Positions 1 through 47,658 of a stretch of DNA of 47,658 nt are shown here, in pieces. The position numbers and the translations under genes are program-made. The notes below the pieces were generated by a model, which was not told where the DNA came from, did no database searches, and saw nothing but the letters and a program-made list of their open reading frames with translations. Origin of the DNA: Kiritimatiellales bacterium (GTDB taxonomy: Bacteria; Patescibacteriota; Gracilibacteria; Peribacterales; Peribacteraceae). Positions within the stretch are counted from its first letter, which is position 1; the number at the start of each line of letters is the position of its first letter. The stretch covers positions 1-47,658 of the forward strand of contig JAIPIN010000003.1 in assembly GCA_021734665.1 (NCBI GenBank), written 5' to 3'.

Positions 1-202
1 TTTTGTAATCCAAACTATGTGGTATTTAAGATCAAAAACGGTATGGGAACCCTTGCGGTAGTTAAGCATGAAACAACTATATCATCCTAAAGGGATCGCC
101 TGAAGGCGAGGGTTTTGCTCCCAAAGGGTGACAATAAGAAAAACATATCCTTAAATAGAAATTAACTACTCAATTGAATTGTTGACTATAAACAACCTGC
201 AT
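1..202. other. left-edge non-coding stretch with a small hairpin
   Basis: I see no convincing gene here. Positions 92-122 hold nested inverted repeats: CGCC (97-100) and GGCG (105-108) around a TGAA loop, inside an outer GGG (92-94) and CCC (120-122). The 'ggatcgcc' wording recurs in inverted or related form near 14152 and 14460, so this may belong to a short dispersed repeat family. The rest is AT-rich and unassigned. Confidence 0.4.
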
Positions 203-1210
203 TTATTTCATCTCCCCTACCAATCTCTCCACCAACTTTGCCAGACTGTGCTTTTCAATGACTCGATTTCTCAGATCTGCAGTTAACTTCGAACGCTCGT
301 CATCCGACAACCCCAACACTTCCTTCGCCTTCTCCCCCATCGTCTCTTCTGTGCACTGTAAGCTTCCCGGAAGGATAGACTCAGCTGCTTTTGAACATGA
401 AACGACCGGACATTCACTTGCCATTGACTCCAAAACTGCCTTATCTAATCCTCCTCCGCATGCATGCAAGCTTAACGAAGCCTCTTGCAAGAAAGCTCTT
501 ACAACTTCGTGCGGGTACGACTGCATTCCAACGCGTCCTTCCAGACCTAGTTCTTCTATCAATGTCTCAATCTTCTTATATTCCTGTTGATCATCTTTAG
601 TAATGGGCCCACCAGCTACTACCAGCTCAAAGTTCTCCGGAAGTTGAGCAAATGCTTTGATAATAACATCCAAATGTTTTGTCTTTGTTGTTCTGCCAAT
701 GGTCATAACTAGCCCCTTCTTTCTTTCGCCTTCGGGCTTAAAGAATTCAGTATCAATCCCATGACCAGTAATCACACTCTTTCTGGATTTTCTTGGTAAT
801 CCGTAATCTGTTGCAGAGAAAACTTTTCGAACGAACATAAGCGCAAAAGATAGTGCCCATCCACCACCTCTTGCTTCGTACCAAAGATACACCTTCTTAC
901 GTAGAAGGAACCAAGTCTTCCAGCCCAGCACAACCCAGATAGGAGTCATGTGAACAAACACTGAGTCATAATTCTTTCTGAGTTTTAAAATTAGAATCCC
1001 AAACATGAGCATTTGTCTTACACGTGAGTAACCCTTCTCCTTACCCATTGAATGAACCTCTACGTTATACGGAAAATCATGCTCTCCTACAAACTGCCCA
1101 ATAATTGTTACCTTTTCGCAATGTTTAGAAAATTCAATAACCCAGCGATGAAAGAATCCAAGAATGGAATCAGATCTATCAACCTTCTGTGTAATTATAA
1201 GTAACTTCAT
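203..1210 (-). CDS. glycosyltransferase, GT4-like
   Basis: Probable GT-B fold glycosyltransferase that transfers a sugar from a nucleotide-sugar donor during surface glycan assembly. The C-terminal half has a family-4-like donor site: TIGRTTKTKHLDVIIKAF, then GGGLDKAVLESMASECPVV, the acidic E-x7-E-type region. The N-terminal acceptor half starts MKLLIITQKVD. I chose the internal ATG at 1210, about 335 residues, because that is where homology-like sequence begins; the ten upstream codons run toward a short-repeat tract, and TATATT lies about 9 nt before this ATG. The gene is the last of the leftmost minus-strand run of glycosyltransferases. Donor and acceptor cannot be read from the sequence. 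Confidence 0.85.
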   Translation of the reverse strand: MKLLIITQKVDRSDSILGFFHRWVIEFSKHCEKVTIIGQFVGEHDFPYNVEVHSMGKEKGYSRVRQMLMFGILILKLRKNYDSVFVHMTPIWVVLGWKTWFLLRKKVYLWYEARGGGWALSFALMFVRKVFSATDYGLPRKSRKSVITGHGIDTEFFKPEGERKKGLVMTIGRTTKTKHLDVIIKAFAQLPENFELVVAGGPITKDDQQEYKKIETLIEELGLEGRVGMQSYPHEVVRAFLQEASLSLHACGGGLDKAVLESMASECPVVSCSKAAESILPGSLQCTEETMGEKAKEVLGLSDDERSKLTADLRNRVIEKHSLAKLVERLVGEMK

Positions 1211-1224
1211 TGAAGTGATAATAT

Positions 1225-1292
1225 AAGTGCCAAGTACCAAGTGCCAAGTACCAAACCGACTTTTTGGAACTTGGAACTTTCTACTTGGAACT
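1225..1292. repeat. opposed microrepeat tract (CCAAGTACC / GGAACTTGG)
   Basis: The left part repeats GTGCCAAGTACCAA; the right part repeats GGAACTTGGAACTT. They are imperfect reverse complements, so the tract can fold back. Almost the same composite, in the same order, recurs at about 24628-24690, where it is coding. It fills the gap between two tandem minus-strand glycosyltransferase genes. Confidence 0.8.
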
Positions 1293-2425
1293 TAGATTGC
1301 TAGAGATTTCAGAAAATCTGCATATGCCTTGATAAGCCTCTCTCTATCAAAATCATCAAGAATCTTGGTGGCTTCTTTGGCCATGCTCTTCTGCAAAGCA
1401 CTATCACTTAATAGATATCTAATTTTCTCGGCAAGATCTTTCTCGGAACCATCTGTAATCAATCCATTCACACCATCTTTAATTATCTCGGGCACTACTC
1501 CAACAGGAGTGGCTATTACTGGCATTCCAATACCCATTGCTTCTAATACACTTCGTGGGCCGCCCTCGCTCTTAGAACACATGACAAAAATATTAGAACT
1601 CGCCACAGCACCAAGTACTGCTTCTAATGTAGGCAGCCAACCAAGGAATGTCACTCGATCTTGCAAGTCTAATGATTGCGCCAGATCCTCGTACTTTGTA
1701 CGCATAGGACCATCCCCGACTACTACAAGCCGTGCACCATTAAGCATGGCAACCGCTCTAATAAGTTCAGGCAATCCTTTATTTGGAACAAGCCGACCAC
1801 AAAATGCTACATCATAAATAATAGGAGGATGCTTAATGGATTGCAGAATAGTTTTATCTAGATAAAAAGATGGAACAACCTGAATTTTTTGATCAGGAAC
1901 TCCCCATTTAATTAATCTATCTCGTACTTTATTATTCACAACACGAACTTTGTTCGCAAACTTTGCATCACGAGGCAAATATAATCGAGACATTATCCTT
2001 CCAATCAATTCTGTTAACGAAGAAGCTTTTGGCATACCAACTATATGATGAATTTCTAATGCGTAAGGAATTCGAATTTTTGCAGCAAGCCGTGATGCCC
2101 CCATACCATTATAGAAAGGAGGATATTCATGAACAGTTGCTATATCATGACCAAAAGTAGAAACCAACTCACGACCTTTTCGCATTATCCAACGTGATTG
2201 AAAACATATATTCCAAGGACATGGATGGAAAAATACAGAACCACCAACAAGTGCAGACTCTCCACCCTTTGTTTCTGATTTTCCATTCTTGGAAACTTTG
2301 GGTACTCGCGGACATATAATATCTATGCGATCAAAGTGCTTCCTAAGCTCTTGCAATGTGTACCAAAACGCTCCTTGCTTACGCTGTAGAATTGAACGGT
2401 CGCCAGAGATCATTAGTAATTTCAT
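1292..2425 (-). CDS. glycosyltransferase, GT4/GT1 group
   Basis: A GT-B glycosyltransferase of about 377 residues. The C-terminal Rossmann domain is typical: FCGRLVPNKGLPELIRA, VVVGDGPMRTKYEDLA, VTFLGWLP, then SEGGPRSVLEAMGIGMPVI, the donor-binding E-x7-E region. The likely start is ATG at 2425 (MKLLMISGDR). An in-frame ATG at 2452 exists but lies in inserted sequence. The first 28 bp of the gene are duplicated at 2496-2523, separated by a 70-bp insert, so the start region looks rebuilt after an insertion. It is flanked by similar genes on the same strand, consistent with a polysaccharide locus. The sugar transferred is unknown. Confidence 0.9.
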   Translation of the reverse strand: MKLLMISGDRSILQRKQGAFWYTLQELRKHFDRIDIICPRVPKVSKNGKSETKGGESALVGGSVFFHPCPWNICFQSRWIMRKGRELVSTFGHDIATVHEYPPFYNGMGASRLAAKIRIPYALEIHHIVGMPKASSLTELIGRIMSRLYLPRDAKFANKVRVVNNKVRDRLIKWGVPDQKIQVVPSFYLDKTILQSIKHPPIIYDVAFCGRLVPNKGLPELIRAVAMLNGARLVVVGDGPMRTKYEDLAQSLDLQDRVTFLGWLPTLEAVLGAVASSNIFVMCSKSEGGPRSVLEAMGIGMPVIATPVGVVPEIIKDGVNGLITDGSEKDLAEKIRYLLSDSALQKSMAKEATKILDDFDRERLIKAYADFLKSLAI

Positions 2426-2523
2426 AGATGCGTAAGAAGAAAAAGATTTCACTTCTTGCCCCTCGAAGCTACGAGCAAAGCGAGGAGCGAAGTGGGGTCG
2501 CCAGAGATCATTAGTAACTTCAT
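2398..2523. repeat. 28-bp direct duplication of a gene start flanking a 70-bp insert
   Basis: Positions 2398-2425 and 2496-2523 are the same 28 bp with one mismatch, spanning the start codon and first nine codons of the adjacent glycosyltransferase. The insert 2426-2495 contains CGAAGCTACGAGC and CGAGGAGCGAAG, a style of short inverted repeat common between genes. From the outer ATG the frame hits TGA after 24 codons; the inner copy supplies the working start. It looks like a small element flanked by a long target duplication. Confidence 0.7.
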
Positions 2524-2539
2524 GATTAAAAGAACAATA

Positions 2540-2627
2540 ACAAATGGCTTGGGTTTGGGCTAGGGTTTGGGCTAGGGTTTGGGCTTGGGCTAGATCATAT
2601 TCTACTCCAAGCCCTAGTCCTAGCCCT
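2540..2627. repeat. opposed microrepeat tract (GGGCTAGGGTTT / AGCCCTAGTCCTAG)
   Basis: The left arm repeats TTTGGGCTAGGG three times; the right arm (about 2600-2627) reads CCAAGCCCTAGTCCTAGCCC, an imperfect reverse complement. The TAG stop of the next glycosyltransferase (3' end at 2626) lies in the right arm. Similar GGGCTTGGG wording recurs at 13238-13275 and in coding sequence near 6335. Confidence 0.75.
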
Positions 2628-3705
2628 AAATCAGCTGTTCAAACAATGCACCATGCTCACCAGCTACCACATCCCATCCTCTCTTCTCCAAAGACTCAGA
2701 TGCCTTTTTAGAATATTCAACATAGTGCGAACGCACATTCTCAATTGCTGACACAATATCCTCTTCTCTTCTAAGATTTTTTAGAATCATTCCTTCTGAA
2801 AGATCTGTACTCAAACCTGTTTCGCTAGATAGTAAAACTGGCAGCCCGGTCGCCCTCGCTTCTAGCGCAACATTAGGACTAATTTCTGTAATAGATGGAA
2901 TCACCATCAAGTCGTGGCTCTGGAAAATCTTCTGTTTTTCTTCTCCGCTTGTTGGTGAAACAAAAACAACCTTCGGACTTGCAAGCTTCTTCAACTTAAT
3001 ATTCTTAGGACCATCTCCGACCATTGTTACACGAGCATCTATTTGATCAATCGCCTTTAAGAATGTCTCTAAATTTTTAAACGCTACGAAACGCCCCATA
3101 AATAGAATACGAAGTGGAGCATTCATGCTGTGCATCTCTGGTTGTCCTTCGGGCAATGCATTTTCTACAACTGAATGAGCAGGCAACTGCTTAAATTTAT
3201 TTTCATAAATCTCTTCTTGAAACTTAGTTGAAAAAACAATGTGATGGAACGAACTCAATATCCAACGATAAACCAAAAACCAGCAACTAGAAACTAGTGA
3301 ACTTTTCGCGTACCACTCCCTCAGCCCTCGCCTCCCTCCCCAGTCCGTATAACGTTCCCATCCAAAGTCTCCTCCAAGCCGCAAAACTTTCTTAGGCTTC
3401 TTTAGACGTGCAAATTCAAGAGGTGCCCCAACGCTTACTGATGAAAATACATATACAACGTCCGCATCTTTCCCAACTTTCTTAAGAGCCTTGGCATATC
3501 TGAACCATCGCAATATTGGAAAACTCTTATTCACTCTCACAACTTCCCATTTGGAACTTGGAACTTGGACCTTGGAACTTTCACCATAGGTGATAACAAC
3601 CACCTCCATCCCCATCTTCGTAAACTCCTCCGCCAAATGCCTGACGTAAGTAGCCGGCCCACCAATATCTGGAGGATAGATGCCAGTGGCAAGAACAATT
3701 TTCAT
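2626..3705 (-). CDS. glycosyltransferase, GT4-like
   Basis: Opens with the classical GT4 N-terminus MKIVLATGIYPPDIGGPATY, including the glycine-rich donor loop. The C-terminal half has ILFMGRFVAFKNLETFLKA, VGDGP and the acidic region ITEISPNVALEARATGLPV. About 359 residues, normal for the family. I chose ATG 3705 over the upstream in-frame ATG at 3765 because the family begins here and rmlB stops just 4 nt upstream, suggesting translational coupling. Residues around 57-68 (ESSKVQVPSSKWE) are encoded by a CTTGGAA microrepeat (about 3545-3590), an in-frame low-complexity insert in what is probably a surface loop. Confidence 0.9.
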   Translation of the reverse strand: MKIVLATGIYPPDIGGPATYVRHLAEEFTKMGMEVVVITYGESSKVQVPSSKWEVVRVNKSFPILRWFRYAKALKKVGKDADVVYVFSSVSVGAPLEFARLKKPKKVLRLGGDFGWERYTDWGGRRGLREWYAKSSLVSSCWFLVYRWILSSFHHIVFSTKFQEEIYENKFKQLPAHSVVENALPEGQPEMHSMNAPLRILFMGRFVAFKNLETFLKAIDQIDARVTMVGDGPKNIKLKKLASPKVVFVSPTSGEEKQKIFQSHDLMVIPSITEISPNVALEARATGLPVLLSSETGLSTDLSEGMILKNLRREEDIVSAIENVRSHYVEYSKKASESLEKRGWDVVAGEHGALFEQLI

Positions 3706-3709
3706 AAGT

Positions 3710-4660
3710 TTATGATGTGTATTTCCCCTGATACCACTCCACCGTCTTCTTAATTCCATCTTCAAAACTTACCTTGGGTTCCCACCCGAGTGCTTTTATA
3801 GAACTTGAATCTAGAGCGTAACGCCAATCGTGCCCGAGACGGTCTTTTACAAATGAAATTAAATCCTGAGACTTGCCGAGTACTTCCAACATCAACTTCG
3901 CTGTTTCTATATTTTCTCGTTCGCTATCCGCACTAATCAAATAGATCTCTCCGTCTTTACCTTTTTCCAAAACTGCTTCCACAGCATCTGTGTGATCCGT
4001 TACATATAACCAATCACGTTTCTGTTTTCCTTCTCCATAAACTGGAATCTTCTCATCATTTAATGCTGTTCTGATTATTGTTGGTAAGAACTTCTCTTCT
4101 GCCTGATGTGGACCATAGTTATTTGTACAACGAGTGATACGTGCGCGGATTCCATATGTATTAATCGCTGCTTTAATAAGCAAATCGCCCGCAGCCTTGG
4201 AGGCTGAATATGGATTGCCCGGGTTAAGCGGAGATTGAGGAGTGCTGGATTGCTCGCCATCTTGTAATCCTCCATAAACTTCGTCAGTAGAAACATGTAG
4301 GAGCAAAACTTCTGGATGTGCTTTGCAAACTTCTATCAAACTCTGCACCCCAATAACATTGGTATGCAAAAACGGAGCAGCATCAGATATAGAATTATCC
4401 ACATGTGTTTCTGCTGCAAAATCTACAATCACATCTATACCACGATCTTCAACAATCTTTGTGACAAGTATCTGATCAGCAATATCTCCATGAATAAACT
4501 GCATCTGTTCTTCTACCGATTCTAGATATGACCTATCTCCAGCATATGTAAGTAGATCCAGCACAATAACCTGATCATCAGGATTGTTCTGCACATGTCG
4601 CAGTACAAAGTGCGATCCAATAAAGCCGGCGCCACCTGTGACAAGTAGATTCATAGACAT
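3710..4660 (-). CDS. rmlB: dTDP-glucose 4,6-dehydratase
   Basis: Converts dTDP-glucose to dTDP-4-keto-6-deoxyglucose, the second step of dTDP-deoxysugar synthesis. It is an extended SDR: NAD-binding TGGAGFIGSHF near the N-terminus, VSTDEVYGG with the catalytic TDE of 4,6-dehydratases, YSASKAAGD with the catalytic Tyr-x3-Lys, and RCTNNYGPHQ plus EGKQKRDWLYVTD in the substrate domain. About 316 residues, normal length. TAGCAT lies 6 nt before the ATG at 4660, suggesting a leaderless start. It is transcribed away from rmlA across a short divergent gap. No rmlC or rmlD is in the window, so the final sugar need not be rhamnose. Confidence 0.95.
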   Translation of the reverse strand: MSMNLLVTGGAGFIGSHFVLRHVQNNPDDQVIVLDLLTYAGDRSYLESVEEQMQFIHGDIADQILVTKIVEDRGIDVIVDFAAETHVDNSISDAAPFLHTNVIGVQSLIEVCKAHPEVLLLHVSTDEVYGGLQDGEQSSTPQSPLNPGNPYSASKAAGDLLIKAAINTYGIRARITRCTNNYGPHQAEEKFLPTIIRTALNDEKIPVYGEGKQKRDWLYVTDHTDAVEAVLEKGKDGEIYLISADSERENIETAKLMLEVLGKSQDLISFVKDRLGHDWRYALDSSSIKALGWEPKVSFEDGIKKTVEWYQGKYTS

Positions 4661-4702
4661 ATGCTAGCAGGAAATTTGAATACTGAACGAAAATTCGCAA
4701 GT

Positions 4703-4773
4703 AAAGCTTGTAGCTAGTAGCTTGTAGCTTTAGGCTAGATTCCGTTCCTACAAGCTACCAGCTACCAACTAGA
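4703..4773. repeat. opposed microrepeat hairpin between divergent rmlB and rmlA
   Basis: The left arm reads AGCTTGTAGCTAGTAGCTTG with a further TAGCTT; the right arm has CCTACAAGCTACCAGCTACC. They can pair imperfectly. The same wording appears at 44012-44065, also between divergently transcribed genes. It lies upstream of both genes, so it cannot be a simple terminator for either. Confidence 0.8.
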
Positions 4774-4776
4774 AAT

Positions 4777-5487
4777 ATGAAAGGAGTCCTCATCTGCGGC
4801 GGAACAGGGTCTAGGCTACGTCCTCTTACGGACGTTACAAACAAAAGCCTGCTTCCGGTCTACGATAAACCACTTTTGTTATTCCCTCTTCAGGTTCTGC
4901 TAGATGCTGGAATCAAAGAGATAGCAATAATCACAGGCACCGAGCATGTAGATCAGATTGCACAGTTCTTGGGCTCTGGATCACGATTTGATTGCGAGTT
5001 CACTTTTAAAGTACAAGAGAAAGCGGGCGGGATTGCTCAGGCTCTAGGTCTTGCCGAAGAATTTTCGGATGGCGATAGTATCTGCGCTTTGCTTGGTGAC
5101 AATATTTTCTTTGATGACCTTACCCAAGCAATTACAAGTTTCGAAAATGGAGGACATGTGTTCTTAAAGGAGGTTGCTGACCCAAAACGCTTTGGAGTTG
5201 TAGAAATTGATGGCAACAAAGTAACTTCGATAGAAGAGAAGCCCGAAAATCCTAAGAGCAACTTGGCACAAACTGGTTGCTATCTATTTGACCATCGTTG
5301 CTTTGATGTAATTAAAAACATGAAACCTTCCGGCAGAGGAGAATTAGAAATTACCGATGTGGCTAGATGGTATATGGAACAAAATGAGCTAACTTGCACG
5401 AAGTTAACAGAGGAATGGATAGATGCAGGTACGTTTGAGAGCTTGTTTAGGGCTGCTCAATTAGTTCGAGAAAGGAGAGAGTCATAA
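4777..5487 (+). CDS. rmlA: glucose-1-phosphate thymidylyltransferase, short form
   Basis: Makes dTDP-glucose from dTTP and glucose-1-phosphate, the substrate of the adjacent RmlB. Nucleotidyltransferase signatures: ICGGTGSRLRPLTDVTNKSL (P-loop-like motif with catalytic Arg and Lys), PVYDKPLL, LLGDNIFFDD (metal-binding Asp), SIEEKPENPKS and EWIDAGTFESL. At 236 residues it is shorter than the roughly 290 residues of classical RmlA, missing the C-terminal helical part that forms the allosteric site in long enzymes, so feedback control may differ. Its 3' end overlaps the convergent glycosyltransferase by 31 bp. Activity on UTP instead of dTTP is not excluded. Confidence 0.88.
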   Translation: MKGVLICGGTGSRLRPLTDVTNKSLLPVYDKPLLLFPLQVLLDAGIKEIAIITGTEHVDQIAQFLGSGSRFDCEFTFKVQEKAGGIAQALGLAEEFSDGDSICALLGDNIFFDDLTQAITSFENGGHVFLKEVADPKRFGVVEIDGNKVTSIEEKPENPKSNLAQTGCYLFDHRCFDVIKNMKPSGRGELEITDVARWYMEQNELTCTKLTEEWIDAGTFESLFRAAQLVRERRES

Positions 5488-6536
5488 ACAGCGCTATATT
5501 TAGTAGCAATCTGCGCCCAATCATAATTAGCAGCATTTCCTTTGCCTGCTTCGGAAAGTTTTCTTCTTAAATCCTCATCAACAAGCAATTTGGCTAGGGC
5601 CATAGATGCTGCATCTGCATCGTCTGGATCAACTAGAATACCCGTCTCTCCATCTGTAACAATATCTGGAATACCCTCGATATTTGTGCCAACTACTGCA
5701 CAACCTGCAGCCTGAGCTTCTAGGAATACGTTACCGAGCGCTTCGTGGCGAGATAGCCCACAAAAAATCTCTGCCTGTGCGAATTCTTTGTATACATCTG
5801 GAGAAGAAATATATCCAAGGAACCTTACACGGTCTTTAATGCCCAAAAATTCTGCTTGTCGCTCTAATTTGTTTCGTAACGGACCATCACCAACTATGTG
5901 CAAATTGAACTCTTCTTTTTTTAGAATCTTGATAGCTTCCAATAGTGTATCAATCCCCTTCATTGCTCTAAGTCTTCCAACAAAAAGAATTCTCCCTGGA
6001 ACTTTTGAGTACCAACTATTCATATCCGCAATTTCTTTCAAACTTATTCCGTTTGGAATGAGAATTGCATCTTCTCGTTTGAATTTTTTAGCACGTTCTA
6101 TAAGCGGTGAGCTGATACATGTAATTTTATGTGCGGCCTTATGCATTTTATCAAGATGCAATTTTGTATTAGTACTCTGGCATGTAAGCATTCGCTTTGC
6201 TCGTGGAACTATGAAAATGCAATGTACCATTGCAAGCCCAGCAAATGATTCAAGAACAGCATGAATAAGACCCGGCTTTAATTTGCGCGCTGCAAGCGGT
6301 GCCAAAAAAGGAAACAGCCACTTATCAAATCCAAGCCCAAGCCCAAGCCCTACTCGTACAATAGGAATTTTCCCCTGCAACAAATCATGCTTTGGCAATG
6401 ACTTCTTCCCCCTCACTGTGATAATCGTAAAGTCATACCGGTCAGCAAGATGCAACGGTACCTCTTCTGCACATGCCTCTGCACCACTTCGGAAAGGGGT
6501 TAGAAATGCCGATAATATGACGATCTTTGGCTTCAT
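5457..6536 (-). CDS. glycosyltransferase, GT4
   Basis: GT-B glycosyltransferase of 359 residues. The C-terminal donor domain is complete: GRILFVGRLRAMKGIDTLLEA, HIVGDGPLRNKLERQ, VRFLGYISSPDVYKEF, LSRHEALGNVFLEAQAAG, and GIPDIVTDGETGILVDPDD. It begins MKPKIVILSAFLTPFRSGAE, the usual glycine/serine acceptor loop. Start and the upstream gene's stop overlap as TAATG (6534-6538), a translational coupling signal, so the two glycosyltransferases are co-translated. The 3' end overlaps rmlA on the other strand by 31 bp. It belongs to the surface polysaccharide island; substrate unknown. Confidence 0.93.
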   Translation of the reverse strand: MKPKIVILSAFLTPFRSGAEACAEEVPLHLADRYDFTIITVRGKKSLPKHDLLQGKIPIVRVGLGLGLGFDKWLFPFLAPLAARKLKPGLIHAVLESFAGLAMVHCIFIVPRAKRMLTCQSTNTKLHLDKMHKAAHKITCISSPLIERAKKFKREDAILIPNGISLKEIADMNSWYSKVPGRILFVGRLRAMKGIDTLLEAIKILKKEEFNLHIVGDGPLRNKLERQAEFLGIKDRVRFLGYISSPDVYKEFAQAEIFCGLSRHEALGNVFLEAQAAGCAVVGTNIEGIPDIVTDGETGILVDPDDADAASMALAKLLVDEDLRRKLSEAGKGNAANYDWAQIATKYSAVYDSLLSRTN

Positions 6537-7699
6537 TAAGCTAGAAAGCTATTAAAGAGTTTCTTATACTTCTCCCCCACCTTTGCCCAATCAAACTCAT
6601 CTTCAATTCTTTTACGGGCAGCCTCCCCCAATGCCTTGCGCTTAACATCATCTTCTATTAGACGACGCAAATGTGCCTTAAGTGCTTCGCGATCTCCCGG
6701 TTGGAATAAGAAACCAGACACACCGTTATGTATAAGGTAACGATTGCCACCAACTTCAGTTGCAATACATGCACACCCCGATGCCATCGCCTCCATGAGT
6801 GCATTGCTTAACCCTTCGGAGTAACTTGGAAGCACAAATATATCTGACTCGCCTAGAACTTGTGGAATGTCGTCACGCAAACCTGTAAACCTAACTACTT
6901 GGGCGAACTTTTGAACAAGAGGATGGCCTTCTTTATACCAACCAACTACTTGAATATTTAAATTAGGAAAATCTTTTTTAAGTGATGCTGCTGCAGATAC
7001 AAAGTCATCTACACCTTTTACGGATTCCAACCGCCCAACATATGTAATAGTTAAGGATTCGTTCCGCGTAACGCGTTCCGCGTAACGCGTAACGTCTATA
7101 CCTGTAGGAATAACCTCAACTTTCTTAGATATCCCCAATCTCCTCAAAATCGAATCTGGCTGTGGATGAAAAGTGACCACCTTCTTTGCGCAGAGAAGAA
7201 CCAGCCATCCAAGAGTCCATGCATATATTGCTGCACAAACCTTTGGCACTAAACTACGTGGCCACCACGTAATACCCACAAATGCATCTGTAAGAACAAT
7301 TACTTTGCGTCCAGTTAGCCTGAGAAAAATCACAGAAAGTGAAGTCCAAAAGAGAAGCTTATTTGCAATAATCAGATCCGGCTTCTCTTGCTTGATCAAC
7401 TTACGAACATATCCGGTAAATCCAAACGCAATTCCATAATTCCATGGATCTGGAATAAAAATATCTCTCATCCTATGTATCTCTAATGTTTCTGATACTT
7501 TATCAACTGAAACTTTCGACCTTTTGACCTTACGACCTTCTGACCTTTCGACCTTTTGACCTTTCGACTTATCTCCCCCCATACATACAACAAACACCCG
7601 ATATCCCAATCGCTGCCAAAGCTCAGCAAGCTTAACCGAGCTCACCATCCAACGATGGTCTTCTTTCCAGTAAGGGCTAATTAAGAGAATGGACTTCAT
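6536..7699 (-). CDS. glycosyltransferase, GT4, with repeat-encoded basic insert
   Basis: GT-B glycosyltransferase of 387 residues with LTITYVGRLESVKGVDDFVS, VVGWYKEGHP, VRFTGLRDDIP and LPSYSEGLSNALMEAMASG in the donor domain, and GGNRYLIHNGVSGFLFQPGD after it. Two in-frame low-complexity inserts are unusual. Residues about 42-64 (DKSKGQKVERSEGRKVKRSK) come from a roughly 10-bp AAAGGTC-type repeat at 7500-7573. The RYAERVTRNE segment comes from a CGTAACGCGTTC repeat at about 7060-7095. Both lie where a surface loop is expected, so they are probably tolerated. The gene ends in the TAATG overlap with the downstream glycosyltransferase. Confidence 0.93.
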   Translation of the reverse strand: MKSILLISPYWKEDHRWMVSSVKLAELWQRLGYRVFVVCMGGDKSKGQKVERSEGRKVKRSKVSVDKVSETLEIHRMRDIFIPDPWNYGIAFGFTGYVRKLIKQEKPDLIIANKLLFWTSLSVIFLRLTGRKVIVLTDAFVGITWWPRSLVPKVCAAIYAWTLGWLVLLCAKKVVTFHPQPDSILRRLGISKKVEVIPTGIDVTRYAERVTRNESLTITYVGRLESVKGVDDFVSAAASLKKDFPNLNIQVVGWYKEGHPLVQKFAQVVRFTGLRDDIPQVLGESDIFVLPSYSEGLSNALMEAMASGCACIATEVGGNRYLIHNGVSGFLFQPGDREALKAHLRRLIEDDVKRKALGEAARKRIEDEFDWAKVGEKYKKLFNSFLA

Positions 7700-7790
7700 G
7701 CGAAATGGAAAATGTAAAATTAAGAATTGAGAATTGAGAATTTAGAATTAATTGTCCATTATCAATTGTCAATTATCAATTATTCTCTGG
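7700..7790. repeat. opposed microrepeat tract (AATTGAGAATT / AATTGTCAATTATC)
   Basis: The left arm repeats AAGAATTGAGAATTGAG; the right arm repeats TATCAATTGTCAATTATC. They are imperfectly complementary. The TGA stop of the DUF2304 gene (3' end at 7776) lies within the right arm, so the last codons of that protein derive from repeat sequence. Confidence 0.75.
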
Positions 7791-8135
7791 AGCTTCTTCG
7801 CCCAAATTTGAATTTTTGAGAGCCATCTTCCTCACAATCTTCGTCTGCTTTTGCTCCAATTCTTCTAAACGCATAACTAGATAAAATACGATGAAGAATA
7901 TCACTCCGAAGAAAGTGATAAATACTGCATTCTCGCGATTTTTAATACCCATTAATGATGAAATATACGTCATGACACTCGGAAAGAGCGCGATTGCTGC
8001 AACCAATCCCCAAAATATTGTCCACAAGATCCCCTCCCACAAAGTCTTTTTGTGTCTAAATACAAGACTCCATGCATACAGAATCGCAACTATTGCGACA
8101 AGAGGAGTAAGGAGTTGGTAGAGGCTGATTTCCAT
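7776..8135 (-). CDS. DUF2304 membrane protein
   Basis: A protein of about 119 residues with three likely membrane segments (LLTPLVAIVAILYAW, ILWTIFWGLVAAIALF, AVFITFFGVIFFIVFYLVM) followed by a charged coiled tail (RLEELEQKQTKIVRK). This arrangement matches the DUF2304 family, small membrane proteins usually next to GT2 glycosyltransferases, as here (GT2 at 8232-8900). The role is unproven; a membrane partner for a polyprenyl-phosphate sugar transferase is plausible. I chose ATG 8135 because TACAAT sits 8 nt before it (8144-8149), matching other start-proximal promoters in the window. The longer frame to 8186 would be untranslated upstream sequence. Confidence 0.82.
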   Translation of the reverse strand: MEISLYQLLTPLVAIVAILYAWSLVFRHKKTLWEGILWTIFWGLVAAIALFPSVMTYISSLMGIKNRENAVFITFFGVIFFIVFYLVMRLEELEQKQTKIVRKMALKNSNLGEEAPENN

Positions 8136-8231
8136 ATATTTGAATTGTACATTATTCTGTAAGATTCTAATAGAACCGAATGGCAATTAGATTGCCAGTC
8201 ATTAGCTAATTAGATAGCTGCTAATTGCTAA

Positions 8232-8900
8232 TTATCGAATGAACGACCTCAGTAATATCTTTAAAGCAGTCTTCACCCCATTCGCAAATGACTGCCCCTT
8301 AGCAAGGGTATATTCAGAATAAATGACCTTTGTAGGAACTTGTGCCGTGCGCCACTTATGTTGTGCAGACTCACGAACTATCTCTGTGCAAAATTCAAAT
8401 CCACTCATTTTTAGATCAATCTGCTTTAGTGCTTTTGGTCCAAATACTTTGAATCCACATTGGCTATCTGCAACCCACTTACCTGTAACACCAAACGTAA
8501 TTATATTTCCTATCCCGTTAAACAGTCTGCGAATGAATGGAATACGATTTCGCTGCCCGAAGCGATTAGCAAAAACAATATCTGCTTCATCTTTTTCTAT
8601 AGGCGCAAGTAACGCAGGAATATCGTCAGGACTGTGCTGCTCATCCGCATCAAGAGTTACCAATACATCTGCACCAAATCGGCGTGCCGCCTCTATGCCT
8701 GTCATGGTTGCAGCCCCTGCACCACAATTTTCTACATGATGAACAACAATCGCTCCTGCCTTGGTTGCAGCATCTGCTGTTTTATCTGTAGAACCATCAT
8801 CAACAACAATTACACTATCAACAAACTTAAGCACATCTCTAACCACTTGAGCTACACGCCCTTCTTCGTTATATGCCGGAATAACTGCAATTGTTCTCAT
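8232..8900 (-). CDS. GT2 glycosyltransferase, polyprenyl-phosphate mannosyltransferase-like
   Basis: A 222-residue GT-A family 2 enzyme resembling dolichol-phosphate mannosyl/glucosyltransferases. Motifs: IPAYNEEGRVAQVV, VDSVIVVDDGSTDKT, GAGAATMTGIEAA, VLVTLDADEQHSPDDI with the DAD metal-binding motif, and DSQCGFKVFGPKAL. No transmembrane domain is present, so it is the soluble catalytic type working at the inner membrane face. Upstream TATAAT (8908-8913) is 7 nt from the ATG, giving a nearly leaderless mRNA. The neighbouring DUF2304 protein is a common companion. It probably loads a sugar onto a lipid carrier used by the GT-C-like protein at 9052-11889. Confidence 0.9.
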   Translation of the reverse strand: MRTIAVIPAYNEEGRVAQVVRDVLKFVDSVIVVDDGSTDKTADAATKAGAIVVHHVENCGAGAATMTGIEAARRFGADVLVTLDADEQHSPDDIPALLAPIEKDEADIVFANRFGQRNRIPFIRRLFNGIGNIITFGVTGKWVADSQCGFKVFGPKALKQIDLKMSGFEFCTEIVRESAQHKWRTAQVPTKVIYSEYTLAKGQSFANGVKTALKILLRSFIR

Positions 8901-8907
8901 AAACTCA

Positions 8908-8913
8908 ATTATA
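8908..8913 (-). promoter_or_regulatory. start-proximal -10 element for the GT2 gene
   Basis: A perfect TATAAT on the minus strand ends 7 nt before the ATG at 8900. No clear -35 hexamer is visible. Transcription would start at or within a few bases of the start codon. Confidence 0.6.
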
Positions 8914-8937
8914 GATGATTATCACACAGAGGCTATC

Positions 8938-9024
8938 GCAGATTTGTTATTTAGTTAATTCGTTACTTCGTTTTTTTATATGTGTCATTTAAATGAAATA
9001 ACTAGGTAACGAAATAACGTTGCT
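8938..9024. repeat. opposed microrepeat tract (AATTCGTTACTTCG / AACGAAATAACG)
   Basis: The left arm is GTTATTTAGTTAATTCGTTA, the right arm has AACTAGGTAACGAAATAACG, separated by a T-rich spacer. Related AATTAACGAAATAACG wording is found at 15476-15560. It lies between two tandem minus-strand genes. Confidence 0.7.
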
Positions 9025-9051
9025 ATATGCAGGAATCAGACCAGAATAAAA

Positions 9052-11889
9052 TTAAGGAATGAGTATGAATGCTATCCCCGCCTTACTATCACTAATCACC
9101 ACATCAAGCCCCAGATCTGAATTATTTATAAATTCGATAAAGGTATTTACCTTTTGATGCAATGTTCCGTTCTGATCTTTCTCTATAGTTGCAGTATTGG
9201 TATCAAATACAAAACTATTGAAACCAAGCGCCTTAATACGTTCCAACGTAAGTTTTGGATCGCGCTCTTGATACAGACAATTAAAGAAGTCCAATTGATG
9301 ATCAGAAATCCCAATAATTTCTAAATTACGCGGAATGAAGTACGGAATAAATGTTCCTACACGATATAGATAAGGACGATCTGGCATATCTCGATGACGT
9401 TGAACAACTGTATCTGCCACATCATCATAATGTGGAACTGTGCGTTCTATCATTACTTCTGCAGACGCTTTCCCGAGCGGATATTCCAGAAGGTTCTTCT
9501 GTGTTTCGTACTGCCACATTCGCATAGCAAGTGCCCCAAATAGTGCCAATCCTATAAGCACGCTCGCAATAGATCGGCCTAATGTATCTGGCGCCTTTGC
9601 AACCAACACTTCTATAAATACCACTAATCCTAAGAACATCCCGATGCCATACCATATAATTCCGTTAGCCATAAACATCCACTGCACAATCATGAAGATA
9701 GTCCCTGTAAATAACCATCTAAGCCATCTGCCACGCCTGGTCCAGAAGAATGGCAATAGCAATAGAAGTGGTATTAGCAGCAGCGCAGGCGAAGTAGTTA
9801 CGTAATACCCTGTACTATCCATGTTCATTGTCGTTCTCCATGGCAAGGTTAGATAGTGACCCCACCCTTTCTCAAATCCCCAGTAACGATCAAGCTCTTC
9901 TACACCACCAGAAGGTTTGCATAACGGATGTTCACGGTCTACAAGAAGCTCTGCTGGAAGCTGACTAATATTTTTACCATCAAAGTCGTCAGATATTTCG
10001 TAAATGCGCAAATCCGGTGAAATATTATTTGGTGCTTTAAATTCAAGTCTAGGAATAATATTGCCATGAAGGAAATTGTTATGTGCTACCCACGGCAAAA
10101 TAGCTACAAAGAATGAAGCTCCAAAAATTGCAGCTGCTAATAGAGTTGATTTGATATTCTTCTTATATCTCACAGAAACTGCACTAATAACTACTAGACC
10201 AATAGCAGCTGAAGTAATAAGAAAAGCCTTAGGAGAAATATTTACGCTGCCTCCAAATATTCTCTCTAGAGTACGAGTGATATTTAGTCCCTGCCATGTA
10301 AATATTGCAATTGCTATAAAAATCATTCCTATAAATGCAGACCAGTTCAGCATTACTCCAACCAATATTGTTCCAAGTGTAATGAGTACCATTACAGCTG
10401 TTGGCTTTATAGCAAATGCAAATCCTCCAAATATACCAGCTGCAATAAGCCATCGCATAGACCTGTAAGAGTCTCTACATTCTCCATCTTCATCTGGATT
10501 GAACAGGAATAAGAAAACGCATAGCATACTAAGAACACCCATTAAGAAGACTGCGTTATCAATCTTCATGTCGGCAAAAGAGAAGTGCCCAACCATTGGT
10601 AGTGTGTAATACATAAGTGCCGCCAAAACCCCCCTACCCTTACCAAGAAAAGCACTTGTAAATGTGAATACGGAAAGAGTCGCAAGTAATCCTGCACTCC
10701 AGTTAATCATCATAGATGCAGATGCCCCAAAGCTGCTCTCGTATCCAAAGAGCAAGAACCCAAGTGACGTAAGATACTCCCAGAAAAATGGAGCCATAGA
10801 GAATATGAAGTGACCATAACTGACCATTAGCCTTGGCCTATTCAAATAACTTCCAAGATCATCCCACCCAATAGGGAATGGGCGTACTACAGAAAGGAAA
10901 TTGAATGCTAGATATGTAATTAGTAACCATGAAAGAAGAATGAAAGGATCACGCCATGATCGATTACATTCCCATGAAGCAGACAGTAATTGTTCATGCC
11001 AATATTTAGCATGTTTGTATCCAATTAATGGTATTACAATCAAAAGTCCCCATCCCACAGGTGCCGAAAATAATGGCAGGAATGGCATGTGCAAACTGAT
11101 AACTGCCAAAAACCATAGTAGTGCAATAAAAGCGCATGCCCCAAGTCCTACACTTAACATTGATTCAATAAGAAGCCTCTTTGGTTTTAATTTCAACCAT
11201 GTAATAATCGCATGCCCCATAACCAACATCTCAAATAATAGAACCAAAATAAAAATCAAAAGAGGAACCACGCGAGTAACGAATGATTTTTGAATACAGA
11301 TTCCTTTCATGTTAAAAACCTTTGCTCCGTTATTAAATGTGCCTACTTGAGTAAGGCAATTATGACTCATCAACCGATCCATATTGTCTTGAAGTGTTTG
11401 CAGACCTTCTTCTCCTACATTTGTATAAACTCTAGGCAAAGGTTCTACAAGTCTACGTATAGAAACATCCCCAACACTAAGAGTAGAAAATACTGTAAAT
11501 ATTAACCATAAAGATCCAACAAATAGCAAAAGCATGTGCCATGGCTTTACCTGCCATTTGAGCTCTACTCTCCCCGTCTTAAAGGCGATATAGCCAATAG
11601 CTAATCCATAAATAATTGCGCTTACAACTGCATATGCAAAGAATGGTGACATGCGATTAATACTGTGTTCTAAGAAAGGCCAAAAGCTATTTAAACCACG
11701 ACATATATATGGAACAACTCCATTCGCTGAGCTGTCACAAGAACTGGCCAAAGCATCAAAAACAGGACGTTCCAAGAATACAATGCCGTGATATGGCACT
11801 CCCAAGTAGTAAAGGAATGTGTATGCCCCCCATATAAGGAGAACCACAAAGAAGGCAATTGATAGATACTTGATAGTCTGCTTCTGCAT
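9052..11889 (-). CDS. large polytopic membrane protein, GT-C glycosyltransferase-like
   Basis: A 945-residue protein with about 14-18 hydrophobic spans. The N-terminal part (to about residue 240) has two extracytoplasmic loops containing Cys pairs (ASSCDSSAN, YICRGL, HNCLTQ, GICIQK). The central part carries PIGWDDLGSYLNRPRLMVSYG, an acidic pair in the first large loop after a membrane segment, as in GT-C lipid-linked sugar transferases (GT39/GT83-like). The C-terminal 150 residues are soluble and probably external. I infer transfer of a sugar from a polyprenyl-phosphate donor made by the GT2/DUF2304 pair next door. No family can be assigned by eye, so the function is tentative; the reading frame and topology are clear. 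Confidence 0.75.
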   Translation of the reverse strand: MQKQTIKYLSIAFFVVLLIWGAYTFLYYLGVPYHGIVFLERPVFDALASSCDSSANGVVPYICRGLNSFWPFLEHSINRMSPFFAYAVVSAIIYGLAIGYIAFKTGRVELKWQVKPWHMLLLFVGSLWLIFTVFSTLSVGDVSIRRLVEPLPRVYTNVGEEGLQTLQDNMDRLMSHNCLTQVGTFNNGAKVFNMKGICIQKSFVTRVVPLLIFILVLLFEMLVMGHAIITWLKLKPKRLLIESMLSVGLGACAFIALLWFLAVISLHMPFLPLFSAPVGWGLLIVIPLIGYKHAKYWHEQLLSASWECNRSWRDPFILLSWLLITYLAFNFLSVVRPFPIGWDDLGSYLNRPRLMVSYGHFIFSMAPFFWEYLTSLGFLLFGYESSFGASASMMINWSAGLLATLSVFTFTSAFLGKGRGVLAALMYYTLPMVGHFSFADMKIDNAVFLMGVLSMLCVFLFLFNPDEDGECRDSYRSMRWLIAAGIFGGFAFAIKPTAVMVLITLGTILVGVMLNWSAFIGMIFIAIAIFTWQGLNITRTLERIFGGSVNISPKAFLITSAAIGLVVISAVSVRYKKNIKSTLLAAAIFGASFFVAILPWVAHNNFLHGNIIPRLEFKAPNNISPDLRIYEISDDFDGKNISQLPAELLVDREHPLCKPSGGVEELDRYWGFEKGWGHYLTLPWRTTMNMDSTGYYVTTSPALLLIPLLLLLPFFWTRRGRWLRWLFTGTIFMIVQWMFMANGIIWYGIGMFLGLVVFIEVLVAKAPDTLGRSIASVLIGLALFGALAMRMWQYETQKNLLEYPLGKASAEVMIERTVPHYDDVADTVVQRHRDMPDRPYLYRVGTFIPYFIPRNLEIIGISDHQLDFFNCLYQERDPKLTLERIKALGFNSFVFDTNTATIEKDQNGTLHQKVNTFIEFINNSDLGLDVVISDSKAGIAFILIP

Positions 11890-12026
11890 ATGTGGATGTA
11901 GGTTAGCAATGATTGAGAGAAAAGGAAATCTAGGTGATTATTATGATTAAATAAATTGATAACCTTTCATATCTTTGGCTGCTTCAATTGCTTCCAATTA
12001 GACATAGAAACCAGTATAAAACACCC

Positions 12027-13238
12027 GTGTCATTCAACCATTCTGATATTCGGCTTCAATTCCCCATCTTAAAGAAGGGCACATATCTTGATAGCGCCGC
12101 AACTGCACAAAAGCCCCAAGTAGTAATTGACTCAATGAAACATTTTTACGAAACAGAAAACGCAAATGTCCACCGAGGAATGCATATGCTTTCGGAAAAA
12201 GCTACAACCGCCTTCGAAGAAGCGCGCACTTCTGTACAAAAATTTATTAATGCTAAATCAGCAGAAGAAATTATATTCACTTCTGGTAGTACTGAGGGCA
12301 TCAACCTAGTTGCAAAAACATGGGGGAAAGAAAATTTAGGAGAAGAAGATTCAGTTTTGATAACTCTGCTGGAACATCATTCAAACATTACACCTTGGAT
12401 ACAGCTAAAAGATGAAAATGACTGCGCAGTAGAATGGGTGGAACTTGATCAAAATGAAAATATTGATATAACTCAGCTAGACAAACATCTGGCGAATGGA
12501 AATGTAAAACTAGTTGCGATCACTGGGCAGAGCAATGTAACTGGTGTGCGAACTCCTCTTAAAGAGATAATAAATAAGACACACGAAGCAGGTGCATTGG
12601 CACTCGTAGATGCAGCACAACTTTCTGCACATCATCCAATTGATGTACAAGATTTAGAATGTGACTTTTTGGTTTTGTCTGGACATAAACTTTATGGTCC
12701 TACAGGAATAGGAGTTTTGTATGGCAAACGTGAACTGCTCGAAAGTATGCCCCCCTTCTTAACTGGCGGAGGAATGATAAAAGAAGTTAAACGTGATCAC
12801 TTCACATGTGCAGCCATTCCAACAAAATTTGAAGCAGGCACTCCACCAATCGCACAAGCAGTGGGGCTGCGGACTGCCATAGATTGGCTTTTGCAATTTA
12901 ATTGGGAAGATATAGAAGCACATGAGCGCTCACTTATAGAAAAATCATTTTCTGAACTCAGAAAAATTGAAGGGCTTACAATCCTAGGACCAAGTGATCC
13001 AAAAAATATTTCTGGATGCTTAAGTTTTGTAATTGATGGCATTCATCCGCATGACCTTACAGATATTATTGGGCAGAAAGGCGTGTTCATGCGTGCAGGC
13101 CATCACTGCGCTCAACCTTTGCATGAGCATTACGGAATCCCAGCATCCACCCGCCTCTCGATTGGAATTTATAATAATGGAGAGGACATAGAAAAAATAA
13201 CTCCCGCCATCCAAGAGGCAATAAAGATATTTTCCTAG
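12027..13238 (+). CDS. sufS: cysteine desulfurase, SufS type
   Basis: A PLP enzyme that removes sulfur from cysteine for Fe-S cluster assembly. Group II desulfurase motifs: YLDSAATAQKPQVV, ENANVHRGMHMLSEKAT, FTSGSTEGINLVAKTW, LEHHSNITPW, DAAQLSAHHPIDVQ, SGHKLYGPTGIGVLYG with the PLP lysine, and RAGHHCAQPLHEHYGIP with the catalytic Cys in the short SufS-type loop. I chose GTG 12027 (SFNHSDIRLQFPILKKG follows) because TATAAA sits 6 nt upstream (12015-12020) and the family starts there; a TTG at 11988 is unlikely. The gene is followed 37 bp later by sufU, its usual sulfur acceptor. Confidence 0.95.
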   Translation: MSFNHSDIRLQFPILKKGTYLDSAATAQKPQVVIDSMKHFYETENANVHRGMHMLSEKATTAFEEARTSVQKFINAKSAEEIIFTSGSTEGINLVAKTWGKENLGEEDSVLITLLEHHSNITPWIQLKDENDCAVEWVELDQNENIDITQLDKHLANGNVKLVAITGQSNVTGVRTPLKEIINKTHEAGALALVDAAQLSAHHPIDVQDLECDFLVLSGHKLYGPTGIGVLYGKRELLESMPPFLTGGGMIKEVKRDHFTCAAIPTKFEAGTPPIAQAVGLRTAIDWLLQFNWEDIEAHERSLIEKSFSELRKIEGLTILGPSDPKNISGCLSFVIDGIHPHDLTDIIGQKGVFMRAGHHCAQPLHEHYGIPASTRLSIGIYNNGEDIEKITPAIQEAIKIFS

Positions 13239-13275
13239 CCCCAGCCCCAGCCCTAGCCCCAGCCCAAGCCCCACC
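13238..13275. repeat. CCCCAGCCCTAG microrepeat in the sufS-sufU spacer
   Basis: About six imperfect copies of a 6-bp CCCCAG/CCCTAG unit fill the entire 37-bp gap between sufS and sufU. It is the complement of the GGGCTTGGGCTAGGG tract at 2540-2627. No space is left for a ribosome-binding site or a separate promoter. Confidence 0.8.
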
Positions 13276-13698
13276 ATGGACCTCTACGCAGAAAACATCC
13301 TTGACCACTTCAAAAGCCCTCGTAATAGAGGAGAGATCAAAGACCCAACTGTAGAGCATGAAGAATTGAACCTGAGTTGTGGAGATAAAATCACAATTCA
13401 ATTGGCCATAGAGAATGATGTGATTAAAGAAAGCCAGTGGAAAGGAAGCGGATGCGCGATCAGCATTGGAGCAATGTCTATATTATCCGAAGAACTGGAA
13501 GGGAAATCTGTAGAAGAAGCCTCAGCTTTATCTATAGATGATGTTAAGAAGTTACTTGGAGTACCAATCAGCCAAAGAAGACTGAAGTGTGCGATGCTGT
13601 GTTTACATACATTGAAGAATGCGCTGCATTCATTTAAGCATGAAGATACTCAAAGTTGGACAGAGACTATTGGACAAGAAGAAATGAAAAATGAATAA
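13276..13698 (+). CDS. sufU: SufU-type Fe-S assembly / sulfur-relay protein
   Basis: A 140-residue IscU/NifU-N family protein. The three expected cysteine regions are visible: LSCGD (Cys-Gly-Asp), GSGCAISIGAMS, and RRLKCAMLCLHTLKNAL. Length and the GSGCAIS spacing favour SufU, which accepts sulfur from SufS through a zinc site, over IscU. It is transcribed with sufS. No sufBCD genes are near, so the rest of the system must lie elsewhere. The C-terminus (QEEMKNE) and its TAA stop are encoded within an AATGAAAAATG microrepeat, suggesting the natural end was replaced by repeat sequence. Confidence 0.92.
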   Translation: MDLYAENILDHFKSPRNRGEIKDPTVEHEELNLSCGDKITIQLAIENDVIKESQWKGSGCAISIGAMSILSEELEGKSVEEASALSIDDVKKLLGVPISQRRLKCAMLCLHTLKNALHSFKHEDTQSWTETIGQEEMKNE

Positions 13699-13756
13699 TG
13701 AAAAATGAATAATTAGTTCAAGGTAGCATTTTTCATTCTTAATTATTAATTTTCCA
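13683..13756. repeat. opposed microrepeat tract (AATGAAAAATGAATA / TTTTTCATTCTTAATT)
   Basis: The left arm has two copies of GAAAAATGAATAATG, the right arm has TTTTTCATTCTTAATTATTA. The arms can pair. Related AATGAAAAATGAATA sequence recurs at 20757-20870, 37846-37932 and 39412-39460. The left arm supplies the stop codon of sufU. Confidence 0.8.
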
Positions 13757-14014
13757 GCCGCCCTAGCTCCAGCCTTCGCTAACAGCCGTCGCCAAGGCTA
13801 TGGCCGTCAAGAAGCTACGGCTGGCAGGCAGTGCCCAGACCCGCGCAGCGGGGCGTGATAAAAAAGACTAGCTCGATTGCGGAGCAATTAGAATCATTCA
13901 CCTCAACGGAACAAGCCGCACTAGCTCCAGCCTTCGCTAAAGCTACGGCCGGCAGGCAGTGGTAGAGCACCTCGGTTGCGGAACCATTAGACTCATTCAC
14001 ACTCAACGTAACAA
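13757..14014 (+). pseudogene. two degenerate tRNA-like copies upstream of tRNA-Thr
   Basis: Copy 1 (13757-13914) starts GCCGCCCTAGCTC and copy 2 (13915-14014) starts GCCGCACTAGCTC, both matching the 5' end of the tRNA-Thr at 14015. Each is split in the D arm by an insert beginning CAGCCTTCGCTAA and ending GGC(T/C)GGCAGG: 59 bp in copy 1 (13770-13828), 29 bp in copy 2 (13928-13956). After the insert, copy 2 resumes CAGTGGTAGAGCACCTC, then diverges. Both end in a near-identical spacer (ATTAGAATCATTCACC at 13888; ATTAGACTCATTCACA at 13987). Neither can fold as a full tRNA. Confidence 0.75.
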
Positions 14015-14089
14015 GCCGCCCTAGCTCAGTGGTAGAGCACCTCCATGGTAAGGAGGGGGTCACGAGTTCAAATCTCGTGGGCGGCTCCA
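14015..14089 (+). tRNA. trnT: tRNA-Thr (anticodon GGU), CCA encoded
   Basis: Cloverleaf: acceptor GCCGCCC (14015-14021) pairs with GGGCGGC; the D arm has AGCTCAGTGGTAGAGC; anticodon stem CCTCC/GGAGG encloses loop ATGGTAA with anticodon GGT; the T arm has CACGAGTTCAAATCTCGTG; discriminator T and genomic CCA end at 14089. It reads ACC/ACU threonine codons. It is preceded by two broken copies of its own 5' half. Confidence 0.95.
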
Positions 14090-14196
14090 TTCGTCTTCGC
14101 GGTATACAAGCAACAAGGCTACGATCAATCAATTCCATTAATAATGTTGGCGATCCCGCTACGACGCAATGGTGTTTTGTGTTACATTTCATTGCT

Positions 14197-14436
14197 ATGG
14201 ATTACGTTTATATCTTGGAATCAGCACGCAGCACGCAGCATTGGTATGTAGGCATAACTAATGACCTACAAAGACGACTTAATGAGCATAATAAAGGCGA
14301 TTCAATACACACGAATAAATACAAACCTTGGATCATTAAAAATTACATTGCATTTAAAGATAGGGCAAAGGCAGAAGCATTTGAACAATACTTAAAAACA
14401 CAATCGGGAAGATCATTTGTAAAGAGACACTTTTAA
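14197..14436 (+). CDS. GIY-YIG nuclease domain mini-protein
   Basis: A 79-residue single-domain GIY-YIG protein of the UPF0213/YhbQ-like group. The motif appears as VYILES followed by HWYVGITNDLQRRLNEHN, giving the two tyrosines, the catalytic Arg (QRRL) and the conserved Asn; the Glu lies in KAEAFEQYLK. The bacterial family is often annotated as putative endonuclease; its cellular role is not established. I chose ATG 14197 because the domain starts there and TACATT is 8 nt upstream; the open frame back to 14029 runs through the tRNA and is spurious. Codons for ARSTQH come from a CAGCACG microrepeat. Confidence 0.85.
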   Translation: MDYVYILESARSTQHWYVGITNDLQRRLNEHNKGDSIHTNKYKPWIIKNYIAFKDRAKAEAFEQYLKTQSGRSFVKRHF

Positions 14437-14546
14437 ATAACAAGCCCGTCGCGCCGAAGCGGGATCGCCACTGCAAGGATATCATTAATGGACACAAGCA
14501 TACCGATTACGTTACCGCGAAGGCGGACAAAAAAAGCACATAAATC

Positions 14547-14575
14547 TTGACGCCTCGTGCCTACCCCCTTAATCT
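14547..14575 (+). promoter_or_regulatory. sigma-70-type promoter for rpsF-rpsR
   Basis: TTGACG (14547-14552), a 17-bp spacer, and TAATCT (14570-14575). This is the best -35/-10 pair in the window. It predicts a transcript start near 14582, about 45 nt before the rpsF ATG, one of few genes here with a real leader. Confidence 0.65.
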
Positions 14576-14590
14576 GCGTCAGCACGATTT

Positions 14591-14610
14591 CCTCATATCC
14601 AAATATGAGG
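14591..14610 (+). promoter_or_regulatory. hairpin in the rpsF leader
   Basis: CCTCATAT (14591-14598) and ATATGAGG (14603-14610) form a perfect 8-bp stem with loop CCAA, 17 nt before the rpsF ATG. It could be a translational control site for the S6/S18 operon, but it does not show the CCG-containing bulge expected of the known S6:S18-binding leader, so any autoregulation is conjecture. Confidence 0.5.
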
Positions 14611-14627
14611 TTTCACCCAAGAATCGT

Positions 14628-15227
14628 ATGATATCTTTACAATCAACAGCGGCAACAGATACAGATTTAGACGATCAGGAGACTGATGTGCGTCTTTATG
14701 AGTGTTCTGTGCTGTATCCTTTCCCTCTTAACCAAAAAGAGGAAAAAGATATTATTGATGGTGTAGAAGAGATATTCAAAGAGGCAGGCGCCAGAGAAGT
14801 AGCCAAAGATAAATGGGGACGCAGAGGGCTCGCCTACCCTATTAAAGGACACAACGAAGGTGCATTTATTATCTACCATCTTGAAATTGATCCTTCTAAA
14901 GTTAAAGAAATTAATGAAGCTTTGCGCATTTCGCACGGAGTACTTAGACATCTTATGATCAAGCCCCCTAAGGGATACCAAATTACAAAGTTTTCAGCAT
15001 CTTACGAAAAGTGGCTAAATGAACGCGAGACTGTAGAAGAAAAACGAGAATCAGAGAAAGAAGAAGAGCTACAGCGCCGTGTAACAGAAAAAGCCAGACG
15101 CCAAGCTAAGCGTGTAGAAAAAGAACAGAAGGATAAGCCCCCTGTAACAAAAGAAACTACTGTAGAAAAAGACAAACTCTCCGAAGAGTTGGAAAAGCTT
15201 ATTTCCGATGATGAACTAGATCTCTAA
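14628..15227 (+). CDS. rpsF: small ribosomal subunit protein bS6, extended C-terminus
   Basis: bS6 pairs with bS18 on the 30S platform. The core (about residues 20-115) is recognisable: DVRLYECSVLYPFPLN, a helix with VEEIFKEAGAREVAKDKWGR, GLAYPIKGHNEGAFIIYHLE, and RISHGVLRHLMIKPP. A 75-residue, highly charged Glu/Lys/Arg tail (EEKRESEKEEELQRRVTEKA) follows, giving about 199 residues against the usual 95-135. Start ATG 14628 fits the promoter at 14547-14575 and the leader hairpin. It lies 8 bp before rpsR without the ssb gene that sits between them in many bacteria. Confidence 0.92.
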   Translation: MISLQSTAATDTDLDDQETDVRLYECSVLYPFPLNQKEEKDIIDGVEEIFKEAGAREVAKDKWGRRGLAYPIKGHNEGAFIIYHLEIDPSKVKEINEALRISHGVLRHLMIKPPKGYQITKFSASYEKWLNERETVEEKRESEKEEELQRRVTEKARRQAKRVEKEQKDKPPVTKETTVEKDKLSEELEKLISDDELDL

Positions 15228-15235
15228 TTTCTATT

Positions 15236-15472
15236 ATGGCTAAAAATCCTCAGCAAAGGCGAAGCGATCCAAGACGCAAAAAATGCCCATTCTGCGAAGG
15301 TGGCGCTAAATATATTGATTATAAAGACTATCCAACTATAAAACCTTATACCGATTACTTTGGTTCTGTTCGCCAGCGTTACTACACTGGAATTTGCCTA
15401 AAGCATCAGAAAATGCTGAGAACTGCAATCCAGAGGGCACGATTCATGGGGATGCTCGCCTACAGGAAATAA
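15236..15472 (+). CDS. rpsR: small ribosomal subunit protein bS18
   Basis: A 78-residue bS18 with a basic N-terminus (QRRSDPRRKKCPFCEG), DYKDYPTIKPYTDYFGSV and the conserved C-terminal RNA-binding part TGICLKHQKMLRTAIQRARFMGMLAY. The CPFC pair plus the later Cys resembles zinc-containing C+ S18 forms. It is co-transcribed with rpsF, 8 bp downstream. Downstream is an opposed microrepeat tract and no obvious U-tailed terminator. Confidence 0.97.
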   Translation: MAKNPQQRRSDPRRKKCPFCEGGAKYIDYKDYPTIKPYTDYFGSVRQRYYTGICLKHQKMLRTAIQRARFMGMLAYRK

Positions 15473-15475
15473 CGT

Positions 15476-15562
15476 TATTTTGTTACTACACTATTTCGTT
15501 TGCAGAATAGAACTTTTTGCAAAAAAAATGAATTAACGAATTAACGAAATAACGAATCTGCG
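15476..15562. repeat. opposed microrepeat tract (AACGTTATTTTGTTAC / ATTAACGAAATAACG)
   Basis: The left arm is TAACGTTATTTTGTTACTAC, the right arm repeats AATTAACGAATTAACG. They can pair across a T/A-rich spacer. It is related in sequence to the tract at 8938-9024. It separates rpsR from the YebC gene on the same strand. Confidence 0.7.
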
Positions 15563-15610
15563 ATAAACTTTGCTATAGTAACAACTTACATCTTATTAAC
15601 TACTTCTATC

Positions 15611-16357
15611 ATGTCAGGACACAGTAAATGGGCCAGCATCAAACATAAGAAAGGCGCCGCAGATGCTAAACGCGGTAAAATTTTTACGCGACATGCAAAA
15701 CTAATCGAGATTTGTGCACGCGAAGGTGGTGGCGGTGATCCATCTATGAACCCTAGCCTAAAAACTGCTATCGATAATGCAAAGGCAGAAAATGTTCCTA
15801 ATATGAACATTGATCGAGCGATCAAAAAAGGAACAGGCGAACTTAAAGGAGATCAAACTGTAGCTGTAACATACGAAGCATATGCCCCTGGCGGAGCGGC
15901 AGTCATTATTGAATGTCTAACAGACAATAAGAATCGAACTCTCTCTAGTGTTAAATCTACAATCGAGAAGCGCGGAGGCAAGTGGGCAGAAAGCGGAGCT
16001 GTTATGTGGATGTTTGAGCAAAAGGGAATTGTAATAGGAAGAGGAGCTCCTCTATCTGAGGATACAGAACTAACATTAATTGATGCGGGAGCAGAAGATA
16101 TCGAGTTTTCGGATAACTTGATTGAAGTTAAGACAGAGGCTGCAAGTTGGCCAAAGGTTCGTGATGCTCTTAAAGAAGCTGGTTATGAAATAGAAGAAGC
16201 AGGAATGAAATATGTAGCCAAGCAGGAAGCTGATATAAAAGATGCAGAAGCAGCTAGCAAACTTATGAACTTCACTGACGCACTGGAAGAAGACGAGGAC
16301 GTTGCAGAGGTCCACACAAATGCGAATATTAGTGATGAAGTTGCAGCACAACTATAA
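15611..16357 (+). CDS. yebC: YebC/PmpR-type regulator / translation factor
   Basis: A 248-residue YebC family protein with the invariant N-terminus MSGHSKWASIKHKKGAADAK, FTRHAKLIEICAREGGGGDP, PNMNIDRAIKKGTGE, YEAYAPGGAAVIIECLTDN and RGGKWAESGAVMWMFEQKG. Family members act as DNA-binding regulators, and recent work assigns some to relief of ribosome stalling; which applies here cannot be told. TATAGT lies about 30 nt upstream, so this gene has a short leader. Its stop is 2 bp from that of the convergent ArsR gene. The acidic tail (DALEEDEDVAEVH) is typical. Confidence 0.95.
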   Translation: MSGHSKWASIKHKKGAADAKRGKIFTRHAKLIEICAREGGGGDPSMNPSLKTAIDNAKAENVPNMNIDRAIKKGTGELKGDQTVAVTYEAYAPGGAAVIIECLTDNKNRTLSSVKSTIEKRGGKWAESGAVMWMFEQKGIVIGRGAPLSEDTELTLIDAGAEDIEFSDNLIEVKTEAASWPKVRDALKEAGYEIEEAGMKYVAKQEADIKDAEAASKLMNFTDALEEDEDVAEVHTNANISDEVAAQL

Positions 16358-16359
16358 AG

Positions 16360-16632
16360 TCAACTCAGTGTTTTTAGAACTGCCTTAAGAACTTCTGGTC
16401 TTTTGAGTGGAAGACGATAGTACACATGCATCCCTCTCTTGCGTCTTGAAACTAGATTGGCTGCTTCCAGTTTTTGTAAATGCTTGGAAGCCGGTCTTAT
16501 TCGAAGAGAAATAAATTGAGCTATTTTACTTACGGATTCCATCCTTCCATTTTCCAAATGACGAAGAATATTTAGACGTTTTGCGTTACCAAGTGCTTTA
16601 CATTGAAGCTCTAGAATTCTGTATTTATTCAT
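16360..16632 (-). CDS. ArsR-family helix-turn-helix repressor
   Basis: A 90-residue winged-helix protein: CKALGNAKRLNILRHLENG (dimer helix and first HTH helix), ISLRIRPASKHLQKLEAANL (recognition helix), VSRRKRGMHVYYRL (the wing). No Cys metal-binding CxC motif is visible in the recognition helix, so it is unlikely to be a classical arsenic or cadmium sensor. The promoter region carries an AT-rich palindrome (16645-16659), suggesting autorepression. Convergent with yebC. Its target beyond itself is unknown; the PBP gene starts elsewhere and is not obviously in the same unit. Confidence 0.85.
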   Translation of the reverse strand: MNKYRILELQCKALGNAKRLNILRHLENGRMESVSKIAQFISLRIRPASKHLQKLEAANLVSRRKRGMHVYYRLPLKRPEVLKAVLKTLS

Positions 16633-16644
16633 GCTTTTTGGTTA

Positions 16645-16659
16645 AAAATATAATATTTT
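16645..16659 (-). promoter_or_regulatory. palindromic operator candidate for the ArsR-type gene
   Basis: AAAATAT-A-ATATTTT is a perfect palindrome around a single central base, 13 nt upstream of the ArsR-type start codon and overlapping its likely -10 (TATATT/TATTAT on the minus strand). Position and symmetry fit a site for a dimeric winged-helix repressor. Confidence 0.5.
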
Positions 16660-16706
16660 AAGCATGGTACCATTCGGGCGAATAGTCTACTAAATATTAT
16701 TGAAAA

Positions 16707-19700
16707 TTAGTGTACATCAACCGTTCTGGTCACCCACTCCTCTTCTACACCATTTCTATTTTCTGTAACTAGACGAATAGTGTATGTACCCGGACGTTCT
16801 GCTTTCCATGGACGTACATATATCCCCTGTCCATCTGATAGATCCAAAAGTACTTCATCTTCAACTAGAACATTACTCTCGATAATAATACGAATACGAT
16901 TCAGATCTCCACCCAAAGCAGGAACGTCAACGCGAATATCTACAACCTCATTAATTCTTATATCCAACAGGGACTCGGGCGGTTCTAACATGCGTGGTTC
17001 TGCAGCAGAAGGGGTAACTGGTGCTGGCCCACCATCACCAATAGTGATTTTAATGCTGTCTTCAGCTTTATTTTTGGCAAGATCCTCTGCCACTGCACGA
17101 AGTATATACACACCATCTGGAAGTCCAATCATATATGTAAGCTCATAAGGCTCCTTTGGTTTTGTAGATAACAATGTATCTCCAAGATAGAACTGAACGA
17201 ACTTTATGGCACCATCTGGATCGCTTGCCTCTGCAAGCATAGATACCTCTTGCTCAGATTTAATAGAGATGTCTTTACTTGGTTTTATCAAGCGAATGAT
17301 CGGATCTCGCTTATCTTCATCAAATCGGAATGAGACAGACTTAGTAACTTCATTAAAATACTCATCGATCAGAGTTACAGACAAAGAATGCACACCACTC
17401 TCTGCAACCGATCGTGGTACGCGCATCGCATTATCAAAAGGTGCTTGTGTATAAGATGCAACTTGCTTGCCGTCAACTTTGTAAATTACTTCTCGCACAT
17501 TAGAACCAACATTAACATCTATCTTAGGTCTAAATGCAGGGTAAGATGCAATTCCTCCGGCTTGTGGATAAGTGATGGACAGTTCCGGAAGCACCAATCT
17601 GCCTGGAGTAAGTGCTGGATCACATTCCTCTGTTGGTGCTATTGGCAAAGGGATAATCGCACCAGAATGCGTTTCATCCGCGTACCATTTTTCCATTTGA
17701 TTTGCTATCCATGCCTGTACTCCTTCCTCCCACAATGGCCAACGATCAGGAAGTATGCTGCGAGCCGCAAGGAAGCTGCCAGCCTCCTGCGCTTCTACTG
17801 GACACTTATCAGATGCAAGCAAGTGTGTGAGCTTGTCTACTATTAGCTCTTTGCAACCTGGATCCATCTTAGTTGGGGCATTTTCTTCTAAGAATACATC
17901 CGCACGACGCAAATTAACTGGTGTACATTTTGCTGGAAGCTCACCAGAAAGTAGTGAGACCTGTGGCTGTACTACTCCCTCTGGAACCTCGAATACTTCT
18001 CCGTCTTTTTCTATTAAACGGTGCGCACGCATCATGTAATCGCGCCAAATTGGACTGGCAGTGTTTAGCCCTCCCCCCTTATCGAACATAGAAGAACTAT
18101 CCGCATTACCAACCCAAACACCAGTAACAAGGTGAGGAGTGTAACCTAGTAACCATGCATTATCGGGCTTGCGCAGTAAACAAGTGTCTTCATCCTTCCA
18201 TTCCAAACATTTATTACTTGTCCCAGTTTTTGCAGCAGTCTGATATCCAGGCACTGTGAGTTGTGTCTTCCAATATTCTTCTGGACGAGCCCACTCATCA
18301 CTAAGCACTGATGTAATTTGATATGCAATACGAGGATCAATTACAGGTATTGGCTTCTCCTCCAAGTCAGCCTCAAATAGAATATTCCCCTTTTTGTCTG
18401 TAATACGCCTGATACGAATCGGAGGAGAATATTCCCCGTCGGCAGCAAATGTTGTATATGCCTGAGTCATCTCGAAGAGTGGAGTTTCCGCTGCACCAAG
18501 GGCCAAAGGCCAACCATAATCAAAGCCATCAGGACGTTCTTCGTTGAGCTCTTGGCGACGCTGCTTAGGGCTTGGCGCACCCATGTCTTCCACCAAATTC
18601 AATATACGATCTTCTCCACCTGCTAAGAAGAATGCTTTAGCAGCTGGGATATTACGCGAAGCACCAAGTGCCTGACGCATAGTCATAAGTCCTTTGAATT
18701 CTCCATCAAAGTTTTGTGGCTCGTTGTCACCAATTTTAGTTGGCACATCAAAAAGCACTGTTGCTGGACTGTATCCTTGATCGAAGGCTGCCGCATAAAC
18801 AAAAGGTTTAAAGCTTGAACCTGGCTGGCGTGGAGCCAAAGCCATATCAATCTTTCCACCGTGCTCCTCGTCTGAATAATCCATATTGCCTACATATGCC
18901 AATACCTCACGTGTATCTGGATCAATAGTTACCAATGCCATATTGTACGCACCGTAGCGCGTGAGAATATCTTCACGATGGAATTCGATTACTTCTTCTG
19001 CAGCTTGTTGCAAATCCCAATCCAAAGTCGTTTCTATAGTCAGCCCGCCCTGTTCAAACAATCCTTCTTCTGCACTGCCTGCAAACATTTGCTCTATCTC
19101 TTCGCGTACCCACAAAACAAAATGCGGTGCACGAATGCTTTCTCGTGATGGTTGGAATTCCATCATTTCTATTTCACCAAGCGCTTTTAGTTTCTCCTGC
19201 TCAGTAATATAACCTTGCTCCTGCATGTTTTGTAGAACCTGATCTGTGCGACCTCCTATATATAAAGTAGTACTTCCTGTTCCAATGTACGAACCAAGCA
19301 ACCCAATTGTAACGCTTTCATTTGGAACCTGAGTTGAACGTGTAATACTTCCATCTATTACCTTTTGATGCATTTCGTCTGTAACCTCCGTATATAGATG
19401 ACGACCATAAGGACTGAAATATGTAGGGCGCTGTGGAAGTGATGCCAGTACTACAGCCTGATCAAGCGAGAGATCCTGAGCTGAAATCCCAAAATAAACT
19501 TGGCTGGCTTGTTCTACTCCATATGCATTATGACCAAATGGAATCCAGTTTAGATACAATACAAGCAGGTCATCTTTTTCGAATTTGTGTTCCAACTGGC
19601 ATCCCAAAATTACCTCTTTAATTTTGCGCTGATAACGATTGTCTTCAAATAGATTTAACGCATTACGTGCCAACTGTCTTGTAATAGTTGAACCTCCTCC

Positions 19701-20255
19701 AGCACGCCCAAGCAGCAGTACTGCACGAGCTATGGCTCGCATATCCAAACATCCACGTTCATAAAAGCGCTCATCTTCAATAGAAATTGATGCCTGCTTC
19801 ATTACAGTCGGTATCTGATCGCTCTCTACATACGTTCTATCTTCCTCGGAGAAAAGACGATATAACTCCACTCCTTCCCTGTCGGTAATTATAGTACTTT
19901 GCGATGCCAAGAAACTCTTTGGATCTTGTATATCTGGCAAAGTAATCCAAATGAACAAAAAGTAGAGTATAAGGAAAGCAATAAACCCAACTACACTCTT
20001 AATAAAGAAGCGCTTCCATTCTCTTCTATTGCGCGGACGATTTTTATAAAGATGCGCAGCTGCCTGCTTAATGGCACCAGAGGATTTCTGAGATTTATAT
20101 GGTGGCCGCGGAATTTGCCTGCGTGCCTTAATGCCATATTGTCGAGCTGACTCTTCTCTTGTCGACTTATCGGCACGGCGGCGCGAATCAGGATCATTCT
20201 CAAGTGGGCGTGTTTGAAAACCGTTCATAAGATTACGAGATCGAAAGTGTAGCAT
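16707..20255 (-). CDS. class A penicillin-binding protein (PBP1A-like)
   Basis: A bifunctional peptidoglycan glycosyltransferase/transpeptidase, 1182 residues. An Arg-rich cytoplasmic tail precedes one membrane anchor (about 84-105). The GT51 domain (about 120-300) has SIEDERFYERG with the catalytic Glu, GGSTITRQLARN and RKIKEVILG. The transpeptidase has RQPGSSFKPF (Ser-x-x-Lys), the SRN triad and AAKTGTSNK. The C-terminal 300 residues hold Ig-like beta domains (VREVIYKVDGKQVASY and following), typical of large CPR PBPs. It acts at the outer face of the cytoplasmic membrane. The start is uncertain: ATG 20255 or ATG 20228 (MNGFQTRPLENDPD). The HYERG-type His of GT51 is replaced (FYERGCLD). Confidence 0.95.
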   Translation of the reverse strand: MLHFRSRNLMNGFQTRPLENDPDSRRRADKSTREESARQYGIKARRQIPRPPYKSQKSSGAIKQAAAHLYKNRPRNRREWKRFFIKSVVGFIAFLILYFLFIWITLPDIQDPKSFLASQSTIITDREGVELYRLFSEEDRTYVESDQIPTVMKQASISIEDERFYERGCLDMRAIARAVLLLGRAGGGSTITRQLARNALNLFEDNRYQRKIKEVILGCQLEHKFEKDDLLVLYLNWIPFGHNAYGVEQASQVYFGISAQDLSLDQAVVLASLPQRPTYFSPYGRHLYTEVTDEMHQKVIDGSITRSTQVPNESVTIGLLGSYIGTGSTTLYIGGRTDQVLQNMQEQGYITEQEKLKALGEIEMMEFQPSRESIRAPHFVLWVREEIEQMFAGSAEEGLFEQGGLTIETTLDWDLQQAAEEVIEFHREDILTRYGAYNMALVTIDPDTREVLAYVGNMDYSDEEHGGKIDMALAPRQPGSSFKPFVYAAAFDQGYSPATVLFDVPTKIGDNEPQNFDGEFKGLMTMRQALGASRNIPAAKAFFLAGGEDRILNLVEDMGAPSPKQRRQELNEERPDGFDYGWPLALGAAETPLFEMTQAYTTFAADGEYSPPIRIRRITDKKGNILFEADLEEKPIPVIDPRIAYQITSVLSDEWARPEEYWKTQLTVPGYQTAAKTGTSNKCLEWKDEDTCLLRKPDNAWLLGYTPHLVTGVWVGNADSSSMFDKGGGLNTASPIWRDYMMRAHRLIEKDGEVFEVPEGVVQPQVSLLSGELPAKCTPVNLRRADVFLEENAPTKMDPGCKELIVDKLTHLLASDKCPVEAQEAGSFLAARSILPDRWPLWEEGVQAWIANQMEKWYADETHSGAIIPLPIAPTEECDPALTPGRLVLPELSITYPQAGGIASYPAFRPKIDVNVGSNVREVIYKVDGKQVASYTQAPFDNAMRVPRSVAESGVHSLSVTLIDEYFNEVTKSVSFRFDEDKRDPIIRLIKPSKDISIKSEQEVSMLAEASDPDGAIKFVQFYLGDTLLSTKPKEPYELTYMIGLPDGVYILRAVAEDLAKNKAEDSIKITIGDGGPAPVTPSAAEPRMLEPPESLLDIRINEVVDIRVDVPALGGDLNRIRIIIESNVLVEDEVLLDLSDGQGIYVRPWKAERPGTYTIRLVTENRNGVEEEWVTRTVDVH

Positions 20256-20284
20256 ATTTAATAAAGTGAGAATGATATTTTAGT

Positions 20285-20352
20285 ATCTTTGCGAAAGGGC
20301 TTTTGGCTTATTAACAATTAGCTATTTAGCTAAATGCCAATAGCTATAAGCC
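20285..20352. repeat. opposed repeat hairpin between divergent PBP and pilin-like genes
   Basis: An outer arm GAAAGGGCTT and its partner AAGCCCTC enclose ATTAGCTATTTAGCTAAAT, a near-palindrome, and CCAATAGCTATA. It occupies the divergent intergenic region upstream of the promoter at 20362-20391, so it is not a terminator for either gene. Confidence 0.6.
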
Positions 20353-20361
20353 CTCTGAGCT

Positions 20362-20391
20362 TTGTTACCATATGCCAAAACATGCTATACT
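20362..20391 (+). promoter_or_regulatory. promoter for the pilin-like gene
   Basis: TTGTTA (20362-20367), an 18-bp spacer, and TATACT (20386-20391). The predicted transcript start coincides with the GTG at 20398, implying a leaderless mRNA with a GTG start. Confidence 0.65.
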
Positions 20392-20397
20392 TGACAT

Positions 20398-20730
20398 GTG
20401 CTGACCCGTTTCCGTTACACAAAGGCCCTCTTCCTTGCTCTAATTCCACAAATAACTTTGGCTTATACTAGCGGAGGAATGAATGTACCCAATGGCAACA
20501 AAACGATTATTGATGTAATCCATAATGTAGGAAATATTCTGGTTGTTACAGGTTGGACTGTATGTACAGCTATATTTGTCGTGGGCACGTTCTTCTATAT
20601 TATTTCGCTTGGAGACGATCAGAGAAAAGGATACGGAAAAGGCATGATGATTGGTTCGATTATCGGTGCAATTATTATTGCTAGCGCCAAAGGAATCATG
20701 AATACGGTGTTGTTCTTTGTATATGGATAG
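20398..20730 (+). CDS. small membrane protein, VirB2/TrbC pilin-like
   Basis: A 110-residue protein with a signal-like N-terminus (ALFLALIPQITLAYTSG) and two further hydrophobic spans (VVTGWTVCTAIFVVGTFFYI, GMMIGSIIGAIIIASAKGIM) joined by a short basic loop (DDQRKGYGKG). This topology matches VirB2/TrbC-type pilins and their CPR relatives, but no diagnostic residue proves it. No other type IV secretion genes are present in the window. It starts at GTG 20398, 6 nt after TATACT. Alternatives are an unrelated two-span membrane peptide or a holin-like protein. Confidence 0.65.
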   Translation: MLTRFRYTKALFLALIPQITLAYTSGGMNVPNGNKTIIDVIHNVGNILVVTGWTVCTAIFVVGTFFYIISLGDDQRKGYGKGMMIGSIIGAIIIASAKGIMNTVLFFVYG

Positions 20731-20756
20731 TACGGATTATATTTAATATGTGATCA

Positions 20757-20872
20757 TACAAAAGTGAATAGTGAAAAATGAATAGTGAAAAATGTGAAAA
20801 TTTTGAAGAATCGATAAATTTGCATCCATTTTTAACTATTAACTTTTCACTTATTCCTAATTCTATATAAAA
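20757..20872. repeat. opposed microrepeat tract (GAATAGTGAAAAATG / TTTTTAACTATTAAC)
   Basis: The left arm repeats GTGAATAGTGAAAAATGA; the right arm has CATTTTTAACTATTAACTTT and TTTCACTTATTCC. It is the same family as 13683-13756, 37846-37932 and 39412-39460. It separates the pilin-like gene from the TPR gene on the same strand. Confidence 0.75.
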
Positions 20873-20924
20873 AGAGGGTTTTATTCCTATACAAACCTTA
20901 TCGTACGATATACTTGTGTGACCT

Positions 20925-21527
20925 ATGACAGATAGCCACGATTCCACAGCAAATGTACTAGAACGCCTAGAAAAAGCAGAGCAGCTCAAAATCATGGGCG
21001 AACACAAAGAAGCTCTGACAATTTTAGAAGAACTACTAATAGAAGATCCGCAGAATATTTCGGCTTTGGAAGAGGTAGCAGATAATGAATTAAGCTTGGA
21101 ACATTTTGGCAGAGCCAGCAAAGCTGCCAAGCAAGCTATCACCTTAGACAAGGATAGCTACACAGGATATTACATATTGGGCTTCTTACATTCTCGCAAG
21201 GAAGAATGGAACGAAGCACTTAAAAATCTGCAAAAAGCAAATACGCTTAAACCAAATAATCCAGAAATTTTGCGATGCTTAGGTTGGGCATTATTCAATG
21301 GAGGACAACGAACTCAGGGAATCGTAACACTGGAACGTGCACTAAACTTAGATAGTGAAAATCCACTCACGCTCTGTGATTTGGGAGTTACACATCTACA
21401 AGTACACAACTTTGTAAAAGCTAAAGCTCTATTCCTCCGAGCACTTGATCTGGATCCAACCAATAACCGTGCAAAGGAATGTGTGGAAGCTGTAGAAAGA
21501 TTAGAGAAGACAATGGTTAAGAAATAA
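20925..21527 (+). CDS. tetratricopeptide repeat protein
   Basis: A 200-residue soluble protein built of about five TPR units, for example AEQLKIMGEHKEALTILEEL, YYILGFLHSRKEEWNEALKN, LGWALFNGGQRTQGIVTLER and LGVTHLQVHNFVKAKALFLR, each with the helical W/L-G-Y-A-F-A spacing. No signal peptide or membrane span, so probably a cytoplasmic scaffold. TATACT (20909-20914) lies 10 nt before the ATG, a start-proximal promoter. The partner is unknown; lying between the pilin-like protein and FtsX suggests an envelope process, but that is only context. Confidence 0.85.
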   Translation: MTDSHDSTANVLERLEKAEQLKIMGEHKEALTILEELLIEDPQNISALEEVADNELSLEHFGRASKAAKQAITLDKDSYTGYYILGFLHSRKEEWNEALKNLQKANTLKPNNPEILRCLGWALFNGGQRTQGIVTLERALNLDSENPLTLCDLGVTHLQVHNFVKAKALFLRALDLDPTNNRAKECVEAVERLEKTMVKK

Positions 21528-21532
21528 ACCTA

Positions 21533-21632
21533 GAAAGTTTATTAGGTTCAAATTAATTCAGATTTGTTTTATATGTAAATGAGAAACCTAATAAACGTAA
21601 TATACTTAACCAACCTAATAAGCCTTTTTCCT
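21533..21632. repeat. opposed microrepeat tract (AGTTTATTAGGTT / AACCTAATAAAC)
   Basis: The left arm is AAAGTTTATTAGGTTC, the right arms are AACCTAATAAACG and CAACCTAATAAGCC. The same TTTATTAGG family appears at 34097-34185 and 35328-35445. Confidence 0.75.
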
Positions 21633-21666
21633 AAAGTATAATCTTATAATTCACTCCAACTTATAC

Positions 21667-21672
21667 TATAAT
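21667..21672 (+). promoter_or_regulatory. start-proximal -10 element for ftsX
   Basis: A perfect TATAAT ends 7 nt before the ftsX ATG at 21680. No good -35 is seen. It is a clear example of the leaderless arrangement common in the window. Confidence 0.6.
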
Positions 21673-21679
21673 AATCACC

Positions 21680-22648
21680 ATGCTTCGCATGGATCCAAAT
21701 ATTACCCTGCTATACAAACGGGGAATCATCATGGGAATCCAGAGCACCTTTAGAGAAAGGCGCTGGTTCGCAGCATTTGGTGCATTATTTGGAGTACTGC
21801 TGATGCTGCAGATTCTCCTATTTGGGCTGCTTGGCATGCAAACAATCGAATCTGTTCTGCTTTCGCGTACTGATCTTAAAATTGAATTACGACAGGATGC
21901 AAATGATCAAGATCGCCAAACATTTTTTGCACAACTCAATGAGCTTCCTTATGTAAGCGAAGCTGTTTATATAACACGCGAACAAGCTTACGAGCATGCT
22001 CGTCTGCAGGATCCTGAACTTATTACATTCTTGGAGAAATACAATATGGGCAATCCATTCCAAGACACGATAGGTATAACTTTGCGATCGCTGGATGACT
22101 ACACTCCGTTTGCATCATTCATCGAACAAGAATCTTACCAAAATATAATTAACCCCACTCACCTCTCTCAAATTACACAACAAGAAGCAGAATCTAAAGA
22201 ACTTTTGCGCTTTGTAGCCGCAGGACGATCATTAGCATTCCTTGTTCTTATACTGGCAATAAGCGTTCTTATATTTATTGTTACTGAACTTGTTCGAAGG
22301 CGCGCACTCGATAGAGCGGATGAGGTTTTTGTTGAACAACTTGGAGGCGCACATCCTTTGACTATATTTCTACCATTCGCGACCGAAGCAACACTTCTAC
22401 TTTGGGCTGCCATAATAATGAGTGGAGTAGCGCTTGTATTAATACTTGCAGTCACTCCATCTGTATTTCCAGCATTCCAAGGCGCCGTAATGGAAGCACT
22501 TGGCACAGAGTTAGCCCAGAACTTCCGTGGATCTATCCCGCTATTATTACTAGTCGAATTTATTTCTGCCCCAATTCTAGCTAGTTTAGGTGCATGGATA
22601 GGGGTGTGGCCAACTATTAAATCAAAGGTCTTATCTGCTTCTGCCTAA
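21680..22648 (+). CDS. ftsX: FtsX-like cell-division membrane protein
   Basis: A 322-residue protein with FtsX topology: a cytoplasmic N-terminus, one membrane span (FGALFGVLLMLQILLFGLLG), a periplasmic/extracytoplasmic domain of about 130 residues (DLKIELRQDANDQDRQTFFA, LPYVSEAVYITREQA, NPFQDTIGITL), then three spans with the conserved cytoplasmic loop region VTELVRRRALDRADEVFVEQLGG. FtsX normally works with the ATPase FtsE to activate cell-wall hydrolases at division. No ftsE is adjacent, unusual because the pair is usually an operon. Start ATG 21680 is set by TATAAT 7 nt upstream. Confidence 0.9.
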   Translation: MLRMDPNITLLYKRGIIMGIQSTFRERRWFAAFGALFGVLLMLQILLFGLLGMQTIESVLLSRTDLKIELRQDANDQDRQTFFAQLNELPYVSEAVYITREQAYEHARLQDPELITFLEKYNMGNPFQDTIGITLRSLDDYTPFASFIEQESYQNIINPTHLSQITQQEAESKELLRFVAAGRSLAFLVLILAISVLIFIVTELVRRRALDRADEVFVEQLGGAHPLTIFLPFATEATLLLWAAIIMSGVALVLILAVTPSVFPAFQGAVMEALGTELAQNFRGSIPLLLLVEFISAPILASLGAWIGVWPTIKSKVLSASA

Positions 22649-22772
22649 ACAGAAAGAGACAAAAGAGTAAAAAGATATAAAAGATAAAAAGGATCAAAAA
22701 TTGTGCAGCATCATATCCTTTTTCTCCTTTTCCTCTTTTATCTCCTTTTGCCCTTTTTTCCTGATACACTCG
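22648..22772. repeat. opposed purine / pyrimidine microrepeat tract
   Basis: The left arm is purine-rich (AAAAGATATAAAAGATAAAA), the right arm is the pyrimidine complement (CTCTTTTATCTCCTTTTGCC). They can pair into a long imperfect hairpin with loop AAATTGTGCAGCATC. The strong strand asymmetry could also support a triplex-type structure. It separates ftsX and recO. Confidence 0.75.
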
Positions 22773-22796
22773 CACTGATTTTTCTCCTTCTCCCCC

Positions 22797-23402
22797 ATGC
22801 CGCATAGCTGGACCTACGAGGCAATAGTTCTTAAGGCATACGATGTCGGCGAAGCTGACCGCTTCCTAGTCCTATTTACGCGCGAACGTGGTCGAATTTC
22901 TGCTCGAGCACGAGCTGTACGAAAGATGAAGAGTCGACTAGGCGGTTCCCTACTCCCATATCAACATATAACTGTAGGACTTACCGAAGGAAGTGCTGGA
23001 ATGATAGTTACATCTGCCCAATGCAAATCTGAAACTGAAATCACTTCTACCAACTCTTTTTTGTTCATAGAACAGGGAATAGAAATATTTTTGTCACTAA
23101 TCCAAGAAGAAGAACCTCTCCCAGAAATTTTGGATCTTACTATAGAATTTATAAAAAAATGTCAGACAGCAGAATGTGATCCTGTACTACCATTCGTTAT
23201 TAAACTGCTTGCGATTATGGGGCTTTCGCCAGATGCCAAAGCTGAAGAGGAGAATGAATATATTAAGAAATGCATTCAAGGAGAATGGAATAGCCCAAAA
23301 GGTCCAACAAAAATAAGATTAAAAAGACTATGCGCAGCAATAATTACAGAACAAACCAGCAAAGAATTTAAAGTGGCAAAGATCGCTTCGCAAATGAGGT
23401 AA
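22797..23402 (+). CDS. recO: DNA repair protein RecO, short
   Basis: RecO helps load RecA on SSB-coated single-stranded DNA. The N-terminal OB domain is clear: YEAIVLKAYDVGEADRFLVL, FTRERGRISARARAVRKMKS, LGGSLLPYQHITVGL. The helical C-terminal domain follows (LFIEQGIEIFLSLIQ, PVLPFVIKLLAIMGLSPD). At 201 residues it is shorter than the usual 230-250, and the C-terminal zinc-finger cysteines of some RecO proteins are not evident. The start ATG 22797 fits the family. Its stop lies 3 bp from that of the convergent VanW gene. Confidence 0.88.
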   Translation: MPHSWTYEAIVLKAYDVGEADRFLVLFTRERGRISARARAVRKMKSRLGGSLLPYQHITVGLTEGSAGMIVTSAQCKSETEITSTNSFLFIEQGIEIFLSLIQEEEPLPEILDLTIEFIKKCQTAECDPVLPFVIKLLAIMGLSPDAKAEEENEYIKKCIQGEWNSPKGPTKIRLKRLCAAIITEQTSKEFKVAKIASQMR

Positions 23403-23407
23403 ACTAT

Positions 23408-24691
23408 TCACCCCCCCAACCAACTCGGTCGTTCATCTGGCGCATCCACAATTCCAATCTGGATATATTCTGGGCGCGCCTCGTAAACTGAGTAAACTGG
23501 TTCCACTATTTCTTCTTCCTCATCTTTTTTTACCACACGAAACCAAGCTGCTTTTAATCCTCTTACACGACCACCCGCTTTACGAGTAGTTCCTGCTGGG
23601 ATTTCGGTTGTGTACTCTGTGCGATCTGGCGGAGGGCTTCTGTGATCCCAAGTAAAAGGCCCAATAATTTCTGAAGCTCTATTATCTTTTGTACCATAAT
23701 AGATATAGTAAGCCTTGTTTCCATCTGTGTAAGTTTGAATTAGCAACGCACCAGGACTATCGTTAATGAACTTCATATCATAGTGCGGAGGATAGATTGT
23801 TGCATCTGTTCCTTGCGGACTATAGTAACTAACTGCAAAACTATGATTGCGTCTTTTGCTTATCGGGAAGCCATATTCCCACACTCCCCTGTACGCAGTT
23901 GTACTGACCTGACAAAGTCCCCCACCATATTCCGGTAATGTCTTATCTCCTAGAATTACAAGCTCGGGCTTGTATCCTGTAGATCTGTTAACAGGGCCGA
24001 GTATCTCGTTAAAAGAAAATTCAGCACCTTGTTCCACTAAAGCACCGTTGAATTTGTTTAATCCAACATTAATATTATGCTTTCTGGCCAATGGCGAACC
24101 GCTGTAATCAGATTCACCTACTGTTACCACTTCCTTAATTCCAATTTTTTTGAGAGATGAATCAATAGTCATTTCTGGTTGAATTTCGTCTACCGGAAGA
24201 ACTATGTCAGATACATTTTGACCTAGTGCAGCAATTGTAACCTCTACTGCTTCATCTAATCTTACTCTGCGCCCTGTTAATCCAACTCCTTCAAATACAA
24301 TGCCACCTGTTGAACTCTTTTTGATAACCACAGAGCCAGGTTCACGATCAATTACTGATGAAACTTTGTCTTGTAACGTTCTTCGGATTACATCTTTGTC
24401 CCATCCTGGGACAGAATGACGAACTACACCCTCTGGCAATGCTGGAATTGTATCGCCATCCACAAGAAATTCAGCCAATGGCTTAATAGGATCGCCGCGA
24501 TAAGTCCATTCCTCTGTACTAGAGTACCAATCTGCATATTCATAAGGTTCTAGGAATATTAGATAATGATTGTGTCGAAAAGTGAGAGTAGGTGAAGCAG
24601 CTGATGCTACAACTGGCATGAGCAAAGTTACAAGTGCCAAGTACCAAGTGCCAATTTGGAACTTGATTTTTGGAACTTGGAACTTATTCAT
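23408..24691 (-). CDS. VanW family secreted protein with PG-binding-4 domain
   Basis: A 427-residue exported protein. The signal peptide is MNKFQVPKIKFQIGTWYLAL followed by VTLLMPVVASAAS. The middle (about 90-180) resembles a PG_binding_4 domain (DVIRRTLQDKVSSVIDREPG). The VanW domain (about 190-370) has HNINVGLNKFNGALVEQGAE, FSFNEILGPVNRSTGY, GGGLCQVSTTAYRGVWEYG and RRNHSFAVSYYSPQGTDATI. VanW proteins are thought to act on the cell wall; the reaction is unknown. I chose ATG 24691, overlapping the rnhA stop by 8 nt, which gives an excellent signal peptide. The signal-peptide codons are a CTTGGAA/CCAAGTACC microrepeat also found at 1225-1292. Confidence 0.9.
   Translation of the reverse strand: MNKFQVPKIKFQIGTWYLALVTLLMPVVASAASPTLTFRHNHYLIFLEPYEYADWYSSTEEWTYRGDPIKPLAEFLVDGDTIPALPEGVVRHSVPGWDKDVIRRTLQDKVSSVIDREPGSVVIKKSSTGGIVFEGVGLTGRRVRLDEAVEVTIAALGQNVSDIVLPVDEIQPEMTIDSSLKKIGIKEVVTVGESDYSGSPLARKHNINVGLNKFNGALVEQGAEFSFNEILGPVNRSTGYKPELVILGDKTLPEYGGGLCQVSTTAYRGVWEYGFPISKRRNHSFAVSYYSPQGTDATIYPPHYDMKFINDSPGALLIQTYTDGNKAYYIYYGTKDNRASEIIGPFTWDHRSPPPDRTEYTTEIPAGTTRKAGGRVRGLKAAWFRVVKKDEEEEIVEPVYSVYEARPEYIQIGIVDAPDERPSWLGG
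24628..24690. repeat. CCAAGTACC / GGAACTTGG composite repeat inside the VanW gene
   Basis: Near-copy of the 1225-1292 composite: AAGTGCCAAGTACCAAGTGC followed after a spacer by TTTTTGGAACTTGGAACTT. Here it encodes the signal-peptide start of the VanW protein (MNKFQVPKIKFQIGTWYLAL). Confidence 0.8.
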
Positions 24692-25244
24692 AATGTGGAG
24701 AAGGATGTTCATCCAATGCTTTATTAACCAACTCATCTGCTTTGTAATTATCAGCACGAGGAATGTGATGGAATTCAACCAGAGGCATTTCTAAAACTAA
24801 TTCCTGAATCTCCGCAAAGAATTCCTTAAGCGCTGGCATCTTCACGCGATACTCCCCCTTTAATTGCTTAACAATCAGCTCAGAATCTAAAAAACAAACA
24901 AGTCTATTTGGGTGATAACGCTTGGCAATCTTTAGGCCCTCAATTAAAGCACGATACTCAGCAACGTTATTTGTCTCTATCCCTATACGCTCACCATGTT
25001 CTCTTATTACTTTCCCCTCCGCTGGATCTTCTATAATAAGACCTATCGCTGCTTGTCCTGGGTTACCACGTGATCCGCCATCTGTAAAAAGATGCAATGT
25101 CCCGCCCACTGCTTTTATTTCTTCCTCAGGATTTACATTATCAAGAGCATCGGTAACAACATCTGCAACAAACTTGTCACGTTCACGCACACGAGGAAAT
25201 AATTCTGCTAGTTTACGCTCTAATGATGCAGGAAGCTTTACCAT
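24684..25244 (-). CDS. rnhA: ribonuclease H type I, with N-terminal extension
   Basis: Cleaves RNA in RNA-DNA hybrids. The RNase HI fold is visible from about residue 45: LFTDGGSRGNPGQAAIG (first catalytic Asp), ETNNVAEYRALIEGL (Glu), VCFLDSELIVKQLKGEY (Asp) and HHIPRADNYKADELVNKA (last Asp). It belongs to the short HI group lacking the basic protrusion. About 44 residues at the N-terminus (LERKLAELFPRVRERDKF) form a helical extension. TAGAAT (25251-25256) sits 6 nt before the ATG at 25244. Its last codons overlap the VanW start by 8 nt, so the two are coupled despite unrelated roles. Confidence 0.92.
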   Translation of the reverse strand: MVKLPASLERKLAELFPRVRERDKFVADVVTDALDNVNPEEEIKAVGGTLHLFTDGGSRGNPGQAAIGLIIEDPAEGKVIREHGERIGIETNNVAEYRALIEGLKIAKRYHPNRLVCFLDSELIVKQLKGEYRVKMPALKEFFAEIQELVLEMPLVEFHHIPRADNYKADELVNKALDEHPSPHYE

Positions 25245-25274
25245 AGCTACATTCTAACATTATTTTGCCCATTC

Positions 25275-25335
25275 TACCCTATACACAAGCTTGCTAATTA
25301 TCCTAAGTTCTATGTTCTAAGTTCTATTTACTAAG
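25275..25335. repeat. short opposed repeats between divergent rnhA and S41 protease genes
   Basis: CTAAGTTCTATGTTCTAAG is a direct 12-bp repeat, followed by TTCTATTTACTAAGC. An imperfect TTGCTAATTATCC precedes it. Less regular than the other tracts, but the same position class: a divergent promoter region. Confidence 0.5.
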
Positions 25336-25350
25336 CTATACTACGCAGGT

Positions 25351-26607
25351 ATGTCAAAAATCTTCAGAACAGGAACCTTGTTTTTGCTCCCACTTATCAC
25401 TCTTTTCTTGGGGTGGCAGATTGGTGCAAGTTACGAACAGAAAAATTTAGTAGAACTCTCTGAGCAGCTTGAGCTTTTGTATACAGGCAAAACAGCAAGT
25501 GGAACTATTTTGGGTGAGCCAGAACAGGAGGTAGATCTATCGTTACTTTGGGGTGTTTGGAGATTACTTCTTAAACACTACATAGTTGAAGATCAACTCA
25601 ATCCACCCGAGATGGTTTACGGTGCAGTTGGAGGGTTGGTTCGTGCCATTGGTGATCCATACACAACATTTATGACACCAACAGAAAACCAGCAATTCAC
25701 ACAATCGCTACAAGGAAAACTAGAAGGTATAGGAGCAGAACTAACAATGCGCGATGGAATGGTGGTGGTGGTTGCTCCACTTAAAGGCTCCCCTGCTTCT
25801 AAAGCAGGATTAGAACCAGAAGATATTATTACAAAAGTAGACGGTGAAGATATCCAAGGAGAAACTCTGCACCAGGTAGTACAGCGCATCCGAGGTCCCA
25901 AGGGATCTAATGTGACATTATCCATAATACGCGAAGAAGAACCCGATCTTATGGAAATTGATATAACTCGAGCTAGTATCACCGTACCTAGTGTTGAATA
26001 TGAAATTAAAGAAACTGCAACTGGCTCCGTTGGCTACATTCAGCTAAATCAATTTGGTGAAGACAGCGTGAAGGAAGTTAAAAATGCACTTAAGGATCTA
26101 CGCAATGAAGATCTACAGGGCTTGATTATGGATGTTCGCTTTAACGGTGGTGGATATCTGGAAGGTGCTGTAGATATGGCATCTATGTTCCTAAAGGAAG
26201 GAAAAGTTGTAACAGTTGAACGTAGAAACGGAGAGCCATCAAACCATTACGTTTCTGGTCGCCCATCTGATCCTGATATTCCATTGGTCGTTTTGATTAA
26301 CGAAGGCTCTGCAAGCGCATCAGAAATTTTGGCAGGTGCATTGCAAGATGCAAATCGTGCAACCATTATCGGGAAAAAGAGTTTTGGTAAAGGAACAGTT
26401 CAAGAAGTCTTTGACCTGCCAGGTAATGCATCAGTTCGAATTACAGTAGCAAGATGGCTTACTCCTTCAGGAAGAGACTTGGGGAAAGATGGAGTGCATC
26501 CTGATATAGAAGTTGAACGTACACGTGAAGATGTGGCTAACCAAGAAGACCCACAGCTAGATGCTGCGCTAGAGTTACTTCTGGATGGGTCAGAATCAGC
26601 AAATTAG
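25351..26607 (+). CDS. ctpA: S41 family carboxy-terminal processing protease
   Basis: A 418-residue membrane-anchored or secreted serine protease. The N-terminal anchor is LFLLPLITLFLGWQIGASY. A PDZ domain spans about 115-200 (LEGIGAELTMRDGMVVVVAP, SPASKAGLEPEDIITKVDGE, IRGPKGSNVTLSI). The peptidase core has GLIMDVRFNGGGYLEGAVDM, INEGSASASEILAGAL with the catalytic Ser and KKSFGKGTVQEVF with the catalytic Lys. It trims or degrades extracytoplasmic proteins. TATACT (25337-25342) is 8 nt before the ATG, a leaderless-type promoter. Lying just upstream of the giant surface protein gene (convergent), it may process envelope proteins, but that is only context. Confidence 0.95.
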   Translation: MSKIFRTGTLFLLPLITLFLGWQIGASYEQKNLVELSEQLELLYTGKTASGTILGEPEQEVDLSLLWGVWRLLLKHYIVEDQLNPPEMVYGAVGGLVRAIGDPYTTFMTPTENQQFTQSLQGKLEGIGAELTMRDGMVVVVAPLKGSPASKAGLEPEDIITKVDGEDIQGETLHQVVQRIRGPKGSNVTLSIIREEEPDLMEIDITRASITVPSVEYEIKETATGSVGYIQLNQFGEDSVKEVKNALKDLRNEDLQGLIMDVRFNGGGYLEGAVDMASMFLKEGKVVTVERRNGEPSNHYVSGRPSDPDIPLVVLINEGSASASEILAGALQDANRATIIGKKSFGKGTVQEVFDLPGNASVRITVARWLTPSGRDLGKDGVHPDIEVERTREDVANQEDPQLDAALELLLDGSESAN

Positions 26608-26710
26608 CAGTTAGCATGTTATCTAATGGCTAATATTGCTAATTGCTTTTACTATTAATACTCGAAAAGTTCATCTGAACTCATTTACCACGCATCTTTT
26701 TATAATCCCC
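26608..26710. other. convergent intergenic gap with TTAGCAGTTAGC repeats
   Basis: The gap holds AAATTAGCAGTTAGCATG and TAATGGCTAATATTGCTAATTGC, an opposed pair that can fold. It sits between convergent stops (S41 protease and surface protein), where a bidirectional terminator would be useful. There is no long U tract. Confidence 0.5.
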
Positions 26711-29700
26711 TCACTGCAGAACCTTCCGAATAAGCACTAGAATCTTGCTTACTTCCGCACGATTAATGAAATCGTCGGGACGGAATGTGTTAAGAGGATT
26801 GCCATTAACGTCTGTATCCCCTTTAATGAATCCATATATTTCAGCCGTAGCAATAGCACTGGCGGCAGGATGATATTTTGAAACGTCTGTAAACGATGCT
26901 TCTTTCTGTGCAACGGGGAAATTGAGGATGTGTAGAATAATCCTGATAACATCAGCACGAGTTGCAGGTGTGTGCACATCTAAATCAGGACTTATACCTG
27001 GTATAGCAAGAGCTTCTGCTTTTGCGACATACGATGACGCCCACGTCCCTTTGGCTGATGTGTTTCTTGATGGCGGTAGTCCGGTGAGATCTTCATCTGC
27101 TGAAACCAACGTCATCTTTAATACTTCTGCTGTAGTTACAGGATTGGCTACACCGAATTCACCCGTTGGTTCGCCCTCCAAATCCCTGTACCCCTCTGCA
27201 ATACCATCATCAATGAGCATAGCAATATATGGGGAATACCACGCATCTATAGGGACGTCTCTATAAATGACATCTACTGAGTTAACTTGTGCCATCAGAA
27301 GACCGCGTTGCTCTGCAATACGAGCCGTTCTCCCTACTTCTTCGGTACCAGCAGCCGTGTGAGGGAATCCAGAAGATGCTGACGACTCTGCTGCAAGTTG
27401 TGACTGAAAGTATGAGAAAATTGCTTCCTGTGCAGCAATAGTTCTACGACGCACTGCCTGTTCTTCTTCGCTCAAATTTTGAATGTACTCCGATCGTATT
27501 CCTCCTGTAGCCAGACCAGCATAGCTTGGTGTAAACGCTGATTCTGTATTTGTTGCAACGCTTCCATCCCCGCTGCCCCCGCTGCTGCCGCTTCCCTGAT
27601 TGCGCTGACGAGCAACGCGGCCCCCGGCTCCATGAGTAGTTGTGTTAGATGCAGTAGATTCCCCCATAGTTAATGTAATAGACTTTGTTGCATCCATTGT
27701 AATAGAACCTGTTGCTGTTTGACCATTGTAGGTAGCAGTAACAAGATATGGGTTATATTGAGTTAAAGAACCAGAACTGTTTCTGAATTCAGAAAGCATA
27801 GCAGACCCTGTACCATTGCTATTTGTAGTACCTGTATGAGTAACATTACTACCAGAATCTGTAATCGTAACAGTGGCTCCAGATAATTCTGTGCCGTCAT
27901 TCGACTCAACAGTATAAGTAAGAGTCCAGTCGTAATTGAAGGAAGAGTGCTCTTCAGGAGTGGTTGAACCGCCTGCCAGAACAATACTTGCACCTTCAAA
28001 AGCTTGCTCCGTACTTATGTCCGTATAACTATTATCAACAAACCGAATATCATGGATACTATATCCTGCGTTGGATGAAAGTAGAGAAAATGGTAAAAAT
28101 GGGCTTGATGGATTGCTTAATTGCTCAAATGTATTCGATCTGAATTGAAGACTGTTGACTAGATAACCAGCAAACCACTCGGAATTTGTACTAATAGTAT
28201 TATTTTCTACAAGCACCTCGCCAGTTGCCGTTTCAATTTCGGTAAAGCGGAATACAGTTGCATTCTCACTACCAGATAATTTTATTGCGCTTAGAGCGTT
28301 ATCATGAATATGCAACCCAGATGCAAACTCGCCTCGTATGCGAAGTGCACGTGCAAGACCTCCCTCTGCATATGCAGTAATAGTATTATCATAAATTTCA
28401 ATATCATTTAGAAGATTAACATTACCATCACGGATTTGAATTCCAAACGATCCATCATACTCGAATCCATTGTATTCTTGGTTGTTTGATAAAACCCGTG
28501 CTGTAATTGTATTATTATATATTTTAGCGTTTCCTCCAACTGCTTCACCATAAATGGAAATACCATGCCCAGAATACTCATCATCAGGACTACCAGCATT
28601 AATAGTATTATTGTAAATATATGATCCTGAATCATTTGCTAAAAAGATACCATATCCATTGGTATATCTAGACTGCAGAGAAATCGTATTATCGTGAATT
28701 CTAAGATTCTGTGCCGAGGCAGATATATCTCCAGTTGCTACAATTCCACAATGTGGACCACCCGTAATAGTATTGTTGTAAATTTCACCACCTGGCATAT
28801 CATCTGCATTAATAATTCCATGCAATGCATCCCTTGATCTAATAACAGTAACCGAACTAAGAAGTTCGTTATTATTTATACTTACATCAGATGCATCACT
28901 AAGATAAATAGCCTTTGCGTTTGCTCCAAATACAGAAATAATAAGATTGGAATATGTCGCACTATTAACACTACCCCTAGCATAAATACCATTAGATTCA
29001 TCTCCTGCATCAGCACCTTGATTAATCTTTCCATTTTTCACTATGGGACTATCTGCATAACCTATCCGAGTAATATCAGGATGATAAATATCTGCAAAAG
29101 ATTTTGGGCCAACTAAAACTCCATGCTGTCTTATTCGCTGTATTCTAACATCATCAATATAAACATATCCCGATGAAGCAACAGTTGCACCAGACATTCC
29201 AACTCTTACGTAATAAGTTTCTGCACTAGAACCAGTGGTTATTGTATCCGATCTATATCCAAATCCTCTTGTTGATAATCCTTCATCATATGCCATAACG
29301 GATGTGCCCTCCAATTCAGCATAAAGAGTAATAGCACTATCTGTCATGTTATAAAACATGGCTGAAATAGCGTACGTAGTATTCGGCGCAAGAGTAACCT
29401 GTTGTGAAGATCGAATATACTGATCGCTCGCTGGAGCAGAAAATCGCAATGCTTGTGATCCTGAAGAAACCGTTACCGGCTGAACAAATGTGCCAGCAGC
29501 CACATCTGCATCTGCCGCACTTGCGAAGCTCCATCCAGATACTGGTGATCCTGACCCTATTTCAAAATCTCCATTTACTCCTAGATTGATTGGAGTTGCA
29601 TTGTCATATGTAATTGTATAACCATTCAAATCAAAAGTTACATCGTCAGCAATAATTGCGAACGCAGTTCCAGAGCCAGATACATTGGTATGCAATGTAT

Positions 29701-32221
29701 ATGTGGTATCGTCCTGATCTAGATAATAAGGAGTGGCTCCACTTCCTGTTGTTGCAAGCCAAGCAGAATTAATAGAAACATATGTTCCCTGGATAGCTCC
29801 AAAAGTAGCCGTAACAGACATGTCTGTATTTAAAGTAATAGTTTGCATGTTCAAACTACCAGAAAGATCACCTGTAAATCCAGAAAAACTATAACCTTCA
29901 TTCGCATGGGCATAGAGCCTTAGTACAGACCCAGAGTAGTACACATTTGTCGAAACTTCTCCTCCTGATATTACCTCTACATCTAAAGAGCCATTTATAG
30001 TAGTAGATGACAAGGTATGGCTTAAATTACTTGTTGTAAAATTCCATGTGGTTGCATCTGAAATACCTGCAAAATTATTTCCTGCATCATCGTAAAATGC
30101 CATGTTATCTATAGTTATGTAATACTCTGTATTAGAATTAAGAGTGGTACTCGGATTAATGGTTATTGTACTGGTTCCAGACCCTGTAACTTTAGAACCA
30201 GTGGTTGTTATATTCTCTACAAGTAATCCACCTGTAGATGTACGTAATTGTATGGCGCCAGTTCCTGTCTTAGAAATATTCTCTGTAAAATTAAGAATAA
30301 AATTGGCATTAAGGGTAGAGCCAGTAGAATTATCTGCAGGAGTTGTAGAGGAAAGAATAGGCGCTTCAGAATCGATTGTCGTGAAATTCCACGTCGTCGT
30401 ATCGCTTATTCCAGCAAAATCATTCCCCGAAGAATCATCAAACGCATCCGCTCCTACTTGAATGTAATAAGAAGTAGCACTTAGCAAATCTGAAGAAGGA
30501 TTTATTGTAATAGTTGTGGTACCACTTCCTGTAACCAAACCACTTTGTACATCAATAGTTTCTACAGTGGAATTGTCACTTGTTTTTTTAATAATAATGT
30601 CATTATTTGCTCCACTCTCTGGAATTACCGCTTCAGAAAAAATAATTACTAGATTTTCTGTAAGAGAAACATCTACCTCTCCATCAATAGGAGAAATTGA
30701 ATTGATAGTTGGAGAAGTAGAATCGGACGTAAGTGTCCAGTTTTTGTTATTACCAAGATTTAAGATACCAGTGCCTCCAGTAATAGGACTGCCACCTGAT
30801 GCATCAGAATAAGCAACACTTGCATATGTTGCAGATCCTGCGCCGCTCACATTAAGTATCCATGCACCAGACGCATTCAATGATAAAAGATCACCACTTG
30901 AACCATTTGCAGAAAAATCACCGCCTACCGTAAGTACAGATCCCGAAAGACCAGAAGCAAAAATATTTCCACCTGAACCGATGGTAAAATTACCAGACGT
31001 AGTAATAGCTTGGCTATTTATATCTATCTCTCCTTGTGTAACAGTAAAGGAATCTGTTACTACTGCTCCCGTCATGGTTAATAATCCACTACTTTTATTA
31101 ACTGTAATATCTTCCACAGATTTTCCAAGAAAATTTACCTCTTGAGCAGTGCTGCCTGAAAGAAGAATAGAACCAGTACCTTTTGTCCAAACCAAAGTTC
31201 CACCTCCTGTATTTTCAAAAGATACATTGCCTCTAAATTCCCAGTTAGTATCTGGCGACGCTGTAGTATTGTTTATAGTAAAAGTAACTGCAGCAGTATT
31301 AATAAAACTTACATTTCCAGTAAAAATATAAGTTCCTGCATTAGAGGTAAAGGTTTCTGTTGCATTTGCAGATATGGTTACTGTAGTAGCATCATATTGA
31401 GCCGCTGCAATATTCTGATTATGACCTCTCGAAATAGATAATATAGAAACATCAATAGTACCATCCATCTGAGATAGACCTGCATTGTCATCTATAAGAA
31501 TAGTATTGTCTCCAGTAATTCTCGCTAAGGCATGAGTTACTTTAAGATCGCCAGAAACTCCATACATTCTAAGCTTATCTTCCAGTATTAATACTCCCGA
31601 TGCAGTAGATACATCCAGAACTCCTTGTACAACAAGGTAGCTATTTGTATCTGCAGATATGGTTACATAACTAGAAATAGTAAGATTATTTAATGAAGAC
31701 AAACTTGTTCCAACTATTGCAGTCCCAGTTCCATTCATTACTATTGTGCTTGTATTTCTATTAAATGTTGCCACATCCCTAAAATCAAAACTGCCACTAA
31801 CTGTCATAGTTGTGTCTCCTACAGAAACCTGTTTGTTATCTAAAGTTACATCTCCGGATACTGTAATAGATTGGTTGTTTGTTGCATTGTCTATGTGCCC
31901 ATCATTTGCACCTGCACCTGTATATGCAGAAGTAGCTGTTATAGAAGCAACACTTACTGCTGTATCTATTACTACACCTCCAACCTTACTTCCTCCACCA
32001 TCAAAAATAACATCATCACTCGAAGTAGGAACACCAGCACCTCCAGCTCCTCCAGAAGTTGTAGACCAGTTACTTGCACTATTCCATGTACTTGTTGCTC
32101 CTGTATCTGCACCTACCCAGTAACGGTTTGCAGCAGAAGCTGAATTTGGAATAGCAAAAATAAGAAACCCCATGCAAAGTATCTTTGAAAATCGCCTAGC
32201 TATACAGCTATACTGATCCAT
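26711..32221 (-). CDS. giant secreted surface protein with beta-helix and three SLH domains
   Basis: A 1836-residue protein. Signal peptide: ILCMGFLIFAIPNSASAA. A beta-strand repeat region occupies about 30-500 (repeated VSGDVTLDN, GNFTIGSGG). Two Ig-like Big_5 domains follow (about 505-725, ending TTTWNFTT each time), then an InlB-like repeat (NEGYSFSGFTGDLSGSLNMQ). A carbohydrate-binding-like module (about 880-1010, NGDFEIGSGSPVSGWSFASA) precedes a right-handed beta-helix (about 1030-1380) rich in YNNTI and IHDNTI. A further Ig-like domain (about 1430-1530), a Gly/Ser linker and three SLH domains (about 1645-1836, including FTDVSKYHPAASAIATAEIY) end it. SLH domains bind cell-wall polymers, so it is likely displayed on the surface; the beta-helix suggests glycan binding or cleavage. 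No enzymatic residues are identifiable. Confidence 0.93.
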   Translation of the reverse strand: MDQYSCIARRFSKILCMGFLIFAIPNSASAANRYWVGADTGATSTWNSASNWSTTSGGAGGAGVPTSSDDVIFDGGGSKVGGVVIDTAVSVASITATSAYTGAGANDGHIDNATNNQSITVSGDVTLDNKQVSVGDTTMTVSGSFDFRDVATFNRNTSTIVMNGTGTAIVGTSLSSLNNLTISSYVTISADTNSYLVVQGVLDVSTASGVLILEDKLRMYGVSGDLKVTHALARITGDNTILIDDNAGLSQMDGTIDVSILSISRGHNQNIAAAQYDATTVTISANATETFTSNAGTYIFTGNVSFINTAAVTFTINNTTASPDTNWEFRGNVSFENTGGGTLVWTKGTGSILLSGSTAQEVNFLGKSVEDITVNKSSGLLTMTGAVVTDSFTVTQGEIDINSQAITTSGNFTIGSGGNIFASGLSGSVLTVGGDFSANGSSGDLLSLNASGAWILNVSGAGSATYASVAYSDASGGSPITGGTGILNLGNNKNWTLTSDSTSPTINSISPIDGEVDVSLTENLVIIFSEAVIPESGANNDIIIKKTSDNSTVETIDVQSGLVTGSGTTTITINPSSDLLSATSYYIQVGADAFDDSSGNDFAGISDTTTWNFTTIDSEAPILSSTTPADNSTGSTLNANFILNFTENISKTGTGAIQLRTSTGGLLVENITTTGSKVTGSGTSTITINPSTTLNSNTEYYITIDNMAFYDDAGNNFAGISDATTWNFTTSNLSHTLSSTTINGSLDVEVISGGEVSTNVYYSGSVLRLYAHANEGYSFSGFTGDLSGSLNMQTITLNTDMSVTATFGAIQGTYVSINSAWLATTGSGATPYYLDQDDTTYTLHTNVSGSGTAFAIIADDVTFDLNGYTITYDNATPINLGVNGDFEIGSGSPVSGWSFASAADADVAAGTFVQPVTVSSGSQALRFSAPASDQYIRSSQQVTLAPNTTYAISAMFYNMTDSAITLYAELEGTSVMAYDEGLSTRGFGYRSDTITTGSSAETYYVRVGMSGATVASSGYVYIDDVRIQRIRQHGVLVGPKSFADIYHPDITRIGYADSPIVKNGKINQGADAGDESNGIYARGSVNSATYSNLIISVFGANAKAIYLSDASDVSINNNELLSSVTVIRSRDALHGIINADDMPGGEIYNNTITGGPHCGIVATGDISASAQNLRIHDNTISLQSRYTNGYGIFLANDSGSYIYNNTINAGSPDDEYSGHGISIYGEAVGGNAKIYNNTITARVLSNNQEYNGFEYDGSFGIQIRDGNVNLLNDIEIYDNTITAYAEGGLARALRIRGEFASGLHIHDNALSAIKLSGSENATVFRFTEIETATGEVLVENNTISTNSEWFAGYLVNSLQFRSNTFEQLSNPSSPFLPFSLLSSNAGYSIHDIRFVDNSYTDISTEQAFEGASIVLAGGSTTPEEHSSFNYDWTLTYTVESNDGTELSGATVTITDSGSNVTHTGTTNSNGTGSAMLSEFRNSSGSLTQYNPYLVTATYNGQTATGSITMDATKSITLTMGESTASNTTTHGAGGRVARQRNQGSGSSGGSGDGSVATNTESAFTPSYAGLATGGIRSEYIQNLSEEEQAVRRRTIAAQEAIFSYFQSQLAAESSASSGFPHTAAGTEEVGRTARIAEQRGLLMAQVNSVDVIYRDVPIDAWYSPYIAMLIDDGIAEGYRDLEGEPTGEFGVANPVTTAEVLKMTLVSADEDLTGLPPSRNTSAKGTWASSYVAKAEALAIPGISPDLDVHTPATRADVIRIILHILNFPVAQKEASFTDVSKYHPAASAIATAEIYGFIKGDTDVNGNPLNTFRPDDFINRAEVSKILVLIRKVLQ

Positions 32222-32303
32222 TGGATGTCAGTATGGCTGATGTACATCTTATATTCAAACTTATTTAATTCTTGTGCCTTGCTAACAGTCGCATTTCTAG
32301 CTT
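32222..32303. other. short gap between the surface protein and ndk
   Basis: Both genes are on the minus strand. CATACT on the minus strand lies 8 nt before the surface-protein ATG and is its likely -10. I see no hairpin or other gene. Confidence 0.4.
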
Positions 32304-32738
32304 TCAATATGCAAATATCTCCTCTTCTTTAAAGAATCTTTCAATTTCCTCAGCAGCAGCCTCTTCGCTATCTGATGCATGGACTACATTGCGCATCTTA
32401 CTATCCCCTTCTTCCTTGCTACCAAACTCGGCACGAATTGTACCTGGTGCTGCTTCTAGACAATCAGTCACTCCCAAATTCTCGCGCATCTTTTCTATAA
32501 TTCCTTCGCCTTCCAAAACCATTCCAATAACTGGAGTAGAACTCATGAACTTTTCTACTTCTGGATAGAAAGGAAACTCTGCAATGTGAGCATAGTGTTC
32601 ACGTAGAGTATCTAGATCTAGCTTAATCATCTTGCATCCTATTATTTTGAATCCAGCATCTTCGAATCGTGCGAGTACCTTGCCGCAGATCTTTTTCTGC
32701 ATGCAGTCGGGCTTTAGGAGAACTAGTGTGCGTTGCAT
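32304..32738 (-). CDS. ndk: nucleoside diphosphate kinase
   Basis: Transfers the gamma-phosphate between nucleoside triphosphates. A 144-residue protein with RTLVLLKPDCMQKKICGKVL, YPEVEKFMSSTPVIGMVLEG, GTIRAEFG and NVVHASDSEEAAAEEI, whose His is the phospho-acceptor. The insertion between GSKEEGDSKMR and NVVHASDS fits the family. Length is normal. The C-terminus is acidic (RFFKEEEIFAY). The gene is single and separated from its neighbours by short gaps; it would supply dTTP for RmlA and UTP for sugar-nucleotide synthesis. Confidence 0.97.
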   Translation of the reverse strand: MQRTLVLLKPDCMQKKICGKVLARFEDAGFKIIGCKMIKLDLDTLREHYAHIAEFPFYPEVEKFMSSTPVIGMVLEGEGIIEKMRENLGVTDCLEAAPGTIRAEFGSKEEGDSKMRNVVHASDSEEAAAEEIERFFKEEEIFAY

Positions 32739-32807
32739 ATTTGAGTGGTAGTAAGTTTGGCGATGTTAAATAAGAACCGAGAATAAATAAAGGGAATAGA
32801 GGAACAA

Positions 32808-34070
32808 TTATGAACTAATCATATCTTCTAACTTTGTTTTTCCCTCCTCCTGCCCAATAACTACCAATCTCATCTCTTCTGGCGTTAATAGTCGCTTGGC
32901 CAGAGCATTTACACTCTCCTTACTAACTTTATCCAGCTCTGAGAAGTAGTCTTCTACAGTACGAACCTTGGGATACATAAGCTCTTGCTTGCCATAGAAG
33001 TGAGCCTGCTCTTCTGAGTCTTCAAGTGACAAAGTAATCTTTCCTTTTAAGAAGTCCTTAGCACGTTTTAGTTCTTCATCAGTGATTCCTTTAGACGCAC
33101 ATTCCATGTATTCATGTTTGATAAGTTTGATCGCATCATGCAAACGTGACTGATCTACTCCTGCGCGGGTAGAAAGTGAGCCAGCATCCATGTAACTATC
33201 ATCTTCAGTAGATATGTAATAACAGAGCCCCTTGGCTTCGCGTATATTTAGAAACATTCTTGAGCTCATGTTTCCACCCAAGATTACTGCGAGAAGTTTT
33301 TGTGTGAAGTAATCATCATCCAACGATTTAATTCCAGGTACACCAAGTACAAGATGTGCCTGCTCGGTCTTCTTCGTTCTAAGAAATACTCGATCAGTAC
33401 CATAAGACTCAAATGGCTTGTATTCACGACCTTTTGAACCATTAATTCCCGAGAAGTACTTCTCGGAAAGATCCATAGCACCATCCTCAGAAATCTTTCC
33501 AGCAAATGCCACTACCAAGTTATCGGTTGTATACAAAAGATCTTTGTGAGCTTGAAAATCCGCCTGCTGCACAGACATGATCACATTCTCCTTCCCTATC
33601 GTATCCCATCCCAACGGATTATCGCCAAACAGAAGTGCTTCGAAATCCCATCCCGCACGATACATTGGTGTGTCTTGATACATACGTTCTTCTTCCATAA
33701 TCACTCCACGCTCTCTTTCTATATCTTCTTGAGGGAAGCTTGCGTTCAAAAGCATATCGCTAAGAACATCGCATCCAAGATCAATATGCTCAGCAGCAAC
33801 TTTTACGTAATAGCCTGCATATTCCTTACCTGTGAATGCATTAAAGTCTCCACCAACACCATCAATCGCTACACTCACTTCTTTTGTATTCTTATACTTC
33901 TTTCCGCCCTTAAAGAACATATGCTCTAAAAAGTGGCTTATTCCACGCTCCTCTTCTGTCTCGTATCTAGATCCAGCTCCAGCAAATACCAAGACTGTAA
34001 TAGATGCTGTCCCATCACAAGGAGCTGTGAGTACGCGTAAGCCAGAATCTAGCTTTTTGACTGAATGCAT
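32808..34070 (-). CDS. M16 family zinc metallopeptidase
   Basis: A 420-residue insulinase/processing-peptidase-type protease. The inverted zinc motif is complete: ISHFLEHMFFKGGKKY gives H-x-x-E-H, with the third ligand Glu in ERERGVIMEEERMYQDTP. The C-terminal half has the usual Arg-Tyr pair region (MSSRMFLNIREAKGLCYYI). Single-chain bacterial members of this length form homodimers that degrade peptides, either cytosolic or processing. No signal peptide is present. TACACT (34078-34083) lies 7 nt before the ATG at 34070, another leaderless-type start. It is divergent from rpmH. Confidence 0.95.
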   Translation of the reverse strand: MHSVKKLDSGLRVLTAPCDGTASITVLVFAGAGSRYETEEERGISHFLEHMFFKGGKKYKNTKEVSVAIDGVGGDFNAFTGKEYAGYYVKVAAEHIDLGCDVLSDMLLNASFPQEDIERERGVIMEEERMYQDTPMYRAGWDFEALLFGDNPLGWDTIGKENVIMSVQQADFQAHKDLLYTTDNLVVAFAGKISEDGAMDLSEKYFSGINGSKGREYKPFESYGTDRVFLRTKKTEQAHLVLGVPGIKSLDDDYFTQKLLAVILGGNMSSRMFLNIREAKGLCYYISTEDDSYMDAGSLSTRAGVDQSRLHDAIKLIKHEYMECASKGITDEELKRAKDFLKGKITLSLEDSEEQAHFYGKQELMYPKVRTVEDYFSELDKVSKESVNALAKRLLTPEEMRLVVIGQEEGKTKLEDMISS

Positions 34071-34096
34071 TGCGAGCAGTGTACATTAAAGAACCA

Positions 34097-34188
34097 GTAG
34101 GTTCATTATGTTAATTGGGTTTATTAAGTTTATTAGGTCATAATTGAGATATACAATGTCATCTAACCTAATAAACACTATCAACGTA
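34097..34188. repeat. opposed microrepeat tract (GGGTTTATTAAGTTTATTAGG / CTAACCTAATAAACAC)
   Basis: The left arm has ATTGGGTTTATTAAGTTTAT and TAGG, the right arm has ATCTAACCTAATAAACACTA. It is the same family as 21533-21632 and 35328-35445. It lies between divergent M16 and rpmH genes, upstream of both. Confidence 0.75.
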
Positions 34189-34206
34189 AGAAACCTATCG
34201 TATTTC

Positions 34207-34233
34207 TTGACCCATAAAACAGTCCCCTATAGT
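34207..34233 (+). promoter_or_regulatory. promoter for rpmH
   Basis: TTGACC (34207-34212) and TATAGT (34228-34233), with a short 15-bp spacer. The predicted transcript start (about 34240) is within 10 nt of the ATG at 34248, so the mRNA is nearly leaderless. Confidence 0.55.
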
Positions 34234-34247
34234 GTTTCTCGGACTAT

Positions 34248-34388
34248 ATGCTAGGAAAACTCAAATGGCGTCGGCGTCTCCGTAAGCACGGTTTCTTGCA
34301 ACGTAGCTCATCTAAGAATGGGAAGGCCCTGCTTAGTCGTCGCAGGAGAAAGGGCAGAAAGAGGCTAACAGTACAAAAGAAGAAATAA
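34248..34388 (+). CDS. rpmH: large ribosomal subunit protein bL34
   Basis: A 46-residue, very basic bL34. The conserved core is visible: RLRKHGFLQRSSSKNGKALL and SRRRRKGRKRLTV, matching the family's R-x-HGF-R and K-x-G-x-x-L-x-R-R-R-x-K-G-R-x-x-L-T-V pattern. The start is unusual: MLGKLKWRRR replaces the near-universal KRTYQPS segment. rnpA, normally directly downstream of rpmH, is absent; a small membrane protein follows. It is too short to show up in ordinary ORF searches. Confidence 0.93.
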   Translation: MLGKLKWRRRLRKHGFLQRSSSKNGKALLSRRRRKGRKRLTVQKKK

Positions 34389-34446
34389 TAAGCCATCAAG
34401 TCAAAACCACTAGAAGCTAGCAGCTATAAGCTATAAGATATTTTAC
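34389..34446. repeat. AGCTATAAGCT repeats in the rpmH downstream gap
   Basis: ACTAGAAGCTAGCAGC and TATAAGCTATAAGATA form short opposed repeats 20-50 nt after rpmH. TAAGAT is 7 nt before the GTG of the next gene and may be its -10. Confidence 0.45.
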
Positions 34447-34773
34447 GTGACTCATTACCTACACAAAGTTACAGGCATTCTATTCTTCCTTTTGGGAATC
34501 AGTCTCTTTGTAGCTTACTTATTAATGCACAACGGAATATATGCTTCCCAAACAGCATGGTGGATTCAGCGAGCCGATCTTTCGTTTGCTCTGACCACAC
34601 TAATATATGGAGGAACTGGGCTTTACTTGAGCATCCATCCAAAAGACAAACCTTCTCGTGCACTGGCACTAACAATAGGTATTCCAGTAGCAGCATTCTT
34701 CGTATTCCTGTTTATCCTAAATTTCTGGGAAGTGCTCGGGCTGCCTCAGGGGGAAATGTTAATAAATCTCTAA
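34447..34773 (+). CDS. small three-span membrane protein, unknown
   Basis: A 108-residue protein beginning at GTG. Three hydrophobic spans: VTGILFFLLGISLFVAYLLM, ADLSFALTTLIYGGTGLYLS, and LALTIGIPVAAFFVFLFILN, with a basic loop (HPKDKPSRA) between the second and third. I do not recognise the family. The mRNA appears leaderless (TAAGAT 7 nt upstream). Its stop overlaps the convergent adenosyltransferase gene by 4 bp. No functional inference is warranted. Confidence 0.7.
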   Translation: MTHYLHKVTGILFFLLGISLFVAYLLMHNGIYASQTAWWIQRADLSFALTTLIYGGTGLYLSIHPKDKPSRALALTIGIPVAAFFVFLFILNFWEVLGLPQGEMLINL

Positions 34774-35306
34774 ACCTCAGTTTCTTTTATCCCCTCTTTT
34801 CTATTTGCATCACGTGCTGCAAGAAAGAGGTAATCGCTTAAACGATTCAGATATATTTTTACATGATTGTTTATATCTTCTTCTTCGGATAATCGAACTG
34901 TGCATCGCTCTGCACGACGACAAACTGTACGAGCCTGATGTAACAAAGCACCAAGCCTTGATCCACTAGGAAGAATAAAATTCTTAAGAGTAGGCAGCGC
35001 CTGCTCAAGTTCATCAATCCAAGATTCAATTTTATATACGTCTTCTTTAGAAAGCCGTACCACACCTGCAGTACTATTAATCGGTGTTGCTAAATCTGTT
35101 CCAACTACGAATAAGACTTTTTGCATCTGCACCAAATGATCTTTTACATCTACTGGGATTCCTTCCTCAGCAAGTACAACTCCAAGAACTGAATTCAATT
35201 CGTCTACTGTTCCATATGCCTCTAGCCTGAGTGAGCCTTTAGATACACGCTCTCCATTAAATAGTCCTGACTTGCCGCTGTCGCCGGTTTTGGTAGTGAT
35301 AGACAT
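34770..35306 (-). CDS. PduO-type ATP:cob(I)alamin adenosyltransferase
   Basis: Transfers the 5'-deoxyadenosyl group from ATP to cob(I)alamin. A 178-residue PduO-type protein: TKTGDSGKSGLFNGERVSKG (ATP-binding N-terminus), RLEAYGTVDELNSVLG, ILPSGSRLGALLHQARTVCRRAERC and LNRLSDYLFLAARDANR. These match the family's conserved R and D-E-L-N blocks. TACAAT (35316-35321) is 9 nt before the ATG. CPR genomes seldom make cobalamin, so its presence implies salvage of B12, or a role as a reductase- or heme-related paralog. No B12-dependent enzyme is in this window. Confidence 0.93.
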   Translation of the reverse strand: MSITTKTGDSGKSGLFNGERVSKGSLRLEAYGTVDELNSVLGVVLAEEGIPVDVKDHLVQMQKVLFVVGTDLATPINSTAGVVRLSKEDVYKIESWIDELEQALPTLKNFILPSGSRLGALLHQARTVCRRAERCTVRLSEEEDINNHVKIYLNRLSDYLFLAARDANRKEGIKETEV

Positions 35307-35327
35307 GAGATATACATTGTAATAGAT

Positions 35328-35445
35328 AGTCCGTGATAGGTTTATTAAGTTTATTGGGCTTATTAGGTTTATTAGGTTCTTATTATCATTCCATTAAGAA
35401 CCCAATAAACATAATCAACTTAATAAACCCAATAAACCGGTATAA
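35328..35445. repeat. opposed microrepeat tract (GTTTATTAAGTTTATTGGGC / AACTTAATAAACCC)
   Basis: The left arm repeats TTTATTAGG/TTTATTGGG about four times; the right arm repeats CCCAATAAACATAATCAACT and AATAAACCCAATAAACC. It is the longest and most regular member of the TTTATTAGG family. It lies between the minus-strand adenosyltransferase start and the minus-strand pheT end. Confidence 0.85.
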
Positions 35446-35459
35446 TTCAATGAATTCAA

Positions 35460-37823
35460 TCAACCCACAAGAGCTAGCACTGCCTTATGCTCCTCTTTGG
35501 CCTCCTCCTCTGTAAGGGTTCTGTTCTTAGCCCTATATACACATCTGATTGTTAGATTATATTGGCGAACTTGTCCCGGCTCTGCATATAAATTAGCTAC
35601 TTCTACACTCTCCAATAGATCAGACGTCCTCTTAACTTTATCTACAAACTCACCGGCGCTCTTACCCTGATCAAATGGCAGCGTGACATCGTAAGTCACT
35701 GCAGGGAACTGTGGCACTGCAGATGCAACTGTTGTTACAGGTTCTATAGCAAGTAGCTGATTAAGAGAGATACGAACTGCAGCTGCGCGATTAGGCAGAC
35801 CAAATTGTTCACGCACTTCTGGATGCACTTCGAAAATTAATCCTATTGGATCTTTTCCTACTGTAAGCGCCGCCACTCTGCCCGGATGAGCATACGAAGG
35901 GGCGTTTTTCATAAGTTCAATAGATGAATTGTATCCTGCTTGCTTCAAAGCTCTACCAAGTTTTGATTTGAGCACCAAAAATGGATCATCATTTAATCCT
36001 GTTTCTACCCAGCTACTAATAAGCAATCCCATCTCCATATCATCCTCTTCACCAGATGCAAATACTTGACCCCATTGGAATGTGGATAGTGTCTTATCTG
36101 CATTAAGAATATTTTGCTGCGCATGATCTAAAAGGCCTGGCAATGTGCTTGGTTGCATAATTGATAATTCTTCACCCAACGGATTTTCTATCACGGCTGC
36201 AGAATCTATGTTGATATTGCATTTTTTAAGCAAAGAAGGACCCACCAGCGACAATGGCAATATCTCCATAAAACCCTCTTCTTTAAGTGCATCGCGCAAT
36301 ATATGAATACGCTGATCACGCTCAGGAGGATCTACTTGAGCTGATGGAAGCTGAGGCTCAATGTTATCAAACCCATATATACGTCCAATTTCTTCTATCA
36401 AATCATGCGGACCAGAAATATCTCCTAATCTGAATAGCGGAGGAGTGACCTTGAACCCATTCCCTCTCTTCTTAACATCAAACTCCAAGTTCTCCAGAAT
36501 TTCCTCAACAGTATTTGCAGGAATTTCTACTCCCAACATCTGTGTTACTTTTTCTAGAGGTAAATCGATCGGCTCAGCTTTTCCATTGTCTCCCCAAGAA
36601 TCCATCTTAGAAATTATCTTTGCACCCGGAACCAATTCTAGGAATAGTTCTAGTGCACGATTGAATCCCATCTGCACAATTACATTGGGAACTCCTTTTT
36701 CGTAGATAGTTGCAGCATCCGTTCTATGGCCTGTGGCAATTATGGTTTTGCGAATAGAAACTGGATCTACCCCCGCACTATGCAAATAAACTCTCTTTGT
36801 TCCTTCTTTGGTTGAACTGCGCAATCCTCCCATAATACCAAGTAAATCGAAAATTCCTTCGTCATCACTTAAAACAATTGAATCATTAGGCAGTGAGCGT
36901 TCTGCTTTATCTAAAGTAACAATCTTTTCTCCCTGTTTAGATAACCGCATATGCACATCACCTTTAATATCATCTGCATCAAAACTATGAAGGGGCATTC
37001 CAACTTCCAGCATTACATAATTAGTAATATCGATAGGAAGATTCAGAGACCGTAATCCAACAGATTCCAGACGTCTCTTCATCCAATCCGGAGTTTCGCC
37101 TACGCTATCAATAGATAGTAAACATGCGCAATATCTTGGAATCTGCTCTTCGCAATCGACAATGTTTTTGAATGGGAGAGGATCCTTTGTAAATGAATGA
37201 TCGGCAAACATTGGTCTGTCCTTTCGCCACTTAGCAAGCCCCATGGCTATGCATTCACGAGCAAAACCAAAGTGAGAGAAAAGATCTGCACGATGAGTGA
37301 TCGCATGATTATCTATATCCAATACATCTCCACCACTTCCTAAATATTGTTCTAAAGATTCGCCAACACCATCATCACTATCACCGAGATCAACAATTAA
37401 ATGGCCTGTGCATTCTGGGAATACATCAGCAAGCCCTAGCTCTTCTGCTGCACATATCATTCCAGAACTTTCTTCTCCTCTAATTTTTACTTTCTCTAGA
37501 GTCATCAGCTCTTCCCCATGCCATTTAACCTGTGCTCCAATGTGAGCAAATGCAACCTTCATTCCAACTCTTAGATTTGTGCCTCCGCATACCACACGCT
37601 TGTTGCCTTGATCCGTTTCCACGTCACACAAACTGAGCTTGTCTGCATTTGGATGTTTTTCTACTGTCAGAATTTTTCCAACGCAACACCTACCTAGTTG
37701 CATTTGCTGAGTGCCCATTCCATCTACTTCCGCTGTACAAGCCGTAATTCGCTCAGCAATCTTATTTGAATCTGTTTCTTCCCATTCGAGGAAATCGCCG
37801 AGCCAGTCTAAAGAAATTTTCAT
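35460..37823 (-). CDS. pheT: phenylalanyl-tRNA synthetase beta subunit
   Basis: The beta chain of the alpha2-beta2 enzyme charging tRNA-Phe. The 787-residue order is complete: an EMAP/tRNA-binding domain (GKILTVEKHPNADKLSLCDV, about 48-150), B3/B4 editing domain (RYCACLLSIDS through SSTKEGTKRVYLHSAG), B5 DNA-binding-like domain (KVTQMLGVEIPANTVEEILE), the catalytic-like core (RDQRIHILRDALKEEGFMEI) and an FDX-ACB anticodon-binding C-terminus (VTYDVTLPFDQGKSAGEFVD). Length is normal. TATGCT (37832-37837) is 8 nt before the ATG. pheS is not adjacent, whereas most bacteria have a pheST operon. Confidence 0.97.
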   Translation of the reverse strand: MKISLDWLGDFLEWEETDSNKIAERITACTAEVDGMGTQQMQLGRCCVGKILTVEKHPNADKLSLCDVETDQGNKRVVCGGTNLRVGMKVAFAHIGAQVKWHGEELMTLEKVKIRGEESSGMICAAEELGLADVFPECTGHLIVDLGDSDDGVGESLEQYLGSGGDVLDIDNHAITHRADLFSHFGFARECIAMGLAKWRKDRPMFADHSFTKDPLPFKNIVDCEEQIPRYCACLLSIDSVGETPDWMKRRLESVGLRSLNLPIDITNYVMLEVGMPLHSFDADDIKGDVHMRLSKQGEKIVTLDKAERSLPNDSIVLSDDEGIFDLLGIMGGLRSSTKEGTKRVYLHSAGVDPVSIRKTIIATGHRTDAATIYEKGVPNVIVQMGFNRALELFLELVPGAKIISKMDSWGDNGKAEPIDLPLEKVTQMLGVEIPANTVEEILENLEFDVKKRGNGFKVTPPLFRLGDISGPHDLIEEIGRIYGFDNIEPQLPSAQVDPPERDQRIHILRDALKEEGFMEILPLSLVGPSLLKKCNINIDSAAVIENPLGEELSIMQPSTLPGLLDHAQQNILNADKTLSTFQWGQVFASGEEDDMEMGLLISSWVETGLNDDPFLVLKSKLGRALKQAGYNSSIELMKNAPSYAHPGRVAALTVGKDPIGLIFEVHPEVREQFGLPNRAAAVRISLNQLLAIEPVTTVASAVPQFPAVTYDVTLPFDQGKSAGEFVDKVKRTSDLLESVEVANLYAEPGQVRQYNLTIRCVYRAKNRTLTEEEAKEEHKAVLALVG

Positions 37824-37845
37824 ATGAAAGAAGCATACACGAATA

Positions 37846-37932
37846 GAAATGAAGAATGAAAAATGAATAATGAAGAATTACATCAAAATCATCACTTTAT
37901 TTTCCATTTTTCATTATTCACTATTCATTTTA
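37846..37932. repeat. opposed microrepeat hairpin (AATGAAAAATGAATAATG / TTTTTCATTATTCACTATTC)
   Basis: The left arm is GAAGAATGAAAAATGAATAA, the right arm is CATTTTTCATTATTCACTAT. They pair over about 20 bp. It lies between divergent pheT and a small membrane protein gene, so upstream of both. Confidence 0.85.
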
Positions 37933-37981
37933 TGGCATATTGTGCGAATTGGCATAAACGAGTACGCTTATAAGCAATCCT

Positions 37982-38233
37982 ATGCCTTTCCCCTTCTCTA
38001 TTATGGCCAAATCTAACAATTCTGGAATGCTACAAACTTTACAGTGGGTCGTCTCGGTTCTCATGTTCCTAGCAATGCTCGCAGCTATTGCTGGTGTTTA
38101 TGAAACTCACTTCATAGGTAGCGGTGCCACCTTTGGAACAACGGGAGCTTCCCTTTCGCTACTTACATTCGCAATTACAGCACACCTATGGATCAGATCG
38201 TTAGCGTGTTGCTTAGGAATGTGTCAGAAGTAA
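37982..38233 (+). CDS. small two-span membrane protein, unknown
   Basis: 83 residues with two hydrophobic spans, LQWVVSVLMFLAMLAAIAGV and ASLSLLTFAITAHLWI, and a Cys-containing tail (LACCLGMCQK). Start may be ATG 37982 (TATAAG about 7 nt upstream) or ATG 38003 (MAKSNNSG). I recognise no family. It ends about 70 bp before tRNA-Ser and has no clear operon partner. Confidence 0.6.
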   Translation: MPFPFSIMAKSNNSGMLQTLQWVVSVLMFLAMLAAIAGVYETHFIGSGATFGTTGASLSLLTFAITAHLWIRSLACCLGMCQK

Positions 38234-38300
38234 TTGGCTTTGCCAAAAATTATCGATAATCCTCTTTGCTGAAAAGCGGTCTGCAAGTACATTTGTCTGT

Positions 38301-38390
38301 GGAGAGATCGCATAGTGGCCTAGTGCGCTCGCTTGGAAAGCGAGTAGACCTGCAAGGGTCTCGGGGGTTCGAATCCCCCTCTCTCCGCCA
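38301..38390 (+). tRNA. trnS: tRNA-Ser (anticodon GGA), CCA encoded
   Basis: Acceptor GGAGAGA (38301-38307) pairs with TCTCTCC; D arm with TAGTGGCCTAG; anticodon stem CTCGC/GCGAG with loop TTGGAAA, anticodon GGA; long variable arm (GACCTGCAAGGGTC) typical of class II tRNA; T arm GGGGGTTCGAATCCCCC; discriminator G; CCA at 38388-38390. It reads UCC/UCU codons. Confidence 0.95.
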
Positions 38391-38432
38391 TTCTGCGTGC
38401 CGCTAAAGCGGTATCTTCTGATGTCAGGCCAT
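38391..38432. other. short gap after tRNA-Ser with a CCGCTAAAGCGG hairpin
   Basis: CCGCTAAAGCGG (38400-38411) is a short hairpin 10 nt after the tRNA. It resembles the AGCGGGATCGCC-type repeat remnants near tRNA-Thr. A weak terminator or repeat relic is possible; there is no U tract. Confidence 0.4.
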
Positions 38433-39386
38433 TTAAAGAACCAAATTAAACCCATATCCAATTAGCATAATCCCAACTGTAACCACTACAAAGAATGCAA
38501 GGAGGAGTTTTAACTTCATCACTTTCTTTAAAATCAATGCTTCAGGAAGCGAAAGCCCAACAACTGCCATCATAAAAGCCAAAGCAGTTCCAAGTGGAAT
38601 GCCTTTATCTACAAGAGACTCGATTATAGGAATTACGCCACTCGCGTTAGCATAAAGTGGAACTGCCAATATTACTGCAGCAGGTACTGCAAACAGGTTA
38701 TCTTTTTGAATATATTGCTCAAAGAACCCTTCTGGAACATACCCGTGAATCAATGCGCCAACCATTACACCTACCAAAACAAACGGTGCCACCTGTTTAA
38801 CAATACCCATTGCTTCTTTAGATAACATCAAACAAATACTCCCAGCCGAAGCCTTGGCTGAATTTTGTTTGCATTTACAAGCAGGCTTTTGCACAAACTC
38901 TGCGACATGTTTCTCCAAATGCATCCTGCCCAAAATCATTCCGCCTATCATTCCCACGGCAATTCCTGCTGCAACATAAAGCATTGTAACTTTCCACCCA
39001 AACATCGTAATGAACAAAGCAACTGCCACCTCGTTTATTAATGGAGAAGTAATAAGGAAAGACAAAGTGACTCCTAGTGGAATCCCTGCTTCTACAAATC
39101 CAATGAATAGTGGAATAGAGGAACAAGAACAAAAAGGAGTTGCAGCTCCAAAGAGAGTTGCCAGAAAATAATCAGCCCCATAGAACTTATGCGAAGTAAG
39201 GAACTTTCTCATCTTTTCTATAGGCAAGTAGTACCTAAGCACACTCATAAAATGAGTGATGACTACAAGCAATAGAAGTATCTTTATGGAGTCATACAAA
39301 AAGAAATGTATAACGGCAGCCTGAGCTGTATCTGGCTCTATTTTGAGCACAGTGAATGTAAGAAAATCAGCGAGTTGAGTGAGCAT
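38433..39386 (-). CDS. ArsP/DUF318-type permease
   Basis: A 317-residue polytopic protein of the PF03773 group (ArsP-like permeases, formerly DUF318). The hallmark FGAATPFCSCSSIPLF is present, with the conserved Cys pair, followed by EAGIPLGVTLSFLITSPLIN. The second half repeats the fold (PAAVILAVPLYANASGVIPI, GIPLGTALAFMMAVVGLSLP). A central cytoplasmic loop is Cys-rich (KPACKCKQN). Some relatives export methylarsenite, others are uncharacterised, so the substrate is not assigned. I chose ATG 39386 because TATTGT lies 6 nt upstream. The ArsR-type gene at 16360 is 22 kb away and need not be related. Confidence 0.85.
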   Translation of the reverse strand: MLTQLADFLTFTVLKIEPDTAQAAVIHFFLYDSIKILLLLVVITHFMSVLRYYLPIEKMRKFLTSHKFYGADYFLATLFGAATPFCSCSSIPLFIGFVEAGIPLGVTLSFLITSPLINEVAVALFITMFGWKVTMLYVAAGIAVGMIGGMILGRMHLEKHVAEFVQKPACKCKQNSAKASAGSICLMLSKEAMGIVKQVAPFVLVGVMVGALIHGYVPEGFFEQYIQKDNLFAVPAAVILAVPLYANASGVIPIIESLVDKGIPLGTALAFMMAVVGLSLPEALILKKVMKLKLLLAFFVVVTVGIMLIGYGFNLVL

Positions 39387-39411
39387 AGTCAGACAATAAG
39401 CTAGCACATTA

Positions 39412-39460
39412 TTCTAATCACTATTCACTATTCACTATTCACTTTTAACTTTTCACTTTC
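39412..39460. repeat. tandem ACTATTCACTATTC tract
   Basis: CACTATTCACTATTCACTAT is a tandem 8-bp repeat followed by CACTTTTAACTTTTCACTTTC. It is a one-armed member of the AATGAATAGTG family (see 20757-20872). It separates the permease start from the PolX stop. Confidence 0.7.
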
Positions 39461-40411
39461 TTATAACCTTCCTCCCCTTGCCCTGGGTTCACAAAACTCC
39501 AATCCCAGCTTCTTATAAATATCTTCTTCTGTTTTACTCGCAAGCAAGGCATCCCCATCAAAAAGACCATATTCATTTAGCTTCCACCCTTTTTTAATCG
39601 CTACCTTTCGCATTGCGATGTTATGCTCCTTGGATCCTGTGAAGTATAGAAGTGCAGAACCCCACTGATCTTTTTTTACAAAGCGAACATCAACTCTTAG
39701 TCCTGACTTTAGATCGAATGAAAGTTTTCGTTCTCCATGTGCAACTACATCCCGAACAATACTTAAACTCGCGATAGCATCCGATACTTCTTTGGGCGAC
39801 TTAGTGACTACGAGGATATCTATATCACCAACTGTTTCTTTTTCACGACGATACGATCCCGCCACCGAACATTGATCTACACCTTTCACACTTTGGATCT
39901 TCTTGAGAAGCTTATCCACATCAACCTTGATCTCATCACGTGGAAAACGCTTTACTCTCTCGCCGACACGTTTCGCACTTTCCAAAACTTTCTGCTCCAT
40001 AAGCTCGGAGAAACGAGGAAGTGTGCGCAGCTTACCCTCTTCCGCAGCCTTGATAAGATCTGCGACGGTTTTTACGCCAAAAGTTGATTGGATCTGACGC
40101 ACGCGTTTAGGACCCAAGTTCTCTATGTCCATAAGCTCTGCAGGAATTCCTCCTTGCTCAAGTCGTAAATTATCAAGCGCAGTCATCTTTCCAGTTTCTA
40201 AGTACTCAATTATTTTGTGAGCAATTGCATCACCAATACCAGGGAGCTTTTTAAGTTCCTTTGTGTCTCCGTAGGTAGAAACATCTCGTGGCAATTCTTC
40301 TATCACCTGCGCTGCTCGCCTATAAGCCGCAGGTTTAAAAGCGACCTCCTGCTCTTGGAGCAGAGCAGCGATCTGACGTAATAAACCGGAAATAACTTTA
40401 TTATTCTCCAT
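39461..40411 (-). CDS. polX: family X DNA polymerase, no PHP domain
   Basis: A repair-type polymerase of 316 residues. The 8-kDa domain is KVISGLLRQIAALLQEQEVA followed by KPAAYRRAAQVIEELPRDV; a helix-hairpin-helix LKKLPGIGDAIAHKIIEYLE and a second DIENLGPKRVRQIQ follow. The palm has AGSYRREKETVGDIDILVVT, giving the G-S-x-R and two catalytic Asp, and the third Asp in LRVDVRFV. The thumb ends YFTGSKEHNIAMRKVAIKKG and NEYGLFDG. Bacterial PolX usually carries a C-terminal PHP nuclease; here the gene stops after the polymerase. I chose ATG 40411; codons upstream to 40486 are repeat-like. Confidence 0.93.
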   Translation of the reverse strand: MENNKVISGLLRQIAALLQEQEVAFKPAAYRRAAQVIEELPRDVSTYGDTKELKKLPGIGDAIAHKIIEYLETGKMTALDNLRLEQGGIPAELMDIENLGPKRVRQIQSTFGVKTVADLIKAAEEGKLRTLPRFSELMEQKVLESAKRVGERVKRFPRDEIKVDVDKLLKKIQSVKGVDQCSVAGSYRREKETVGDIDILVVTKSPKEVSDAIASLSIVRDVVAHGERKLSFDLKSGLRVDVRFVKKDQWGSALLYFTGSKEHNIAMRKVAIKKGWKLNEYGLFDGDALLASKTEEDIYKKLGLEFCEPRARGGRL

Positions 40412-40479
40412 AAATTGAAGAGCGAAGACATTGTACCTCTTTTTATCTCTTCCACTAACTCCATCATAGAAAACACCCC

Positions 40480-40640
40480 CCCCCAAAGGTGCCCCACAGG
40501 GTATAACCCCCTCTCCGAATAGACCTCCACCCCTAACCCCTCCTCCACAGGAGGAGGGGAACGCCGCTTAAAGAGAAACACATTTATTATCATAATAACA
40601 AAGCTCCCCTTCCTCCCCCGGAGGAAGGGGTCGGGGGATG
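40480..40640. repeat. GC-rich nested inverted repeats (CCCCTCCTCC / GGAGGAGGGG)
   Basis: Two hairpins: CCCCTCCTCC-ACA-GGAGGAGGGG (about 40536-40558) and CCTTCCTCC-CCC-GGAGGAAGG (about 40607-40627). Their flanks, CCTCCACCCCTAACCCC and GGGGTCGGGGGATGGAGG, are reverse complements of each other, so the whole block is a larger inverted repeat. This wording resembles REP/MITE-like CCTCACCCCTAACCCC repeats seen in other bacteria. No conventional gene is present. Confidence 0.7.
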
Positions 40641-40681
40641 GAGGAATTTTATGACCAATGAGCTGCCCTCTTTGAAAGATG

Positions 40682-40736
40682 AGCCCGGCCCCCGCGCGTA
40701 CGCGAGGACCGGGTAAAGAGTTCGACCCCCTAAGGG
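40682..40736 (-). terminator. GC-rich double hairpin after the small basic ORF
   Basis: On the minus strand GACCCC-TTAG-GGGGTC lies just after the stop of the ORF at 40740-40841, followed by a second stem built on CCCGG...CCGGG with internal CGCG pairs, and an outer CTCTTT...AAAGAG. Strong structure, but no terminal U run, so termination is only suggested. Confidence 0.4.
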
Positions 40737-40739
40737 GTC

Positions 40740-40841
40740 TTAGGAGGGTACACGCGGTCGCCGGCGCACAGTGCGTGGCGGTGCCTTCGGCCTCGAAGGT
40801 CCCCGAGTTGTTTTACGCCGGTTGAGACTGCGTCTCTTCAT
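40740..40841 (-). CDS. candidate 33-residue arginine-rich protein
   Basis: The ORF encodes 33 residues: MKRRSLNRRKTTRGPSR and then PKAPPRTVRRRPRVPS, about 36% Arg plus several Lys and no acidic residue. A strong Shine-Dalgarno GGAGGG lies 6 nt before the ATG, rare in this window where most starts are leaderless. Codons are GC-rich (CGG, CGC, CCG), unlike neighbouring genes. It is not bL34, bL36 or bTHX by sequence. It could be a small RNA- or ribosome-binding protein, or a chance ORF in a structured GC-rich region. A U8 tract just upstream may end an RNA encoded at 40972-41310. Confidence 0.4.
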   Translation of the reverse strand: MKRRSLNRRKTTRGPSRPKAPPRTVRRRPRVPS

Positions 40842-40971
40842 TAGAAGCCCTCCGAAAAAAAACAAGTGCCACTTCGGGCTACAACCATGTAGTCCATCCA
40901 AAAGCAGCTCATTAATCACAAGATGTAAAAGATCAAATAACAAGAAATCCACTTCCTAAATTTTAAGGGAT

Positions 40972-41310
40972 GACCAAGGAACGAGACGAAGCTCGTTCCT
41001 TGGTCGGTTGCGCCGCGCTGGGTCGACGCGGAAGAATTAGGCGCCCACTAGGGCGCCGATCACTTCTTCTTCGGAGGCCTCTTCGTCAAACGGCTGCTTC
41101 TCCGGATAGCCGCCGATCAGATGACATTGAAATCGCTCCATGTCCTCAAGATCGGAGCTGCAACCAGCAGCACGGCTTGGGCAGTTCCTAGGACAACTTA
41201 CAGATGAAGTCGTCCAACCCATTTTTGGTCCAAGAATGACCATGACAGAACCTCCGAGGGGGTCACAAACCGACATTCTTTATGTTGGCCATTCCATCGG
41301 GCCAATAAAT
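40972..41310 (-). ncRNA. candidate large structured RNA, unknown class
   Basis: No gene fits this 340-bp stretch, yet it contains about nine consecutive hairpins. Stems: 40972-40985 with 40992-41005 (14 bp); 41013-41017 with 41027-41031; 41040-41046 with 41051-41057 (GGCGCCC); 41091-41095 with 41108-41112; 41113-41118 with 41150-41155 enclosing 41123-41127 with 41140-41144; 41192-41199 with 41207-41214; 41232-41238 with 41274-41280 enclosing smaller stems; and about 41281-41290 with 41299-41308. The 41192 stem has a G-U pair on the minus strand but an A-C mismatch on the plus, favouring minus. It does not match RNase P, tmRNA, 6S or SRP landmarks. Confidence 0.5.
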
Positions 41311-41360
41311 CCTCATAAAGAAGCGGGTTTCTCGTTATTTAAACGATGCTTTCAAAGACC

Positions 41361-41384
41361 AAAAACCCTAGTCTAGTAGGGTCA
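41361..41384 (-). terminator. intrinsic terminator downstream of ahcY
   Basis: On the minus strand ACCCTA-CTAGAC-TAGGGT is followed directly by TTTTT. This is the clearest stem-plus-U-tract terminator in the window. It is about 190 nt beyond the ahcY stop, so it would end ahcY mRNA after a long structured 3' region. Confidence 0.65.
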
Positions 41385-41515
41385 ACTTGGGAAATACCTA
41401 TTCAATTAGCACACTTTTCCCAGACCCCTATCCGTTGGCTTACGGAAGCAGAGAACTGCCGGATAAATAAACCACGTGTGCATCATAACAAGCGTTAATC
41501 TACGCTTGTTTATAG
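41385..41515 (-). ncRNA. structured 3' region or small RNA after ahcY
   Basis: Three stems precede the terminator: 41487-41494 with 41503-41510 (AACAAGCG/CGCTTGTT, 8 bp); 41430-41434 with 41460-41464 (ATCCG/CGGAT) containing GCAG/CTGC (41448-41451 with 41456-41459); and 41388-41394 with 41416-41422 (TGGGAAA/TTTCCCA, 7 bp). CCGT (41432-41435) can instead pair with ACGG (41442-41445), so two folds compete. It may be the ahcY 3' untranslated region, a small RNA, or a regulatory element. It matches no riboswitch class I know. Confidence 0.45.
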
Positions 41516-41576
41516 TATCCGTCAAGGTTGATGTACCGCTTCAGCAAGACAAAAAGTCGATGATTATATGCCCTCC

Positions 41577-42827
41577 TTATGTCCCCTCCTGCCACTGCCC
41601 CAGATATGCCACTTGTTCGGGCGTTAACGTATCTATAGATAGCCCCATTGCCTGCAATTGCAGCAGAGAAATCTGATCGTCTACTTCGTCTGGAAGTGTG
41701 ATCACATCTACAGGAAGATTCCCTCTGTTCTTGGCTAGGTACTCACATGCCAATGCCTGACCACAGAAGCTCAAGCTCATAACTTCCGAAGGATGCCCTT
41801 CTGCCGAAGACAAGTTAACAAGCCTTCCTTCGCCTGCAATGTATATGACCTTGCCAGACTTTAGCATGTACTCATCTAAGTAATGACGCACGCGACGCTT
41901 GCGCTTGGCTTCAGATTCCAACGACTTCATATCAATCTCGTTATCAAAGTGACCGGAGTTACAAATTACCACTCCATCTTTCATCTTATCTATGTGCTCC
42001 ATTCGGATAACATGCAAATCACCGGTTACAGTGATGAATATATCACCCAAAGATGCAGCTTCTGTCATTGGCAATACTCTGTGACCATCCATTGCTGCCT
42101 GCAACGCTGCAAAGTTGTCTACTTCTGTAACAACCACTTGTGCACCAAGACCCTTTGCACGCATTGCGCATCCTTTTCCGCAACTTCCGTATCCTGCAAC
42201 CACTACTGTTTTACCTGCAATAAGAATATTTGTAGAACGAAGTATTCCATCAAATGTAGATTGTCCTGTTCCATAGTAGTTATCCATCAAATGCTTTGTC
42301 TTGTTGTCATTAACAGCAATCATTGGATACCTAAGAGCTCCATCTTTGATCATTGCATGCAAACGAATGATTCCTGTGGTTGTTTCCTCACATCCTCCAA
42401 TAATATTTTCCATTAGTTCTGGATGCTTGGTGTGAATTTCGGTAACCAAATCACATCCATCATCAATGGTAATGTTTGGCTCGGTTTCTATTACTGCTGT
42501 TAGAAACTTGTAGTAATCCTCGTCACTCTCTCCCTTATATGCCCACACCAATACATCCTCTTCTGCGAGAGCAGCGGCAATATCATCTTGAGTACTTAAA
42601 GGATTGCATCCAGTAATCGCAACCTTTGCTCCACCTGCTTTAAGTGTTCTTACAAGTACTCCGGTTTCTTTGGTTACATGAAGTGCCATTCCAATTGTTA
42701 GTCCTTTTAGAGGCTTCTCTTTTTCGAATCGCTCTTTAACTTTCATTAATGCTTCCATGCGTTTTTCGGCGATCTCTAGATTGAGTCGCCCTTGTTCGGC
42801 CAGTGATGGATCTTTTATGTAAGACAT
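41577..42827 (-). CDS. ahcY: S-adenosylhomocysteine hydrolase
   Basis: Reversibly splits S-adenosylhomocysteine into adenosine and homocysteine, relieving methyltransferase inhibition. About 416 residues. Motifs: ITGCNPLSTQDDIAAALAEE, ITIDDGCDLVTEIH, GGCEETTTGIIRLHAM, MIAVNDNKTKHLMDNYYGTG and the NAD-binding VVVAGYGSCGKGCAMRAKGL. The C-terminus ends QVAYLGQWQEGT and lacks the K-x-x-Y-R-Y tail that contacts NAD of the neighbouring subunit in eukaryotic-type enzymes, placing it with the short archaeal/Thermotoga-like form. I chose ATG 42827 because TACTAT is 8 nt upstream. A PfkB kinase lies upstream on the same strand. Confidence 0.96.
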   Translation of the reverse strand: MSYIKDPSLAEQGRLNLEIAEKRMEALMKVKERFEKEKPLKGLTIGMALHVTKETGVLVRTLKAGGAKVAITGCNPLSTQDDIAAALAEEDVLVWAYKGESDEDYYKFLTAVIETEPNITIDDGCDLVTEIHTKHPELMENIIGGCEETTTGIIRLHAMIKDGALRYPMIAVNDNKTKHLMDNYYGTGQSTFDGILRSTNILIAGKTVVVAGYGSCGKGCAMRAKGLGAQVVVTEVDNFAALQAAMDGHRVLPMTEAASLGDIFITVTGDLHVIRMEHIDKMKDGVVICNSGHFDNEIDMKSLESEAKRKRRVRHYLDEYMLKSGKVIYIAGEGRLVNLSSAEGHPSEVMSLSFCGQALACEYLAKNRGNLPVDVITLPDEVDDQISLLQLQAMGLSIDTLTPEQVAYLGQWQEGT

Positions 42828-42907
42828 TGGGAGAAATAGTAGCATTCTAATGCTAAAAAGGAACCAATATATCTATCAATTTAAATAGTATTAGAAGGCT
42901 TCGCATC

Positions 42908-43000
42908 CATCCTTCGATACACCCCGCCGTGTCATACTGAATAGCTCTGGCTTGCCGGAGCGTATCGAAGTACGACCGGCGGGGCACTCAGGATGACATG
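42908..43000. mobile_element. MITE/REP-like inverted repeat, copy A
   Basis: A 93-bp imperfect inverted repeat aligned with 46467-46557. Shared blocks in order: CCTTCGA, CCCCGCC, TGTCAT, TGA, GGA/CGT-TCGAA, GGCGGGGC, and CTCAGGATGACATG. The internal hairpin differs (GCTCTGGCTTGCCGGAGC). It lies between ahcY and the PfkB gene. No coding capacity, so any mobility would depend on an enzyme elsewhere. Confidence 0.75.
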
Positions 43001-43013
43001 TTGATTATTAGTC

Positions 43014-43967
43014 CTATCCAATTGCAGGCAACTCGGTTTTATAAGCCTGCTCTACCCTCACCTTAACCTCATCAATATCAATTGCGGGCAAAAGTGTTCC
43101 TTCACTTTCTACAGCCAACGATCCCATTGCTGCTCCTAATTTGCATGCATCTATCACTTCCCATCCTGCGACGAATCCTTTAAGTAAGCCTGCGCGGAAA
43201 GCATCACCTGCCCCTGTAGGGTTAACAACATTTACAGATTTGCACGCATTCATTTTCTGCTCACCGTTTTCATCAATCACAATAAGGCCTTTGTCACCAA
43301 GCGTGACTATTACTAATGGAACTAGTTCCAAAATACTTTTTTCATCACAGGATAATTTCTTTTTAACCAAATCCCACTCGTATTGATTTGCGATAAGAAC
43401 TGATCCCATCCGCACTAATCTATCTAGTGCATCTTCTCCAAATGCAATGATCTGCTGACCCGGATCGAAGATTACAGGAACCGAAAACTTATCACACCAC
43501 TCCATTCCACTAACCATCGCATTGGTGTCACGCGGACTAACAATTGCGTATGCAAAATCATCACGATCTTGCGAGAGATCTGGCCACGTGCCATGTGAAT
43601 CTGCTCCTGGATGAAAGAATGTGATCTGCCTTTCTTTACTATCCGTTCCCACAATCGCAGTGGCAGTCACTTTGTCCTCTATTATTTCTATACGGCTAGT
43701 ATCAATTCCCCTCTCATCTAATACCGAGGTATATTCACGACCGTCTTTTCCAACAGAACTAACAAGCAATGGATCTTCACCAAGCAACTTAAGGCTCCAT
43801 GCAATGTTTGCGCCTGTTCCTCCGTGATGCCGTGCGTAATGCGGAGAGAAGAAGGAAAGCGACAAACTGTCGATTGCCGCTGGATCGATAGCATCAGCAA
43901 AGGAGCCGTCATATCCAAGCATGACGTCGTAAGCTACGGAGCCAGTGACTAGAATCTTCTTATTCAT
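43014..43967 (-). CDS. PfkB family sugar/nucleoside kinase, adenosine kinase-like
   Basis: A ribokinase-fold enzyme of about 317 residues. N-terminal KKILVTGSVAYDVMLGYDG, the substrate-binding ARHHGGTGANIAWSLKLLGE, SSVGKDGREYTSVLDERGID, and the C-terminal PfkB signature NPTGAGDAFRAGLLKGF with the catalytic Asp and anion hole. Beside ahcY the natural substrate is adenosine released from SAH, giving AMP; ribokinase or other pentose kinase activity cannot be excluded by eye. About 186 bp separates it from ahcY, occupied by a MITE-like repeat. ATG 43967 is chosen over the ATG two codons upstream. Confidence 0.9.
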   Translation of the reverse strand: MNKKILVTGSVAYDVMLGYDGSFADAIDPAAIDSLSLSFFSPHYARHHGGTGANIAWSLKLLGEDPLLVSSVGKDGREYTSVLDERGIDTSRIEIIEDKVTATAIVGTDSKERQITFFHPGADSHGTWPDLSQDRDDFAYAIVSPRDTNAMVSGMEWCDKFSVPVIFDPGQQIIAFGEDALDRLVRMGSVLIANQYEWDLVKKKLSCDEKSILELVPLVIVTLGDKGLIVIDENGEQKMNACKSVNVVNPTGAGDAFRAGLLKGFVAGWEVIDACKLGAAMGSLAVESEGTLLPAIDIDEVKVRVEQAYKTELPAIG

Positions 43968-44011
43968 GAACAAAGGATCGCATAATTTGAGTAGTATTAC
44001 TAGATCTGAAA

Positions 44012-44065
44012 AGCTTGTAGCTTGTAGCTAGTAGAATCATGTCTACAAGCTACTAGCTACAAGCT
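44012..44065. repeat. near-perfect opposed microrepeat hairpin between divergent genes
   Basis: The left arm 44012-44034 and right arm 44043-44065 are 23 bp each and complementary at 21 positions, with an 8-bp loop (AATCATGT). Each arm is itself three copies of a 7-8 bp unit (GTAGCTT or GTAGCTA). It sits between the PfkB gene and ugd, transcribed outward, so it is upstream of both. The same wording is at 4703-4773. Confidence 0.9.
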
Positions 44066-44098
44066 CATGTTTTTTCATGCAAATAATGCAAGATCCGC

Positions 44099-44104
44099 TA
44101 GAAT
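44099..44104 (+). promoter_or_regulatory. start-proximal -10 element for ugd
   Basis: TAGAAT ends 9 nt before the ugd ATG at 44114. A -35 is not clear. Confidence 0.5.
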
Positions 44105-44113
44105 CCTTACACT

Positions 44114-45421
44114 ATGAAAATCGCAGTTATCGGTACCGGCTACGTAGGCCTTGTCTCAGCCGCCTGCTTTGCAGAGTTGGGGCATGAAGTATTTGGAATA
44201 GATATTGATGAGAAAAAAATCGCCAAAATTAAGAAAGGAGAAAGCCCAATATATGAACCTGGGCTAGAAGAGCTTTTGCGTGCAGGACTTAAGAATGGAC
44301 GACTTTCGTTTACAACTGATTTGAATGAAGTACTACCAGAATGCCAGATTGTTTTCTCTGCTGTTGCCACTCCTCCAGGCGAAGGATACAAAGCAGACCT
44401 TAGAGCAGTTTTCACCGTTGCAGAAACTGTGGCAAAGAATGCAGATCGCGATTTGGTATTTGTAAATAAGTCTACAGTGCCAGTTGGCACCGGCAAGCAG
44501 TGCGAAGAGCGTATTGCAAAAATTCTACAAGAGCGTGAAGTAAATTATGCAATTCCAGTTGTTTCTAATCCTGAATTTTTAAGAGAAGGAATGGCAGTAA
44601 ACGACACCCTCATGCCAGACCGTGTTGTGATTGGAATTAACCACAATGAATGGGCAGCTGAATTGATGGAAGAGCTATATCGTCCAATTACAAGAGTAGG
44701 CAAACCGCTCGTATTTATGAGCAGAGAAAGCTCAGAGATTGTTAAGTACGCATCAAACTCATTACTGGCAACCAAGATCAGCTTTATAAACATGCTTTCT
44801 GAACTCACAGAGAAAACAGGAGCCAACATTCGTGATGTTGCAAAAGGAGTAGGGCTGGATGATCGTATTGGACCACGCTTTTTACATGCAGGAATTGGAT
44901 ATGGCGGAAGCTGTTTCCCAAAAGATGTAAAAGCACTTCTGGCTACTGCCAAAGAACTTGATATACCTATGGAAATTGTAGAAGCAACAGATCAGATTAA
45001 TGCCCGACAGCGAAAGCGCTTCTTCAAAAAGATCATAGATGCTCTTCCTCCCAAAGCTACGATTGGAGTGTGGGGACTTAGCTTTAAACCTAAGACAGAT
45101 GACATGCGAGAAGCGCCTAGCCTAGATCTGTTACCTGATCTTGTAAAAGCAGGGCACACTGTTCGTGCGTTTGATCCAGCAGCAATAGAAACTGCTACAC
45201 CATTACTTCCAAAAGAAATTGAATTCACAAAAAATCCATTCGAAGCAGCCAAGGAAGCTGACGTTGTAATAGTTCTTACAGAATGGGATGAATTCCGCGG
45301 AGTAGATCTGAACAAGCTAAAAGAAATTATGAAGGGCAACGACATCTTTGACGGAAGAAATATTTATGAACCAGAAGAAATGCGAGAAGCAGGACTTCAA
45401 TACCATGGAATAGGATTATGA
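44114..45421 (+). CDS. ugd: UDP-glucose 6-dehydrogenase
   Basis: Oxidises UDP-glucose to UDP-glucuronate with two NAD. A 435-residue enzyme: N-terminal MKIAVIGTGYVGLVSAACFA NAD motif, VFSAVATPPGEGYKADL, NKSTVPVGTG, VSNPEFLREGMAVND, the central helix region SNSLLATKISFINMLSELTE, and GGSCFPKDVKALL with the catalytic Cys. The C-terminal domain has VWGLSFKPKTDDMREAPS. Length and motif order are typical. Its stop overlaps the next start as ATGA (45418-45421), so the two are translationally coupled and the product passes to the epimerase. Confidence 0.97.
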   Translation: MKIAVIGTGYVGLVSAACFAELGHEVFGIDIDEKKIAKIKKGESPIYEPGLEELLRAGLKNGRLSFTTDLNEVLPECQIVFSAVATPPGEGYKADLRAVFTVAETVAKNADRDLVFVNKSTVPVGTGKQCEERIAKILQEREVNYAIPVVSNPEFLREGMAVNDTLMPDRVVIGINHNEWAAELMEELYRPITRVGKPLVFMSRESSEIVKYASNSLLATKISFINMLSELTEKTGANIRDVAKGVGLDDRIGPRFLHAGIGYGGSCFPKDVKALLATAKELDIPMEIVEATDQINARQRKRFFKKIIDALPPKATIGVWGLSFKPKTDDMREAPSLDLLPDLVKAGHTVRAFDPAAIETATPLLPKEIEFTKNPFEAAKEADVVIVLTEWDEFRGVDLNKLKEIMKGNDIFDGRNIYEPEEMREAGLQYHGIGL

Positions 45422-46365
45422 AAATTCTCTTAACAGGAGCGGCTGGTTTTATAGGTTTTCATACAGCCAAAACATTACTCGCACGCGGTGATGAAGTAAT
45501 CGGCCTTGATAACTTTAATCCTTATTATGATCCTCAACTTAAAGAAAATCGCATTAAACAACTAGAAGGACTAAAAGGATTCACATTAATACGTGGAGAT
45601 ATAACAGACCGCGAAACTATTAGGGGCGCAATGAAAGGAGTAGATCGCATATGCCACTTGGCAGCACTTGCTGGAGTGAGGTATTCGTTTGAGCATCCTG
45701 ATGAATTTATTTTGAATAATATTCAAGGAACGTTTGAGATGATTGATGAAGCACGTATGCAAGAAATCCCTGGCTTCATATATGCATCATCCAGTTCTGT
45801 GTATGGAGGCAACGAGCAGTCTCCTTCTTCCGAAGAAGATCGCGTAGACGATCAGCTCGCGCTTTATGGTATGACAAAGAAGGACAATGAACTAATGGCT
45901 CACACATTCCATAATCTCTATGGATTACCAGTAACAGGACTGCGATTCTTCACGGTATATGGTCCTTGGGGCAGACCTGATATGGCATTGTTTCTATTTA
46001 CAGATGCAATTTTGCATGACCGACCAATCCAAGTATTTGGAGAAGGAAAACAACAGCGCGACTTCACCTATGTAGATGATATTGTCTCAGGAATTGTCGC
46101 TTCTATAGACAAAAATCATGATGAAGAAATAATCAACTTAGGATGCGGAAGAAAAGAAGAGCTTATGGACTTCATCAAAATTATTGAAGAGTCTTGTGGC
46201 AAAGAAGCACAAAAAGAAATGCTACCAATGCAACCAGGAGACGTGCGATCAAGCCTTGCAGATATTTCTAAGGCGCAAAAACTTTTAGACTATGAACCCA
46301 AGACTCAGATTAAAGATGGCATACCGCAGTTTGTTGAGTGGTATCGGGAGTACTATGGAATTTAG
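45418..46365 (+). CDS. UDP-glucuronate 4-epimerase-like SDR
   Basis: A 315-residue extended SDR. It has TGAAGFIGFHTAKTLLARGD, GLDNFNPYYDPQLKENR (typical of UDP-glucuronate epimerases), HLAALAGVRYSFEHPDEF, ASSSSVYGG and YGMTKKDNELMA with the catalytic Tyr and Lys, and RFFTVYGPWGRPDMALF. The probable reaction is UDP-glucuronate to UDP-galacturonate, using the product of the overlapping ugd. Bifunctional UDP-xylose-type decarboxylation is less likely because the Y-x-x-P-x-x-x-N...R signature of epimerases is present. This pair supplies acidic sugars for the surface glycans. Confidence 0.93.
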   Translation: MKILLTGAAGFIGFHTAKTLLARGDEVIGLDNFNPYYDPQLKENRIKQLEGLKGFTLIRGDITDRETIRGAMKGVDRICHLAALAGVRYSFEHPDEFILNNIQGTFEMIDEARMQEIPGFIYASSSSVYGGNEQSPSSEEDRVDDQLALYGMTKKDNELMAHTFHNLYGLPVTGLRFFTVYGPWGRPDMALFLFTDAILHDRPIQVFGEGKQQRDFTYVDDIVSGIVASIDKNHDEEIINLGCGRKEELMDFIKIIEESCGKEAQKEMLPMQPGDVRSSLADISKAQKLLDYEPKTQIKDGIPQFVEWYREYYGI

Positions 46366-46424
46366 AATTAAGAATGCAGAATTAAGAATTAAGAATGCAG
46401 AATTGAGAATTGAATATTCATAAC
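46366..46424. repeat. GAATTAAGAATGCAGAATT tandem tract
   Basis: AATTAAGAATGCAGAATTAA repeats in tandem and merges with AATTGAGAATTG, the same unit as the tract at 7700-7790. It is a one-armed member of the microrepeat set. Confidence 0.7.
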
Positions 46425-46466
46425 TTCAAAGTAAGGAGTTTTTTGTTTTGTGATTCGCCACTAAGT

Positions 46467-46557
46467 CACCCTTCGAGATGCCCCGCCTGTCATGGTGAGG
46501 AGTTCCGCGTATGCGGAACGTCTCGAACCATAAGGCGGGGCTCCTCAGGATGACATG
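46467..46557. mobile_element. MITE/REP-like inverted repeat, copy B
   Basis: A 91-bp inverted repeat matching copy A at 42908-43000: CCTTCGAGATGCCCCGCC at the left and GGCGGGGCTCCTCAGGATGA at the right, with internal hairpin GTTCCGC-GTAT-GCGGAAC. Just outside are AGTCAC and GTGACT, a possible short terminal inverted repeat. The family resembles widely seen TCCTCAGGATGACA-type intergenic repeats. Confidence 0.75.
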
Positions 46558-46612
46558 AGTGACTCACTACACTCATATAAGTAAACTAGAACTAATTCTA
46601 TGTTTTGAATTT

Positions 46613-47658
46613 TCACTTTTTCCAAGTAAACATCCTATTCATAGTGTAATTCCACATCACTCCTGTAAGTGCTCCAATGAATACCGCAAGAAGTTCCAGC
46701 CAACCAAGAGAGAACAGATATGCACTTACTGCCCAATTTGCCAATGCTCCAAACAAGCAGGCAAAATTGAACTTTATAAATCCAATAATCGCATTCACAC
46801 CTCGTAATTTCTGATGAGCAAAGGTCCACGCATTATTCAAAAGATAATTAAAGACTACTGCTGTTTCTGTCGCGCCAATAACCGCGAGAGAGAACCCGCC
46901 AATAGTCAAAGTTTCTCCGTGAGTTATCGCTCTAGAGATTAAAACGTATGCAGTCATATGCACAAATACTCCCAGAGTTCCTACCAAACAAAATTTTAAG
47001 AACGTAAGCGGTATAAGCTTTCCGATCGTTACATCATAAAGATATTCCAAAAATTCTACCTGCACTTTCCATGATAATTTGCTTTCGCCAAGCTGACGCA
47101 AACCAAATTTATAAGGAAGCTCTGTAGCCTGAGCTTCTTTAGGAACGTGAACCAATAAATCGAGAAGTATTTTAAAACCCTTTGGATTTAAACTTTCGCG
47201 CACTGTATCAAATACAGATCTATCTAATGCAAAAAACCCACTCATTGGATCTTTCACTTTAACGCTGCAAAGATGAAGTGCCATTTTTGTAGCAGTCTTG
47301 CTCAAAAAGTGTCTTCTCTCATCCCAATCCCCAACACTCCCTCCTTCAATGTAGCGTGAGCCGATTGCAATCCCCCTATTTTCTTTGGCTGCTTTGTACA
47401 ATGCCGGAAGCAACTCCATATCATGCTGACCATCACTGTCCATAACTGCAAATATATCTCCCTTTGCAGATAAAAATCCCTCAATTACCGCAGAAGAAAG
47501 CCCTCGTCTATCAATCCTGCGAATCACATGAACATTGTCTTTGTTTTGAGATAAATCCAAAGCTATCTGCCATGTTTTATCTGGAGAATCATCATCAACA
47601 ATAATTATTTCGTATGAAATATCTTTTAGAACTGCTTCTAGCTTTGGCAAAAGCTCTG
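46613..47658 (-). CDS. GT2 glycosyltransferase fused to GtrA membrane domain (5' end cut)
   Basis: Partial: the reading frame continues past the right edge, since the family N-terminus before PKLEAVLKDISYEIIIVDDD is missing. The GT2 domain has DDDSPDKTWQIA, RRGLSSAVIEGFLSAKGDI, AVMDSDGQHDMELL (metal-binding DSD) and PMSGFFALDR. From about residue 215 follows a GtrA-like domain with four membrane spans (FLKFCLVGTLGVFVHMTAYV, AVVFNYLLNNAWTFAH, WLELLAVFIGALTGVMWN). Such fusions resemble dolichol-phosphate-mannose synthase-type enzymes that load and translocate a sugar on a polyprenyl carrier. It is convergent with the ugd/epimerase pair. Confidence 0.92.
   Translation of the reverse strand, partial: ELLPKLEAVLKDISYEIIIVDDDSPDKTWQIALDLSQNKDNVHVIRRIDRRGLSSAVIEGFLSAKGDIFAVMDSDGQHDMELLPALYKAAKENRGIAIGSRYIEGGSVGDWDERRHFLSKTATKMALHLCSVKVKDPMSGFFALDRSVFDTVRESLNPKGFKILLDLLVHVPKEAQATELPYKFGLRQLGESKLSWKVQVEFLEYLYDVTIGKLIPLTFLKFCLVGTLGVFVHMTAYVLISRAITHGETLTIGGFSLAVIGATETAVVFNYLLNNAWTFAHQKLRGVNAIIGFIKFNFACLFGALANWAVSAYLFSLGWLELLAVFIGALTGVMWNYTMNRMFTWKK

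Follow-up and report, generated by a model that had tools for sequence, protein, structure and literature searches.

The structured stretch at positions 40,972 to 41,310 of the window, by which we mean the whole 47,658-nt stretch of DNA analyzed here, is likely to belong to the first of two tandem units in an array of small-protein genes laid out on the plan of an rRNA operon. As judged from sequence, each unit comprises a boxA-like element matching in kind those of the same organisms' 16S and 23S leaders, one arm of a long-range closing helix, a small ORF preceded by a Shine-Dalgarno sequence (SD-ORF), a hairpin, and the other arm of the helix. The evidence lies in this anatomy, its recurrence in other genomes, compensatory changes in the arms, the likeness of the motif to local rRNA leaders, and coding signals in the ORFs. 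The active strand is the minus strand.

The window comes from a metagenome-assembled genome (MAG) of 1.05 Mb that is 82.7% complete, and the nearest named relatives of its ahcY were found in Patescibacteria MAGs, mainly Candidatus Peribacteria / Peregrinibacteria. The gap of approximately 1.15 kb between ahcY and polX contains the structured stretch and the two tandem units, W1 and W2 (Table 1). Unit W1 extends on the minus strand from its boxA-like element at 41360 to the end of its 3' arm at 40933, and the limits 40972-41310 set by the first-pass annotation cut through it. Directly downstream of W2, a G+C-rich palindromic dispersed repeat of about 125 bp occupies 40523-40647, with several copies in the same genome and pieces in many relatives.

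Table 1. Features of the ahcY-polX region of the window, listed in the direction of transcription of the array
Feature	Position	Strand	Basis or remark
ahcY	41577-42845	minus	name from first-pass annotation and sequence likeness, without family search
Promoter-like pair TTGACG-17-TAGATT at array head	41497-41525	minus	motif scan; same element in G001
Leader, ~135 nt between promoter and boxA, small hairpin at end	41361-41496	minus	G001 match
boxA-like element W1 (GGTCTTTGAAAGCATCG)	41344-41360	minus	R1/R2 models; 9/11 E. coli boxA positions
W1 closing helix, 5' arm	41318-41342	minus	pairs with 40957-40933; closed in MFE fold
Shine-Dalgarno GGAGGT of ORF W1	41250-41255	minus	6 nt before ATG
ORF W1, 68 codons, four Cys, acidic tail	41040-41243	minus	ATG at 41243, stop at 41040
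GGCGCCC/GGGCGCC stem over last codons of ORF W1	41040-41057	minus	stem scan
Perfect 14-bp hairpin, loop CUUCGU	40972-41005 (40972-40985/40992-41005)	minus	14 nt before W1 3' arm
W1 closing helix, 3' arm	40933-40957	minus	pairing test and MFE fold; adjoins W2 boxA
boxA-like element W2 (GATCTTTTACATCTTGT)	40918-40934	minus	R1/R2 models; 9/11 E. coli boxA positions
W2 closing helix, 5' arm	40900-40924	minus	pairs with 40670-40646
Shine-Dalgarno GGAGG of ORF W2	40849-40853	minus	ORF/SD scan
ORF W2, 33 codons, Arg-rich, net charge +14	40740-40841	minus	ORF scan
13-bp hairpin of unit W2	40684-40713	minus	13 nt before W2 3' arm
W2 closing helix, 3' arm	40646-40670	minus	repeat search and pairing test
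polX	39461 to ~40411	minus	name from first-pass annotation and sequence likeness, without family search

The interval had been described as a large multi-hairpin RNA candidate in the size and complexity range of catalytic or ornate RNAs, with no overlapping ORF that has family features and no known family. Its strong structure was borne out, as it folded more stably than dinucleotide shuffles (z -6.1 on the plus and -5.7 on the minus strand); the excess remained when the 14-bp hairpin was taken out (z -4.76 plus, -3.68 minus), and unit W1, folded from arm to arm, scored z -7.38, its arms pairing with one another. The two stems singled out at first pass, the perfect 14-bp stem with its CUUCGU loop as read on the minus strand and the GGCGCCC/GGGCGCC stem, are both present. 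The suggested comparison with Rfam covariance models gave no family at the gathering cut-off and no credible weak match in the interval, and an Rfam 15 scan of the window at gathering score returned two tRNAs only and no rRNA. The supposed absence of an overlapping ORF was not confirmed: the SD-ORF of 68 codons on the minus strand occupies most of the interval, whose interior reads as a small mRNA that codes for protein and has a hairpin at its 3' end, and not as a catalytic or ornate non-coding RNA. The idea of an undescribed structured RNA thus stands in so far as the feature is conserved and lacks an Rfam family, but the feature is no ornate RNA standing by itself. Its conserved parts are the boxA-like element and the long-range closing helix, which lie outside most of 40972-41310; among the interior stems, conservation is established for the 3' hairpin only.

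Homologous loci downstream of ahcY and upstream of polX in related CPR genomes, which the first-pass annotation had proposed to look for, were found, and they carry compensatory changes. The ORF W1 protein used as a query matched one of 96 related genomes (its own) and nothing in collections of general genome contigs or viral contigs, and relatives of the array were reached through the motif only. The interval upstream of ORF W1 (41352-41545) gave a 78% DNA match to G001, the closest relative. Side-by-side reading of the ahcY-polX gaps in the window and three genomes of its genus revealed a stretch near TTTGnTCTTTnAAATCATTG that recurs before small SD-ORFs, with two copies in the window, three in G001, and two in G004. 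R1, a sequence model built from the seven copies, detected no additional match below E 0.009 in five genomes of the genus, where the strong matches all lie at the ahcY-polX site. In the family, R1 matched 30 of 74 genomes (E<=0.01), and tandem copies a few hundred bases apart were again present inside the matched loci. A second model (R2) was derived from 39 of the 46 R1 hits after seven short or truncated hits had been dropped. Across the class, R2 had matches at E<=0.01 in 72 of 353 genomes, including 46 from the family, and at E<=1e-4 it matched 31 family genomes versus one in the rest of the class. Matches outside the family had mostly E values of about 0.001-0.01, and the best of them (G282) was without a helix. 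In two genomes of the same genus, G002 and G003, neither R1 nor R2 detected a unit at E<=0.01, which counts against the reading favored here.

The flanking genes of 42 loci (the window and L034 excluded) were ahcY and polX in 22, ahcY only in seven, polX only in one, and neither in 12. Six of these last 12 loci hold helix-bearing units, for example four units in G034 (L116), so that the arrays are located mainly, but not only, between ahcY and polX.

Each motif is followed by an arm with a consensus near GAAACCTGCTCT, the complement of which lies approximately 100-670 nt downstream, past the ORF and a strong hairpin. This pairing was tested on the 67 R2 hits of 44 loci, of which one at a contig end was dropped, leaving 66 scored units; a unit passed when, out of 100 dinucleotide-shuffled versions of its downstream DNA, at most five reached the score of its own arm. 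The helix exceeded the shuffles in 55 of the 66 units, and in 38 no shuffle reached the score. The mean pairing score was 37.0 with the unit's own downstream region; downstream regions of other units gave 24.3, shuffles 23.3, and the DNA upstream of the same unit 23.2. Ranked among other loci, the own partner came first in 29 units and within the top three in 46, a rank that is limited because the arms are alike between units; the 5' arm of W1 placed its own partner first among 65 downstream regions. The arms of W2 were listed independently by a repeat search as an inverted repeat (40646-40666/40904-40924). In a further sample of eight named loci outside the scored set, 11 of 14 units passed. 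The 11 of 66 units that failed count against the favored reading.

At most columns of the anchored helix, all of AT, TA, GC, and CG were found. When G.U and A.C mismatches were both scored -1, G.U was more frequent (83 to 45; by unit 27 to 6), pointing to the sense RNA as the paired strand, although the 55 units had been selected with a score slightly favoring G.U, which leaves a small bias in this count. With both mismatches scored -3, the excess was not significant (54 to 35, p 0.056). Most units are flanked by complementary strands maintained through compensatory change, as in a leader-trailer processing helix.

The E. coli boxA consensus is GYTCTTTAANA according to the part of PMC5725501 covered here. 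Every one of the 55 units that passed the helix test (stem units) has a motif agreeing with it at 8-11 of the 11 positions. In the 16S leaders of four genus genomes, the motif precedes CAGAGTAGAGAAG; at three of these loci, a sequence complementary to this tail occurs beyond the 16S gene, with a pairing of 15-19 bp; at the fourth, L083, no such trailer occurred within the stretch examined. With filters off, the top four matches in 25.8 kb of R2, which had been trained without rRNA, were exactly the four 16S leaders (10.4-11.7 bits; next match 6.2). With default filters it found no 16S leader, which again counts against the favored reading. R2 also matched at the 23S leader position in five of six loci, clearly in L236, from the window's own genome, and in L239, and weakly in L241, L237, and L235; the 23S locus L234 gave no match. 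The same motif thus appears, at the level of sequence, in the organisms' own rRNA leaders. The units themselves enclose no rRNA, their bodies carrying small ORFs. The genes nusB and rnc (RNase III) were each detected in 11 of the 12 genomes tested, and the two lie about 0.5 kb apart or less in all 10 genomes having both on one contig; G032 yielded neither, a point against the favored reading. A group I intron (RF00028) was observed at 253-581 of L083, near the 16S match of G004.

A -35/-10 pair with TTGAC within 220 nt upstream was detected in 22 of 36 first units, one of 19 later units, and 4% of shuffles. Promoters at the heads and their rarity at later units indicate that the arrays are mostly self-promoted and that later units appear to depend on read-through. 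Leaders of similar length with shared pieces occur in 14 arrays (that of the window and 13 others), and their consensus fold was weak, with four pairs on a poor alignment. The ~135-nt leader may be a conserved RNA of its own. SRP RNA was rejected as its identity, as the whole genome of the window, 82.7% complete, gave no match to the bacterial small SRP RNA (RF00169).

Close to the 3' arm, 47 of 55 stem units carry a hairpin at least 11 bp long, versus none of 275 shuffled tails, and 43 of these 47 hairpins end 4-16 nt ahead of the arm. The 14-bp hairpin of W1 was not listed as an intrinsic terminator by the terminator scan and lacks the U-tract. U-tracts are rare after the unit hairpins in general, most having 2-4 T in the next 8 nt, which was counted against the antitermination reading.

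Cargo ORFs, defined by an ATG, at least 24 codons, and a Shine-Dalgarno match of at least 4 nt, were sought in the 55 stem units, the 11 of 66 units without a helix being left out of both ORF and hairpin counts. A sense SD-ORF was present in 47 of 55 units (47 of the 52 with bodies over 140 nt), and an antisense SD-ORF in only seven of 55. The eight stem units without an SD-ORF count against the favored reading. Three of the ORF-less units, L121, the second unit of L119, and the L149 unit at 373, have bodies of 55-93 nt with a hairpin; these short units may represent small non-coding RNAs produced in the same way. The predicted products have a net charge of +5 or more in 34 of 47 cases and at least two Cys in 21 of 47, some with Cys pairs or patterns resembling C2HC fingers, and they are probably associated with nucleic acid or the ribosome. 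Several ORF families were found repeatedly between genomes. The closest ORF pair, at 72% identity, gave dN 0.20 and dS 0.74, the remaining pairs being more diverged.

No named family was obtained for ORF W1 over the cut-offs of Pfam and NCBIfam or in PHROGs, and none of the unit ORFs sampled exceeded a cut-off (W1 and ten others against Pfam, W1 against NCBIfam, and ten against PHROGs). In a small set, blastp related ORF W1 to the first-unit ORFs of L134 (E 1e-4) and L140 (E 0.002). When a profile built from four relatives, L178 among them, was searched against 5000 shuffles of W1 and the other unit ORFs, ORF W1 came out on top (E 0.0024; best shuffle 0.023), suggesting a modest family link. 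The first-unit ORFs of G001 and G004, the closest relatives with arrays, are unrelated to ORF W1, in G001 despite an ahcY 94% identical to that of the window; this and the modest family link count against the favored reading. Between G001 and the window, the frame of the array is constant and its cargo variable.

In an array of this kind, the transcribed boxA would load NusB/S10 onto RNA polymerase, and the polymerase so modified would pass the tandem hairpins and resist Rho. By analogy with pre-16S RNA, RNase III-type processing would cut the closing helix and release small mRNAs, which the 3' hairpins would protect and which would then be translated. As a guess, and the least certain step, the predicted products might bind nucleic acid or the ribosome and be made in step with rRNA. 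More broadly, and tentatively, Peribacteria may possess a dedicated rRNA-style channel for fast-changing small proteins, in which promoter, leader, boxA antitermination, and leader-trailer processing would act on arrays of tiny mRNAs and lineage-specific RNA- or ribosome-binding proteins would be tied to rRNA synthesis.

Four other explanations were weighed. If the arms were terminal inverted repeats of a MITE- or IS-like element with a small ORF, their complementarity would belong to DNA ends and not to RNA; every unit is indeed bounded by inverted repeats of approximately 15-30 nt, ~100-670 nt apart, and the dispersed repeat at 40523-40647 adjoins. We consider this very unlikely given the 22 of 42 loci between ahcY and polX and seven more with ahcY alone, the confinement of strong matches in the window's genus to one place, and the excess of G.U over A.C on the sense strand, besides which boxA, promoter, and arms share one orientation and 16S has an identical layout. 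Integron-like cassettes, with boxA and arms as the recombination site and exchangeable cargo, would suit the constant frame and varying cargo seen in G001. Since the arms lie hundreds of bases apart, pair across the cargo instead of inside one site, and differ as pairs from unit to unit, we find this reading hardly credible.

A translation switch of the hok type, in which end pairing silences the mRNA until it is processed and the boxA likeness is secondary, is unlikely: tandem units whose motif recurs in 16S and 23S leaders speak for a role in transcription and processing, no antisense RNA gene was identified, and most products are basic, unlike membrane peptides, even though long-range 5'-3' pairing, a stable 3' hairpin, and a small ORF with a fast-changing product are all in place. 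The view taken at first pass, a non-coding structured RNA with incidental ORFs, could draw on the three units with short hairpin-bearing bodies and no ORF, but the bias of SD-ORFs to the sense strand, the recurrence of ORF families, and dN below dS leave it only a slim chance.

Several known systems share parts of the proposed small-protein array. boxA is known to precede CRISPR arrays. Lambda nut sites, which serve N antitermination and terminator read-through, consist of boxA and a spacer able to form a small hairpin, and the unit boxA is likewise followed by a spacer with a predicted small hairpin. hok/sok-type mRNAs show long-range 5'-3' pairing around a small ORF, as the units do, but the units differ in their boxA, tandem copies, mostly basic products, and lack of an identified antisense RNA. 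In pre-16S RNA, boxA is followed by a helix whose other strand lies past the gene (PMC10250234, in the part covered). The units resemble the E. coli rRNA operon leader in having boxA just before a long helix spanning the gene, with promoter and leader ahead; they differ in that they enclose a small mRNA and not rRNA, are repeated in tandem with a separate boxA and helix for every unit, and carry a strong hairpin before the 3' arm. boxA has also been described, in the covered part of PMC5725501, in the mRNA leaders of suhB and a ParE-like toxin, suhB translation being repressed by a single boxA near the gene start. The units similarly have boxA outside rRNA and ahead of protein genes, but unlike in suhB it stands about 100 nt upstream of the start codon, in arrayed units that have a closing helix.

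The component parts, including boxA ahead of a few protein genes, are known already. In the open-access literature (subscription papers and preprints being outside the scope), no description of small-protein arrays with boxA and their own leader-trailer helix was found, and the covered part of the Peribacteria genome paper (PMC4736985) holds nothing on such arrays. boxA antitermination and the leader-trailer helix are regarded as rRNA equipment, and finding them used repeatedly around small mRNAs would mean that the route of rRNA transcription and processing can act as a general expression cassette. It would also point to uncharacterized small proteins, possibly tied to ribosome supply, in an uncultured CPR branch. 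The rule of motif plus helix offers a way to find such genes, which are too short and too variable for homology search.

A Peregrinibacteria locus (L195, 5655-6012) contains two R2 matches approximately 300 nt apart, for which a helix was tested and not found. boxA-like leaders without a closing helix were also observed away from ahcY in L133 (unit 2503, reverse) and L152 (2666, reverse), where they precede two ORFs of about 120 codons that are alike by eye.

Follow-up and report, generated by a model that had tools for sequence, protein, structure and literature searches.

Short intergenic heptamer repeats have, to our knowledge, been noted in several phyla for decades and are unexplained. 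The cyanobacterial STRR repeats belong to these short intergenic tandem heptamers and are grouped with the TAACTGA-type arrays. The closest precedent for the elements described here is the inverted GGGAATC arrays of Xanthomonas, in which 70-75 convergent array pairs form inverted repeats near gene ends and have no known function (PMC4692102). The TAACTGA repeats of marine Beggiatoaceae, Cyanobacteria and Bacteroidetes form direct arrays just upstream of start codons, with one inverted case among approximately 170 sets (PMC4679880). REP elements are 20-40 nt long, have a GTAG/CGTC-type end, and carry arms without tandem words (PMC3733652). In addition, PMC8794818 describes template switching as able to create and maintain hairpins, and PMC8604942 describes it as able to homogenise the arms of inverted repeats. 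No paper on intergenic repeats of Peribacteria or on CPR microrepeat hairpins was found in the open-licence literature.

The window analysed here, which is the whole stretch of 47,658 nt, is one contig of a 1.05 Mb genome (62 contigs, 83% complete), labelled G000 below. Among named relatives, Candidatus Peribacter/Peribacteraceae assemblies stand closest to it, and the class also includes genomes with genes reading through TGA. The gene content of the window is ordinary: glycosyltransferases, rmlA/rmlB, sufS, yebC, a PBP1-like protein, ftsX, recO, pheT, ahcY and UDP-glucose dehydrogenase. Since synteny with two congeners, G001 and G003, spans almost the entire window, a gap-by-gap comparison is possible; protein identity between the window and G001 is approximately 70-94%. 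A further relative (G002) and a member of another genus (G013) were also used. The counts cover the window and two more G000 contigs, 175.5 kb of G001 and 60 kb of G003, and other relatives were mostly sampled at 13-20 kb each; genes were called by a simple script, not by a curated caller. The genus-level genomes are all metagenome assemblies with short contigs, and several hairpins recur across independent assemblies.

Two genes of the window deserve mention in their own right. The 945-aa protein encoded at 9052-11889 (-) has no Pfam or NCBIfam match and is conserved in G001 (81%) and G003 (63%). The 1836-aa gene at 26711-32221 (-) has no ortholog at the syntenic place in G001 or G003, where the flanking genes are adjacent to each other, and is a lineage-specific insertion. 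The ORF at 13815-14192 (-) is spurious or overlaps an RNA, with a tRNA gene (Rfam) at 14015-14086 (+), and the gap from approximately 14210 resembles by eye a small GIY-YIG nuclease (MDYVYILESARSTQHWYVG...).

The hairpin at 44012-44065 is exactly as the preliminary description had it, with two arms of opposed microrepeats. The arms, AGCTTGTAGCTTGTAGCTAGTAGA and TCTACAAGCTACTAGCTACAAGCT, are 24 nt long and 92% complementary around a loop of 6 nt, and the DNA fold reaches -20.1 kcal/mol (z = -7.1). Thirteen example stretches had been listed, and each was tested against 500 dinucleotide shuffles. The tandem signal exceeded the shuffles in 13/13 stretches (p<=0.014; 0.002 in 12) and the paired arms did so in 12/13 (p<=0.024; 0.002 in 11), the exception being 21533-21632, which has the tandem signal only. 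Across the listed stretches, the DNA-fold z-scores range from -1.8 to -7.1, and arrays and arms were both recovered by independent finders. The elements of the window are as follows; a strand is assigned only to the one-armed array.

1225..1292: AAGTNCC / GGNACTT hairpin; the orthologous gap in G001 has the same family
2540..2627: GGGNTN hairpin (period 6/12); G001 retains one arm only
4703..4773: AGCTNGT-family hairpin, polarity as at 44012; supported by shuffles
7700..7790: AATTNNN hairpin; in G001 the right arm is identical and the left arm lost
8938..9024: CGTTANTT / AANTAACG hairpin (period 8); supported by shuffles
13683..13756: AATGAAN hairpin, overlapping the last codons and stop of the upstream gene (13276-13698)
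15490..15565: CGTTATTT / AATTAACG opposed arrays upstream of a yebC-like gene; G001 has a TAGTTNN hairpin
20757..20872: AATGAAN/AGTGAAN hairpin; G001 and G003 both lack it in the orthologous gap
21533..21632: weak TTNATTANG arms; the whole hairpin is not above shuffles (p=0.14)
22648..22772: AAARGANNN / NNNTCYTTT hairpin (period 9); family kept in G001
34097..34188: TTNATTANG hairpin; the G001 gap has a TAGTTNN hairpin
35328..35445: TTNATTANG hairpin downstream of pheT
37846..37932: AATGAAN hairpin in a divergent gap; identity to G001 is 81/82 in the arms but 14/19 in the loop
44012..44065: AGCTNGT hairpin (period 7) with a loop of 6 nt; its divergent neighbours encode a sugar kinase and UDP-glucose dehydrogenase; supported by fold and shuffles
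46358..46411 (+): one-armed AATTAAG array at a gene stop codon; the convergent gap in G001 has a GTATTTC hairpin

The hairpin at 20757..20872 would have been either gained in the G000 lineage or lost twice. In the gap orthologous to 44012-44065, both G001 and G003 carry AATTGAC hairpins, and G002 carries a GC-rich element. Long GC-rich hairpins form a second class of gap element (window 40487-41576, 42846-43013 and 46366-46612), with the words CCCCTCTCC / TGTCATCCTGAGC / TTCGA, and also stand in place of microrepeat hairpins where gaps are orthologous, as in G002 at the 43974 and 45422 gaps. Perfect short palindromes of the form CTATTCG(T/G)GCGAATAG were also observed at 16633-16706 of the window and in G001:C23 at 78569-78774 and 107460-107734; they adjoin a small HTH (ArsR-like) gene (16360-16632) and resemble operator sites. 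Further gaps contain palindromes of a related kind whose flanks differ (TTTGCGCAAA, ATGTGCGCACAT).

The hairpins had been placed in nearly every intergenic gap, which is too strong a statement. A joint hairpin-and-tandem test (p<=0.01, gaps of 40-500 nt) was passed by 10/23 gaps of the window, 41/101 of G001 and 16/39 of G003, and the share of hairpin-bearing gene gaps in this uncultured Peribacteria lineage is approximately 40%. Tandem units of 5-11 nt exceed expectation (p<=0.01) in 15/23, 65/101 and 20/39 gaps of the window, G001 and G003, respectively. Several arrays are one-armed (39414-39457, 13237-13273 and 46358-46411). In the 108 hairpins collected, the median arm is 34.5 nt with 81% identity, and the median loop is 16 nt. 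None of 582 coding windows passed the joint test, nor did any of 47 gaps of Bacillus/Staphylococcus/Priestia loci, these few Bacillales loci being the sole comparison with another phylum. In other Patescibacteria (20 genomes, 17-20 kb each), 8/204 gaps passed; they lie in four genomes and show different units in an identical layout. Within the family, the fraction of hairpin-bearing gaps varies from 0 to 80% by sample. The hairpins are a strong feature of the genus and of some relatives, and are sporadic elsewhere.

The preliminary description also held that the unit differs between loci and that unrelated units had converged on one shape. The first point was overstated, as the same units recur at several window loci: GTAGCTT at both 4705 and 44012, AATGAAA at 13682, 20760 and 37848, and TTTATTAGG at 21534, 34098 and 35337; AAGTACC/TTGGAAC lies at 1225, and arrays related to it lie close to 3551 and 24631. 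When sorted by shared 9-mers, the 108 hairpins fall into approximately 21 families and 25 singletons, and several families span genera. Among hairpin pairs that share words, agreement in polarity is 62:0 inside single genomes and 66:6 across genomes; the six exceptions all involve one G003 locus. Pairs inside one family are not independent, so that p-values computed from these counts are too strong, but the direction is nonetheless clear. Independent origins would give X...X' and X'...X at approximately 1:1, and the fixed polarity therefore argues against them. Convergence of unrelated units is thus the wrong picture, as families with fixed polarity are shared across loci, species and genera; these families, together with the at least three unit families found around one loop core (see below), indicate that the hairpin shape is inherited. 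Stop codons were considered as the cause of polarity and rejected: inward exceeded outward in 65 vs 27 hairpins, but the ratio with merged families is 12:5 (p=0.14).

Within the units, columns are nearly invariant or freely variable (chi-square p 5e-3 to 8e-41 in 13 families, the AATTGAC value being inflated by its palindromic core). The unit AAAGTCGA varies at columns 3, 7 and 8 and hardly elsewhere, with G in 40/40, and fixed-column variation is also seen in AANGTCNN, CAGARGANN, GGGYTN and TTNATTANG. The simplest account of this pattern, though not a satisfactory one, would be constraint on the core letters. The pattern would suit arrays that serve as protein- or RNA-binding sites, in which the conserved columns are contacts and the opposed arrays give a symmetrical nucleoprotein complex, and TAACTGA arrays have been proposed as binding sites (PMC4679880). 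On the other hand, at least 13 unrelated cores in one genus would require as many binding proteins, and arms are swapped between families around one loop; we consider binding arrays quite improbable.

Hairpins with different words have a common loop core of approximately 38 nt, aligned as TTCTAAAGTGGCAnCAnACCTGATnnTCGCTTGCGAAC, and form one superfamily. The pattern CTAAAG-N(10-30)-TCGCTTGCGAAC has 9 matches in G000 and 12 in G001 (reversed control 0), and the core model matches 14 times in G000, 4 times in G003 and twice each in G002 and G013, with weaker single matches in G007, G035 and G188. In the 192-genome phylum sample, the core model has no match outside G000. The window itself contains zero copies of the core, so that common descent is established for this one superfamily and otherwise deduced from words and polarity. 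The arm family around each core was assigned by eye. The arms are GGATGGTT in 14/14 copies of G000, CCATTGTT in 9 and GGATGGTT in 2 of the G001 copies read, AATTGAC in 4/4 copies of G003, one AATTGAC and one GGATGGTT-like in G002, and AAATTGTA in 2 copies of G013. In all 33 core copies read, the left and right arms belong to one family. At three core sites G000 and G001 can be compared, and in no case do both have the core: two G001 sites are empty or hold another family in G000, and one G000 site holds another family in G001. A conserved loop with swapped, matched arms points to an element that may have spread and been rewritten, not to unrelated coincidences.

At two sites (G000:C27:14444 and G000:C26:18808), the loop core is split by the palindrome CTGCCTGTCGGCAGACAGGC between GCTTGC and GA, giving a nested hairpin. 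An Rfam search found only tRNAs in the window, and tRNAs plus chance matches under the gathering score in 12 core loci.

Comparison of the 42 gaps orthologous between G000 and G001 reveals turnover: hairpins occupy both gaps in 11 cases, one only in 15 and neither in 16, and at least 5 of the 11 doubly occupied gaps hold different families. In same-family orthologous hairpins, the arms are 88% identical (305/346), the loops 72% and the flanks 75%, and the arms are more conserved than loops and flanks together (305/346 vs 246/329, Fisher p=7e-6). At the paired positions of same-family orthologs of the two congeners, 22 changed on one side and 2 on both; the two-sided changes are both compensated, with approximately 0.5 expected by chance. 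Furthermore, cognate arms are no more complementary than non-cognate same-family arms of the same genome (0.55 vs 0.59 per nt): no specific co-evolution of cognate arms was found, and a recent templating step between arms is invisible at most loci. The idea that the arms change together therefore stands on the long scale, where arms are matched in 33/33 core copies, but not on the short scale of these one-sided changes.

These data bear on locus-by-locus generation, in which template switching, quasipalindrome correction and slippage create or homogenise the arms in place, without dispersal. Imperfect palindromes with tandem arms are classic substrates of such a process, the lineage is without MutS and SbcCD, the arms around the loop core are always matched, and template switching is described as creating and maintaining hairpins (PMC8794818) and as homogenising arms (PMC8604942). 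Nevertheless, the polarity is fixed across loci and genera, loop cores are common to non-orthologous loci, one-sided changes outnumber two-sided changes by 22 to 2, and cognate arms are no better than non-cognate ones. As the sole process, locus-by-locus generation is largely refuted, and we consider it improbable. As for the template switching or quasipalindrome repair originally suggested, some process of foldback or copying is likely; continuous correction at each locus is unsupported.

Another possibility is that the hairpins are selected transcript-border devices in a Rho-less lineage, acting as bidirectional terminators, protectors of mRNA 3' ends or insulators, for which any inverted word pair would suffice. 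Rho is above the curated cut-off in 0/59 relatives, the upstream stop lies inside an arm in 25/40 co-directional and 6/10 convergent gaps, arms in convergent gaps extend to both stops, and some convergent gaps are hardly more than the hairpin; the better conservation of arms over loops and flanks also favours a device. The placement at stop codons fits it, but equally fits the only harmless spot in compact DNA. The direct tests of an RNA role were negative. Hairpins also occur between divergent promoters (15/50 vs 50/113 elsewhere, p=0.12), where their median distance from the gene starts is 20-45 nt. G-U-type mismatches number 84 sense vs 76 antisense (p=0.58), at least 6 T in the next 10 nt follow 1/56 co-directional hairpins (3/56 on the other strand), the sense-strand stability is not above the antisense, and cognate arms are not preferentially matched. 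Selection for a hairpin at gene borders had been proposed; for an RNA hairpin, such selection is unsupported by any sense G-U excess, U-tract or sense stability bias. With these tests negative, element biology is favoured over regulation, and a border device appears unlikely. Canonical intrinsic terminators were rejected on the failed U-tract test and on the hairpins in divergent gaps. When 19001-39000 was scanned for terminators, 21 sites were found against an expectation of 13.2, and almost none of them coincided with hairpins. The weak Rho matches in the 59 Peribacteria family/class genomes are paired and probably represent subunits of ATP synthase.

If the Y1 (RAYT-type) transposases of the lineage mobilised the hairpins as REP elements, an association with Y1 genes would be expected. 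Every genus member has 2-4 Y1_Tnp matches, and there is a weak correlation between the number of Y1 copies and the hairpin fraction (rho 0.43, p=0.04), but the contrast between Y1-positive and Y1-negative genomes is not significant (p=0.15), and G017 has hairpins in 6/10 gaps and no Y1 match. Most of the 13 Y1 genes read (G000-G004) have short GC-rich palindromes of their own at their flanks, and microrepeats lie beside Y1 genes only at single stray flanks. A RAYT/REP origin was rejected, as the Y1 genes are present but separate from the hairpins, and it must be regarded as very improbable. The REP-like GC-rich palindromes themselves lie on one or both sides of many Y1 genes of G000-G004 (e.g. 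GCAGCGATTTTCGAATCGCTGC).

Based on the results presented above, the hairpins are probably dispersed, non-autonomous palindromic elements of several kinds, whose arms are short rewritable minisatellites. Each element is built of a central loop between two opposed arrays of one 6-9 nt word. Their layout is inherited, they disperse and turn over, their arms are replaced in pairs, and they are confined to non-coding DNA, usually starting at the stop codon of the upstream gene. Whole hairpins would reach new sites through some copying process at the DNA level; a word that is new in one arm may be transferred to the other by foldback (hairpin-templated) synthesis; slippage may alter the copy number of the word within an arm; and the arms would then drift separately. 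Retention at gene borders would mostly reflect the least harmful place for such DNA. No enzyme moving the elements was found; the outer ends differ from one core copy to another, and the insertions inspected by eye showed no target-site duplication. A neutral element would not predict the fixed unit columns or the better conservation of arms than of loops and flanks. More tentatively, and on balance doubtfully, the conserved loop may act as the "head" of an element that spreads via gene borders while dedicated hairpin-templated copying rewrites the word of both arms in step, so thoroughly that its relatives can be recognised from loop and layout alone.

With MutS and SbcCD absent from the lineage, slipped loops and palindromes would be able to survive. 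SbcD is part of the nuclease that cuts long hairpins; it was found in 1/40 class genomes searched, and MutS is above the cut-off in 0/24 family members searched and 7/16 other class members. The hairpin-poor G008, G009, G013 and G015 (17-20 kb samples) are among the genomes lacking both MutS and SbcD, so that the loss of repair is at most permissive. Loss of Rho, MutS or SbcCD was accordingly rejected as the cause of hairpin abundance, being common to hairpin-rich and hairpin-poor relatives alike.

This one lineage offers many families, fully syntenic close relatives, and a loop that identifies homologs after arm replacement. The question of origin thereby becomes testable, since dispersal, foldback copying and selection predict different strain-level patterns. 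The results also suggest that much of the non-coding DNA of these very small genomes consists of such elements, and that "unrelated" microrepeats of other bacteria may be related through their loops.

In general, the Peribacteria hairpins resemble the Xanthomonas GGGAATC and Nostoc GGGGA(C/T)T arrays (PMC4692102) in being intergenic heptamer arrays near gene ends, in the under-representation of divergent gaps, and in that the gaps are constant while the sequence varies between relatives. As in Xanthomonas, two arrays of one unit are convergent and close together (in the 108 hairpins, around a median loop of 16 nt). Xanthomonas and Nostoc have one unit per genome, whereas the Peribacteria have approximately 21 families across the clade, with more than ten of them in a single genome; their units are mostly AT-rich and not G-quadruplex formers, in contrast to the G-rich, quadruplex-forming unit of the Xanthomonas type, and they differ further in that units are swapped between orthologous gaps and a loop core is conserved. 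With the TAACTGA arrays they have in common short intergenic tandem heptamers, a patchy taxonomic spread and possible overlap with stop codons, but those arrays have one unit, no hairpin architecture and no loop core. The enrichment of gaps in tandem intergenic units of 5-11 nt likewise recalls the STRR/LSSR heptamer repeats. Similar to REP/BIME, they are intergenic, non-autonomous palindromes in dispersed families; in contrast, their arms are built of tandem words, GTAGCTT is only one of many units, and the REP-sort GC-rich repeats beside the Y1 genes of the lineage are distinct from them. Like MITEs, they are small non-autonomous palindromic insertions that vary in presence between relatives (15/26 occupied gaps in one congener only), but they have no conserved terminal inverted repeats, no target duplication seen and no identified parent transposon, and, unlike in MITEs, the centre is conserved and the outer ends are variable. 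Template-switch or quasipalindrome maintenance (PMC8794818, PMC8604942) would account for matched arms after a change of word; it is local and without dispersal, and the recent Peribacteria changes are mostly one-sided. What is new here, compared with all of these systems, is the coexistence of many families, the replacement of one unit by another in orthologous gaps, and a loop that is conserved while its arms are exchangeable.
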